Part shown: one piece after another, positions 1 through 64,000 of the stretch
Numbering within the stretch: the stretch's first letter is position 1
Layout of the letters: each line of letters starts with the position of its first letter
NCBI GenBank assembly: GCA_025642075.2
Contig: JAODUO010001328.1
Location: 1 to 64,000 of the forward strand
Direction of reading: 5' to 3'
DNA: 64,000 nucleotides
DNA from: Ridgeia piscesae
Lineage: Eukaryota > Annelida > Polychaeta > Sabellida > Siboglinidae
Notes under the pieces: generated by a model
Database searches by the model: none
The model's input: only the letters and a program-made list of their open reading frames with translations
Told to the model about the DNA's origin: nothing
Program-made: the position numbers and the translations under genes

Positions 1-770
1 GAAGGTATGGTCAGAGGTTTACTGTGAGAGTCAAGAAGGTATGGTCAGAGGTTTACTGTGAGAGTCAAGAAGGTATGGTCAGAGGTTTACTGTGAGAGTC
101 AAGAAGGTATGGTCAGAGGTTTACTGTGAGAGTCAAGAAGGTATGGTCAGAGGTTTACTGTGAGAGTCAAGAAGGTATGGTCAGAGGTTTACTGTGAGAG
201 TCAAGAAGGTATGGTCAGAGGTTTACTGTGAGAGTCAAGAAGGTATGGTCAGAGGTTTACTGTGAGAGTCAAGAAGGTATGGTCAGAGGTTTACTGTGAG
301 AGTCAAGAAGGTATGGTCAGAGGTTTACTGTGGGAGTCAAGAAGGTATGGTCAGAGGTTTACTGTGGGGAGTCAAGAAGGTATGGTCAGAGGTTTACTGT
401 GAGAGTCAAGAAGGTATGGTCAGAGGTTTACTGTGAGAGTCAAGAAGGTATGGTCAGAGGTTTACTGTGAGAGTCAAGAAGGTATGGTCAGAGGTTTACT
501 GTGGGAGTCAAGAAGGTATGGTCAGAGGTTTACTGTGGGAGTCAAGAAGGTATGGTCAGAGGTTTACTGTGGGAGTCAAGAAGGTATGGTCAGAGGTTTA
601 CTGTGAGAGTCAAGAAGGTATGGTCAGAGGTTTACTGTGAGAGTCAAGAAGGTATGGTCAGAGGTTTACTGTGGGAGTCAAGAAGGTATGGTCAGAGGTT
701 TACTGTGAGAGTCAAGAAGGTATGGTCAGAGGTTTACTGTGAGAGTCAAGAAGGTATGGTCAGAGGTTTA
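1..770. repeat. 33-bp minisatellite, about 23 copies
   Basis: Near-perfect head-to-tail units of about 33 bp, each containing aagaaggtatggtcagagg and ttactgtgagagtc. The array runs off the left edge and stops at about 768. The few variants are g/a changes and one extra g. Because 33 is a multiple of three, it is open in several frames, but nothing suggests it is coding. It lies in the plus-strand gene upstream of the exon at 1680. Each unit carries AAG|GTATGG, which resembles a 5' splice site. Confidence 0.95.
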
Positions 771-1679
771 TGGAAAAGAGGGTTAGCAATAACTGCACTA
801 CTGTAATAATAAAATAATGATAACACATTATTTTGACACCATCAAATCCCGGATGGCTATCCCAATCATGGGTGCGTACATGCATTATAATTCTAAATAG
901 CTAAACATTATGATCTGTGTATACTTATTAAATAGTAGTAGTAGTATTGGTAATAATAAATAGTAATAATATGCTGTGAAACATAACAGAACCGTATAAA
1001 ATATGCTATGTATAAATTCTGTTAAGTATATATTTACAGATTAAACTATATTCTTTAAAACGTTTATTAGACATAAGAAATTAAAAATGAAACACTAATA
1101 CCAGCTAAACTGCCGTAATATTAATTTTAAAAATTAGATTAGTAATGTATATTTAAAATACAAAAAAGGTGAGCTAAAATAAAAGTATGTTGTGTAAAAC
1201 TCGCATAGGCATCACCTCAAAGCATAATTCCCTTGACACATTAATTATTTGTCCATGTGTTTGTTTCCTCTGCTTGGTGTATTGTCCCTATAAGGAGATG
1301 GTCTGTCTGTGTTTTGAAATCCTTGTCCCTAAGGCATATATTCACACACCACAATTATAGCTCTATGTGAAACATGCATTTATTAACATAAGGATAAATT
1401 TAAATTGGCGGCCATTTTACAAATGGCTGCCAATAGAAAGTTATCCTTATGTCAATTTAGGCACTTTATAAAGTGGCTAAATTTAGCCACTTTGTAAAGT
1501 GGCTAAATCAGTATGGGACAAATAGAAAAAAATGACAACATTGGTTTTTATGTTCTAGATACTATTTAGATGACTTTAAAAAACATTTGCCAAGATTATA
1601 TGCAACATGTTGCATCTTTTACATTTGCAGACAGACTGTTATTCATCCGTGTGTTTGTCACTGTTGTCTTGCCCCCACA
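771..1679 (+). other. intron sequence upstream of the last exon of the first gene
   Basis: AT-rich sequence with no recognisable exon. It contains a short degenerate copy of the downstream exon boundary (1248-1318) and a repeated gtggctaaat motif near 1470-1507. It ends in the acceptor tgcccccacag. Confidence 0.6.
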
Positions 1680-1858
1680 GGGAGATGGTCCGCCTGTGTT
1701 TTCCCGAAACGCCATCGATGCCCATCAACTGCTTTGAGCTCATCTGTGTCCATGACGGTCACATGACCACTCCCCAAATACTGCGACAGGACCGGAAGCT
1801 GGTTGCCACCTTGCGGCAGATGATGCGAGAAGTGTCGGTTCCCGTCAACGTGCTTTGA
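1680..1858 (+). CDS. last coding exon of an unrecognised gene (C-terminal 59 codons)
   Basis: A pyrimidine-rich acceptor (cttgcccccacag) is followed by an open frame ending at TGA 1856-1858. The exon starts with one base completing a codon, then reads EMVRLCFPETPS, INCFELICVHDGH and a basic, amphipathic stretch ending in VSVPVNVL. The sequence is GC-richer than its surroundings and has no repeats, which fits a real exon. Earlier exons lie left of the window. I do not recognise the family, so no function is given. Poly(A) signals (AATAAA) at 2773-2778 and 2785-2790 could end this transcript, giving a 3' UTR of about 0.9 kb. Confidence 0.7.
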
Positions 1859-2504
1859 TATCTGGTCTGACGTGTCACCATGAGATTTTTACGCAGACAG
1901 ATAATCACCTTTTTTGGTGCAACGATTTATTGGTATCATGACATATCTACATATGATACGTATTCTGCAAGGTCGAATTTTTAAAGAAAAGGTATTGTTA
2001 TCCATGAAAACGGGTTGGCTATTGTGTGCTTGAAATAGCAGTCTCATAAGGCAGCCCCTTGTGAGTATTTTGTGTACGTGTGCTGCTGTTTTATATACAT
2101 ATATATTATATGTGCGGGCAGAAATCGTTCAAGAAATATATGTGATATTATTATACAGGATCTTTCCGATGCATTTATTCAAGTGACATATGAGCATGGA
2201 AGGTCTCATTTAGTTTTCTAAAGTTCTTCTTCACATTAGCGCCAAACTGACGTTTCTATTATGGCACTAAGGGTGGTCACTGCCAGTGCGCCTGTCATTG
2301 TTTATGGCTATTTTACATCCCAGATTGACAGAGCTGTGATCCGAGTCGCATTGGATGCACAGGTTCCAATGCCAGGAGCCAGGTTGCTACACCAAATATA
2401 GCCTACTTGGTAGGTGTTGAACTCAGGTGTGCCAGGTGGATATGTTAACCACTACACAACCTTACTCCCAGTGGAGGAATGAAGTACAGTATATTGCATT
2501 GCGT

Positions 2505-2700
2505 GTGTTTATTTGGTGTGTGCGTGTGTTTGTATGTGTGTTTGGTGCGTGTGTGTGTGTGTGTGTGTTCGGTGCGTGTGTATGTGTGTTTGGTGTGTGT
2601 GTCTGTGTGTGTGTGTCTGTATGTGTGTTTGGTGTGTGTGTGTGTGTGTGTGTGTGTCTGTATGTGTGTTTGGTGTGTGTGTGTGTGTGTGTGTGCGTGC
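2505..2700. repeat. (TG)n-rich compound microsatellite
   Basis: Interrupted GT dinucleotides broken by tttggtg and ctgtatg blocks that themselves recur, ending in gcatgcatgcatg. The open frames across it are pure low complexity. Confidence 0.95.
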
Positions 2701-2772
2701 ACATGCATGCATGCATGTCTCTATATGTGTGGTACATGTGGCATCACATCTGAAAACTGTTCAAATGTCTGT

Positions 2773-2790
2773 AATAAATGATGTAATAAA
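2773..2790 (+). promoter_or_regulatory. candidate poly(A) signals for the first gene
   Basis: Two AATAAA hexamers at 2773-2778 and 2785-2790, the first clear ones downstream of the stop at 1858. Assignment is inferred from position only. Confidence 0.4.
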
Positions 2791-3799
2791 TATAGGCTAT
2801 TCTATTAAATTATTTTCGATTGGGCAGAATTTACGTATCCAGGTTGCGTGGCTAACTCTGTGAAGTGGCAAAAAATGGTTAACAAAATGGCCGCCTGAAT
2901 ATGAACTATTCGTCATTTATTTTGTTGAAACTCTGCTTTCAGAAGATTATCTTTATGACAGAAACTCAAATACACACAGTAATCATTGCTCTAGGAGATG
3001 TCTCTCATTAAGACTGGTTTGATATAATCAACACTTAAAATTGTATATATAGTTTGACTGATGAATAAACATAAAACATCATGCACGGACAAGTGCTCAT
3101 GATCATTCCAACTCATGGTTACTTGCTGGAGATCTCGCTGGGTGGTCTGGTGCCAGTGCATGGTGCCGGCCTCTCCTTCCTTGTGATGTCTGTCATAACA
3201 CCTGGTAGGTAAATCTTTTGGGGGAGGGTGTGAAAGGGTTGGGTTCAAATTTGTAATTGTATTTGAATACAGAATTCTTTTGTATTTGATCCCAACATGT
3301 ATTTGGACCTAACCCTGCCCCGGTCAGTTTAGGCGCTGCTTGCAGATTGTACTGGACAGTGGGCAATGGAGTTTGCTTTGAATGAATTCGCTCCATTTGA
3401 AAAGACCGTTAAATGGTGGAATGTCACAGGGACACTGCTAGACGTCAACAGAGACGAGTGCATCACAGTGTGTAAGATTAAGGACAATAACAGCAGAAGC
3501 AGAATGCAGGAGCTTCTTCGAAGAGCAAAACCTTTCGACACTTAAGTGCCAAGATGACAATGTGGCTTTCCAAATCATTAGCCCGTGTCAGAATTCCAAT
3601 AGCTCCATTGATGTCAAGTGACACCCTTCATCGGAATGACAGTTTATACACTTTTTACAAACAAACAAATGGAAAAATGCACTTATGAACAGAAGATAAT
3701 CCTTTAGGTTTTGGTGCTGTTCATGTTTTGTCTAATCAGTTCACGGGTGTAGTTGTCTTGTCAAACAAGTACAAGACAAAGTTGAGTAAAAACTGCACG

Positions 3800-3805
3800 T
3801 TTATT
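3800..3805 (-). promoter_or_regulatory. candidate poly(A) signal for the drebrin-like gene
   Basis: TTTATT on the plus strand reads AATAAA on the minus strand, about 760 bp past the drebrin-like stop codon. Position-based inference. Confidence 0.4.
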
Positions 3806-4564
3806 CTATATTAAAAATAGACCTGTGTCAGGAATGAACGAATGTATTATTTTTAATAAAATGCGATATATATATTTATAGCATCTACATGAATTTGTAC
3901 ATTATGACACATATATTCAGTCATTCCAGTATAAAACTGCAGCCACTTCTGTAAGATGAGAATGTTGTAAGCATAACAAAATTAAACATTTCATAAAAAA
4001 AGCATTTCTTATTGTAGTCACTGCGAACATATCTGCTTCTTTTGACCATTGAGTGATCTTATCACTATCTACTTGTTAGCCAGGAGGGATTTTGTACCAC
4101 ATTTTTTAAAGTTAAGTTTGCATCATGAACATGACTGACTGGCAGCAGCAACTTATATGCATTAAAACATGGTATTATAAATCTGTATGGCGTGGAAAAT
4201 TAGTTAATAGAAGCAACTACAGACGAGAAACAATGTTCCAATATATGATGAATTACAAACATGCATAAAACAACTGACACGTCGAAATATTGGCAATGGG
4301 ATATATATATTCATGTAAATATTATACTCGATGTCAGCCAACCTTTTGCCCGACATACATATATGGAAGAACTCCACCCATTAAACAACAATATAATAAT
4401 AAACCACGGTGACTTATCATAATTGTAACTTTCCTTGGCCTCGGCTCATACATCTATAAGCACTAACAGAAAAATTATCACCCACCATATTACTAGTTCG
4501 ACATGTTAAAAAATAAATGTTCAACATTTTCCATAAGTGCATCCATCGTATTTGAACTTGAAGT

Positions 4565-4704
4565 CTAATTAATGAGTTCAACGTAGTTGGCGGGAAACAT
4601 TCCCTGGGTTCCATCGGGAGCTGACCCAATCCACCATCCCTCGTCTATCTGGTCAATGTTGGTGATGACATCATCTGGGTCGAAGCTGATCTCATTGTCT
4701 TCCG
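4565..4704 (-). CDS. DBNL: DBNL exon 13 (SH3, stop)
   Basis: Completes the SH3 domain: [39 protein letters not shown], then TAG at 4567-4565. Acceptor ttcttgcag. Confidence 0.94.
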
Positions 4705-7700
4705 CTGCAAGAAACAAATATACAGTGTATATTTGAATGATTCGCTGTAAGAATGAAACCTACATAAAGGTGCATATTTTTATGTAATGATTCATAGCAA
4801 GAACAAAACATACAGTGTATATTTGAGTGATTTGCTGCATGAAACAAATGTACAGTACATTGTTAATATACAGTGTGTATATGAATCGTATGCAACAAAA
4901 ACATACAGGAAATGTATGAATTACATATAATCATCATTACTGTGGGGAGCGGTGGTCGCGCGATAGAGCGCCGTTTCGAAACTTAGGCAATTTCGTTCAC
5001 CCCACATTTGCCTGTGTCTTTCGGAAGAGACACTAAAAGCCGGTGGTCCCTTCTGTCTGGTGTCTATGCCAGGGGAAGTAAAAGATCCCACACAGAGGTA
5101 AATGTGTAACCTGTAGTGGACTCACTAATTCTAGAGAAGGACAACTCTGAAAACCAATGACAATAATGGTCAGCAAGTTGACCGATGATCATTAATGGAA
5201 GAAGATATTATATATGGAATATTTAGAACCTGTAATTAAGATATACAAATAATACATGGACAATATAGGAAAAAATTAATATAAAGCTACATACTAGCTT
5301 GATAGTCATAGAGCGCCCGAGCGCACAACCCGAGATCGGGCGAAGTTGGCGGTGGCGACATCTGTGGAGCAGGGCTGGCAGGGTGGGCAGCAGCGACATC
5401 ATCGCAGGTTTCTTCCGAGTATCCCTGCTGTACACTAGGTGGCGCTGTGTCCTGGTAAAGTTGCTGTGGCGCTGTGTCATCGTATATGTCCTGAGGGGGT
5501 TGTCCTGTCGTGTCGTCGTATATGTCTTGCTGCAGTGTGTCATCGTATATGTCTTGCGGAGAGGTGTCATCGTAAATGTTATCGTCCGGTGCCTCTTGCG
5601 CCACCTGGGGAGCAGCTGCAGCTGCCTTCACGATGACTGGCTCTGTGCAAAGTTAAACACTGCTGCATCACGTCTGACTGCTTATGCTTTGATGCGAGAA
5701 AGATGACTAACTGATTAGTGATATGTTATCTAAAGTACAACTAAACAAATGACCTTAACAAAACAGTCACCTGGCAGTTAGCATCACCTTGCAATTAGGA
5801 TCACATTGAAATTAAGAACAAATTGCAATTAAGATCGGCATGCAATTAGGATCACCTTGTAATTGAGATCACCTTGTAATTGAGATCACCCTAGCATAGT
5901 CAAAGTCCCAAATTATAGCATAATATAGCATTTCCCAACATATTAAAATATAGTTGGAAATTACTAGACAAACAATTATCATACTTATTTCCTTGTATAA
6001 CATAAATACAAAATAATGAAATTATATTGTAATTAAAAAGTAAATAATTCTTAAATAATTAAAATGTCAACTCACGGGAATCTTCCTCGCCCCAATCATC
6101 TTCGTTGTCTTCGTCGTCCGACATCTGGCGTGGAGGCAAGTTTTCCTGGAGCAGGTTTCTTACTTGTGGCTGGGCGGGTGCAGCTGTGGCGGGTGCAGCT
6201 GTGGCGGGTGCAGCTGTGGCGGGTGCAGCTGTGGCGGGTGCAGCTGTGGCGGGTGCAGCTGTGGCGGGTGCAGCTGGGGCGGGTGCTGCAGCCGGTGGGC
6301 GAGATGGCGGGCTCTTTGGTGCTGTGGGGGAAACGGGAGTAGTTTTCTCGACCGAGGGTAACCTGCCCAGCCTGCGGGGCTCCGGGGCCTGAGGGGGTTT
6401 TGGGTCTTCTTGTGGCATGAAACTCTCCTTCAGTTTCCTGCAATGTACATGCTCACAAGTCAGGCTCACAAGTCAGGCTCACAAGTCAGGCTCACAAGTC
6501 AGGCTCACAAGTCAGGCTCACAAGTCAGGCTCACAAGTCAGGCTCACAAGTCAGGCTCACAAGTCAGGCTCACAAGTCAGGATCACAAGTCAGGCTCACA
6601 AGTCAGGATCACAAATCAGGCTCACAAGTCAGGCTCACAAGTCAGGATCACAAATCAGGCTCACAAGTCAGGATCACAAATCAGGCTCACAAGTCAGGCC
6701 CACAAGTCAGGCTCACAAGTCAGGCTCACAAGTCAGGATCACAAGTCAGGCTCACAAGTCAGGATCACAAGTCAGGCTCACAAGTCAGGCTCACAAGTCA
6801 GGATCACAAGTCAGGCTCACAAGTCAGGATCACAAGTCAGGCTCACAAGTCAGGCTCACAAGTCAGGATCACAAGTCAGGCTCACAAGTCAGGCTCACAA
6901 GTCAGGCTCACAAGTCAGGCTCACAAGTCAGGATCACAAGTCAGGCTCACAAGTCAGGCTCACAAGTCAGGATCACAAGTCAGGCTCACAAGTCAGGCTC
7001 ACAAGTCAGGATCACAAGTCAGGCTCACAAGTCAGGCTCACAAGTCAGGATCACAAGTCAGGCTCACAAGTCAGGCTCACAAGTCAGGCTCACAAGTCAA
7101 GCTCACAAGTCAGGATCACAAGTCAGGATCACAAGTCAGGCTCACAAGTCAGGCTCACAAGTCAAGCTCACAAGTCAGGATCACAAGTCAGGATCACAAG
7201 TCAGGATCACAAGTCAGGCTCACAAGTCAGGCTCACAAGTCAGGATCACAAGTCAGGCTCACAAGTCAGGCCCACAAGTCAGGCTCACAAGTCAGGCTCA
7301 CAAGTCAGGCTCACAAGTCAAGCTCACAAGTCAGGATCACAAGTCAGGATCACAAGTCAGGCTCACAAGTCAGGCTCACAAGTCAGGATCACAAGTCAGG
7401 CTCACAAGTCAGGATCACAAGTCAGGCTCACAAGTCAGGCTCACAAGTCAGGCTCACAAGTCAGGCTCACAAGTCAGGATCACAAGTCAGGCTCACAAGT
7501 CAGGATCACAAGTCAGGCTCACAAGTCAGGCTCACAAGTCAGGCTCACAAGTCAGGCTCACAAGTCAAGCTCACAAGTCAGGCTCACAAGTCAAGCTCAC
7601 AAGTCAGGCTCACAAGTCGGGATCACAAGTCAAGCTCACAAGTCAGGCTCACAAGTCAAGCTCACAAGTCAGGCTCACAAGTCAGGCTCACAAGTCAGGA

Positions 7701-10700
7701 TCACAAGTCAGGCTCACAAGTCAGGATCACAAGTCAGGCTCACAAGTCAGGCTCACAAGTCAGGCTCACAAGTCAGGCTCACAAGTCAGGCTCACAAGTC
7801 AGGCTCAAGTCAGGCTCACAAGTCAGGCTCACAAGTCAGGCTCACAAGTCAGGCTCAAGTCAGGCTCACAAGTCAGGCTCACAAGTCAGGCTCACAAGTC
7901 AGGCTCAAGTCAGGCTCAAGTCAGGCTCACAAGTCAGGCTCACAAGTCAGGCTCACAAGTCAGGCTCACAAGTCAGACTCAAGTCAGGCTCACAAGTCAG
8001 GCTCACAAGTCAGGCTCCAAGTCAGGCTCACAAGTCAGGCTAACAAGTCAGGATCACAAGTCAGGCTCACAAGTCAGGCTCACAAGTCAGGCTCACAAGT
8101 CAGGATCACAAGTCAGGCTCACAAGTCAGGCTCACAAGTCAGGCTCAAGTCAGGCTCACAAGTCAGGCTCAAGTCAGGCTCACAAGTCAGGCTCACAAGT
8201 CAGGCTCACAAGTCAGGATCACAAGTCAGGCTCACAAGTCAGGCTCACAAGTCAGGATCACAAGTCAGGATCACAAGTCAGGCTCACAAGTCAGGCTCAC
8301 AAGTCAGGCTCACAAGTCAGGCTCACAAGTCAGGCTCACAAGTCAGGCTCACAAGTCAGGCTCACAAGTCAGGCTCAAGTCAGGCTCACAAGTCAGGATC
8401 ACAAGTCAGGCTCAAGTCAGGCTCACAAGTCAGGCTCAAGTCAGGCTCACAAGTCAGGCTCACAAGTCAGGATCACAAGTCAGGCTCACAAGTCAGGCTC
8501 ACAAGTCAGGCTCAAGTCAGGCTCACAAGTCAGGCTCAAGTCAGGCTCACAAGTCAGGCTCACAAGTCAGGCTCACAAGTCAGGCTCACAAGTCAGGATC
8601 ACAAGTCAGGCTCACAAGTCAGGCTCAAGTCAGGCTCACAAGTCAGGCTCAAGTCAGACTCAAGTCAGGCTCACAAGTCAGGCTCACAAGTCAGGCTCAC
8701 AAGTCAGGATCAAGTCAGACTCAAGTCAGGCTCACAAGTCAGGATCACAAGTCAGGCTCACAAGTCAGGCTCACAAGTCAGGCTCACAAGTCAGGCTCAC
8801 AAGTCAGGATCACAAGTCAGGCTCACAAGTCAGGCTCAAGTCAGGCTCACAAGTCAGGCTCACAAGTCAGGCTAACAAGTCAGGCTCACAAGTCAGGCTC
8901 ACAAGTCAGGCTCACAAGTCAGGCTCACAAGTCAGGCTCAAGTCAGACTCAAGTCAGGCTCACAAGTCAGGCTCAAGTCAGGCTCACAAGTCAGGCTCAC
9001 AAGTCAGGCTCACAAGTCAGGCTCACAAGTCAGGATCACAAGTCAGGCTCACAAGTCAGGCTCAAGTCAGGCTCACAAGTCAGGCTCAAGTCAGACTCAA
9101 GTCAGGCTCACAAGTCAGGCTCACAAGTCAGGCTCACAAGTCAGGATCAAGTCAGACTCAAGTCAGGCTCACAAGTCAGGATCACAAGTCAGGCTCACAA
9201 GTCAGGCTCACAAGTCAGGCTCACAAGTCAGGCTCACAAGTCAGGCTCACAAGTCAGGATCACAAGTCAGGCTCACAAGTCAGGCTCAAGTCAGGCTCAC
9301 AAGTCAGGCTCACAAGTCAGGCTAACAAGTCAGGCTCACAAGTCAGGCTCACAAGTCAGGCTCACAAGTCAGGCTCACAAGTCAGGCTCAAGTCAGACTC
9401 AAGTCAGGCTCACAAGTCAGGATCACAAGTCAGGCTCAAGTCGGGCTCACAAGTCAGGCTCACAAGTCAGGCTCACAAGTCAGGCTCACAAGTCAGGCTC
9501 ACAAGTCAGGCTCAAGTCAGACTCAAGTCAGGCTCACAAGTCAGGCTCAAGTCAGACTCAAGTCAGGCTCACAAGTCAGGCTCACAAGTCAGGCTCAAGT
9601 CAGACTCAAGTCAGGCTCACAAGTCAGGCTCACAAGTCAGGCTCACAAGTCAGGCTCACAAGTCAGGCTCAAGTCAGACTCAAGTCAGGCTCACAAGTCA
9701 GGCTCAAGTCAGGCTCACAAGTCAGGCTCAAGTCAGACTCAAGTCAGGCTCAAGTCAGGCTCACAAGTCAGGCTCACAAGTCAGGCTCAAGTCAGGCTCA
9801 AGTCAGGCTCACAAGTCAGGCTCAAGTCAGGCTCAAGTCAGGCTCACAAGTCAGGCTCAAGTCAGGCTCAAGTCAGGCTCACAAGTCAGGCTCACAAGTC
9901 AGGCTCACAAGTCAGGCTCAAGGTAGGCTCAAGTTAGACTCACAAGTTAGGCTCAAACGTCAGGCTCAAGTTAGGCTCAAAAGTCAGGCTCAAGTCAGGC
10001 TCACAAGTCAGGCTCAAGTCAGGCTCAAGTCAGGCTCAAGTCAGGTTCACAAGTCAGGCTCAAGTCAGGCTCACAAGTCAGGCTCACAAGTCAGGCTCAC
10101 AAGTCAGGCTCAAGTCAGGCTCAAGTCAGGCTCAAGTCAGGCTCACAAGTCAGGCTCTCAAGTCAGGCTCTCAAGTCAGGCTCAAGTCAGGCTCAAGTCA
10201 GGCTCAAGTCAGGCTCAAGTCAGGCTCACAAGTCAGGCTCAAGTCAGGCTCACAAGTCAGGCTCACAAGTCAGGCTCAAGTCAGGCTCAAGTCAGGCTCA
10301 CAAGTCAGGCTCACACGTTGGGCTCACAAGTCAAGCTAGATTCCAGTCAAGTATGTTTATTATCAAACACGTAAATGATGTTGTTAGCTAGCATTTGTGT
10401 TTTACTTATCTTGCTTCATCACAGTTTACTGAAAAGTCTTAACAAAATCAAACTTACCAACAGAAAAATTTTCATTAAAAATTTGAATGTTATAATTCAG
10501 ATTTATCCTGTATAACATGATTGTATTATGAAAACAATCAGACAATGTGCCTTAAATATGTCACTGATGAGATGAAACTGTAGTCGAGATACTGACCTTG
10601 GTGGAGGTCGACTTGGAGCAGCAGCCGGTGGTTCATCGTCAAACTGAGATGTAGTTCTCTGTTCAAATGCAGCTTTCGGGTCAATCCGCCTCTGAGATAT

Positions 10701-13700
10701 GACAGACTGGGCATCCTAAACAACAACACCACTCAACATGAGACACACGAGTACAATTTTCCATTTACATGGTGAATGTAGTCAGAAAGTAAAATTTTCC
10801 ATTTAGATGGTGGATGTAGTCAGAAAAGTACAATTTTCCACTTATATGGTGAAAGTAGTCAGAAAAGTAAAATGTTTCACTTAGATGGTGAATGTAGTCA
10901 GAAAAGTAAAATTTTCCACTTATATGGTGAAAGTAGTCAGAAAAGTAAAATGTTCCACTTAGATGGTGAGTGTAGTCAGAAAAGTAAAATTTTCCACTTA
11001 GATGGTGAAAGTGGAGAAGACAGTCTAACCCCAGCGACAGGAAACTCGGAACAACCAAGCATATGAACATCCCCCGCACACGTCGCTAGCACAGAGAGAT
11101 GACCTAGCGCCAGGAACCGGGGAAGACACTTACCGCAGTTGCCTGCTTCCGTGCCGTCTCAGCCCTCTTTCGTCTCTCCTCTTCCATGGCCATTGCCTCC
11201 CGCTGGGTCTCCTCCTACACCCCACATAGGTCAAAGGTCAGGCTACATATCTCCCTAACAGTGTCTCCACAAATAACCTTTCTTAAATTTGAAAATGTCA
11301 GTGTTATAGTGTATTAGTAACAAACTAAAATGATCCCAGAAGTGATACCATAGTTGTGAATTCCTAAGTACGAATATTTGAAAATGTTTTGTAAATGCAC
11401 AAATACAAGGAATTGTGCTACAACTAACGTGTTCTTGTGAAGTTTACATTTGGAATATGTCTTAAGAATTATAGAGATAGGATAATTAATACAAGGCGAG
11501 ATAAAGCAGATGATTTTGAGCAGTTGTGATAATAATTATTTACAAAACTTAATAAACACAGAAGAACACAAACTACCATCAGTAAAGGAACAATTGATTT
11601 GACACAAGAAGCGACTCATTCTAATCGAGGCATATAAATTAATGGAGCACACTACAGAGCAACTTTTAGCAGCACAAAATAATTGTATGTTCAATGGCGA
11701 CATTTCAAATCTGTACTTCGCAGGTGCTAAAATTTATGAAATAAATTACGAATATCACTTTATATAAACAAATCATGTAATTACCCAGCCCTGTTTCTGA
11801 TTGGCTGTGTTCTTTGTACTGGCTCGCTCCTCGGCTTCTCTTTGGCTGCGAATCCTGCGCACGCGCTCCGATTCATTTTCCTCTCTTCGTTTCGTCTCCA
11901 TGGCCTACACAAACCATCAACAAGCATCAACCTACTTTACTCAACTGAGACGGCAACCTTCATAAATTGTTTTTGTTTGTTCCGGGCAAATGTACTATTT
12001 AGATTGTCTTTGTAAGCCATGGCTGTTTGTCATGCAAAACTGTCTCTGGTAGATCCACTACACGAATTACGGAAATTAGCTGAATTGCAAGTTAGGCAGT
12101 CATGACTGTGTTAGCTGTGAGAACAGCGCAAATGTCCTCCCCATTTGAAGATGGATAAAACATTTTTTGAATCCATGTATGACCTGTTCGCTCAATTACT
12201 AGGGTCCAACAAGCACCTGAACAGGTTTGCGTATTCAAATATTTGCTTCTACACCCCAAACATTGCATGTAACACGAGCAGCATGTGTCTGAAATCACCC
12301 AAAATTATTATCACATGACCAGAGGGAGGTCAACCACATTCCTAGTGGGTGATTTCATTGGCTGAGTTTTTCCAAAGGGACCAGTCAGTGATACAGCTGC
12401 CTTACATTGACGTCATCAGGGGCAGCCACCCTTTACGTGCGAGGATGTTTTATATCAAATACAAATTGTTTGCCTGCTCAAATTTCAAATACCAGTATAT
12501 CAACATGGTTTATTTATGAATGTCAATCATGCATAGACATTTGATCTAACACCTGAAAGCTCTGTTAAAACTTCATAAATTGATTATAGTCTATACATAA
12601 ATCTAAATTACATAATGTATATAGTATAAAAAAATAGTCATAACAAGGTAACTACTATTGCACCTAAATGCTTGGAAATCAAGGTCAGAAGAGAATTAAG
12701 ACAATGGGGCAGGTCAACCTAATCTAAAAATCGATAAGCAGTCTTTTTTCTACAAAAGATATTTATAGTTTCAGATGATTTCTACACAACAGTGAATGAA
12801 TCCCAAGTCTTTATAGAGAAAATATGCCTATAATAAATTTCACTGGGACATCATAGATGGCGTTAGGAGGGCATACACTCCTAGACCTTCGTAATTCGCC
12901 TCAACGATGCTTGCGTTAAAGTGACCTGCCCACTAGACCACGCCTAATTTGTGAACACTGGCTAACACCCCCTCCCCAGATGTTCCAAAGTCACCCTGAT
13001 GCCAACCCAATGTGAATTTGGTAGGGCCACCATAGTGTCTGGCAAGCATCAAACTGGGAGCCTGTGTCTGCCTCAGACCTAGTCTCGCTTAACCGACTGC
13101 GGAACTACGCCAAGACGACAGTCTGGTGTCTGCCGGCTTTTGAATATTTATCCGAGTGATCTATACAATGCTGCTACCTCACGGACACTGGTTAATCCTG
13201 CCGTAATTTCTAGTTTGATAAACAACTGCACATTTTTATATCAATTTATTTTGTGTTAATATAAGTTTAATTTTTAATAGTTTTTATAATACAGCATCAT
13301 TTCATAAAAGGTGTCCTTATTAAATTTGTATGTTATCCATCCATGTGGGGCTAAACAATGCTGCCACCTCACTGGTTAATCCTGCCATAATTCTTATTTT
13401 ATAAACAACTGTAAATTAATTTTTTTACTTATTTTTGTGTTTTTCATAGGATATCATTATCTTGTAAAAGTATATCGTTATTTATATTTTTAATTCATAG
13501 TTGGCCTGAGAGCCAATCAGCATCTCTACCCTTATCTGGGGTAAGGCCGCCCTGGTGGCTAACAAATGCAGAGCATTAGTTTCCCCAGGCAGAGTTGAGG
13601 GGCTTAAAAGTGCTGCCACCCCACGGAGCCTGGGTAACTGAGGCTACCTCAGACCACCCTCTCAGGACCTGTCTATAGACATCAGGGAAACCATCCCAGT

Positions 13701-16700
13701 TCCCACCTCCCTCTCCTTCCTCTCCCGGTCGGCCTCCTGTCGTTCCTTCTCCCTTCGCTGTTTGTCTGCCGCCACTCGCTGCGTCTCCTCCGCCTGCAAA
13801 CAGACGTCTCTCATTCTAGATATTTTTATCAATTTAATTTATTAACTTACTTTTATCATTTTCAATGATGTTTTTATTAATGTCATTTATTGTAATACTT
13901 TTCATGTTATATTTATTTTTTAATTATATGATGTATCTGTTGGAACACAGGCACCTCAAACACACATTAACCGTCTAGATCCAATGTAATCTATGAAACG
14001 CCAGCAGTATACACACAAAATCACAGAGATACGGATTAACAGTCTGCTGCATTTAACTGTTTTTATGTACTTTGTTTTCTAACATGTTGTGCAGATCCTG
14101 TACAAAAAGTGGTAAATAAACTAATCGACTTCTAAGTGAAACATTCTGCTGTGTCTGGGTGAGTTTCTACAGATGTGCAACACACATTGTTATTTGCAAC
14201 GACTTGTTTAAACTCTCTTCCAAACTGTGAATATTCTGTTCATAGGCATCAATGACACAACTCGATGATTTAAGACCTCGTGAGTGACGTGACTCAATGC
14301 CTCATTACAACACATGTCCTCACTGGAATGACTTCATTCAATACCTCATTACAACACATGTCCTCACTGGAATGACTTCACTCAATACCTCATTACAACA
14401 CATGTCCTCACTGGAATGACTTCACTCAATACCTCATTACAACACATGTCCTCACTGGAATGACTTCACTCAATACCTCATTACAACACATGTCCTCACT
14501 GGAATGACTTCACTCAATACCTCATTACAACACATGTCCTCACTGGAATGACTTCACTCAATACCTCATTACAACACATGTCCTCACTGGAATGACTTCA
14601 CTCAATACCTCATTACAACACATGTCCTCACTGGAATGACTTCACTCAATACCTCATTACAACACATGTCCTCACTGGAATGACTTCACTCAATACCTCA
14701 TTACAACACATGTCCTCACTGGAATGACTTCACTCAATACCTCATTACAACACATGTCCTCACTGGAATGACTTCACTCAATACCTCATTACAACACATG
14801 TCCTCACTGGAATGACTTCACTCAATACCTCATTACAACACATGTCCTCACTGGAATGACTTCACTCAATACCTCATTACAACACATGTCCTCACTGGAA
14901 TGACTTCACTCAATACCTCATTACAACACATGTCCTCACTGGAATGACTTCACTCAATACCTCATTACAACACATGTCCTCACTGGAATGACTTCACTCA
15001 ATACCTCATTACAACACATGTCCTCACTGGAATGACTTCATTCAATACCTCATTACAACACATGTCCTCACTGGAATGACTTCACTCAATACCTCATTAT
15101 AACACATGTCCTCACTGGAATGACTTCACTCAATACCTCATTACAACACATGTCCTCACTGGAATGACTTCACTCAATACCTCATTACAACACGTCCTCA
15201 CTGGAATGACTTCACTCAATACCTCATTACAACACATGTCCTCACTGGAATGACTTCACTCAATACCTCATTACAACACATGTCCTCACTGGAATGACTT
15301 CACTCAATACCTCATTACAACACATGTCCTCACTGGAATGACTTCACTCAATACCTCATTACAACACATGTCCTCACTGGAATGACTTCACTCAATACCT
15401 CATTACAACACATGTCCTCACTGGAATGACTTCACTCAATACCTCATTACAACACATGTCCTCACTGGAATGACTTCACTCAATACCTCATTACAACACA
15501 TGTCCTCACTGTAATGACTTCACTCAATACCTCATTACAACACATGTCCTCATTGGAATGACTTCACTCAATACCTCATTACAACACATGTCCTCATTGG
15601 AATGACTTCACTCAATACCTCATTACAACACATGTCCTCACTGGAATGACTTCACTCAATACCTCATTACAACACATGTCCTCACTGGAATGACTTCACT
15701 CAATACCTCATTACAACACGTCCTCACTGTAATGACTTCACTCAATACCTCATTACAACACGTCCTCACTGGAATGACTTCACTCAATACCTCATTACAA
15801 CACGTCCTCATTGGAATGACTTGACACTGATAAGACTCACAGCCTTACCCAAGTGACTGTAGACCCACTAATCACTCACCTTAGTTTTACTCCAGAAGTC
15901 ATCGCGTCTCTTACCAATGTTCTGTACGACTGTACGCTCGTAGACGGAGCCCTGAGACATACGCAGAATACAGCAAAACTAACAGGCAGGAAATGTCAGC
16001 AAAATATTCTTATAATAATAATGTCTTATAAAGCACTGTATTCAATCCTTTGTTCTGTTCACAGCGCTGAAGGAAAAGTTTGTAACTGTCACTTACATAT
16101 TAAAAGCTATTTTAAAAAGATGTGACTTAAGCACCAAAGTAGTGCCACACTGGCCGACTGACTGCAGCAAACTGTTCCACATTAGAGGGGCCATTTTGAC
16201 GAAAGCCTGATCTCTGAACAACTTGAAGCGTGTGGGTGGCACTTTTAGGAGATGAACTGAATTTGAATGGAGGGAGTGAGTGCAAGAATATTCAACAGGA
16301 AGCTTGGATATGTACTGCAGTGCAAGTGTACGGAGTCCCTGGAATGTAATAAATTCTTGTTGTGCTTCTCAAAAGACACACAGGCCAGTAACCAAACTAA
16401 CCATAACAGCTACAGTCTAGGTTCCATTGAATTAGTCTAAGCTACAGCCTAGGTTCCATTGAATTAGTCTAAGCTACAACCTAGGTTCCATTGAATTAGT
16501 CTAAGCTACAGCCTAGGTTCCATTGAATTAGTCTAAGCTACAGCCTAGGTTCCATTGAATTAGTCTAAGCTACAGCCTAGGTTCCATTGAATTAGTCTAA
16601 GCTACAGCCTAGGTTCCACTGAATTAGTCTAAGTTACAGCCTAGGTTCCACTGAATTAGTCTAAGCTACAGCCTAGGTTCCATTGAATTAGTCTAAGCTA

Positions 16701-17380
16701 CAGCCTAGGTTCCATTGAATTAGTCTAAGCTACAGCCTAGGTTCCATTGAATTAGTCTAAGCTATAGCCTAGGTTCCATTGAATTAGTCTAAGCTATAGC
16801 CTAGGTTCCATTTAATTAGTCTAAGCTATAGCCTAGGTTCCATTGAATTAGTCTAAGCTATAGCCTAGGTTCCATTGAATTAGTCTAAGCTACAGCCTAG
16901 GTTCCATTGAATTAGTCTAAGCTATAGCCTAGGTTCCATTGAATTAGTCTAAGCTATAGCCTAGGTTCCATTGAATTAGTCTAAGCTATAGCCTAGGTTC
17001 CATTGAATTAGTCTGAGAAATCAACACAACAGCAGCAGATTCCTGTTACACTACTGGATAAGTAAGACGTCCTGGCTGACACACACCACAGGCTTGATGG
17101 GCGGCTGTGGCTTTGGCTTCTCTTTGTGAATGCTGTAGTTGGAGCCGGACGCCTTCGACACTTGGTCCTTGATTGCATCCTCATCAACGTCATCTTCCGA
17201 CCTCGCGTTGATAGTCACATGGGCGCCCTGAGGTGTGATTACAGTGACGTTGTGATAATAAACGTACACTCATGATTCCTAATTGTCTGAATATACACAG
17301 AACAAAAATAAGATTAATGACTCGACGTAGGCAAACACACACACACACACACACACGCACGCATGCACACACACACACCA

Positions 17381-17418
<38 letters not shown>

Positions 17419-17423
17419 CCTCA

Positions 17424-17460
<37 letters not shown>

Positions 17461-20400
17461 ATATAATTTAGATTTTCACTGTGTCATACAGTTGCTGTTT
17501 TTAAACTATCTCACAAATAGTACAATATATGCTGGTGCACCTAATGAAGATTTATGCTGCACCGTTAAAGGTAGATGGACAAAGAAATATAACTCCATGT
17601 TATTTTTTCGTGTAACATTATAAGTACTGAAATACTGCAGAAACGATTCCTTTTGAAAATTACCAAAGAATGTAAATAAACAAAACTAATGGGAAAATGT
17701 GGTATTTCCTGTGTAAAAGCAGTAGTGTAGACAACTGTGGTCTCACTCACCCTCAGTAGAAAGGCGACGTCTGAGGCGTGGTGGGCGTACTTGCCCTTCT
17801 TCAACTCCGGTACCCCTTCACCTTGCTACAATGTCAGAGTCACGTCATTTACACATCCTGTAGGCCAATGCAGATGTACAAAGAAGGTGGACATGTGTCA
17901 GTGACACACTGATAAGGTGGATGACTTGAATACCAAAAGAAAGAGGAAACTGGATGCTTTGAGGAAAGAAAGCAGTGGTTCGTCTGAGAACATGGTAAAC
18001 CACTGACCACTGCTGAAAATGAACAAGACCCATAGCTTTATTCGGAGACCTGTCCATCCATCACATGAGCAAACAGGTCTTCCAAAAGCATAGATATTGT
18101 GAGTTATGCTTTGAAAATGGGTGTCGCATGTGAGTTTGTAAAAAATGCTATCCAGCTTCGATCATCCAGTTTTTATTTAGTTTTTGTCCCCAAAGTCAAT
18201 ACCAATATTTGGACTAGGGCTTGTTCTGTAGTTGTACCTACTGTTTGGAATATGTTTCCTTAATTCCTTTTAGTGTTATATCAGTTGGAAATAGTGTTAT
18301 AAATTCGGCTGTCATTTAAAAACACAACTTTACAGTTCACAACCTGCCTCTCCACGATTGCTCCCTGGCATATCAACTACTCTGTTGACAACTGGAATTG
18401 TTTATTGTCTGCAAGACTGAATAAACCTTTGATATTGATGCATCTCTGGGCTTGGTTTCCAAAGATTTAGATGGAATAGAAGCCATCTTATTACTACTAT
18501 TGTAGTGCATCACTGTGAAATGTTACTGTTAGGGATAACACCATATAAGGTAGTAATTGTGACAAGGTGAATCATGGTCACAGACTTACCCAGTTAATGA
18601 GGACAAACTTCGGCAATGATGTATTGGGATCAATCACCCGGCAGTAAGCGTACATGATCTTGCCACTGTTTAATTCATCCACCAACTCCTCGAGACCACC
18701 ATCTGCCCCAATCACAGACAAATATATCATAGTATATAGTCTCAGTTATACAGGGAATATAACATCATAACAATTATAATGTTCTTCCCTTATTGTACTC
18801 CTTACGTTATATTTCTCACAATATATAATGCGGTAATCTGAACAGCCAGTGAATATCATCATACACTTTGTCATACAGTCATGTCTTGTTTATCCGATCT
18901 TCAATAATCTGGTTGTTTTGTGATCCGCATGTTTCATGAGGAATCATCTTTGTCGATTGAGCGCAGTGGCTCAGGGGTAGAGCTTTGGACTCTTGACTAA
19001 GAGAACCTGGGTTTGAATCCTGTGCTGCGGTGTTAAAACCTTGGGCAAGTTGTTTTCATTCTACATTGCTCCAGTTCACCCAACTGTATAAACGAGTACC
19101 TGGCTATAGACAGTGGTGGATATGTGTATGAGCAGCCTTCGTGCATTAATTGTAGCATATGGCTGGATGCTTCCCAGAGAAGTTGAGATGGTGAACAGGT
19201 CTGTCAGGGAAGTAAAGTGTAAAACGCTTTAAGCAGGCCTGAGGATTGGATACTGCGCTATATAAGAACTTACCTTTACCTTTTACGATTTGTTTATCTG
19301 ACCAAGTCTTAAGAACCACGGTATGTGGATAACCGAGGCCAGATTGTATATGTATTTGAATTTTCATCATCTGTATTTACACTCCATGTCTAAAGGTGAG
19401 ATAACTTTTACATGTTCTTAGTAGACTGTTAACCCAGATGTGCACATTTTGATAAACAAACAAATATCATGAACTGTAAATGTGCATACATAAATTACTG
19501 TTATCACATAAACTAGTGTTATCACATAAACTAGTTTTATCACATTACTAAACGAAATGACAAACCTCCCTTCGCCACCACTTTCAGCACATTCGTCTGT
19601 CCCTCATAACCAAACAGCGCCCTACAAAGATGAAGATAACATAATTAAAGTTCATAAAATAGATTATCTTCTACAAATGAGATGCAGAGCTTCATTTTTG
19701 ACAAAAATAGGCGAGCGATAAAATGCTCGCCAAATTTACAAAACAATTTAGGTGCACAATTTATTACTTATCTTTTCATCTGTTGAGTGGCGCAGTTGTT
19801 CCATTCCAAGCCTGTGACAGTATCCATTGTATACAGTTTTAAACAAATTTGAATGAAACTTCAAATGTTAGCATATCTTGAAAACTTGAAACAAAAAGTT
19901 ACATGCTGAAAATATATCAGATAATTTAACATGAGTAAAGACAATGTTACTATAAACAATAAAATGATGCTCTATAATGACACTAAGGATATATGATTCA
20001 TGATTGGCACCACTTAAGGTAACAAAATCCATTGAATTATTGCCAAGTCATGGCTCTGAGATAGGCCTGGTGAAGAGAGTAATCGTAGCCATCAGGATGA
20101 GCGATAAAGTCAATGCCAGTCAATATCCCCTTTGTTCTTTAGGCAGGCTCCAACCTGGCACCAGGCTATTCTGGTTTCCTGGCTGACATTGAAGTTGAGG
20201 TGTCACTCTTCCTCACAAGATCCTAGCAGTGTCTCTTCTGAGGGCAACATAGGCATTTCAGGGGTCGGCAATAAGGGGGGCCAGTGGATTTTAACAGTTA
20301 CTGGCCCGAACTTTTTTGCAGGAATACACATTTATTCTGATAAAAATAGATACATTGTACAATAAAACATATTAGTTTATATTTAGAACATTTAAATAGA

Positions 20401-22569
20401 CACGGCAGCCGAAATGACGTTTTTAGCAAATAATAAAAAACATGTTTTTGCAGTTTTCAAATTTCTTTGTATATATTCTATCAATAAAGTTCACTTTTAT
20501 ATTAATTACATATCTCTAAATGATTTTTTTGCCACAAAAATGAGCCCCTATCGATTGTGAAATCAGTTTTTAATTTTAAAGATGCAGGTTGTGTTCGAAA
20601 ATACACTATGTTTAGACCTTAGTAATGCCACCATACTTTCACTGTTCGCCATGTTGTATGGTACGAATAGAACCTCCAAACTGTCCTCTAACTGCTTGAA
20701 TAGATGGCATCCCCGCCCATTGACATGTATATACAGGAAATCCAATTAAATGTTTGCTTTATTTGACCAACTATCTCCTTATTTGGCGTTTGGCGTTTTG
20801 ACACATCAGCTTCGGGGAGTTCCACTATGCGCATGACGTGCGGTAACCTGGATAATTCCACGGTGCTTTAAAGGCCTAGCTAGAGTAATGACGACGCTGT
20901 TGTGGATCCTGTCGCTGCCAAACGTTATAAATTTGCCGCAAGGTGTGAATTAATTTTAATCAGAGAAAGAAATGGAAGGCGACGATGCTGTGCATAGAAG
21001 TATTCGCTGCAGGCGACAGCTTAGCACCGACAGCCTGAGGTCGAACATTGACGTTGGTGGCGTTTGCAGCATGGCCAAGCCCTGTAACAACTTGATGTTT
21101 TACTTATTGGAAATTTAGAATGGATATATTTTGGAATAAACAAGTTAGAAAATTCAGCTACAACACGACTATGTTTTATGTTAATTATTACTTAGCCTAT
21201 AGTTACGGTCTATGACTTTTTAAATATCATTATTTCATTACTAACACTATTATTTATAAACAAGTTAACAAGAAATCCAAAAGGGGTTGTCGTGACAGGC
21301 TCAACATATTTTGTCTATTCGTCTTACACATAAGGATAGCAACAATAATAAATAAGAATGCGAAATTCAAAGACAAATTTTTATTTAGGTACCACTCGGC
21401 TATTTCTACAAAATCCAAAGCGTTATCTTAACTAATTCACTAGGTGTCCGTCTCGTGTCTCCACCTCGCCAGTAGCGACGCCATGCGAAGTTATGAAGAA
21501 CTTGCAATTCGTAAACAAGATGGTGACTAGTTTCGACTGATAACGCGAGTCCATGAGTTCAGCTGTCACAGATTATGTTTAATTGTTGGGTAGGGAGTGA
21601 CGACTGATGGAAAATCTTTAACTTAACTTGTACTTAGCTGCACAATATTAGCTTAACAAGTTTACTCTACTCATGACAGAACAATGTAAGCATCACAATG
21701 AGTGAAATAGTTTAATGAATGGTTACCCACACACACACACACACACACACGTGTGTGTGTGTGTGTACTCGCAGTTAATCCACATTTTATTCACCTGAGT
21801 CACCAGCTAAGTGTGATGTCACAGTTAGTTAAATTTCTATACAAATGGTTGACAGCATCAGAAATGAGACAGGATTTTACCAGGTTTCCCACGCTGATAG
21901 TTTGATGGGCCTTTACCTCAAAAAGGAAACATCTTATTGAACTTATTCCAGCCATTGGTTGATGCAGATCTAATATTTTTTTATAAATTGGCCTAAACTG
22001 GTACCACGCCATTAGCAATTTAGACTATATAACTAGTAAAAGACGGTAGAAACATCCAACAATCTGTGGCTGGCTTGAAAGCATATAATGACTCGGCCTC
22101 ACTTCACAGATACTGAGTCTGATACAGTCATGACTGACATGAGAGATGACTTACCAGTCGCCATCATCATCAAGTAGTTGAACAAAACTCAAAATCAGAA
22201 AAATCAAAAAAATGTATCTACATTTTCATGTGACGACAAATCCATATATTGTCATAAAATATGCAAACCAGACACTTTCATACAACTACGTAATTCCTTA
22301 TGACTTGCCAGTCGTCATGACTCTTGGCCCCTGGGCCTTTGGCTTTGGCCTCCCGGCCTCGCTGCCTTCTTTGCGGAAGTGATACCATTCACATCAAATC
22401 CGACCCATGTTATTTTAGCAACACAGCAAAACCTAGGAAACAATACATACTATGACAATTCAGTAAAGACTTAAAATACCTACCAATCTGTAGCATTACT
22501 TGGGTTTGAAACCTCTTTATGCACCCTTAACAGTTCTTCCCGGTTGGTGTTCAAGTCTACCTTAGCCAT
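4565..22569 (-). CDS. DBNL: drebrin-like protein (Abp1/HIP-55 family), complete, 13 exons
   Basis: An actin-binding adaptor of the cell cortex that links F-actin to endocytic and signalling partners (family knowledge). Coding exons in transcript order: 22569-22484, 19621-19566, 18702-18590, 17825-17751, 17227-17087, 15951-15880, 13793-13707, 11904-11785, 11214-11134, 10715-10597, 6437-6076, 5642-5295, 4704-4565. They total exactly 1800 nt (599 aa plus stop), and every junction keeps phase with GT-AG sites. Domain order: ADF-H about 1-135 ([29 protein letters not shown]); GSVYERT and FWSKTK; a charged helix about 182-277; a PATAA-repeat proline/alanine region; an acidic [13 protein letters not shown] stretch; IYDDT tyrosine repeats; and a C-terminal SH3 about 543-599 ([23 protein letters not shown]). 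Human DBNL has about 430 aa; this one is longer because of the repeats and the helix. Confidence 0.93.
4940..5170 (+). mobile_element. candidate tRNA-derived SINE
   Basis: ggtggtcgcgcgatagagcg resembles an A box and gtttcgaaac a weak B box. A central segment (aaaagccggtggtcccttct, aaaagatcccacaca) resembles SINE core domains seen in invertebrates. No second copy in the window. It lies in DBNL intron 12. Confidence 0.45.
5295..5642 (-). CDS. DBNL: DBNL exon 12 (tyrosine repeats, start of SH3)
   Basis: Carries NIYDDT, DIYDDT three times and QLYQDT, then an alanine/proline linker and [12 protein letters not shown], the first strand of the SH3 domain. Acceptor ttgcacag(ag), donor CTA|GTATGT. The repeated Y-D-D-T motifs sit where mammalian DBNL has its phosphotyrosine sites. 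Confidence 0.92.
5776..5890. repeat. about 20-bp degenerate tandem repeat in DBNL intron 11
   Basis: Five to six imperfect copies of a unit containing gcaattaggatcacctt, between exons 11 and 12, ending about 135 bp from the exon 12 acceptor. Confidence 0.75.
6076..6437 (-). CDS. DBNL: DBNL exon 11 (proline/alanine repeats, acidic stretch)
   Basis: Begins [20 protein letters not shown], continues through [16 protein letters not shown], six PATAA pentapeptides and an acidic end ([15 protein letters not shown]). Acceptor acattgcag, donor CCC|GTGAGT. The PATAA block is a coding 15-bp minisatellite at about 6180-6280. Confidence 0.9.
6180..6280 (-). repeat. DBNL: coding 15-bp minisatellite (PATAA repeats)
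   Basis: Seven near-identical 15-bp units (gcgggtgcagctgtg on the plus strand) inside DBNL exon 11, encoding PATAA repeats on the minus strand. The repeat is in frame, so changes in copy number would only change protein length. Confidence 0.95.
6453..10340. repeat. 13-bp satellite array in DBNL intron 10, nearly 300 units
   Basis: Head-to-tail ggctcacaagtca with an ggatcacaagtca variant and an 11-bp ggctcaagtca variant that becomes common to the right of 7800. Long open frames of up to about 1170 codons through it are an artefact of the stop-free unit. On the DBNL sense strand each unit contains CTGAC and GTGAGC. The array ends 15 bp upstream of the exon 11 acceptor. Confidence 0.97.
10597..10715 (-). 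CDS. DBNL: DBNL exon 10
   Basis: Reads [20 protein letters not shown] and on to PSRPPP, ending AG|GTCAGT (phase 2). The split arginine codon is completed by the G that opens exon 11, 4.16 kb away. Confidence 0.88.
10751..11010. repeat. 39-bp tandem repeat, about 6.5 copies, DBNL intron 9
   Basis: Units contain aattttccacttagatggtg and agtcagaaaa. The array starts about 35 bp upstream (sense) of the exon 10 acceptor. Confidence 0.93.
11134..11214 (-). CDS. DBNL: DBNL exon 9 (charged helix)
   Basis: 27 codons, [20 protein letters not shown] to KQATA. Acceptor gtgtag, donor GCG|GTAAGT. Confidence 0.88.
11215..11784 (-). other. DBNL intron 8, nothing recognised
   Basis: AT-rich sequence with ordinary splice ends; no repeat or gene seen. 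Confidence 0.7.
11785..11904 (-). CDS. DBNL: DBNL exon 8 (charged helix)
   Basis: 40 codons, [20 protein letters not shown] to NQKQGW. Acceptor gtgtag, donor TGG|GTAATT. Phase 0 at both ends. Confidence 0.88.
12090..12365. repeat. interspersed repeat, copy A
   Basis: About 200-270 bp with recognisable similarity, same orientation, to 33688-33905. Shared blocks: gaacagcgcaaat/gaacagtgcaaat, acgagcagcatgtgt/acgagcagtgtgtat, and gggtgatttcattggctgag/aggtgatttcctttgctgac. Family unknown; lies in DBNL intron 7. Confidence 0.6.
13150..13640. repeat. diverged 190-bp duplication plus a third partial copy
   Basis: caatgctgctacctcacgga...ttaatcctgcc near 13166 recurs near 13357 (caatgctgccacctcactgg) with similar flanks, and in part at 13610 (gtgctgccaccccacggagc). 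DBNL intron 7. Confidence 0.6.
13707..13793 (-). CDS. DBNL: DBNL exon 7 (charged helix)
   Basis: 29 codons rich in E, R and K ([17 protein letters not shown]...). Acceptor tttgcag, donor GAG|GTGGGA. Fits the E/R-rich helical region after the ADF-H domain. Confidence 0.88.
14325..15825. repeat. 44-bp minisatellite, about 34 copies, DBNL intron 6
   Basis: Very uniform units containing cactcaatacctcattacaa and cacatgtcctcactgg. Copies near the right edge differ by small deletions (cacgtcc). The right edge lies about 55 bp downstream (sense) of the exon 6 donor. Confidence 0.96.
15880..15951 (-). CDS. DBNL: DBNL exon 6 (GSVYERT linker)
   Basis: 24 codons from [18 protein letters not shown] to FWSKTK, equivalent to the conserved GSVYxKT and FWAK stretch of DBNL. 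Acceptor tctcag, donor AAG|GTGAGT. Confidence 0.92.
16405..17015. repeat. 32-bp minisatellite, about 19 copies, DBNL intron 5
   Basis: Units contain gaattagtctaagctacagc and ctaggttccatt, with c/t variants grouped toward the right. The right edge lies about 70 bp downstream (sense) of the exon 5 donor. Confidence 0.96.
17087..17227 (-). CDS. DBNL: DBNL exon 5 (end of ADF-H)
   Basis: 47 codons, [17 protein letters not shown] to KPQPPIKPV. Acceptor cctcag, donor GTG|GTGTGT. A one-codon-shorter donor (CCT|GTGGTG) is also possible; the longer form fits KPV-GSVY better. Confidence 0.9.
17335..17462. repeat. (CA)n microsatellite with (TC) interruption
   Basis: Interrupted CA dinucleotides in DBNL intron 4, split by tcctcactctctctc. 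Confidence 0.95.
17751..17825 (-). CDS. DBNL: DBNL exon 4 (ADF-H)
   Basis: 25 codons, [19 protein letters not shown] to FLLR. Acceptor ttgtag, donor AGG|GTGAGT. Confidence 0.92.
17826..18589 (-). other. DBNL intron 3, nothing recognised
   Basis: No repeat, gene or element recognised between exons 3 and 4. Confidence 0.7.
18590..18702 (-). CDS. DBNL: DBNL exon 3 (ADF-H core)
   Basis: Reads [20 protein letters not shown] then RVIDPN and KFVLINW. Acceptor gggcag, donor TGG|GTAAGT. Strong match to the family core. Confidence 0.93.
18957..19283 (+). mobile_element. tRNA-derived SINE, full-length copy
   Basis: Pol III A box (agtggctcaggggtagagc) and B box (gggtttgaatcc) head a body of about 325 bp that ends ggattggatactgcgctata taagaact with a short tacctttacc tail. 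The copy at 30527-32034 shares head, body and tail, which defines the family. Lies in DBNL intron 2. Confidence 0.85.
19566..19621 (-). CDS. DBNL: DBNL exon 2
   Basis: A 56-nt exon behind tttgtag, reading [18 protein letters not shown], donor G|GTTTGT. Phase 2 in, phase 1 out. Confidence 0.88.
19622..22483 (-). other. DBNL intron 1
   Basis: 2.86 kb, AT-rich, with no exon or known element recognised apart from a CA/TG palindromic microsatellite at 21727-21766. Confidence 0.65.
21727..21766. repeat. (CA)n(TG)n self-complementary microsatellite
   Basis: A CA run joined directly to a TG run at acgt, so the two halves can pair as a hairpin. Confidence 0.95.
22484..22569 (-). CDS. DBNL: DBNL exon 1 (start codon; ADF-H N-terminus)
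   Basis: ATG at 22569-22567 opens [14 protein letters not shown] and runs to SNATDW, ending TG|GTAGGT. This matches the family N-terminus ending in TDWALF. No earlier in-frame ATG is needed. Confidence 0.88.
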
Positions 22570-22694
22570 CTTCGCACATCCGTGTGTGTTCTACGTCATC
22601 GATTTATGGGTGGGCAGACAACTCGGCCCACGGACAACTCGGCCCCATTCTGAGACAACTTGACCCCCTCCCCTAGACAACTCAATAATCCTCT

Positions 22695-22728
22695 ATGATA
22701 CTAATACATATTTGTATTAGTATCATAT
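22695..22728. repeat. 15-bp inverted repeat (hairpin)
   Basis: tatgatactaataca and its exact reverse complement separated by 4 nt, about 130 bp upstream of the DBNL start codon. Confidence 0.85.
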
Positions 22729-22819
22729 AGGATTATTCTCGGCCATATAGTCACAAGTAGTTTGTTCAAAATTCTGTTGTATAACAAAGTTCCAGTTCCA
22801 GTGAAGATTTCTTGGACTA

Positions 22820-23558
22820 AATTGTCAATTAAACAGTAAATATGGAGCGAGGCATTGTTTGTTTTGTGGCGATAGCAATCGATGATCAGTCGCGTTTCCC
22901 TCCTGCCAGTCTTGCAAGCCTGGCAGGAGGGAAACGCGACTGAAGCCAGGCTTCGCACGTCGGCGCTTGCACCGGGCTCCAAACGGTATATGACTGCAAT
23001 CACGATTCACAGATGCTTCTGTTTAGAAATCGATAATTAGATTGCATCTCATTAGGAAAGAAGGGTATATATAATATTAGGCTGAAATGGCATCGCAAAT
23101 GTTTTACCCAAGCAATTCATGCCACTGGATGGGCCTAAATTATGAATTCGTCAACTGTCTATGAAATGGGAAATTGGAGGCTTTTTCGGCGTAGTAATTA
23201 GTGTATGTTCTAAATTTATATTTTGAGATTAACTTAAATACGAATTAAGTAAGTTATGTCAGTAAAGACCGGAAGTTGTGTCAGTGAAGACCGTTTGTAG
23301 TTTTGCATCTTTAGTAAATTTTAAATATGTGCCAGTTAATTTAATTTAACTCCTGCCACGTTCAATAACTGGGATCGAGCCACGTTACTATATTTAGCTC
23401 GTATATTATCGTTCATCTCAATACCTCTTGGCCTATTTGGTAGGCCTACATGTTTTATTTCAAAACTGCACAAGTGAATTTTTGTTCAGTTCAACATATG
23501 TAATGTATGACAGTGTTCTATAAACATCGCACAGACTGCGTGGACGGCACGCAGAAGC
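22820..23558 (+). mobile_element. diverged relative of the 62091-63254 element
   Basis: Shares ordered, diverged blocks with the right-hand element: acagtaaat then gcactgtttgttt/gcattgtttgttt; tctcctgccag/cctcctgccag; aattcgtcaactg with tatgaaa; tttcaaaactg; and cagttcaacat. No intact termini are visible. Confidence 0.55.
22887..22942. repeat. perfect 23-bp inverted repeat, 10-nt loop
   Basis: Left arm 22887-22909 (cagtcgcgtttccctcctgc...), loop 22910-22919, right arm 22920-22942, exact complement. The related element near 62550 has only one arm. Confidence 0.95.
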
Positions 23559-23562
23559 TTAA

Positions 23563-24471
23563 AGGAACATGCAACCATAATGTTGAAAATGCGTAAAATT
23601 CCCCCAATTCCCACATACCATTCAAGATAGAATATTGTAACATATGTACTTTTTGTTTAATTTTGTAAGAATGTTATACACCATAAAATTAATCTTGAAA
23701 CGTACATTTTCACTAACCATGGGCCCTGCCATTGTTGCCCATTTCACGAGGAACTCACGGAGAGTAACGCGAGAGAATGCGTGAGTGTGACGTAGACTGT
23801 CCACAACTCTCAGCGATATAGGCGCTGCGCAACATGTAAACACTAGCACAGCGACATAATTTGAGTTCTTTTTATGAGTCTTATGATAAAAAAATGTTTG
23901 AATGTCAAGCAACAGAAAAACGGAGCCGCGGAGAAGGGTCAGTGAAAGGAAAGAGATTTTTCCAAATACCAATAAATTCCACCCGAAACGCGAGTTGGCG
24001 ATGAAATGGCTCCACAATATAGGTGCGGGTCATACGGTGGAAAAATTCAATTTCAACCGGAAAATGGTGTGCCAGCACCATTCCATCGTTGATCTGGAAC
24101 ACAGGTTGCTGGGATTGGGTGAAAGGCGACTGGTGCACGAAGATACTGTCCCCACTGAATTTGTAAACAGAAAGAAAAGTCCAGGGCCGAGCAGTGTTGC
24201 TATGGCAAGCGAAGAGCGGTCTCGCAAAAGGGACAAACATAATGTATGCAAATACTATAAATGGGGTACTAGAATATAATTCAATGTATTTCCTTTATAA
24301 TAATAAAAATCAATGATTAGTAATATATTCACTGCGCGACAGTCGACTGGAATAATTAGTTGGCTAAACGAGTTATTTACATGTGAAAGCGGGCGATAAT
24401 AAAAGTTACTAAGCTCCGTCGACATTGTTGAATGGTTTGAGCAATTGTTACTTTTTGGGTTGTATGTTCCT
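23563..24471 (+). mobile_element. Kolobok-like DNA transposon relic with THAP fragment
   Basis: Terminal inverted repeats AGGAACATGCAACC (left) and AGGAACATACAACC (right, reverse complement) are flanked on both sides by TTAA (23559-23562 and 24472-24475). The Kolobok superfamily is known for TTAA target duplications, purine-start/pyrimidine-end termini and THAP domains; all three are seen here. The 909-bp length means most of the transposase is absent. PiggyBac also uses TTAA but does not carry THAP domains. Confidence 0.65.
23890..24190 (+). pseudogene. THAP-type zinc-finger fragment, frameshifted
   Basis: In one frame ECQATEKRSRG then RFFQIP resembles the THAP start (C..., F..FP). In the next frame KRELAMKWLHNIG, MVCQHH and HEDTVPTEF match the W, C-x2-H and AVPTF positions. 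The switch of frame near 23970 and the lack of a full transposase point to a dead copy. Confidence 0.55.
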
Positions 24472-24475
24472 TTAA

Positions 24476-25285
24476 TTAAAGTTCGACAGTGTCCGTGATG
24501 CAGCCGCTGTGTTGGTTGTCTTTGAACTGGCGTTGGTCATCCCCGCATGACAGGCATGACATGCCGCTGATTACGTCGGTACCAGCTCTTCTCTACCCAT
24601 TAATTAGTGGCCTTACACATTCCTTTCAAATAAGTAGATATTCAGAACAAAGCATGAATCTAAACATGATAGCCAAACTACTCAAAGTGCTATCGACTAT
24701 TATGTAGTCGTCAAACCCTTGTTAAACAAATTGTTCGTTATCACCAGCTCAACTCTGTACAATTAAACTGTGAAGTATCTAAATATGAGACGTACACACA
24801 ACGTTAATTCAAATGTTATCCGGTAATTAATGTTTCTTGTTTGTTCCTCTATTATTGTTTCAGATTCTTGTGAAATTATGCTTTGGCAATTGCATGAAAA
24901 ATGTACCTCTGATAGCACTGAGCAGATACTTCTAAAACAAAATTAATACTGTTGTTTGTCCTCTTCGTGTAAGAAGAGATGCACTGAGATAAATGTCCCG
25001 CTGATCTGTAACTGTTTATTTGAGCAGATTCTTCTAAAGCAAATGTTGTTGTTTGGAGTCTTCATGTGTATAAAGACAGCACAACTGTATATTATTTTAT
25101 ACTGTTAGAAAATATGGATGTGTATGCATGATCTGACTGGAATACATACGTATTAGTATACAATCGGAAAAACCATACACGAACTCACGTTTCTAGACAA
25201 GGCGGCTATGGTTTTGAACTCTTCTTTTGTGGAAGGACATCCTCCGTCACATGAGTCCAATACGTACCCTATTTGTAATTAATTA
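24476..25285. other. intergenic, nothing recognised
   Basis: AT-rich sequence between the DBNL and RhoBTB genes without a supported gene. Confidence 0.6.
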
Positions 25286-25286
25286 A

Positions 25287-25465
<179 letters not shown>

Positions 25466-25520
25466 TAGCAATATAAAATTTCGATATTGTACCACATGGC
25501 AATATATGTAGGCAGTGGCT

Positions 25521-26138
25521 TCGCGTACGTGAGCCGTACGTTTAGGTCGCTAGTTTAAAAATGCGGCATTCATATTGCGTATCCGTATGCTTTTATTTTC
25601 TGTTACGTGAGCTGTATTTTTGGCATCATTTATCTAAGGTACGGCATTCGATAAGCGTATGCGGGTGATTTCTATACGTGAGCCTTCTCTGTAGTAGCTG
25701 TCATGCAGTTCCAAAAGTTTCCCCGCACGTGGCATGCGCCACGTTTATATACATAAGCTCTATTGCCGTATCTTTAGCACTCAGATCTAAAAGTAGGCCT
25801 AGGTGAATTTTGTCGCGCGTGCATGCCGTATCTTTAGCAAACAAATATAAAAGTTTCCGCGCGTGCATGTTGATGTACGTATACGAACGGAAGCTCTTTT
25901 GGCCCTTAGTTATAAGTATACGTGAGATTTTGTGCGTGTTATTTTTGCGCAAGTTTTTTGCGATTATAGCCCTATGGCTGTCAGTAAATCTAACAATGTC
26001 GAAAAAATCGCTCCCTCGTATAATTCCGTCGTACCGACAAGACGGACGCAGCATGCTTGCACAGAATTGAAAAAGAGGATATGCGCGCATCATCACGTAC
26101 GGTTAGGCCACGGGTCTAAAGATACGGTTCACGTACGC
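25521..26138. mobile_element. candidate small element with dispersed short repeats and inverted ends
   Basis: cgcgtacgtgagccgta near 25525 and its near reverse complement tacggttcacgtacgcg near 26121-26137 bound about 600 bp. Inside are several copies of a motif gccgtatctttagca. Richer in CG dinucleotides than its surroundings. No ORF of known type; the short open frames are unsupported. Confidence 0.35.
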
Positions 26139-26915
26139 GTAGACACTTCGATATATGTAATACACCAAATACTTGCCGCTCTAAATCAACATTACACACT
26201 GCCTCAAAACGGCTACCTTCGAGAATTTGTATAATATCGCTGTCTTTTTTGGCATGTATTTTATATATCCAAGTGTCTGATGCCGTCGCAAATTACACCA
26301 TATGCACCTTAGTTGAGACCAATTGTTAAACCATTGTGAGTGTCAAATGTGCTTATATGTCATAGTACACACTGCACCCGACCCCATACGAATCATTCAT
26401 AAACACGTGAAGTTGTTCTTGCGCTGACAACCAGGAGAACTGCATTTCGACCCCAACTGCACTTCGACGAATTCATGGTATAGGTCGTTGTACGATTGTC
26501 ATTTGTTTGAAGCAACTGTCAGATGCAACGACACAGAGGTAGCTAAATAAAACGTTGTCAATCCGTGCGTTCTGGCGTGGGACCAAGAACATACCATTGT
26601 CAGGGGCCACACGTTACGCTAAGCATGTCCAACGACAACTGAAGCATTGCACTGACTGTGTTAAACTGTGACAATGAAGCATGGTAGGAATTACACACGA
26701 ACAAAAAAAGGTTGCATTGAATAGTGTAAATACCTTCGCTGTTCGTGTCGAATGTGCAAATACCTATGATCGTACCGAATTGCGACTGGGAAAGAGGGGA
26801 GAAGGTGAACAAAAACGAGTGGTAGAGAAAACTATCGAAGAAAGTGGTGTAGAGTGAGAAGTGGGAAATAGCGGTGAAAGAGGTTAGATATAGTAAGAGT
26901 GATCGAGGGAGCGGG

Positions 26916-26919
<4 letters not shown>

Positions 26920-26986
<67 letters not shown>

Positions 26987-26987
26987 G

Positions 26988-27076
<89 letters not shown>
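26920..27076. repeat. (TA)n(CA)n compound microsatellite
   Basis: About 55 bp TA, then CA with a gcgcgc interruption. Confidence 0.97.
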
Positions 27077-27079
<3 letters not shown>

Positions 27080-27080
<1 letters not shown>

Positions 27081-28299
27081 TTTTGAACAATCGAACTAAG
27101 CCCGTGACTCGTAGCGCGATTTGGTTAAAACAAGATCAACGAATGCCGAGTGCTGGAAACATGTAGAAATCCTATCTGCTAATCGAAGTTCGGTGGCGTT
27201 CCAGGAACATTGTGATTATTTTATAAGCCGCCATGGCGCTAGTGGTATCAGTCTCACAGGTACACACAAATCGGTGACGTCGCAATGTTTACGTCGCTCA
27301 TCAATGAAACTTTGGGCATGAACGAAAACTTTTGCTACTACAAGTCGTAGTTGTGACACCCGATGACAAAGACGAATCAATTAACCAGGTAGACCGAGCT
27401 TCCAAGTGTTGGGCGATGTATCTAGTAAATTATTAAGCGATGTTTACATGATTAGGAACGCAGCTGCATGCGACTGTTTTTTTGCGCTGCTGACAGTGAC
27501 ACTGACAGCGTTGTTTACAAATTACAGTTTCGTTCTCGGCAGTGCGTTAGCAGTCACTGGTAATACTGGTTATAACCTGTTTGACTGATACAATCGGAAC
27601 AAAGCGTAAGCTTACCAGCATTCTTAGGGATACTAGATTTTATACAAGTAATGTATACTAATATATATGGAAAGTGATAAATTATTTTTCAAAATATATG
27701 TTCACAAATCTCATCTTGTATATTTCAAATTAGTTGTAAATCGGGATGTTTGTGTAAATGCTAAATGTACGTGTTTCTCACATTTTGTGCACATAACTTC
27801 TAGCAGTTAGTAAATACTGGCAATATCCTTAAGTGTTCGAATGGCGAGCGTAATTGAACGGCAGCACATTGACTATAATGTCGTCAGATTGAATGGTGTG
27901 TAGCTGCACATGCATCCGATGATGACATCCAAGCTAGAGGAAGGATACTATAGTCAGATTTAGTGTAGTGGTTTTTCCACAATTTATTTAATTTCTCCTC
28001 AAGCAGTTGCATTAATACCAGCAAAGCAAGCTTAACTACAAACATGCTCTGGGGGACTGAACATATGTTTTTTGTAATGTTTAATCTCAGCTTTTTTCTT
28101 TAAATATTTTAGGTGATGCCTTCTCTTGTAAGTCACTGTACCTTGGTTAAAAGTTTTAAATATACATAATTTATATCCTTTGAAACTGATAGCATACATG
28201 TCGTTGTCTTCACACTATGCAAGCAGTCCGAAATGAACCAACATCATTTTGGTATTTTCCTTAACAGCTTTTGAAATAGAATGTGTGCTAAAAATATAT

Positions 28300-28300
<1 letters not shown>
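27080..28300. other. intergenic, nothing recognised
   Basis: No supported exon; open frames are short and without family resemblance. Confidence 0.6.

Positions 28301-28302
<2 letters not shown>

Positions 28303-28337
<35 letters not shown>
28303..28337. repeat. (TA)n microsatellite
   Basis: Pure TA run. Confidence 0.95.
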
Positions 28338-28339
<2 letters not shown>

Positions 28340-29029
28340 CTAAATGCTGCATAGGGATACCAGCGCATATACGACCGCCTACAGGAGACCGGCCGTATAT
28401 TTTTATTAAACTGATTTTCCAATTATGTATAATTGGAACATTTTCTTTTATACAAATACACACCACATACTACAATGTTGTTATGATATTGTAATAAATA
28501 ACATATATACACAAAAATTGGTCTCCTTAAAACCTATATGCTTAGAGATTGGTGTGTAATCGGAAGTTAGTTATTAGTTATACTTAATTGCAGTAGTATA
28601 TATTTAACGCCGACCTAGTATATCCAAAAGACCAAAACCCAATGCAGCGATAACAATAACAACATAAATATATATGCAGACACACAATTTGACAGCGCCG
28701 CATTTAACAAATGTACGGCTAGGAGATCTGTCACAACTTTTAAACTATAAGCACTTCTCTGCCGGGGTCCCGTACGCGGCTCCTTATGCACATAAATATA
28801 TACAAGTGTCTGCAATAAATGCGCTCAAAACCAATCCAAATGTAAAATAATCTTTATAATAATTGCATAACTTAATTGCTTTATATCTAAACTATCTCCT
28901 CTAACAAGGATAATCATTAAATAAAATGCATTAGTTAAAAACTTTAAGGAGACCGGAGCCAGTCTCCTTAAAATAGCGGTTTCCCGTACTCGGTGCTATA
29001 TGCATAACTGGTCTCCCGTATGTAGGTTT

Positions 29030-29032
<3 letters not shown>
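28338..29032. other. intergenic, no gene recognised; one small hairpin
   Basis: AT-rich intergenic sequence without a supported exon. A 10-bp inverted repeat (ttaaggagac/gtctccttaa) lies near 28945-28973. Confidence 0.55.

Positions 29033-29101
<69 letters not shown>
29033..29101. repeat. (AT)n microsatellite
   Basis: About 69 bp of pure AT. Confidence 0.97.
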
Positions 29102-29102
<1 letters not shown>

Positions 29103-29827
29103 TTACAAAACCAACCATTTTGGACATATACCAAAATTCCAACTATTTTGGGCCCAAACAAAATACGGAATATAATAATACTTTTTTTAACTAACTTAAT
29201 AAAACACATATAAGAGTGCTTAGCTTTAAGTTGTCACGTGTGTAAAAGGAAAATGTGTACTTTTATTACAAATATACTTTTTGTGGTTCAAAATGGTGGT
29301 TCCAAAAAAGTCAACGTCCAACGATTATACAAAATTCATACCATTTTGGCCCTCCGTATCTACTATACCGACTATTTTGGGATGCGCGAAACAGCCAATG
29401 AGAATACAGCTGGACGAGTGCAATAATGTCGAACAGACTTAAGAAGTACGAAAATGTTGCGTGATTTCGCTCAGTTCCAAGTATGTTTCAATATGTATCG
29501 ATTCCATACTGACGGAGTGAAATCCGTTATGAAGCATCGCCCAACTGAGCCACAACTATGACGCAGAGGAGTGAAAAATGTTTCATACATGGGGTTTGTT
29601 TGTCATTAAAGCGAGGACTGAGCTGTTTTATCGCCCACATCCCGTCTGCGGTAATCTTTGTATTAGTCGGTCCAGAAACAAAACAGCTCTTTTCAGAGCT
29701 ACCCATATATTCGTAGAAGAATTTGCTACCATTGAATTGATGCTTATTTTCCTTAGCAATCTAAAACTGATCAAATCATATCATTAACAAGCCCTTACTA
29801 GGCCTTACGTCTACATCTGACAGTGAC

Positions 29828-29900
29828 ACAAAATTGTTTGTTTTAAGAATTAAGTCGTTGTCACTGACAGCGACTTAATTCTTAAAACAAACAATTTTGT
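29828..29900. repeat. perfect 30-bp inverted repeat, 13-nt loop
   Basis: Left arm 29828-29857 and right arm 29871-29900 are exact complements (acaaaattgtttgttttaag...). The 13-nt loop contains gtcactgac, itself complementary to the gacagtgac just before the left arm. Confidence 0.95.
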
Positions 29901-30407
29901 TTTGCCTGCTGCGGCTGGGTACATTGTATGTTATGAACTGTGTTGCTTTTAGGGGTCACTGCACGGGTGTTTATCATTCTCATGCCATTATACACAGTTC
30001 TGTAAGTTAATACTGTGAACCTCTCACTGACTGGAGTGTCCCTTTAAAACTTGGGTCCTCTTGATTAAGAGCTCACTTCATCACTGCACTCTACATATAA
30101 TTTACAATTATACATAGTAAACGCGTGATTTTGCAAAGTTTAGAACAAGCATAGAGATTTGTTAGCTGAAATACTCTTAAACGAGAACATGATAAATTAA
30201 TTTATTTCAGGTATAATACTAAATGCATATATATTTTTGCACGTTTGTCGTATATGCGAGCATGCATATGTTTGACGCGGGTGTGTTTGACGTATGTGTC
30301 TGCGTTTGATGTATGTGTGTGTGTGTGTGTGTGTCGGTGTATTTGGGGGTGTAGTTGTGCATATGGATGTGATAGGTATGTGCATGCTTGCACACGAACG
30401 TGTAATT

Positions 30408-32034
<1,627 letters not shown>

Positions 32035-32066
32035 ATACACGTGTATATTGGTATTTTAATTTACAG

Positions 32067-35000
32067 GCCTGCAGAGGCATGCTAGTCAACGCTGACCATG
32101 GCCATGTCCAGTCGGTCAGCCTCTGTGGGAGTGTCCAGCCCAACGTCAATGGGGCAGCTCAACCTGATGTTCATGGAACAAATGCGACAGGACCTTCACG
32201 TTGTCAAGTGTGTTGTCGTTGGCGACACGGGCGTTGGGAAGACGCGTCTCATCTGTAGTCGGGCTTGTGGCACCCGCTACTCCCTGCCCCAGCTCTCCGC
32301 CTCCCACGTCCCCACAGTCTGGGCCATTGACCAGTACCGCAAGAGTCAACAGGTAGTTAGCACATTTCTTCCTATCAGTCAGTTGACCTGTCAATCGATT
32401 GGTCAATCGATTGGTAAGTCGATCGGTCGATCGATTGGTCAGTGGATCAGTCACCAGATTGGTCAATAGATCGGTCAATCAATCGGTCAATCAATCAGTC
32501 AACCAACTAATCAATCAGTTTTGTTTTAACACCACATATCTCTGTGAAGTAGATTCAGTAGTGCTTAATTGGCAAACAATGTAAAAATAGGTTAAGAATG
32601 TGAAAATTACATTACAGCACCAGGTATACTGCAGTTAGGCAGTAGCAGGGCTTTATGCAGGAAAACATCTTTGCCAGTCACAAACTGTTTGCAAGAGACA
32701 CATGCATGTTAACTCGCAATGACACATACATACGAGCCAGTCGAGATGGGTCATTATGACTTCATTAAACTACAGACATTCGTGTGACACCCATTTTTAA
32801 AGCATAACCTATAGTATCTATGATTTTGGAAGGTGTTTTTTGAGCTACGCATCCAAAACGGGTGTATCCATCCAAATGATGGATGGATGGTCTCTACAGA
32901 AAGCTATGGCAGGTAGATATTATTGCATGACTCCAGTTTCATCCCAACACAAAGCTTTGGAGTTGTTGCGTATGTTCACAAAGTCAAACATTATTTTAAC
33001 ATTTTTTTCCCATCAATCCATAGTCTGCGGTATAAGGACTCAGATATTTGTAATTAAGTTTAATTTAGATTTTATGCATATAATATATACATTAGCAGTG
33101 TACTATTTATACATAATCAGTTATATGAATTGTTCTAATTGTTCATGTATGTGTGACTACCACCAATCAAAGATCAACAAACTAGTGGCATCCCACATTA
33201 CCAAGAGCAGTTTGATGTAAAATCCATTCACGAGGTGTCATTTGGAGAGTCACCAATCACTATAATGTTCGCATATCTCCGATACATGACAACACAAATC
33301 CATAACTTTATAAGTAAATAACTTCTAAAAACGTATCATCAACTGTTCCAGCAATGTGAGTGAAAGTAGAAAGAGGTGACTGGACCTCGTCTGTGAGGAG
33401 ATGCACTTACAGTGTCCCACATTGGCAGCATGTAGGTGACTGACTGGACGTGATGTTGCAGGTGCTGGAGAAGTCCTGGGGGTCAGTGGACGGGGTCAGT
33501 GTCCTGCTCCAGTTGTGGGACACGTTTGGATATCATGACAAGGACCGCAGATTTGCCTACGGCAGGTGGGTGCAAATAGGTCATCCTCGCAAACCAGGGG
33601 TCATTGTGCTATGCTACTATATAGGCTGATCGTCTCTGTAAAGCTGGGGAGTGAGTGGAGTCTAGCTATACAATCATAGCACTTGACTTTGCCAGTCGCT
33701 ACTGCATCAGCCGTGGGAACAGTGCAAATACTGTCCCAATTTGAGGACAGATACATGACTGGTGGAAATCCCAATGTAACGACCCATTCAAATCCTAAAT
33801 GTTGTAGGTAAAACGAGCAGTGTGTATGGCTGAAATCACGCAAAATGTTATATGACATGAACGGAGGCCGACCACACTACTCGTAGGTGATTTCCTTTGC
33901 TGACGTTAAAAGAGGAAGTTTTGAAAGGGATGTGCCAGATGAAGGGAAGAAATGGTAGATCACAGTACTCATGTAATCAGCCGCAGTGAACCCTGACCCT
34001 GAGAATGAAATTGTGTTGCTATTGATAGAAGGCAGTTGAGTGAACTGGAGCAATGTAGAGTGAAATAACTTGCCCAAGGGTTTATTAGTCAAACGTATGA
34101 CGCTCTAGCCACTGGGCCACTATACTACTACAAGGGTGACGACAGTAGGAAGAAGAATTTCTCCGTACCTGTTGCTAGCTAGCTTTTCTCTGCTTGGAGG
34201 ACGAAGCAGCATATGCAACGTATTCAAATGTATGAAAGCCAGTATCAGATTGCCATGCTGAATTTACATTTTCATATCGTCCAGGTGACTGACCAGACAG
34301 TCAGCTCCAGTGGGAACTCACCGAGATAGCTACACCTGTCATATCCATGCGTCATTGCTGAGTTGAGTCGAGGGAACTGTTCCGTGCCAGAACACGACCG
34401 GAACGCATTGTTTTTGACAGTTTCTAGTTATCAGTAGGAGCCTCACAGATCAACTGGAAACTGTCCACAAACTGGCCAAATTTGGTCCATCGTCTGTAGA
34501 ACATTGTCATACATCTTGCAGTTGCTACAACTGTAACATTGAGTTACACACAGTTTCTTTGTTTCCCACCAGGGCTGACGTCATCGTCGTTTGCTTCTCT
34601 GTTGTCCGCCCACATTCTCTGCGGAGCGTACTCAGTCACTGGTACCCTGAGATACAGCGCATCAGTCCTGGTGTTCCCATAATCCTTTGCGGCACACAGA
34701 TTGACCTGCGGTATTTGTACACACAGGAAGAATTCCTCAAGATCGACAAAGGCCCCTTTTTCAGGTTTGAAGAAAACACACATGGTCATTTTAGTTACAA
34801 TGATATTTTAAGATGAAACTTGCGTATACTCGGATTCATGCATCATACATGCAGATACATATATATTTTATCCATAATTTTTTAAGGAATTAATGTACAA
34901 ATTATTCATTTAGCTCTACGCCCACAGTATTAGATTATGATGTGTAATTATATCACATCACATGCAGCTGGTAACTTACCTGAATAGAATCTGCAAAGTG

Positions 35001-38000
35001 CTGCATCATTCTGTTATAAACATCTATTATTCTACTGTAATCTTAGTTACTTTGCATTTTTATTCATCCTAGTTATCTGTAATAACTTAACAAGATTTTT
35101 GTGTATGATTTGTTTACAGGGAGATCCATGACAGTGACATCTTGCTGCCAGAAAGAGGCCAGATAGTCGCCAAGGAGATGGGGGCATATTACTATGAAAC
35201 TAGCGTCCTTGTTCCCTATGGAGTTGACTACATGTTCATGAACGCGCTCCGGGCCGCCCTGCTCCACAAACGAGACAAACACATCTGGAACGTTCTCGGC
35301 AGCCTCAAACGCATCCAGAAACCCACTTGCCAGGCTCCGTTTCAACCACCGCGACCACTAGCGCCCCTATTGGTGTCACCTGCAGAGGAGAGTGATTCCG
35401 ACCTGTGGCACCAGGTGGAGTGTGACAGTTACTGCGATGTGGTGTTCGTGACACCAGGTGGCTGCGTGTCGGCGCACGCGGCATATCTCGTCACGGCTTC
35501 GTCCGTCTTTCAGCGACTCCTGCTGACACCTGGTGAGTTTCTCAGGAGTCATGTGTTCCACGGCAGTTCACAAAACATGGAGAGTCGCAATATGAACGTG
35601 ACGTGCACAGATTGGCCAGCGCCGCAATGTGACACAGTGGAGACATCTAGTGGCATTGGTGTGGAATCGCTAGATCGCTCGTCAGAAAATCGAGAACCAC
35701 AACAAACGTTTTTATTCAATCACCCGGTGTTCCAGACTCTCGAAACGCAGCCGTTCTCCGACCCGTTGAACAACGATGGCACCAACTGGCGGACAGTTAT
35801 TCACCTAGGCGAAGCCGCGACTTTGCCAGCACTTACCTGCGTGCTACGATATCTCTACACTGGCCAGTTAGGCAGCGATGACGCGGCCGTTCTCTTGGAC
35901 GTCCAGACGCTCGCTGACCTACTGGGCATGCCACAGTTGGTTGCCGTGGTAACTAACATTCGCAACCATGAGGAATTCCTCAATTCGGAAGTGTTGAAGA
36001 CGTTGCATGCTACCGTGGAACGTCAGACCCAAGAACTGCTGATAGAACGTGGCCTTCTGGCAGGTGAGCGCATTTGTTACCCATTAGCTAGCGCTAGACT
36101 CGTGTTAAGAGATATTCCTCAGCGTTGCGTGTATTATGTGTGATTGTTCTGAGCTACGTAAACAATCCACCAGACATGGGGTCAAAAACTTTTGTATTCG
36201 AAACTTTTTTAAAGTATTTGCATTTAACATTTAGGAATTAAAAGTAATTTTATTTATATTTAAATACAGCTGTACTGTCCTAAGATTTTTTTTAAGTATT
36301 TGAAATACTTTCCATTGTGTTTGTATTTAAATACATTTGCATTTATAAATATTTGTATTTGCCTGTGAATTCCTCAAGAGTATTTGCATTTAAATAAATT
36401 TAAATGTATCTGACTCATGTCTGTAGTCCACTAGTTGGGGACACTTCCTAAATATAACTTGCACTAGTCATAGAAAACATGCACTGCGATGTCATTTGTG
36501 TAAAATTTACGTCACGTTTGATTAATTTCATTTACGAACACTTCACAAAATCACCTTCTGCTGGTGTGCTGTAAGGTCTGGTTTGTAGCACTGCACGGAG
36601 ATTTATTTAGCTTTGTTATAAAAAAATTGAAATCAATCATGTGGAACCATTTGCAACAAATTATTTTATTTATTAATTCTGGAGTATTACTGTTTTGCCA
36701 CAACTATTGATAATTACATGCAAAAAAGCAAACTGCTATGAATTAAAACCAGGCATTTAAAACTGGTCATGTGTAAGGCATAAATATATATCCACATCTC
36801 TATCTTTAAACTTGCCAGTTGTGTGGATATGTAAGCGTATCTGTAAATATGTGTCTGTCTGTATAGTCACTTGCACCCATGAAATGTTATCTGATCTATT
36901 GATTGTGGACGTTTAAAAAAATACAAAAACCGTTGAGTTATCTACACAAGAAGCTACCTACTACCCTGGTGGAAAGATACGGAACCTGTAATGTGGTTAA
37001 TGATTCACTAGATGGCACCACTGCACCACTGTAATGGTGATAGCTAAGTCAGTTAGACTGTGGCTCTGTGTAGGTGTAATTGTCAGCCAAACTTAGCTTT
37101 ATCTAGAGACCCATCCATCCATCATTTGGGTGGGTAAAGTCCATTTTAGATGTGCCAAATGTGTGATCAGATGGGTGAAGATTTGAGGAACAAAATAATT
37201 ATTTCAATTAATTATACTTTACAAACGAGTGTCACACTTGCATGGATTATTATGTATTTCTGGACATATATACATATTTAGAATGGCTTCTGATAAATAT
37301 GTGTTCACATTTGTGAACATGTTGTGTTGAGACCTGTGAACATGTGTTGAGACACATGTGTGAATACGTTGTGTTGAGACACATGTGTGAATGTATTGTG
37401 TTGAGACACATGTGTGAATGTATTGTGTTGAGACACATGTGTGAATGTGTTGTGTTGATACACATGAGTGACTGTGTTGTGTTGAGACACATGAGTGACT
37501 GTGTTGTGTTGTGTTGAGACACATGAGTGACTGTGTTGTGTTGTGTTGAGACACATGTACCCCGGGTATGTGTGAATGTATTGTGTTGAGACACGTGTGA
37601 ATACGTTGTGTTGAGACACATGTGTGAATACGTTGTGTTGAGACACATGTGTGAATGCGTTGTGTTGAGACACATGTGTGAATATGTTGTGTTGAGACAC
37701 ATGTGTGAATGTGTTGTGTTGAGACACATGTGTGAATACGTTGTGTTGAGACACATGTGTGAATACGTTGTGTTGAGACACATGTGTGAATGCGTTGTGT
37801 TGAGACACATGTGTGAATGTGTTGTGTTGAGACACGTGTGAATACATTGTGTTGACACATGTGTGAATGCATTGTGTTGAGACACATGTGTGAATGTGTT
37901 GTGTTGAGACACATGTGTGAATGTGTTGTGTTGAGACACATGTGTGAATATGTTGTGTTGAGACACATGTGTGAATGTATTGTGTTGAGACACATGTGTT

Positions 38001-41000
38001 AATGTGTTGTGTTGAGACACATGTGTGAATATGTTGTGTTGAGACACATGTGTGAATGTTGTGTTGAGACACATGTGTGAATGTGTTGTGTTGAGACACA
38101 TGTGTGAATGTGTTGTGTTGAGACACATGTAGTGAATGTGTTGTGTTGTGTTGAGACACATGTGTGAATGTGTTGTGTTGTGTTGAGACACATGTGTGAA
38201 TGTATTGTGTTGAGACACATGTGTGAATATGTTGTATTGAGACACATGTGTGAATATGTTGTGTTGAGACACATGTGTGAATGTATTGTGTTGAGACACA
38301 TGTGTGAATGTATTGTGTTGAGACACATGTGTGAATGTATTATGTTGAGACACATGTGTGAATATGTTGTGTTGAGACACATGAGTGAATGTATTGTGTT
38401 GAGACACATGTGTGAATATGTTGTGTTGAGACACATGTGTGAATGTATTGTGTTGAGACACATGTGTGAATGTTGTGTTGAGACACATGTGTGAATACAT
38501 TGTGTTGAGACACATGTGTGAACATGTTGTGTTGAGACACATGTGTGAACACGTTGTGTTGAGACACATGTGTGAATACGTTGTGTTGAGACATGTGTGA
38601 ACACGTTGTGTTGAGACACATGTGAACACATTGTGTTGAGACAAGTTTGTGAACACGTTGTGTTGAGACAAGTTTGTGTATATGTTGTGCTGAGTCAAGT
38701 GTGTGAACACATTGTGTTGAGACACACGTGTGTGAACATGTTGTATTGAGACAAATGTGTGAACACGTTATGTTGAGACATGTTTGTGAACATGTTGTGT
38801 TGAGACACATGTGTGAACACATATTCAGACACGTGTGAACACGTTGTTTTCAGTGTTCAGATAAGTGTGTGAACAAATTTGTGGACAGCCAAACATTTGA
38901 TTCTGCATAAAAGCCTGTTCAAAGTAAATCTATAATAAGATGAAATATGATTGTGACAACCAGTAATCTTGTTGATAGATGTGTGGTTCCAAGTGGACGA
39001 TGGTCTGGTGGCTGGACACAAGGCCTTACTGACCGCTCGCTCCGAGGTCATGGCCCATATGTTTGGCTGCGGTCACTTCCGGGAATGTTCTGCGAAACTG
39101 GCAAGTACCGAAACTTAAAACTTCTGAAACTTGGATCGATGCTTTTTAGGGGATGTTTTCTGTCCTGTTTTGTGTTATTAACAAGATGTTTGTCTAATCA
39201 GATGTATGAATATCATAATCACATCACCGAAAAGTAAACTACTAACCTGGCAGCTGTTGGAACATACAATGTGAGTTAGTGTGTCTCCTTCACTTTTGTT
39301 CAACATCTTAACTACACTTACTTTAGAAACACAATAACTTTATTGAGTGATTGTCTGAAACTTGTCTGTTCTTTGTACTGTATTATCAATGATCATTGCA
39401 AACTCTGCTGAACACTGTTTACCTTTTAGTATCTAAATCAATTTATTGTTACTATTTCTACTCATTTGTCTCGCTCAGACCCGCTTCTGAAATCATTGCA
39501 TTGGCTCCATGTGCATTATCGCATTATCTTCATGATGTGTACAATAACACATCAAACCCTCTCATCAACACAACCAGCATTCAATGCTCATTCCAGCAAG
39601 AAATTCTAGACAGCTACTTTTCTCGGGGTGAAAACGTAAGCTGGAACTCGAGATTTCTCAGTTGCCGCACCAACTCTGTGGAATTCGCTTCCAGCCAGTG
39701 TTAAACAGAAGGAAATGTAGTTTCATTCTGCAGGCATTTAAAAACCTACCTCTTCAAAGCTGCCTATACTCCTTCGATTCCTTCGACGACTTGCGCATTG
39801 TTATACGACTACGAGATTGCTTAATGCCTTGGTTTTGTTGCGCCATTTAGCTCGACCTACGAGGATATTGACAACCAAGAAGTCATCTTTATTATTATTT
39901 CAGATTCAGTTTCCGGGTGTCACGCGGGACACGTTTCTCGCCCTGCTGTATTATCTGTACACAGGACAGCGCCCTCTACTGGTTAATGTTGACTGTGTCG
40001 AACTCATCGAGCTCGCCAATCGTCTCTGTCTGCCGCGACTACTGGCGCTCACCGAGCGACACCTAGGTGGATGCTTTAACGGCTGCGGAGAAAGACGGGA
40101 ATGACATTATTGAAGATGTCATCTTCACACTGACATCCGTTCAGGTGAACCGACATGAAATAATTATAGCAACTTAATTTCCAATATAGCTTATTAAATT
40201 TGTTACATCCTTATGAAAGTTTTGAGATAAAAAATTGTATACCAAGGACCAGTCCAAATGTTGGCATATTATAAAAATATGTGAAAGTGTTGGTTAAATA
40301 ATCAAATAGAGTGCGGTAAAAACAAATGAAAAAGAAAGAGTGGGAGGAGAATGGAGAACAACTTCAAACGATAGAGTTGGAGAATGTTTAGTCCAGGACC
40401 TGCCCTATAGGCCCGTAGACATTTCGTACTTGATAAAGTTTGACTGTTGATTTGAGTAATATATACATATGGCTTTAACATTCTATAGGTGGAAATTTCA
40501 AAAACTGTTCTATGTTCTAGGGGACAAGGATTTCCAATATTGTATTTTTGGACTCCTCTGATATACACTTCTGCCATTTTTAAAGATGGCGGTCATCAAG
40601 ACAAATGTCACCATATCTCAAAAACGATGTCACATAGAGCAATTCTGTTAACGTTGCTGGATAACTTGGTGGATAGCGATGTCAACGGTTCTATTATTGA
40701 CCTTCATCAACCTCTAAATTATCGCCATTTATTAAAAAGTTGAGAGAGAACATAGTGATAGAAGTGAGGAAGAAAATGACGATGGTAATAATGGCCAACC
40801 TCACTCCTGAATACAAGTATGCCATGAGGAGAATAACACGGTGTTAGATGAATACTGTAAGTACAAATAATTATAAATACCCGCACATAAAATATATGCA
40901 AATGAAACAGCGTCCAAATTCACAGTGATTTTTACCTATGACCTTGCAGCTCCACAATGCTGACCAACTGGTCAGCTGGTGCTTGTGGTTTCTATCGGTC

Positions 41001-41989
41001 AACTACCACACCGTCTACACTGACCACTGGAAGTTGCTGCGGACACTGAGTCCAGTGCACCAAGCGTACTTGAACAAGCACAGATGGCCACCAGTCTGGT
41101 GAGTGTTACGAAATAGCACAAGAGCGATGGATATGTATGTCTAGGTGTTATGAACTTTACAAAAGGTTTCCTATACAAATGTTTTGTAACAAAACCAAGG
41201 AATGGATTTTGCTATTTGTGTCAGAAATGGAGATTGATAATGGTGAATCTTCTACAGGTTAATGTAGTCTCATTCATTCCGTGGATAAAGGCAGGATTTC
41301 TGTCTCGGTCTTCACAAGGATCTTGTAGTTCCCTGGGACTTTACATGTGTAGTGTAAGCTCGGGACCTTGCCCTCAATTTGTGTATCTTCTTATCTGTTA
41401 GGTAAAACCTGCATCTTTCCCTGAATTCTGAAGCCTGGTTTCTCCATGGGCATAGTATTAATTAGTAGTCTTCACAATGTGTAATGTATAGCCTTGATCT
41501 TCTCCGGGGTAGTGTAAATCCTAGATATTGTGTAGTGCAAAGTGTGGATCTTCCCATGAATGGTGTAATATTAAGTTCCTACCATGGGCATGTACAGCAT
41601 GGATTTGTACATGGATAGTCTAAGTCTCTTCTGCAAGGTGGGGAGTACGGATGGTGTGGTGGTTAGCACATCTGTCTATAAACCTGGCTCTCAACATTGG
41701 GGACTGTATATCCCTCATGAATCGGACAATCAATATGGGATTTAAAAGACCTACTGAGGATGACAAGCAGCCTGGCACTGACTGTCTTCAGTGCCAGCAT
41801 AGAAAGGTTGGCTTGGCATAAATGTTCTGAACTTCTGAAACAGTCAGACTAGTTTAATGAAACCTCATAAGACCACAACGTTATAACCAGACTAATAGTA
41901 TCCTGCTGAATGCTGGAATGAACTGGAATGAATGTTTTTTCTATGTCTACATGGATGTTGTCATTGTAGGCACTTGAAGGCAGTTGACC

Positions 41990-42030
<41 letters not shown>

Positions 42031-43365
42031 GGAGGGGGAGAGAGGGAGAGAGGGAGAGAGGGAGAGAGGGAGAGAGGGAGAGAGGGAGAGAGGGAGAGAG
42101 GGAGAGAGGGAGAGAGGGAGAGAGAGAGGTGTTGTTATTGTAGGTACTTGAAGGCGGTCGACCTGTACGAGAGAGGTGTTGTCATTGTAGGTACTTGAAG
42201 GCGGTCGACCTGTACGAGAGAGGTGTTGTCATTGTAGGTACTTGAAGGCGGTCGACCTGTACGAGAGGTGTTGTCATTGTAGGTACTTGAAGGCGGTCGA
42301 CCTGTACGAGAGAGGTGTTGTCATTGTAGGTACTTGAAGGCGGTCGACCTGTACGAGAGAGGTGTTGTCATTGTAGGTACTTGAAGGCGGTCGACCTGTA
42401 CGAGAGAGGTGTTGTCATTGTAGGTACTTGAAGGCGGTCGACCTGTACGAGAGAGGTGTTGTCATTGTAGGTACTTGAAGGCGGTCGACCTGTACGAGAG
42501 AGGTGTTGTCATTGTAGGTACTTGAAGGCGGTCGACCTGTACGAGAGAGGTGTTGTCATTGTAGGTACTTGAAGGCGGTCGACCTGTACGAGAGAGGTGT
42601 TGTCATTGTAGGTACTTGAAGGCGGTCGACCTGTACGAGAGAGGTGTTGTCATTGTAGGTACTTGAAGGCGGTCAGACTCTGTACGAGAGAGGTGTTGTC
42701 ATTGTAGGTACTTGAAGGCGGTCGACCTGTACGAGAGAGGTGTTGTCATTGTAGGTACTTGAAGGCGGTCGACCTGTACGAGAGAGGTGTTGTCACTGTA
42801 GGTACTTGAAGGCGGTCGACCTGTACGAGAGAGGTGTTGTCATTGTAGGTACTTGAAGGCGGTCGACCTGTACGAGAGAGGTGTTGTCATTGTAGGTACT
42901 TGAAGGCGGTCGACCTGTACGAGAGAGGTGTTGTCATTGTAGGTACTTGAAGGCGGTCGACCTGTACGAGAGAGGTGTTGTCATTGTAGGTACTTGAAGG
43001 CGGTCGACCTGTACAAGAGAGGTGTTGTCATTGTAGGTACTTGAAGGCGGTCGACCTGTACGAGAGAGGTGTTGTCATTGTAGGTACTTGAAGGCGGTCG
43101 ACCTGTACGAGAGAGGTGTTGTCATTGTAGGTACTTGAAGGCGGTCGACCTGTACGAGAGGTGTTGTCATTGTAGGTACTTGAAGGCGGTCGACCTGTAC
43201 GAGAGAGCAGTCCTGGACGAACAGAGAGAAGAGAAGGGTCATAGGTCATGCATCAGCGGCAGTGATGATGACGAAGACAATGGAGGAGGTTGTCTTGGCT
43301 TCTGTAGTCGACGCAATCGCAGACTCAAGTGTGTCCCACACTCGCTACCCGAGGTCTACGTCTGA
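32067..43365 (+). CDS. RHOBTB: RhoBTB atypical Rho GTPase with two BTB domains, complete, 8 coding exons
   Basis: RhoBTB proteins are Cullin-3 substrate adaptors (family knowledge). Coding exons: 32098-32352, 33462-33565, 34573-34764, 35120-36063, 38979-39100, 39904-40144, 40950-41098, 43176-43365. They give 731 aa if one extra base in exon 6 is discounted; human RHOBTB1/2 have 696/727. Seen: P-loop GDTGVGKT (42-49), [16 protein letters not shown] [24 protein letters not shown] in place of NKxD, and YETSV. Then a proline stretch QAPFQPPRP, a first BTB split by a long insert (YCDVVFV...[10 protein letters not shown]), a second BTB ([18 protein letters not shown]...[16 protein letters not shown]) and the C-terminal LHNADQL, HRWPPVWYLK. 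No CAAX box. Exon 6 carries an apparent frameshift and exon 5 a GC donor. Confidence 0.93.
32098..32352 (+). CDS. RHOBTB: RhoBTB exon 1 (start, P-loop, switch I)
   Basis: The exon begins at 32067 after aatttacag. ATG 32098 opens [12 protein letters not shown]; Met3 and Met18 are other possible starts. Includes [17 protein letters not shown] and [11 protein letters not shown]. Ends CAACAG|GTAGTT in phase 0. Confidence 0.9.
32383..32515. repeat. about 12-bp degenerate tandem repeat after RhoBTB exon 1
   Basis: Repeated ggtcaatcgatt and ggtcaatcaatc variants beginning about 30 bp past the exon 1 donor. Confidence 0.9.
32516..33461 (+). other. RhoBTB intron 1 remainder, nothing recognised
   Basis: No element or exon recognised before the exon 2 acceptor. 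Confidence 0.65.
33462..33565 (+). CDS. RHOBTB: RhoBTB exon 2 (G3 motif)
   Basis: Acceptor tgttgcag; reads VLEKSWGS to [20 protein letters not shown]; donor AG|GTGGGT (phase 2). Confidence 0.92.
33688..33905. repeat. interspersed repeat, copy B
   Basis: Diverged partner of 12090-12365, same orientation; lies in RhoBTB intron 2. Confidence 0.6.
34030..34128 (-). mobile_element. SINE head fragment, minus strand
   Basis: On the minus strand reads gtggcccagtggctagagcg, then ccttgggcaagttatttcac and ctccagttcactcaac, matching the head and body of the SINE at 18957. Confidence 0.7.
34573..34764 (+). CDS. RHOBTB: RhoBTB exon 3 (G4 region)
   Basis: Acceptor cccaccag; [36 protein letters not shown]; ends TTCAG|GTTTGA (phase 2). 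Confidence 0.92.
34765..35119 (+). other. RhoBTB intron 3, nothing recognised
   Basis: AT-rich; no repeat or element seen. Confidence 0.7.
35120..36063 (+). CDS. RHOBTB: RhoBTB exon 4 (G5, proline region, first BTB)
   Basis: 944 nt, acceptor gtttacag. Carries [14 protein letters not shown] (G5), the proline-rich [12 protein letters not shown], and the first BTB with its long non-conserved insert. Ends GCAG|GTGAGC. The GTGAGC at the end is intron; the extra open codons to 36143 are read-through. Confidence 0.92.
36064..37309 (+). other. RhoBTB intron 4, left part
   Basis: Contains a stretch rich in atttgtattt/atttaaatac variants at about 36190-36410, similar in style to 3240-3310 and perhaps part of an AT-rich mobile element. 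Otherwise nothing recognised. Confidence 0.5.
37310..38870. repeat. 27-bp minisatellite, about 57 copies, RhoBTB intron 4
   Basis: Units contain ttgtgttgagacacatgtgt and gaatgtg. Open frames in several registers on both strands are artefacts. The right edge lies about 110 bp before the exon 5 acceptor. Confidence 0.96.
38979..39100 (+). CDS. RHOBTB: RhoBTB exon 5 (second BTB, GC donor)
   Basis: Acceptor gttgatag; reads [20 protein letters not shown] to ECSAKL. It ends CTG|GCAAGT, a GC-AG donor. Phase matches both neighbours (2 + 40 codons). Confidence 0.88.
39470..39815 (+). pseudogene. 3' end of a LINE reverse transcriptase, degraded
   Basis: Across shifting frames it reads [32 protein letters not shown] and [15 protein letters not shown] segments, the C-terminal pattern of CR1/L2-type LINE proteins (LHWLPV..RI, FS..AP.LWNSLP..., FK..LKT.LF). 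Several frameshifts; 5'-truncated. Fills RhoBTB intron 5. Confidence 0.65.
39904..40144 (+). CDS. RHOBTB: RhoBTB exon 6 (second BTB, apparent frameshift)
   Basis: Acceptor ttatttcag; [40 protein letters not shown]. Around 40064-40068 (cacctaggtgg) the frame shifts by one base. Beyond it [18 protein letters not shown] fits the conserved continuation and keeps phase with exon 7. Left as is, the frame stops at TGA 40102-40104. Donor CAG|GTGAAC. Confidence 0.85.
40145..40949 (+). other. RhoBTB intron 6, nothing recognised
   Basis: No repeat or exon seen. Confidence 0.65.
40950..41098 (+). CDS. RHOBTB: RhoBTB exon 7
   Basis: Acceptor accttgcag; [20 protein letters not shown] to LNKHRWPPV; ends TCTG|GTGAGT (phase 2). 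Confidence 0.92.
41640..41830 (+). mobile_element. weak candidate SINE
   Basis: gatggtgtggtggttagcac resembles a tRNA A-box region. No clear B box and no second copy in the window. RhoBTB intron 7. Confidence 0.25.
41960..43200 (+). repeat. 47-bp array of RhoBTB exon 8 acceptor plus exon start, more than 20 copies
   Basis: Each unit consists of gtgttgtcattgtag (intron end with AG) followed by gtacttgaaggcggtcgacc and tgtacgagagag (exon 8 start). The first copy (41960-42000) is diverged and separated from the rest by a GA-rich tract. The last copy is the functional exon 8 start at 43176. A few units are 45 bp or have single changes. Confidence 0.95.
41995..42130. repeat. (GA)n / (GGGAGA)n purine tract
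   Basis: GA dinucleotides then agagggag units, splitting copy 1 from the rest of the acceptor array. Looks like an expansion of the gagagag end of one unit. Confidence 0.93.
43176..43365 (+). CDS. RHOBTB: RhoBTB exon 8 (C-terminus, stop)
   Basis: Last in a long series of identical acceptors (ttgtcattgtag|G). Only this copy continues into [20 protein letters not shown], an SDDDEDN acidic patch and [10 protein letters not shown] before TGA 43363-43365. Fits the RhoBTB C-terminal region. Confidence 0.88.
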
Positions 43366-44822
43366 CTCCATAGAATACCGTGTTACCATGGTGACAGACG
43401 TGATGACTGAACAGGCTTTAATAAGTATTTGTTGAGAAAAATATGATATTATCTGCAGTGGTTCAAACAGTAAGGTACATTTTACAGAGGACGCCAAATT
43501 CCATTCATCGTAAAACTAACGATTTTTTTCCATTTTCAAGACAGAAAGTTGTTACCATGAAAACTGTTTTTGATGTGTGTTTTGGTTCAACTGATGTACG
43601 GCTGGACATAATTGCTGATGTCACCTATTTCAGTACTCAATAATTTTGATATACAAATTTACCAGTCATTTCGACCACTTATAAATTTTCAACAAATTAA
43701 CATACACTATGTGAATGACACAGATATTGTAAAACTTAAACAGTTCTCTTTCAGCTGTTGCTTGCGTCTCCATGCTGCAAAATGTACTTTGATCCACCAT
43801 TGTGATCCACCACAAAACTGTTTCTTAAACTTCACAAGAATGCTGTCATACCGGTGATGAAATAGGTCTAGCGTCTTCCAGTAAACATTACTCTGAACAA
43901 AATGTGTATTGGTCAGTTTGAACACTGGGAAAGATTTGTGCATGCGATCTTACTATTTGCACTGCTTCAAGAACCCAGTTTGTATCCGGTGGTCTTCTGT
44001 TGAATTCACTCATTGAATCACAGCAAGAAGTTACGTGCAGTTTTTGCTACGGAGTCACACTGGGCACATAAGGACACCTACAGACCTAAAGTGAATTATG
44101 TGTCATTGTAATTTATTACGCTAGCTTTGAAACAAGTCTGTCCATGTGGCATTACAACGTGAACATTAGTGTGTTCATTCTGATCAATGCAACAAATGTA
44201 CTCTAGTTAAACAATGTTTGAATGTGATCATTGTGAGTTGGGCCAGATATAATAGATATTAGCCTTCTACATGCTTATTTCTTTATTCCGTTCTCATCAC
44301 ATTAATAATTTAACCCACGGCTGATCCCATTATTTATCCCCCATCAATCACAATGTTAATCCACCTTTTTCAATCAGCCTTTCACGGTTTGTTCCGCACT
44401 TTCTGGGTACGTCTTTTTCCACACATCTACCGATTGTAGTATAACCAGTGTCAGCTTATAATTCTACCATCCGTCATCCGAGATCCTTTGTAACAACCAA
44501 GGTTTCGAAAAGTTTATGTTATGTTCAAACTAAAAATATCAGCTGAATTTTGTTTATATCAAAACAAAAGCTGGTAGCCATAAGAACTCACATTGTGAGA
44601 AAACCTGCTTAAATCAGGCCACATTGAAATCCCTGTTCAGTGGACTATTGTAAATTATAGCTTTATTTTGCTGCCAGGGACAAGATACAAGGAAGTTACT
44701 TTAAAGTGAGTTTGTCTGCTTCTCTCCTTGGTATTGGCCTAACTGTAGTCACTTGTTACAGGAAGTCTGCTGTCTTGAAACAGGAATACTGAACATCAAT
44801 GTTGCAATTAACTTGGCTCAAC

Positions 44823-44897
44823 TCGGCTTGGTATTACACTTGGTATTACACTGGGTATTACCCTTGGTATTACACTTGGTATTACATTTGGTATTAC
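44823..44897. repeat. 11-bp tandem repeat
   Basis: About six copies of cttggtattac with small changes. Confidence 0.85.
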
Positions 44898-46484
44898 CGG
44901 ACACACAAGTGATACCCGCTTCCCGTGTTTTGAGCGATACTTAGCAGGACCACACACAACCCCAGTGTCCATAAGAGTATTCACAGTTAAAATTACTGCA
45001 ATATGCACACAATTTGAAAATAACATGCATAATAGATGAGATTTCGTTGAAGGAACTGGTAAAACATACAACGGAGGTATCTGCTGTGGCAGTTATGCCT
45101 GTATGTGAAAGAATACATACCTCGTTCAAGTAATTCGGGACTGGATCTGCCGGATTGAAAATGGGAAACCGCATAAAAATGGTATAGTGGCAGATGAGAC
45201 ACGCATGCCCTAGTGCCAGTATAGCTTGTTTTGAAATGGGTCGGTTTGTTTACAAACTGAATGCATTGTGCAGTGGAAACTGTCAAACTGTGAACACTGT
45301 CAGGAGCTTTACAAAGTAACTAAGCTAAAACCTTCCATATCTGTATTATTTACAGAACATACTATTAAATAACAAACCTAATAAGACACACTCCTGTTAC
45401 TTACCACTACAAACTCAGACAATGGTTCCACGGGAGGTACTAGCTGAGAGGGCTTAAGGCATCAGTGCTGCAATAAGAGGTGTGGGAGCATAGATTGTGG
45501 CGTCTTGTGTCCAGTGTAGATAGATGAAGATAAATTACTGCTGGTATGTATGTTAGTTCATGTGACAAATGACGTTAGATAAAATGTGACCTACTATAGC
45601 AGTGGACATTAAGTCGCAAAATTGTGAAACTCGGATTGCAAACTTTATAATGATATCTCATAATTATATTGAAATGCCAACAGTGGCATTTTATTTGTTG
45701 TTAAACTTTAAGCAAACTTTGAAAAGCAAGTTTTGAGAAATTATATAATTGTTACACATACACATGTACCATCTTTTTTATATCTGTGCATCCGTAAATT
45801 CATTTTTTAGTTCTGGAATGTTTATGGGTGGGAGAAAATTAACTGGACATTGAAAGATGGTATTATAAGGTATTCGTTTCAGGCCAAAAATAACACACGT
45901 GCGATTTAAAGTACTTTGGTGTGTAAGTGATTGTAATGATCACACTTTATGTAGTTCGACTGAAGAGTGTTGACATTATTATGACAATTGGTAGCTTTGT
46001 CTTAAAACCATAGCTGCTCGGGTGAACGACATCTTAACTACCTGCTAGTTTACTATTTGCATGATGTATCTGCCAGCCTTTAATCATTTTGTCTACAGAG
46101 AGTACTTACGTAGATTATTTTGGGAATATTTTTAAAGTTCGTATTTTATGATTGAACATGTATCACTTGAATTTGTGTGTTGATGTAATTATTATGTAGA
46201 CAAAAATGCAATATTTATTTGTTGATATTTGTTTAACGACATCATTGCTATGTATAATCCCTATTTATATCATGTTTCAGTTCCAGTTATATATTACATT
46301 AATTAATATTTTAACCTGTCGTAGGGTGAAATTATGTTTGTGTAGATACATTGAAACCAAGTCAAATGATGCCACTTATTAGATATATGCTCTGTTTGCC
46401 AATGTTTTAATTTTACAATTTAGAAATGTTTATATTACTGTTGCTATGGTGTATTTCCCCCGACATCTCTGTCTGTGTTATGTT

Positions 46485-46490
46485 AATAAA
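46485..46490 (+). promoter_or_regulatory. candidate RhoBTB poly(A) signal
   Basis: AATAAA in gttaataaacttg, about 3.1 kb after the stop. Assignment is inferred; nearer signals of weaker type cannot be excluded. Confidence 0.3.
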
Positions 46491-46609
46491 CTTGTAAATG
46501 TTGTAATTTACAAATCAGTCCTTTTATAGATATTCTACCAATAGGATTTCAGAAATTATTTGCAATATACAAACACAAACACAAACAAAAGTTATTAATA
46601 AATATTCAC

Positions 46610-46615
46610 TTTAAT
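46610..46615 (-). promoter_or_regulatory. candidate LMF1-like poly(A) signal
   Basis: TTTAAT on plus reads ATTAAA on minus, about 600 bp past the stop codon at 47211. Confidence 0.3.
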
Positions 46616-46949
46616 AATTAATGCAAACAAGTAGTAACAAGCACCAAAACTCAACACACCTATTCTAACAACTGCAATGTTACATTTATAGTCAATTTGA
46701 TGGACAATATTAACAATTGTAATAGTAAATATTAAGTATCTGCAGAACACAGATTAACTTGACATGTCTAAAACAAACATGTCACAATTCCTTATCCGAA
46801 AACATATAGTAACCTGACATGTTTGAAAGAAAAACAAAGGTGGCAATTAAAATCAATCGAATAGTTTGTATTTTTATCGATGGACCCATGAGACTTCCAA
46901 CAGCACTAGAATTAAATGCTAATCATTACAATATCATTCTCATTACATT

Positions 46950-46951
<2 letters not shown>

Positions 46952-46994
<43 letters not shown>
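46952..46994. repeat. (TA)n microsatellite
   Basis: TA run of about 42 bp. Confidence 0.95.
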
Positions 46995-47000
<6 letters not shown>

Positions 47001-47210
47001 ATTCCTTGCCAAGTATCGTAACAATAACAATATGAATGTGCATTACAATTTAACAGATATTTATATCAACCATATCTTAATTATTTGTTTCCCCGGATAG
47101 TTCTATGTTGTTCATAACATAAATTCTGATTATTTGTATTTAAAAAACAAACCAATCCCCATGCTCCACACTGACCTCAGAGTCACATGAAGACTTCGAA
47201 GTCACTAGAA

Positions 47211-47469
47211 TCAATTCGGACATTTACTTGGTGGTATATCATCGACTATCCCTGGCCCCATATTTGTGTTTGCATTCTTCCCCTTCTTCTTGCCCTTGGG
47301 AAGACGTGGTATGGTCCATCCATTGTTTTGCAGAAAGGGCTCCAAGTCCTTGAGGGAGAGGGGAGGAAGGAAGGATCCAGTCCTCTTCCTCTTCCACCAC
47401 TTGCCGCGCCGTGCCGCCCGACTGCCAATCTTTGTGAATGTGTAGCGGTAGCGCTCCACTCGCAGGTGC
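47211..47469 (-). CDS. LMF1: LMF1-like last exon (C-terminus, stop)
   Basis: Acceptor gtgccaag|[34 protein letters not shown], then a basic tail to SKCPN and a stop at 47213-47211. The acceptor has a poor pyrimidine tract, but phase and homology fit. Confidence 0.88.
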
Positions 47470-47675
47470 CTTGGCACAATAGAGTCATTTGTCACATGTC
47501 AAGTAAACGAGGCCAACTAACAATATTTATACTCGCTTTTAATGTTTAGTCATCATAATTTTATACTTTAATCGTTACACTACACATGTATTTATTATTT
47601 GAAAATTGTAATTGAAACTACTAATGTATTATTTTAGTCACATACTATTTGTTAATTAACTAATACATATACAGT

Positions 47676-47713
<38 letters not shown>

Positions 47714-50700
47714 ATTTTACTACATTGATACATAATATAATTTACATTAATATCATGTTTAATTAACTTTTAGTCCCTCAAGTTCAACTAATTACAGTGT
47801 ACAGGGACCTATTCATTCTTCATACTGTATCCGAATACATGCAGTCATCACAGGGACCTATTCCTTCTAGACTAGATACACTGTATCCGAATACATGCAG
47901 TCATTACAGGGACCTATTCCTTCTAGACTAGACACACTGTATCCGAATACATGCAGTCATTACAGGGACCTATTCCTTCTAGACTAGATACACTGTATCC
48001 GAATACATGCAGTCATCACAGGGACCTATTCCTTCTAGACTAGACACACTGTATCCGAATACATGCAGTCATTACAGGGACCTATTCATTCTTCATACTG
48101 TATCCGAATACATGCAGTCATCACAGGGACCTATTCCTTCTAGACTAGATACACTGTATCCGAATACATGCAGTCATCACAGGGACCTATTCCTTCTAGA
48201 CTAGATACACTGTATCCGAATACATGCAGTCATTACAGGGACCTATTCCTTCTAGACTAGATACACTGTATCCGAATACATGCAGTCATCACAGGGACCT
48301 ATTCCTTCTAGACTAGATACACTGTATCCGAATACATGCAGTCATCACAGGGACCTATTCCTTCTAGACTAGATACACTGTATCCGAATACATGCAGTCA
48401 TTACAGGGACCTGTTCCTTCTAGACAAGACACTGTATCCGAATACATGCAGTCATTACGGGGACCTGTTCCTTCTAGACTAGACACACTGCACCCAAATA
48501 CATGCAGTCATTATGGGGACCTATTCCTTCTAGACTAGACACACTGTATCCGAATACATGCAGTCATTACGGGGACCTATTCCTTCTAGACTAGACACAC
48601 TGTATCCGAATACATGTAGTCATTACAGGGACCTATTCCTTCTAGACTAGACACACTGTATCTGAAATACATGCAGTCATTACGGGGACCTATTCCTTCT
48701 AGACTAGACACACTGTATCCGAATACATGCAGTCATTTCGGGGACCTATTCCTTCTAGACAAGACACACTGTATCCGAATACATGCAGTCATTACAGGGA
48801 CCTATTCCTTCTAGACAAGACACTGTATCCGAATACATGCAGTCATTACAGGGACTTGTTCCTTCTAGACTAGATACACTGTATTGGAATACATGCAGTC
48901 ATCACAGGGACCTGTTTCTTCTAGACAAGACACTGTATCCGAATACATGCAGTCATTACAGGGACTTGTTCCTTCTAGACTAGATACACTGTATCGGAAT
49001 ACATGCAGTCATCACAGGGACCTATTCCTTCTAGACTAGATACACTGTATCGGAATACATGCAGTCATTACAGGGACCTGTTCCTTCTAGACAAGACACT
49101 GTATCCGAATACATGCAGTCATTACAGGGACTAGTGCTGGTTCGATATTCGATATATTGAAGTATCGCGATACTTGCGAAAGTTCGATATCGATATTTAG
49201 TGGTATCGCGATACTTCGATACTTTTGGTATCGAACGCCCACTGTTCGATACCTTCGATACCTTCGACACCTTCGATACCTTCGATACCTTCGATACCTT
49301 CGATACCTTCGATACCTTCGATATTTCGATACTTGACATCGAGTCCATTCGACGATGTCGATGCGAAGACGCAACATCATTGTTGATGACGACGTTGTTT
49401 ACGGGAGCTATCACTACAGCGCTTCGCAGCCTAAATTGACTAAGGCGTGGTTGTTTAAAAATAATATAACATAAAATGTGAATTGTTTTCTAAAACTTTA
49501 TTGTAGAGTTAGTTTGTATAATAACTGTTTTCTGTGAGCGATCTTAGCCTAGGTCAGACTTCGCTTAGCCTCGTTATCCAAACCAAGGATCGTACGTGAC
49601 GCTCTCGCTTGGTGGCACTACCATGTCATCTTTCTCCCTACTTTACTTACGGTTACGCGTACAAAAACACACATCCAATAGCATTTTTATAGAGTGTTTA
49701 TTGCACGCACTAGTATTTATGAAACTAGTTTAATAATAATATTGTTAATATAAATAATTATTCGAGCGTGATGCGGAGGCTTTCTTTATCCGGGTTCCGT
49801 TTGGTGGCGTTGTTTTGCAGCGTACGGCATGTCGACGTCGTCGACGTTGACGTTGTGGACAACGTCGCATTGCCGTTGACTCGAGAACGTGTTCTTTCGA
49901 AATATTCGACAATGAGCAAGCAGTGGACATCAAGTTACAGTCGAAGCGAATCGCCATCGATTGCCGAATCTACTAAGTAACCGGCCACAGTGTCAAGAAG
50001 TGACATATACGACGTGACTGATTAACGATGACGATTCGCTTACTGCATCTATTGCCACTGTGACACTGGCACTGGCCAAACAGGTTCACCACTGGCAGGG
50101 CCAGAGGTAGAGGAAGAAACTGACCTGTTCTTGAAAACAGTTGCAAAAACATAATGGGGCTTGTTATGTGTACTTGATAACGTGGTAATTTAAGTTTTAT
50201 ATTTAAAAAAAATATTGGTGTGAACTGGGAAGTAAAATTGTAATTTAAATTAATATTTTTTCAATTATTAATTAGTGTTATTTTATTGTAATCATCTATA
50301 CAGTTTTGATGCTAAATCACAATTATCTTTATGATAGAATTAATAATAAAAAAGTTATAACAGTGAGGGTTCAGCTGTGCTGGCAGTGACACTATTATAA
50401 GTGATAGGTGTTTTTATATAATAATAACATATTATTTGTATGTTTCATTTTTTTCAGCTGTATTTGTTGATGGTCATTTTAGGAGACACATTGACTTGAA
50501 ATTAAGCTGCTATATTAAAGTGTATTTACAAACAGCTGGGGTGAAGTACTGTTATTAATTTAAAATAATTCAGTGCAATTAATTAATTAATTTGTCACTA
50601 GGTATTTTATTGCAGTTGTCTTTATTGTTTTAATATTATATTACAATTACCTTTTAGTTTTACAACAGTAATCAATTATATTGAAACTGTTGTTTGTGTA

Positions 50701-53700
50701 CTTACATAAATAGAAAATTGCATATTAATCATTGTTTGCATGACTATAAAATTGTCACATATTTCCCTACAAGTTAAACATTTTGTGTTTCTGTGGCATT
50801 AGTGTAAGTGGATAGTAGTGTTTCTTTGGAGATCTCTACTACTTATAAGGTAAATTTTGAGTATCGACTAAAAATCTAGTATCGATTGATATCGAAGAAT
50901 TCTGATATCGAATCAGTAATATATCGATCGGTATCGAAGAATTCTGGTATCAAACCAGTAATATATCGATTGATATCGAACCAGCACTACTTCTGTTGCA
51001 TACTGTGCTTCTACTGGGAACTGTGTTCTATGTGAAAATTATACTTAATTACAACGTAAGTATCGAGTATCGAGTATCGAACAAAATTCAGGTATCGATA
51101 GGTATCGAACAAAACCTGGTATCGAACCAGCACTAACAGGGACCTGTTCCTTCTAGACAAGACACTGTATCCGAATACATGCAGTCATTACAGGGACCTG
51201 TTCCTTCTAGACTAGACACACTGTATCCGAATACATGTACTCATTACGGGGACCTATTCCTTCTAGACAAGACACACTGTATCCGAATACATGCAGTCAT
51301 TACGGGGACCTATTCCTTCTAGACAAGACACTGTATCCGAATACATGCAGTCATTACAGGGACCTGTTCCTTCTAGACTAGATACACTGTATCCGAATAC
51401 ATGCAGTCATTACAGGGACCTGTTCCTTCTAGACAAGACACTGTATCCGAATACATGCAGTCATTACAGGGACCTGTTCCTTCTAGACAAGACACTGTAT
51501 CCGAATACATGCAGTCATTACAGGGACCTGTTCCTTCTAGACTAGATACACTGTATCGGAATACATGCAGTCATCACAGGGACCTGTTCCTTCTAGACTA
51601 GATACACTGTATCGGAATACATGCAGTCATCACAGGGACCTATTCCTTCTAGACTAGATACACTGTATCGGAATACATGCAGTCATCACAGGGACCTGTT
51701 CCTTCTAGACTAGATACACTGTATCGGAATACATGCAGTCATCACAGGGACCTATTCCTTCTAGACTAGATACACTGTATCGGAATACATGCAGTCATTA
51801 CAGGGACCTGTTCCTTCTAGACAAGACACTGTATCCGAATACATGCAGTCATTACAGGGACCTGTTCCTTCTAGACTAGACACACTGTATCCGAATACAT
51901 GCAGTCATTTCGGGGACCTATTCCTTCTAGACAAGACACACTGTATCCGAATACATGCAGTCATTACGGGGACCTATTCCTTCTAGACAAGACACTGTAT
52001 CCGAATACATGCAGTCATTACAGGGACTTGTTCCTTCTAGACTAGATACACTGTATTGGAATACATGCAGTCATCACAGGGACCTGTTTCTTCTAGACAA
52101 GACACTGTATCCGACTACATGCAGTCATTACAGGGACTTGTTCCTTCTAGACTAGATACACTGTATCGGAATACATGCAGTCATCACAGGGACCTATTCC
52201 TTCTAGACTAGATACACTGTATCGGAATACATGCAGTCATTACAGGGACCTGTTCCTTCTAGACTAGATACACTGTATCGAATACATGCAGTCATTACAG
52301 GGACCTGTTCCTTCTAGACAAGACACTGTATCCGAATACATGCAGTCATTACAGGGACCTGTTCCTTCTAGACTAGACACACTGTATCTGAATACATGCA
52401 GTCATTACGGGGACCTATTCCTTCTAGACAAGACACACTGTATCCGAATACATGCAGTCATTACGGGGACCTATTCCTTCTAGACAAGACACTGTATCCG
52501 AATACATGCAGTCATTACGGGACTTGTTCCTTCTAGACTAGATACACTGTATCGGAATACATGCAGTCATCACAGGGACCTATTCCTTCTAGACAGTACA
52601 CTGTATCGGAATACATGCAGTCATTACAGGGACTGTTCCTTCTAGACTAGACACTGTATCCGAATACATGCAGTCATACAGGGACCTGTTCCTTCTAGAC
52701 TAGACACACTGTATCCGAATACATGCAGTCATTACAGGGACCTATTCCTTCTAGACAAGACACTGTATCCGAATACATGCAGTCATTACAGGGACCTGTT
52801 CCTTCTAGACTAGACACACTGTATCCGAATACATGCAGTCATTACAGGGACCTGTTCCTTCTAGACTAGACACACTGTATCCGAATACATGCAGTCATTA
52901 CGGGGACCTATTCCTTCTAGACAAGACACACAGTATCCGAATACATGCAGTCATTACGGGGACCTATTCCTTCTAGACAAGACACTGTATCTGAATACAT
53001 GCAGTCATTACAGGGACTTGTTCCTTCTAGACTAGATACACTGTATCGGAATACATGCAGTCATCACAGGGACCTGTTCCTTCTAGACAAGACACTGTAT
53101 CCGAATACATGCAGTCAACACAGGGACCTATTCCTTCTAGACAAGACACTGTATCCGAATACATGCAGTCATTACAGGGACCTGTTCCTTCTAGACTAGA
53201 TACACTGTATCGGAATACATGCAGTCATTACGGGGACCTATTCCTTCTAGACTAGATACACTGTATCGGAATACATGCAGTCATTACGGGGACCTATTCC
53301 TTCTAGACAAGACACTGTATCAGAATACATGCAGTCTTTACCGGGACCTATTCCTTCTAGACAAGACACTGTATCCGAATACATGCAGTCATTACAGGGA
53401 CCTGTTCCTTCTAGACTAGATACACTGTATCGGAATACATGCAGTCATCACAGGGACCTATTCCTTCTAGACAAGACACTGTATCCGAATACATGCAGTC
53501 ATTACAGGGACCTGTTCCTTCTAGACAGACACTGTATCGGAATACATGCAGTCATTAGGGGACCTTTCCTTCTAGACTAGATACACTGATCTGGCTGCAG
53601 TTTTCAGGGACTGATCCTTCAGAAATGTTTCAAATAATGGGTATAAAGACTCTTTAGGACAGATTGAGGAAAAGGAGTCTTACGGGGTTGGTCCTTCTGA

Positions 53701-56700
53701 ATGGGTTTTGAACCAATAATGCAGGGCAACGAGGGACCTAGGGTTCCTTCTAGACAAGAGACTGTATCCGAATACATGCAGTCATTACAGGGACCTGTTC
53801 CTTCTAGACAGAGTACACTTTTATCTGAATACATGCAGTCATTACGGGGACCTGGTTCCTTCTAGACAAGACAACAGTATCGTGAATACATGCAGTCATC
53901 ACAGGGACTTGTTCCTTCTAGACAAGATACACTGTATCGAATACATGCAGTCATCTACAGGGACCTTTCCTTCTAGACAAGACACTGTATCCGAATACAT
54001 GCAGTCATCACAGGGACCTATTCCTTCTAGACAAGACACTGTATCCGAATACATGCAGTCATTACAGGGACCTGTTCCTTCTAGACTAGATACACTGTAT
54101 CGGAATACATGCAGTCATTACGGGGACCTATTCCTTCTAGACTAGATACACTGTATCGGAATACATGCAGTCATTACGGGGACCTATTCCTTCTAGACAA
54201 GACACTGTATCCGAATACATGCAGTCATTACAGGGACCTATTCCTTCTAGACAAGACACTGTATCCGAATACATGCAGTCATTACAGGGACCTGTTCCTT
54301 CTAGACTAGATACACTGTATCGGAATACATGCAGTCATCACAGGGACCTATTCCTTCTAGACAAGACACTGTATCCGAATACATGCAGTCATTACAGGGA
54401 CCTGTTCCTTCTAGACTAGATACACTGTATCGGAATACATGCAGTCATTATGGGGACCTATTCCTTCTAGACTAGATACACTGCATCTTGGGCTGCAAGT
54501 TTTCAGGCATTGAGCTGAAACTCCTTCAGATAATGTCTTCAAATGTAATGGGTTGAGTCAAATGACTCTTTAAGGGTCACAGATTGAGAGAAAGAGAGAG
54601 ATTCTTACGTGGGTTGGTCTCTCTCTTCGAATGGGTTTTGAACCATACATTAAGTGACTTTTTAAGGGTCACAGACTGAGAGAGATCCTTATGTGGGTGG
54701 GTCTCTCTCTTCAAATGGGTTGTGAACCATGAGTTCATTGTCTTTTTAAGGGTCATAGAGTAAGAGAGATCCTTACATGAGTGTGGGTCTCTCTCATTGA
54801 ATGGTTTGTGAACCATGAGTTAGTGACTTTTTAAGGGTCATAGAATAAGAGAGATCCTTACGTGGGTGGGTTTCTATCATCAAATGGGTTGTATTCCAAG
54901 AGTGCAAGGGCAGTTTCATCGTTGACGAGGAGCTTCGCCATGAGATGCACCATCCAATTATGTTCCTGGTAAGTCTGAAAGAAAACATACACGTGTTGCA
55001 ATCATAAACTGTCCACCGTCTCATGACTCCAGGGTAACTTTTACGCCAGGTCTAAAAGCAGTATCCGAAAATTTCACAACTATTCCGTTGGTGTTAAATG
55101 ACATCTGTTTCATGCATATTGTTGTATAATTTATTGTTACCAACTCTGGGTAAACTTTAACAAGGGCACTTAACAACACAACATGTATAGACGGATTTTG
55201 GGATTCCACCAATGGGATGTGCGAGTTTCATGTTGGTAAATAATGCTATCGATTCATTTGATGTCATAATACACTGTATGTAAGGATATTTTTGGTTTCA
55301 AAAAACCTATCTTCAACATACATAATGACTTGATAAAGCTTATGTATAATTACATTGACATAGTAAATGACCCAGTGTACAGCTCTAATAGCCATAGTGA
55401 GTTTCACTTTCAGAGCACTTACCCCAAATGCAGCGAACCACATGAGCCAGTCAAGGCGGTAGTGATATGGGGTGATGATGCATGGCCGCCGTGTCACATT
55501 GCCTGGATAGAAACACAATCCTGTATCAGATAGAATGATAAAGGCCAGTTTTTTTACAGCACAGCATCTAGTCCTCAGGACTGCCCAAGTCGAGTTATGC
55601 TTTAATCTCTGGCAGACCTGTTTAATGAAACATTATCTTGACTTCTCCGCGAACCATTCAGCCATGCTACAATTAAGCTGTGAACACTATTCATACACAA
55701 ACATCCACCACTGTTTATAGCCATGTACTCATTCATACAGCTGAGTGAACTGGCGCAACGTAGAGTAATAGAAGTTGGCCAGGGATGACGAGAGCATTAC
55801 AGGATTTGAACACAAGTTTTCTTGAGGATTGGATAGGATGTGTAAGGTAAACTACCATAAGTAGTCACAAACAGCTTTGGTGAATAAGGATTGTGGCCAG
55901 TTTGATGTAAGAGTTAAAAGGAAGGATTTACCTGGCTTGCATTTGAATTCATACTCATACCATTCAGTGAGAGGGTTCAGTGGATGCTTCGTGTAAGTTC
56001 CCTGGAAGATCAGTTCTGTTCTTTCTTTCGTCACACTGAATAAATGAATGTATTTAAGGTAGTTTATAGGAATGTCTTATTGGTATATTTATTTATTTAT
56101 TACAGTTCTTCCGACCTCTTTTCTTGGTTCAGTAACTACAGCATATTGATGGTGATGTTATGATTTTTACATGTTTGTTTTGTTAGAATTTTGTTTTATA
56201 CAAAATACTGTAACATGAAGGTAGGTAGGTGGGTGGGTGGGTGGGTGGGTGGGTGGTGTGTGTGTGTGTATATGTATATATATATATGTATATATATATG
56301 TGTATATATGTGAGTGTATGTATGTACAGTGTATGTATTTTGTATGTAAAGCACCCAAAACAATTTCAACTAATTAAGTGCTAAATAAATAAATATATTA
56401 AGTACTTTTATTATTTATTACAGCTGAGCAACTGTTTAAGTGCCATTTAAGTCTTGAAGAGATTCTTGTTAAGTTGCTATGCATTAATTGGTGTGTAACT
56501 CAACATGATAATTTTGCATAAGTACTTTCTTTGCTACTCAGTACTTTTGTTTTGCAAATCAATGTTCAACTTGGGTGTTATCTGTGCAAAAAGCTATTCT
56601 TATGTGAATCACTTTGAATTTGCTGCCACGTGGATGATTAATTACACAGCCCGATACAGCGATTTTCATTCACTCAGACTGAACCACGCAATGCCCTGAC

Positions 56701-57865
56701 TTTAAAACAGAGTGAACTTGTCAGATAAAGTTGAAGTCTGGCGAACTGAACCAAATAATCATGACGACACTAGATGGATAGTATGGGCAGTGTGCAAACT
56801 AGAAACTCTTCGTATGCAGAGATATTTCATCGATATGTTGTCAGGGTTACTAGTGATTGATAAAACACATTTATAATGAAATGTAGGCATAGAATATGTT
56901 AACACAATTAATAAAAAATGCATACATTACAGAGCTTAACATTTTAAAAGAATCCCTTTAATTTAACAAGATTTAACAAGATTGCCACCTAGAGATTCAA
57001 CTCTAAATGGCAGGTGGACTAGGAAGCCATTTGGCTTATCGAGAGTCCAACCTATCTATCTAAGTATACCCCGCCCGTCTTAGGTATATGTCGATTTTAT
57101 TTTTAAATATATTAACACTACTAGCACCTACACAATCAGCTGATAATCCGTTCCATTCGTTTACTGTTCTTTGTGAAATGAAAATTTTCTAATATCTAGT
57201 CTACACTGCTTCTTTGCTAATGCAACTCCATGTCCTCTAGTCCTTCTCTCTTCCTTGACTGTGAAAAAAATATTTCTGTCAATATTTTCATTTCCATTCA
57301 ATATTTTAAACACCTCAATCTGATCTCCTCTCAATCTTCTGGTTTCTAGTGTTGTTAAACCACATTCTTTTAGACGCATTTCATAACTAATATTCCTGAG
57401 TTTTTGTATCATTTTGGTTGCTCTCCTTTGTACTCTTTCTAGCATATGAATATCCTTCTTGCGATATGGCCCGATATTAATGATGCAATCCGTTTATTAC
57501 TTATAATATTATTATAACTTAACTTCCACTGAGCTTGTGGTACTGTTTTCCCAACTTCCCAACATAAATCTCCAACTGAAGTGTTCTATTTCGTGTAGAG
57601 AACTGCGTTTATGAAATGGACGTTTACCTGCCAAATGCTCCATAGGTGTTGACAATGCGCAGTGGCTCAAAGGTTGTGTTCATGACTTGCTGACTGGACA
57701 AGATGTTCTGGACGGCTGGTATGCTCAGGTAGGCAATGAAGGCAGTCATAGCAAGGTTAAACACACGCCTGGACTTGTCACCTTCAAATACACATACTCC
57801 AACTGTCTGAACAGGTTTGAGGGATGTGTAACACATAAATAACTAGAACTGAGCCAGTGTGTGTG

Positions 57866-57921
<56 letters not shown>

Positions 57922-60900
57922 ACACGAGTGTGTGCATGTGTGTGTATGTTTAACTGAGCCAGTGTGTTTGTGTGTGTGCGTGTGCGTGTGCGTATGCGTA
58001 TGCGTGAGCGAACATGTGTAACTAAGCCAGTGTGTGTGTGTTCGTGGGTATGTATGTATGTGTGCATGTGCCTTCATGTGTGGCTGTGCACATCTCAATG
58101 ACTATATAGTAATACACCTGTACAGGTCTTTGACTGCAGCAGTATTTCGTAGTCACATTCCAGTTCATTTCTAGGTGTGAGTCAGTTTAATCTGATGCTC
58201 TTTTATAACAGCATTTACATAACTGCCATCAAGAGAACTTATCCTACATAGCAAGCTTACCAGGCTACATATGGTTTATAAAAATTCCAATTTTTATTTT
58301 ATATGCGAGGCATTTGTCGATATTGTTTTTTTTTTATTCACGCAGCAAGCATTTAAACTGTATACAATTAGGAACTATTCCTGTGAGAATGGATACTTTC
58401 TGTTTATAATTGACACTGTTCCATCACTAATATTTACACATGCCCTGTAGTTCTTTCTTTAATAATTGAGAAACTAGTCCATTTACCAATATTTCTGTAG
58501 TCATGAAAAATGTAAAACACAACTACCTTATCACATATACATCAGACGTACTGTACTGCATGACAAGTAAATAATACACCACACTTACTCCACGAAGGAC
58601 GTGGCTGTACGTCTGACTTCGACTCCTGTTGTAGTTTGTATACGTCCAACTTGGTGGTTCGGGTGAAGAGCCAAGCGAGACTCGCATCGTCGAAGCACGC
58701 AATACATGGTAGTATGGTGAGCCAGTTGAGGAAGGACAGGTTCCCACTGATTATGATCAACGTCTGCGGCAAAACACAACCAGTGGACGGAAATAAATGA
58801 GAAAGTCACAGATTGAAGTTATGAAAAAGGTCAAAGTATAGGTTTACGCAACTTTAGACTAAGTATAAAATTCCTGCACATTTTTATTGATAGTTAAAAC
58901 TATCTTAAGTGTGTTGGTTACAACAAAACATCCAAAGAAATTCTGCCATATTCTTTTCACTGATAACTGAATGCAATGTTTATTGGACGATTATGAGAAA
59001 TCTTGTGAAGAACCTCTGACATACACACGCAGACCTGGATAATTCCTGACATTTCTTCACAAGGTAGATGTTAAATCATTATTTATCCAAATTATACATT
59101 GAAGGTTTCTGTATTGTTGGTAACTTTGAGGAGTAAGACAAATATTCATTCAAACGTATTTAATAATAAACATATTGAAATACAAAGAATAGATTCCCAT
59201 TATTATGAGCCATTATGTAGGGTTCATGAACTGATGTATGTGACGTTTTCTTGTAATTTAATTCCTAGACTTTTGATGCAACTTCATATCCTACATTCAC
59301 ATAACAAGTTGCTACTCAGAGACCTTGCTCACGTTCAATGATATTCATGAAAACAATAATGACAACAATCTCACCTGGAACGCGATCTGTACGATGCCAT
59401 GTTACCTGGAATGCGATCTGTGTGATGCCGCATTACAAGACAACAATTTCATCTGGAATGCGATCTGTGTGATGCCGCATTACAAGAAAACAATTTCACC
59501 TGGAATGCGATCTGTACGATGCTGCGTTACAAGACAACAATCTCACCTAGAACATGATCTGTACAATGCCGCGTTACAAAACAATAATCTCACCTGGAAT
59601 GTGATCGGTACGATGCCGCGTTACAAGACAACAATCTCACCTAGAATGCGATCTCTAAGATGCCGTTTTACAAGATAACAATCTCACTGGAATGCAATCT
59701 GTACGATGCCGCGTTACAAGACAACAATCTCACCTAGAATGCGATCTGTATGATGCCGCATTACAAGACAACAATCTCACCTGGAATGTGATCTGTATGA
59801 TGCCACGTTACAAGACAACAATCTCACCTGGAATGCGATCTGTATGATGCCACATTACAAGACAACAATCTCACCTGGAATGCGATCTGTACGATGCCGC
59901 ATTACAAGACAACAATCTCACCTGGAATGCGATCTGTACGATGCCGCATTACAAGACAACAATCTCACCTGGAATGCGATCTGTATGATGCCACATTACA
60001 AGACAACAATCTCACCTGGAATGCGATCTGTACGATGCCGCATTACAAGACAACAATCTCACCTGGAATGCGATCTGTATGATGCCACATTACAAGACAA
60101 CAATCTCACCTGGAATGCGATCTGTATGATGCCGCATTACAAGACAACAATCTCACCTGGAATGCGATCTGTATGATGCCGCATTACAAGACAACAATCT
60201 CACCTGGAATGTGATCTGTATGATGCCACATTACAAGACAACAATCTCACCTGGAATGCGATCTGTATGATGCCACGTTACAAGACAACAATCTCACCTG
60301 GAATGTGATCTGTATGATGCCACATTACAAGACAACAATCTCACCTGGAATGTGATCTGTATGATGCCACATAACAAGACAACAATCTCACCTGGAATGC
60401 GATCTGTACGATGCCGCATTACAAGACAACAATCTCACCTGGAATGTTATCTGTACGATGCCACATTACAAGACAACAATCTCACCTGGAATGTGATCTG
60501 TACGATGCCACATAACAAGACAACAATCTCACCTGGAATGCGATCTGTATGATGCCGCATTACAAGACAACAATCTCACCTGGAATGCGATCTGTACGAT
60601 GCCGCATTACAAGACAACAATCTCACCTGGAATGCGATCTGTATGATGCCACATTACAAGACAACAATCTCACCTGGAATGTGATCTGTACGATGCCACG
60701 TTACAAGACAACAATCTCACCTGGAATGTGATCTGTATGATGCCACATTACAAGACAACAATCTCACCTGGAATGCGATCTGTACGATGCCGCATTACAA
60801 GACAACAATCTCACCTGGAATGCGATCTGTACGATGCCACATAACAAGACAACAATTTCACCTGGAATGCGATCTGTATGATGCCACATTACAAGACAAC

Positions 60901-61546
60901 AATCTCACCTGGAATGTGATCTGTACGATGCCACGTTACAAAACAACAATCTCACCTGGAATGTGATCTGTATGATGCCACATTACAAGACAACAATCTC
61001 ACCTGGAATCCGATCTGTACGATGCCGCATTACAAGACAACAATCTCACCTGGAATGCGATCTGTACGATGCCACATAACAAGACAACAATTTCACCTGG
61101 AATGCGATCTGTATGATGCCACATTACAAGACAACAATCTCACCTGGAATGTGATCTGTACGATGCCACGTTACAAAACAATCTCACCTGGAATGTGATC
61201 TGTGTGATGCCGCATTATAAAACAACAATCTCACCTGGAATGCAATCTGTATGATGCCACATTACAAGGCAACAATCTCACCTGGAATGTGATCTGTGTG
61301 ATGCCGCATTATAAAACAACAATCTCACCTGGAATGCGATCTGTCTGATGCCACGTTACAAAACAACAATCTCACCTGGAATGCGATCTGTATGATGCCG
61401 CCGGCCTGGCGAAGGCCCCGGTGAGGCATAAGTAGGAGGAAGGGAGCGGGGAGCTCAACAAAGTGGTTCACAAGGACCTCCCACTTGTGGAACCACATGG
61501 GAGACTGGTGCATGTAGTAGGCAAGGGGGTTAGGAATGGGCTGCGT
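47211..61546 (-). CDS. LMF1: lipase maturation factor 1-like, C-terminal 351 aa (7 exons, 5' part outside)
   Basis: LMF1 is a multipass ER membrane protein needed for folding and dimer assembly of lipoprotein, hepatic and endothelial lipases (family knowledge). Exons in transcript order: 61546-61376, 58763-58589, 57781-57628, 56035-55932, 55502-55423, 54974-54862, 47469-47211. They total 1056 nt with matching phases. Seen: [20 protein letters not shown], hydrophobic helices around [12 protein letters not shown] and [120 protein letters not shown]. The lysine-rich tail [14 protein letters not shown] extends past the vertebrate end. The N-terminal third is not in the last 2.4 kb and must lie beyond 64000. 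Resembles LMF1 more than LMF2 at FLPPLSL. Confidence 0.92.
47680..47708. repeat. (TA)n microsatellite
   Basis: Short TA run in the last LMF1-like intron. Confidence 0.93.
47795..49131. repeat. about 55-57-bp satellite, left block, about 24 copies
   Basis: Units contain gacctattccttctagacta, gatacactgtatccgaatac and atgcagtcattacaggg. Common variants: tagactagatacactg versus the shorter tagacaagacactg. Same family as 51136-54490, interrupted by the hAT-like element. Confidence 0.96.
49132..51135. mobile_element. hAT-like DNA transposon, non-autonomous, 2.0 kb
   Basis: Begins tagtgctggttcgata and ends tatcgaaccagcacta (inverted). It is flanked by an exact 8-bp duplication acagggac (49124-49131 and 51136-51143), the hAT hallmark. 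The insertion site is a satellite unit, so the empty site is visible in neighbours. Subterminal regions are dense in tatcgat-type motifs, including ttcgatacc repeats at 49250-49330. No transposase ORF. Confidence 0.85.
51136..54490. repeat. 55-57-bp satellite, right block, about 60 copies
   Basis: Continuation of the left block after the transposon. 52500-52700 and 53520-53970 contain many one-base deletions and insertions. A non-satellite stretch at 53590-53745 interrupts it. Confidence 0.95.
53581..53750. repeat. degraded second copy of 54481-54660
   Basis: ggctgcagttttcaggg, actctttaggacagattgag, tcttacggggttggtcctt and aatgggttttgaacca follow the same order as in 54481-54660 but with many small indels. 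Confidence 0.8.
54545..54862 (-). repeat. about 80-bp array of an LMF1-like exon end plus 5' splice site, 3-4 copies
   Basis: Sense-strand units read aacccatttgaagagagaga, cccacccac, then gtaaggatctctctta and tgacccttaaaaagtca. The first part equals the end of exon 54862-54974 and the second part its intron. Copy donors read GTAAGG, ATAAGG (lost) and GTAAGA. Confidence 0.85.
54862..54974 (-). CDS. LMF1: LMF1-like exon
   Basis: Acceptor ctttcag; [16 protein letters not shown] to [11 protein letters not shown]; donor CCAC|GTAAGG (phase 2). Its 3' end is duplicated in the array at 54545-54862. Confidence 0.9.
55423..55502 (-). CDS. LMF1: LMF1-like exon
   Basis: Acceptor tatccag; [20 protein letters not shown] to FAAFG; donor GGG|GTAAGT (phase 0). 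Confidence 0.93.
55738..55840 (-). mobile_element. SINE fragment, minus strand
   Basis: Contains, on the minus strand, ccagttcactcagctgtat and a B-box-like gtgttcaaatcctgtaatg. ttgaggattggata at the right recalls the SINE tail but in the opposite order, so the copy looks rearranged. Confidence 0.5.
55932..56035 (-). CDS. LMF1: LMF1-like exon
   Basis: Acceptor tttattcag; [16 protein letters not shown] to YEYEFKCKP; ends CCAG|GTAAAT (phase 1). Confidence 0.92.
56220..56315. repeat. (GGGT)n / (GT)n / (TA)n compound microsatellite
   Basis: ggtgggtgggt units followed by gt and tatatg runs in an LMF1-like intron. Confidence 0.93.
57039..57480 (-). pseudogene. 3' end of a LINE reverse transcriptase, degraded
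   Basis: Reads [56 protein letters not shown], then after a one-base shift near 57178 [16 protein letters not shown] and [11 protein letters not shown] before a stop. This is the C-terminal signature of a jockey/CR1/I-type LINE ([23 protein letters not shown]). 5'-truncated; lies in an LMF1-like intron. Confidence 0.82.
57628..57781 (-). CDS. LMF1: LMF1-like exon
   Basis: Acceptor gtatttgaag (weak pyrimidine tract); [41 protein letters not shown]; ends GCAG|GTAAAC (phase 2). Confidence 0.9.
57855..58045. repeat. (TG)n microsatellite with diverged flanks
   Basis: About 66 bp pure TG, then two shorter TG blocks each preceded by (t)aactgagccagtgtg or its variant. Confidence 0.93.
58589..58763 (-). 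CDS. LMF1: LMF1-like exon
   Basis: Acceptor ttgccgcag; [20 protein letters not shown] and [17 protein letters not shown]; ends TGGA|GTAAGT (phase 1). Confidence 0.92.
59350..61376 (-). repeat. 47-bp array of an LMF1-like 5' splice site, about 43 copies
   Basis: Sense-strand units consist of ggcatcatacagatcgcatt ccag (exon end) joined to gtgagattgttgtcttgtaa tgc (intron start). The real donor is at 61376/61375 and the array follows it immediately, filling about 2 kb of the 2.6-kb intron. Left-hand copies (59350-59700) are more diverged, while central copies are nearly identical with c/t and a/g alternations. Confidence 0.96.
61376..61546 (-). CDS. LMF1: LMF1-like exon (first in window)
   Basis: 57 codons, [20 protein letters not shown] to GGIIQIAFQ; acceptor cctctag, donor CAG|GTGAGA. 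Its last 24 nt and donor are the seed of the array at 59350-61376. Confidence 0.9.
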
Positions 61547-62090
61547 CTAGAGGCATAAACAGACATGGGCAACACTTATAAGGGGATAGATTAAATTTAA
61601 CCCTCTCATGGTCAGAACGCCTGAATCAACCCGAGTCCCTTTCATGGCTAGAACGCCTGAATACGTCCGAGCACAGAGGCACGTTTAAACTATGTACCAC
61701 AAAACAGTGTAATCCAATAATGGCAATTTATTTCAGCAGTTCGCACGTAATAATATTGAAGTTTTATTGGCAAGTGTCAACATTTCGAAATGCAGGCAAT
61801 TTCCACGGCTATTTAGCATCAGTTGTCATATGAATGTAGTCGAACTCAGCATCGCACTTCTTGTCATGATTGTCATGCAGTTAATATATTTTTTAGCCAG
61901 TAAGATTATTTTCCAACATTTGCTGTGGGATGAAAAATATGGATGTACACACGAATTGTTCTAAAAACTATGTGTCTGCTGGTGATTTGTACGATTAAAT
62001 GCTAACTTTTGAGCAGTCTATTTTGTTATAAACAGATATTAATGCGTAGCACGATGAAGCGGGTGGTGGTTTTTAGCTCCATTGTAACTA
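61547..62090. other. upstream intron of the LMF1-like gene, nothing recognised
   Basis: No further LMF1-like exon found. A short duplication aacgcctgaat is seen at 61616 and 61651. Confidence 0.6.
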
Positions 62091-63254
62091 CAGTCGTGCC
62101 TCGTTATAATGCGCCTCGTTATAACACGAATTGGATATAACGCAGTTAATCGTGGACCCCGAATTTCTGCCGCCATGTGGAAAATGGGCGCTACAGCTAA
62201 CAATAACGCTGTAATTAATTGTAATTAATTGTTTTTATGAAGTCCTCATGTTTGTCTTGTACAGGTTTATCTAGAAACAATTTAATGATACTAAGAAATT
62301 TAACACAAAAGTACAACTGCATTGCTGAGTTCATTGTTTGTTGTGCCCCTGGCTTCTGCTCTGCCGTCGGCTTTGCAGTACCAATCCGATTGTTTTTCAA
62401 ACCAATCTATTGTGTAACTAGCGCTTGGTATGTGTGGTGATTTCTTAAATGTTTGTTTAAAACATGACCAATTCCTTTGATTGCATTTAATTAACTTTTG
62501 GCACAGTAAATTTGGTGCAAAGCACTGTTTGTTTGCGCCAATATCAATCGCGTTTGTCTCCTGCCAGTTCGCTGAGGCTTCCGCAAATGAGCACCTTTAA
62601 ATTGCTTATGAATCGGTCAGTGACGAACAGTAATTATGATACTGCAATTGCAGGCTAACAGTTATGTTATGTTTTCATTACGTCTACGAATTTTTTTTAC
62701 TAGTGTGCAAATACACAAATTCGTCAACTGCGTATGAAACGCAGTAGCCTCGAACCACGGTGAATTGCATTATAAATCGGCACGGTAAATGTGTGACCTA
62801 AATTTCAATTTTGGGATTGATTGAAAGATGAAATCAAGTCAATTGTGAGCGCAACTAGTATAGGTATTAATATTTAACCAACTTCGGCAACATGTCAATT
62901 AATTTGTGCGTTTCAGCTACCGAGTTCAAGGTTATGCGATAGCAGTACTGTGTTATCGCTCCGCCTCAGTTCACATCGCCAGACGAGACGTGTTGGCTCT
63001 GAATTTATTTCAAAACTGTACACCATTCGCAAGTTTTACTCAGTTCAACATTCGACAGTGTATATTATTTTAACGTAATACACATTTACGTTGGTTGTCA
63101 ATTAGTTTCATAAATCACGCATAGACCGCGCAACCAGCACATTGGCTTCGGTTGTGTTGTGGCGTTTTGGGGGTGGTTATAATGTATAACGCGCCTTGTT
63201 TATAACACGGTTCCATTTTCATTTCAACTAGCGCATTATAGTGAGGCGCGACTG
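62091..63254. mobile_element. pogo/Tigger-like (Tc1-mariner) non-autonomous element
   Basis: Terminal inverted repeats CAGTCGTGCCTCGTTATAA (left) and CAGTCGCGCCTCACTATAA (right, reverse complement), 20 of 23 bases equal, each flanked by TA. An extra internal cctcgttataacac/ccttgtttataacac motif sits near both ends. 1164 bp with no transposase frame. CAGTNG..CCTCGTTATAA termini and TA duplication are typical of pogo/Tigger elements. Confidence 0.8.
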
Positions 63255-63256
63255 TA

Positions 63257-64000
63257 CTGACACTGTTGTTATGTCTAACTTCCTAACTTCAGTAATTCGG
63301 ACTTTGATGGAATTTTCAGATCAAGTTTATAACGAATGCTGTAATCGGAGAGGAATGTTTTGCTGCACGATTACTCATTTGAAATATAATACCAACTTAA
63401 TTATTCTGCTGGGGTGAGTTATGATCGCGTAGAATGGCATTTTGAATAAATTATGGAAAACATGCACTCAGAAAAACAAAATTATTTCAGTTTTATTTAC
63501 CATACATGTAATTAGTTGTACATTTTATAGTATAGTAGTTTATTAATATTTCAAACGCAGCAAATATACGTAAATTATTACGAAAAATATTTTATTAGAA
63601 AAGTAGTTGAACATTAAATTTTTGTCATCCTTTGATAATTTATATTTGGGTAATAAATTTACATATATGGCGCATACGTGGCTGTTTACATCAGGAATCA
63701 GGTAGATATTTCCATTAATCTGGCATTGAGAGAGGTTAAACATGTAATGTATTAATTTACACCTAACAAAAAGAAACCAAGGAAAACACTATTACAACAT
63801 TTTGAACTACCGGTACCTGGGGGTACTTCTTATAAGTATTACATATGTTATTATGTTCATGATGTCAATAATCATGAGCACTAAAAATTTTCATCTGAAA
63901 CAGTAAATAACTCTTAAAAAAACTGTTTTCTAAATGCCCCGCCTATTGTCAGATCAGAGATCAAAGGTCAACGGAAATGAATCATTGTAGAAAGAGGTGT
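63257..64000. other. right edge, nothing recognised
   Basis: AT-rich sequence, probably still in the LMF1-like gene's upstream intron. No exon seen. Confidence 0.6.

Follow-up and report, generated by a model that had tools for sequence, protein, structure and literature searches.

In Ridgeia piscesae, a coding exon of LMF1 ends in a minisatellite whose 47-bp unit spans the exon-intron boundary, and the 5' splice site is repeated there head-to-tail in 44 copies (a copy number taken from one assembly). The array lies in a window of 64,000 nucleotides, i.e., the whole stretch of DNA analyzed here (contig JAODUO010001328.1, positions 1 to 64,000). Its existence is confirmed and is not a matter of chance. 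Minisatellite duplications of exon/intron boundaries have been described in amphioxus under the name "mirages" (PMC3087553, PMC3902484; these papers and those below are cited from the available parts of their text). The LMF1 array is quite probably a mirage as well, in which the authentic donor is favoured by exon definition and the copies have no function of their own. The features concerned are the following (own parse or Tandem Repeats Finder, TRF, for arrays):

61376..61546, minus strand, LMF1 exon A (171 nt; placed by Pfam PF06762, E 6.3e-18, reading frame and splice sites)
59352..61399, minus strand, 47-bp splice-donor minisatellite (44 units by own parse; also found by TRF; unit 1 overlaps exon A)
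58589..58763, minus strand, LMF1 exon B, the next exon (Pfam PF06762, E 5.2e-8; joined to exon A in phase 0)

The preliminary description of this DNA had proposed an LMF1-like exon ending at 61376. The exon itself is borne out by the PF06762 match in the frame of exon A; the gene name rests on Pfam. At its 3' end the exon encodes ...GGIIQIAFQ and reads CAG/GTGAGATT (the slash marks the splice junction), the donor on the minus strand being CAG/GTGAGA. Exon B corresponds to the following part of the PF06762 profile, is preceded at 58763 by the acceptor GTTTTGCCGCAG, and continues the LMF1 frame. Because the two exons match successive parts of PF06762 and join in phase 0 after GTTTTGCCGCAG, position 61376 is very probably the true end of exon A, as judged from the sequence. 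The intron 3' of exon A has 2,612 nt (588 nt without the array). The closest upstream LMF1 exon found was placed by eye at ~68.5 kb of the 115,961-base contig.

TRF, which had been proposed as a check, reported a period of 47, 42.6 copies and 92% matches for positions 59404-61399. When we parsed the minus strand between 59340 and 61460, we obtained 44 units, the first starting at 61399 and the last ending at 59352; 41 are exactly 47 nt long (the remaining three have 44, 46 and 31 nt). Each unit is made up of the last 24 nt of the exon and the first 23 nt of the intron, as originally described, with the consensus GGCATCATACAGATCGCATTCCAG followed by GTGAGATTGTTGTCTTGTAATGT. Unit 1 is the end of exon A itself (61399-61376) plus the start of the intron, and its first 24 nt read GIIQIAFQ in frame. 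The array had been thought to start at the exon end with no gap; in fact the two overlap by 24 nt. CAG/GTGAG (CAGGTGAG) is intact in 35/44 units and the pattern [CT]AGGT[GA]A is present in 42/44, units 37 and 42 being the two copies that lack an AGGT donor. The mean pairwise identity of the units is 0.92, and the most degenerate stretch is the far end of the array (about units 36-44).

The claim of dozens of near-equal donors is supported by the predicted pairing with the U1 5' end. A pairing energy of -11.1 kcal/mol was obtained for the true donor and for 35/44 units, whereas the background, 4,703 nt of minus-strand sequence close by that includes exon C, holds 270 GTs and not one as strong as the true donor. 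An AGGT donor is kept in 41 of the 43 later copies. When these donors were joined to exon B in silico, all 41 (units 37 and 42 being excluded) led to a premature stop: at codon 75, numbered from the start of exon A, for the second donor, which adds 47 nt, and at codon 74 for the remaining ones. The LMF1 frame is kept solely by the copy that touches the exon. The later donors had been described as mostly out of frame; the loss of the frame is correct, and it extends to a premature stop for every AGGT copy.

The units differ from each other mostly by CpG-type transitions. The 41 full-length units show 103 differences from the consensus; CpG-type transitions account for 62 of these and fall mostly at four sites, and the donor contains no CpG pair. 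Non-CpG differences in the 9-nt donor window numbered 8, compared with 7.85 expected under an even spread, and in the core (34 full-length units among the first 35) there were 2, compared with 3.4 expected. No excess conservation of the donors within the units was found in either set, and selection holding the donor motif was therefore rejected, as its non-CpG differences follow an even spread. Comparison of core units at lags 1 to 15 revealed the greatest likeness at lag five, with 5 identical pairs. Identical units five apart are the pattern expected from block duplication, which hints at such a process.

These data also bear on the idea of a splicing dial, in which the donors would compete, mRNAs from later donors would be destroyed by nonsense-mediated decay, and copy number would tune the LMF1 output or produce isoforms that retain repeats. 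The equal strength of 35/44 donors and the premature stops from 41/41 later AGGT donors speak for such a device, and human paralog boundary repeats did give alternative transcripts (PMC2812944). However, the donor is no better conserved than the rest of the unit, amphioxus Adh3 and globin data suggest that mirages leave regular splicing undisturbed (PMC3087553), and in minigenes with two equal donors only the upstream one was used (PMC9225289). We therefore regard a dial as improbable.

Another possibility is re-splicing or recursive splicing, in which the segment included by the use of a late donor would be removed in a second step and the exact exon A-B junction restored. Indeed, the units end in TTCCAG/GT, and an in-register excision that starts at donor 1 and ends at a later TTCCAG would recreate the same sequence. 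Against this, the exon-derived part of the unit shows, by eye, no long pyrimidine tract and contains another CAG upstream, and for a second donor array in this gene (on exon F, see below), which ends in CAC/GT, the process would be impossible. Re-splicing thus appears very unlikely.

In the reading of the array as a mirage combined with exon definition, DNA straddling the exon-intron boundary would have been duplicated in tandem, giving rise to a minisatellite that then grew by slippage or unequal exchange. With long introns, splice sites are presumably paired across the exon, and normal splicing would be kept: among near-identical donors, unit 1, being closest to exon A's own acceptor, would be chosen, and the remaining copies would be removed with the intron as silent passengers. 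Occasional splicing at a later donor would yield an mRNA that carries a premature stop codon. When five exon-definition minigenes were given two identical 5' splice sites, splicing went exclusively to the upstream one, and human exons with near-equal donors and long introns prefer the upstream site (about 60%); human events unfiltered for strength lean towards the downstream donor (about 60%), and do so in each of the four intron classes (PMC9225289). Given this upstream preference between equal donors, the 171 nt of exon A and the 2,612 nt of the downstream intron, unit 1 should win.

Two further boundary arrays, absent from the preliminary description, were found in the window, one repeating a donor and one an acceptor:

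54862..54974, minus strand, LMF1 exon F in the LMF1_C region (ends CCCAC/GTAAGG; exon read by eye)
54595..54892, minus strand, 84-bp donor array on exon F (TRF, 3.5 copies)
40883..41098, plus strand, RhoBTB penultimate exon (ends CACCAGTCTG/GTGAGT; start approximate; placed with a human bait)
43176..43366, plus strand, RhoBTB last exon, coding part (ends LPEVYV; end approximate)
42122..43207, plus strand, 47-bp acceptor array on the last exon of RhoBTB (TRF; boundary CATTGTAG/GTACTTGAAGGC)

The 84-bp array repeats the end of exon F together with its donor. Among four aligned copies, the exon's own included, GTAAG is present in three and ATAAG in one, and reading through beyond the end of exon F meets an immediate stop. 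LMF1_C (PF25179, E 3.7e-15) was matched by two stretches in the frame holding exon E. In the RhoBTB array the acceptor recurs together with the first part of the last exon; exact acceptor copies number 23, from 41970 to 43176, and there is one further copy with a changed base. The native RhoBTB stop is reached from two of the 23 acceptors, namely the last and the next-to-last copy, the latter adding 45 nt, i.e., 15 residues in frame. A rule of pairing across the exon would favour the last acceptor, less firmly than in the case of LMF1, because equal acceptors of internal exons under exon definition show a weakened upstream preference and not a downstream one (PMC9225289). The name RhoBTB rests on Pfam Ras and BTB, and the exon protein has four matches (97, 74, 40 and 38% identity). 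A further gene, DBNL, was recognized by Pfam SH3, with Cofilin_ADF just below the curated cut-off. Exons were placed by eye and with human sequences as a guide; Pfam recognized no family in three long three-frame inputs and Ras in one, and did better with shorter pieces.

Altogether, 3 of the 15 arrays listed in the window (period 13 or more, simple-repeat-like ones excluded) span a boundary, compared with 0.42-0.61 expected for an assumed 36-52 boundaries (P 0.008-0.02 in a post hoc test on our own rough exon count). The same test minus the LMF1 47-bp array gives 2/14 (P 0.06-0.11). A genome-wide excess of donor-bearing arrays (-10.5 kcal/mol or stronger) was considered as well and is not clear: in a sample of 19 loci (174,739 bases, partly N) plus the 116-kb contig, 2/29 arrays qualified, and 20 shuffles averaged 0.45 such arrays and never exceeded 2. 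The flank of the second of these two arrays reads N.

The preliminary description had tied the repeat to LMF1, which was followed up in the animal's own genome. In the assembly (628,048,202 bases in 4,875 contigs), a two-unit query gave at least 27 matches, all 27 of them inside the donor array; such counts are lower bounds, as very common words were skipped. Within this lower-bound search of the 628-Mb assembly no copy of this 47-bp repeat was found away from the LMF1 array, and copies elsewhere in the genome, as would mark a dispersed repeat or mobile element, were likewise not found. In the protein collection, the open reading frame of exon A had no candidate, and that on the opposite strand of the array had 234 candidates, none at E <= 1. 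A 28-base pattern had no matches in the genome contig collection or in the viral contig collection, and scanning the window for Rfam families and tRNAs gave no hit.

Tandem arrays are prone to assembly error, and the copy number, or even the entire array, could in principle be wrong. Against such an artefact speak units that differ from each other (mean pairwise identity 0.92) and become degenerate towards the far end, and arrays of other sequence at two further exon boundaries; we consider it highly improbable. The same two arrays, one donor and one acceptor, support the mirage reading, as do the overlap with the exon, the CpG-type differences and the lower-bound search of its own genome, in which the repeat was found in the LMF1 array alone. 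The probability of the mirage reading is slightly lowered by the human boundary repeats, because these altered splicing (PMC2812944).

The 44 donors of LMF1 and the 23 acceptor copies of neighbouring RhoBTB represent a natural experiment on the choice of the spliceosome among equal sites, for which the predictions differ: exon definition points to the copy touching the exon, proximity across the intron to the far end. One could go further and suggest that boundary minisatellites form in this genome at a high rate, affecting donors as well as acceptors in ordinary genes, and perhaps beyond the lancelets, with dozens of near-identical competing splice sites in a row. We regard this as a rather doubtful proposition; if true, such arrays would let exon definition be tested in nature on many copies at once and would supply feedstock for intron gain.

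Several known systems resemble the LMF1 array. Intron gain by tandem duplication was reportedly the subject of Zhuo et al. in 2007, going by the title of their paper. An intronic VNTR of ABCA7, according to a paper's title, is said to affect splicing; like the LMF1 array it is an intronic minisatellite, and the opening of the abstract makes no mention of a unit built from an exon-intron junction. Earthworm metallothionein introns carry minisatellites too, for which the available part of the paper notes no exon-boundary unit (PMC12783039). In the Rogers model, introns are gained through tandem duplication of AG/GT sites (cited in PMC3087553, PMC3488318). Here, as in that model, new splice sites arise from tandem duplication; unlike in it, the LMF1 copies sit within an existing intron, and no new exon or intron was seen. 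Closer to our case are variable internal tandem repeats at exon-intron boundaries of human segmental-duplication paralogs, which were associated with alternative splicing and with novel introns; 27 modifications of introns were reported (PMC2812944). These are minisatellites at exon-intron boundaries like the LMF1 array, with units of ~30 bp, ~4 copies on average and altered splicing.

The closest counterpart is the amphioxus mirages, reported from Adh3 and the globin genes BflGb6 and BflGb9 (PMC3087553) and later from PGBD5, with troponin C (TnC) also cited (PMC3902484); in the available part of the amphioxus huntingtin paper (PMC2206037) the word "mirage" was not found. They have been proposed as a source of new introns (PMC3087553). 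As in LMF1, the unit spans the exon/intron boundary and the splice site is repeated in tandem; as in this window, both 5' and 3' boundaries are hit, and several genes per genome are affected. The LMF1 array shares with mirages a boundary-spanning unit, head-to-tail copies beside the authentic boundary and widely kept AG/GT. The statement that no class of minisatellite made from a splice junction had been described is therefore wrong, as amphioxus mirages and human boundary repeats were already known. The LMF1 array is a large addition to these boundary minisatellites. The reported hosts of mirages are, in the sources available, cephalochordates, with 2 to 7 copies (the Adh3 figure not included), whereas the annelid window holds 44 copies in LMF1 and 23 acceptors in RhoBTB; its value lies in copy numbers far above those reported for mirages and in donor and acceptor arrays on one contig.

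Two further boundary arrays, tandem repeats whose unit spans an exon-intron boundary, are present in the window, one at a 3' splice site (acceptor-type) and the other at a 5' splice site (donor-type):

42122-43207 (+), acceptor-type boundary array at the last exon of RhoBTB, with 23 exact copies of the acceptor
54595-54892 (-), boundary array of the donor type with an 84-bp unit, at exon F of LMF1

If the penultimate acceptor copy of the RhoBTB array were spliced, 15 residues would be gained in frame. The exon F array and the 47-bp splice-donor minisatellite belong to one gene, LMF1. Other arrays lie in or beyond this part of the contig:

65639-67895 (contig position, outside the window), 40-bp array, 56 copies, upstream part of LMF1
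47824-49131, first array with a 56-bp unit
51136-54487, second array with a 56-bp unit

The 40-bp array is located away from the exon at ~68.5 kb of the contig; the two 56-bp arrays share their unit and are distinct, being separated by ~2 kb. The DBNL-like gene (named from an SH3 match and a Cofilin_ADF match just under its curated cut-off) also has repeats:

6169-6286 (-), 15-bp repeat within a coding exon
6451-10337 (-), 13-mer array, ~309 copies of CTGACTTGTGAGC (minus-strand reading)
14285-15822 (-), 44-bp intronic array
16408-17014 (-), 32-bp intronic array

The 15-bp repeat encodes an AAPAT-type amino-acid repeat. No exon boundary was seen within the 44-bp or 32-bp arrays, the former starting 58 nt past a probable exon end (15880). 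The 13-mer array ends 14 nt upstream of the acceptor of the exon starting at 6437, and its final CTGAC starts at 6463, a possible position for a branch point.
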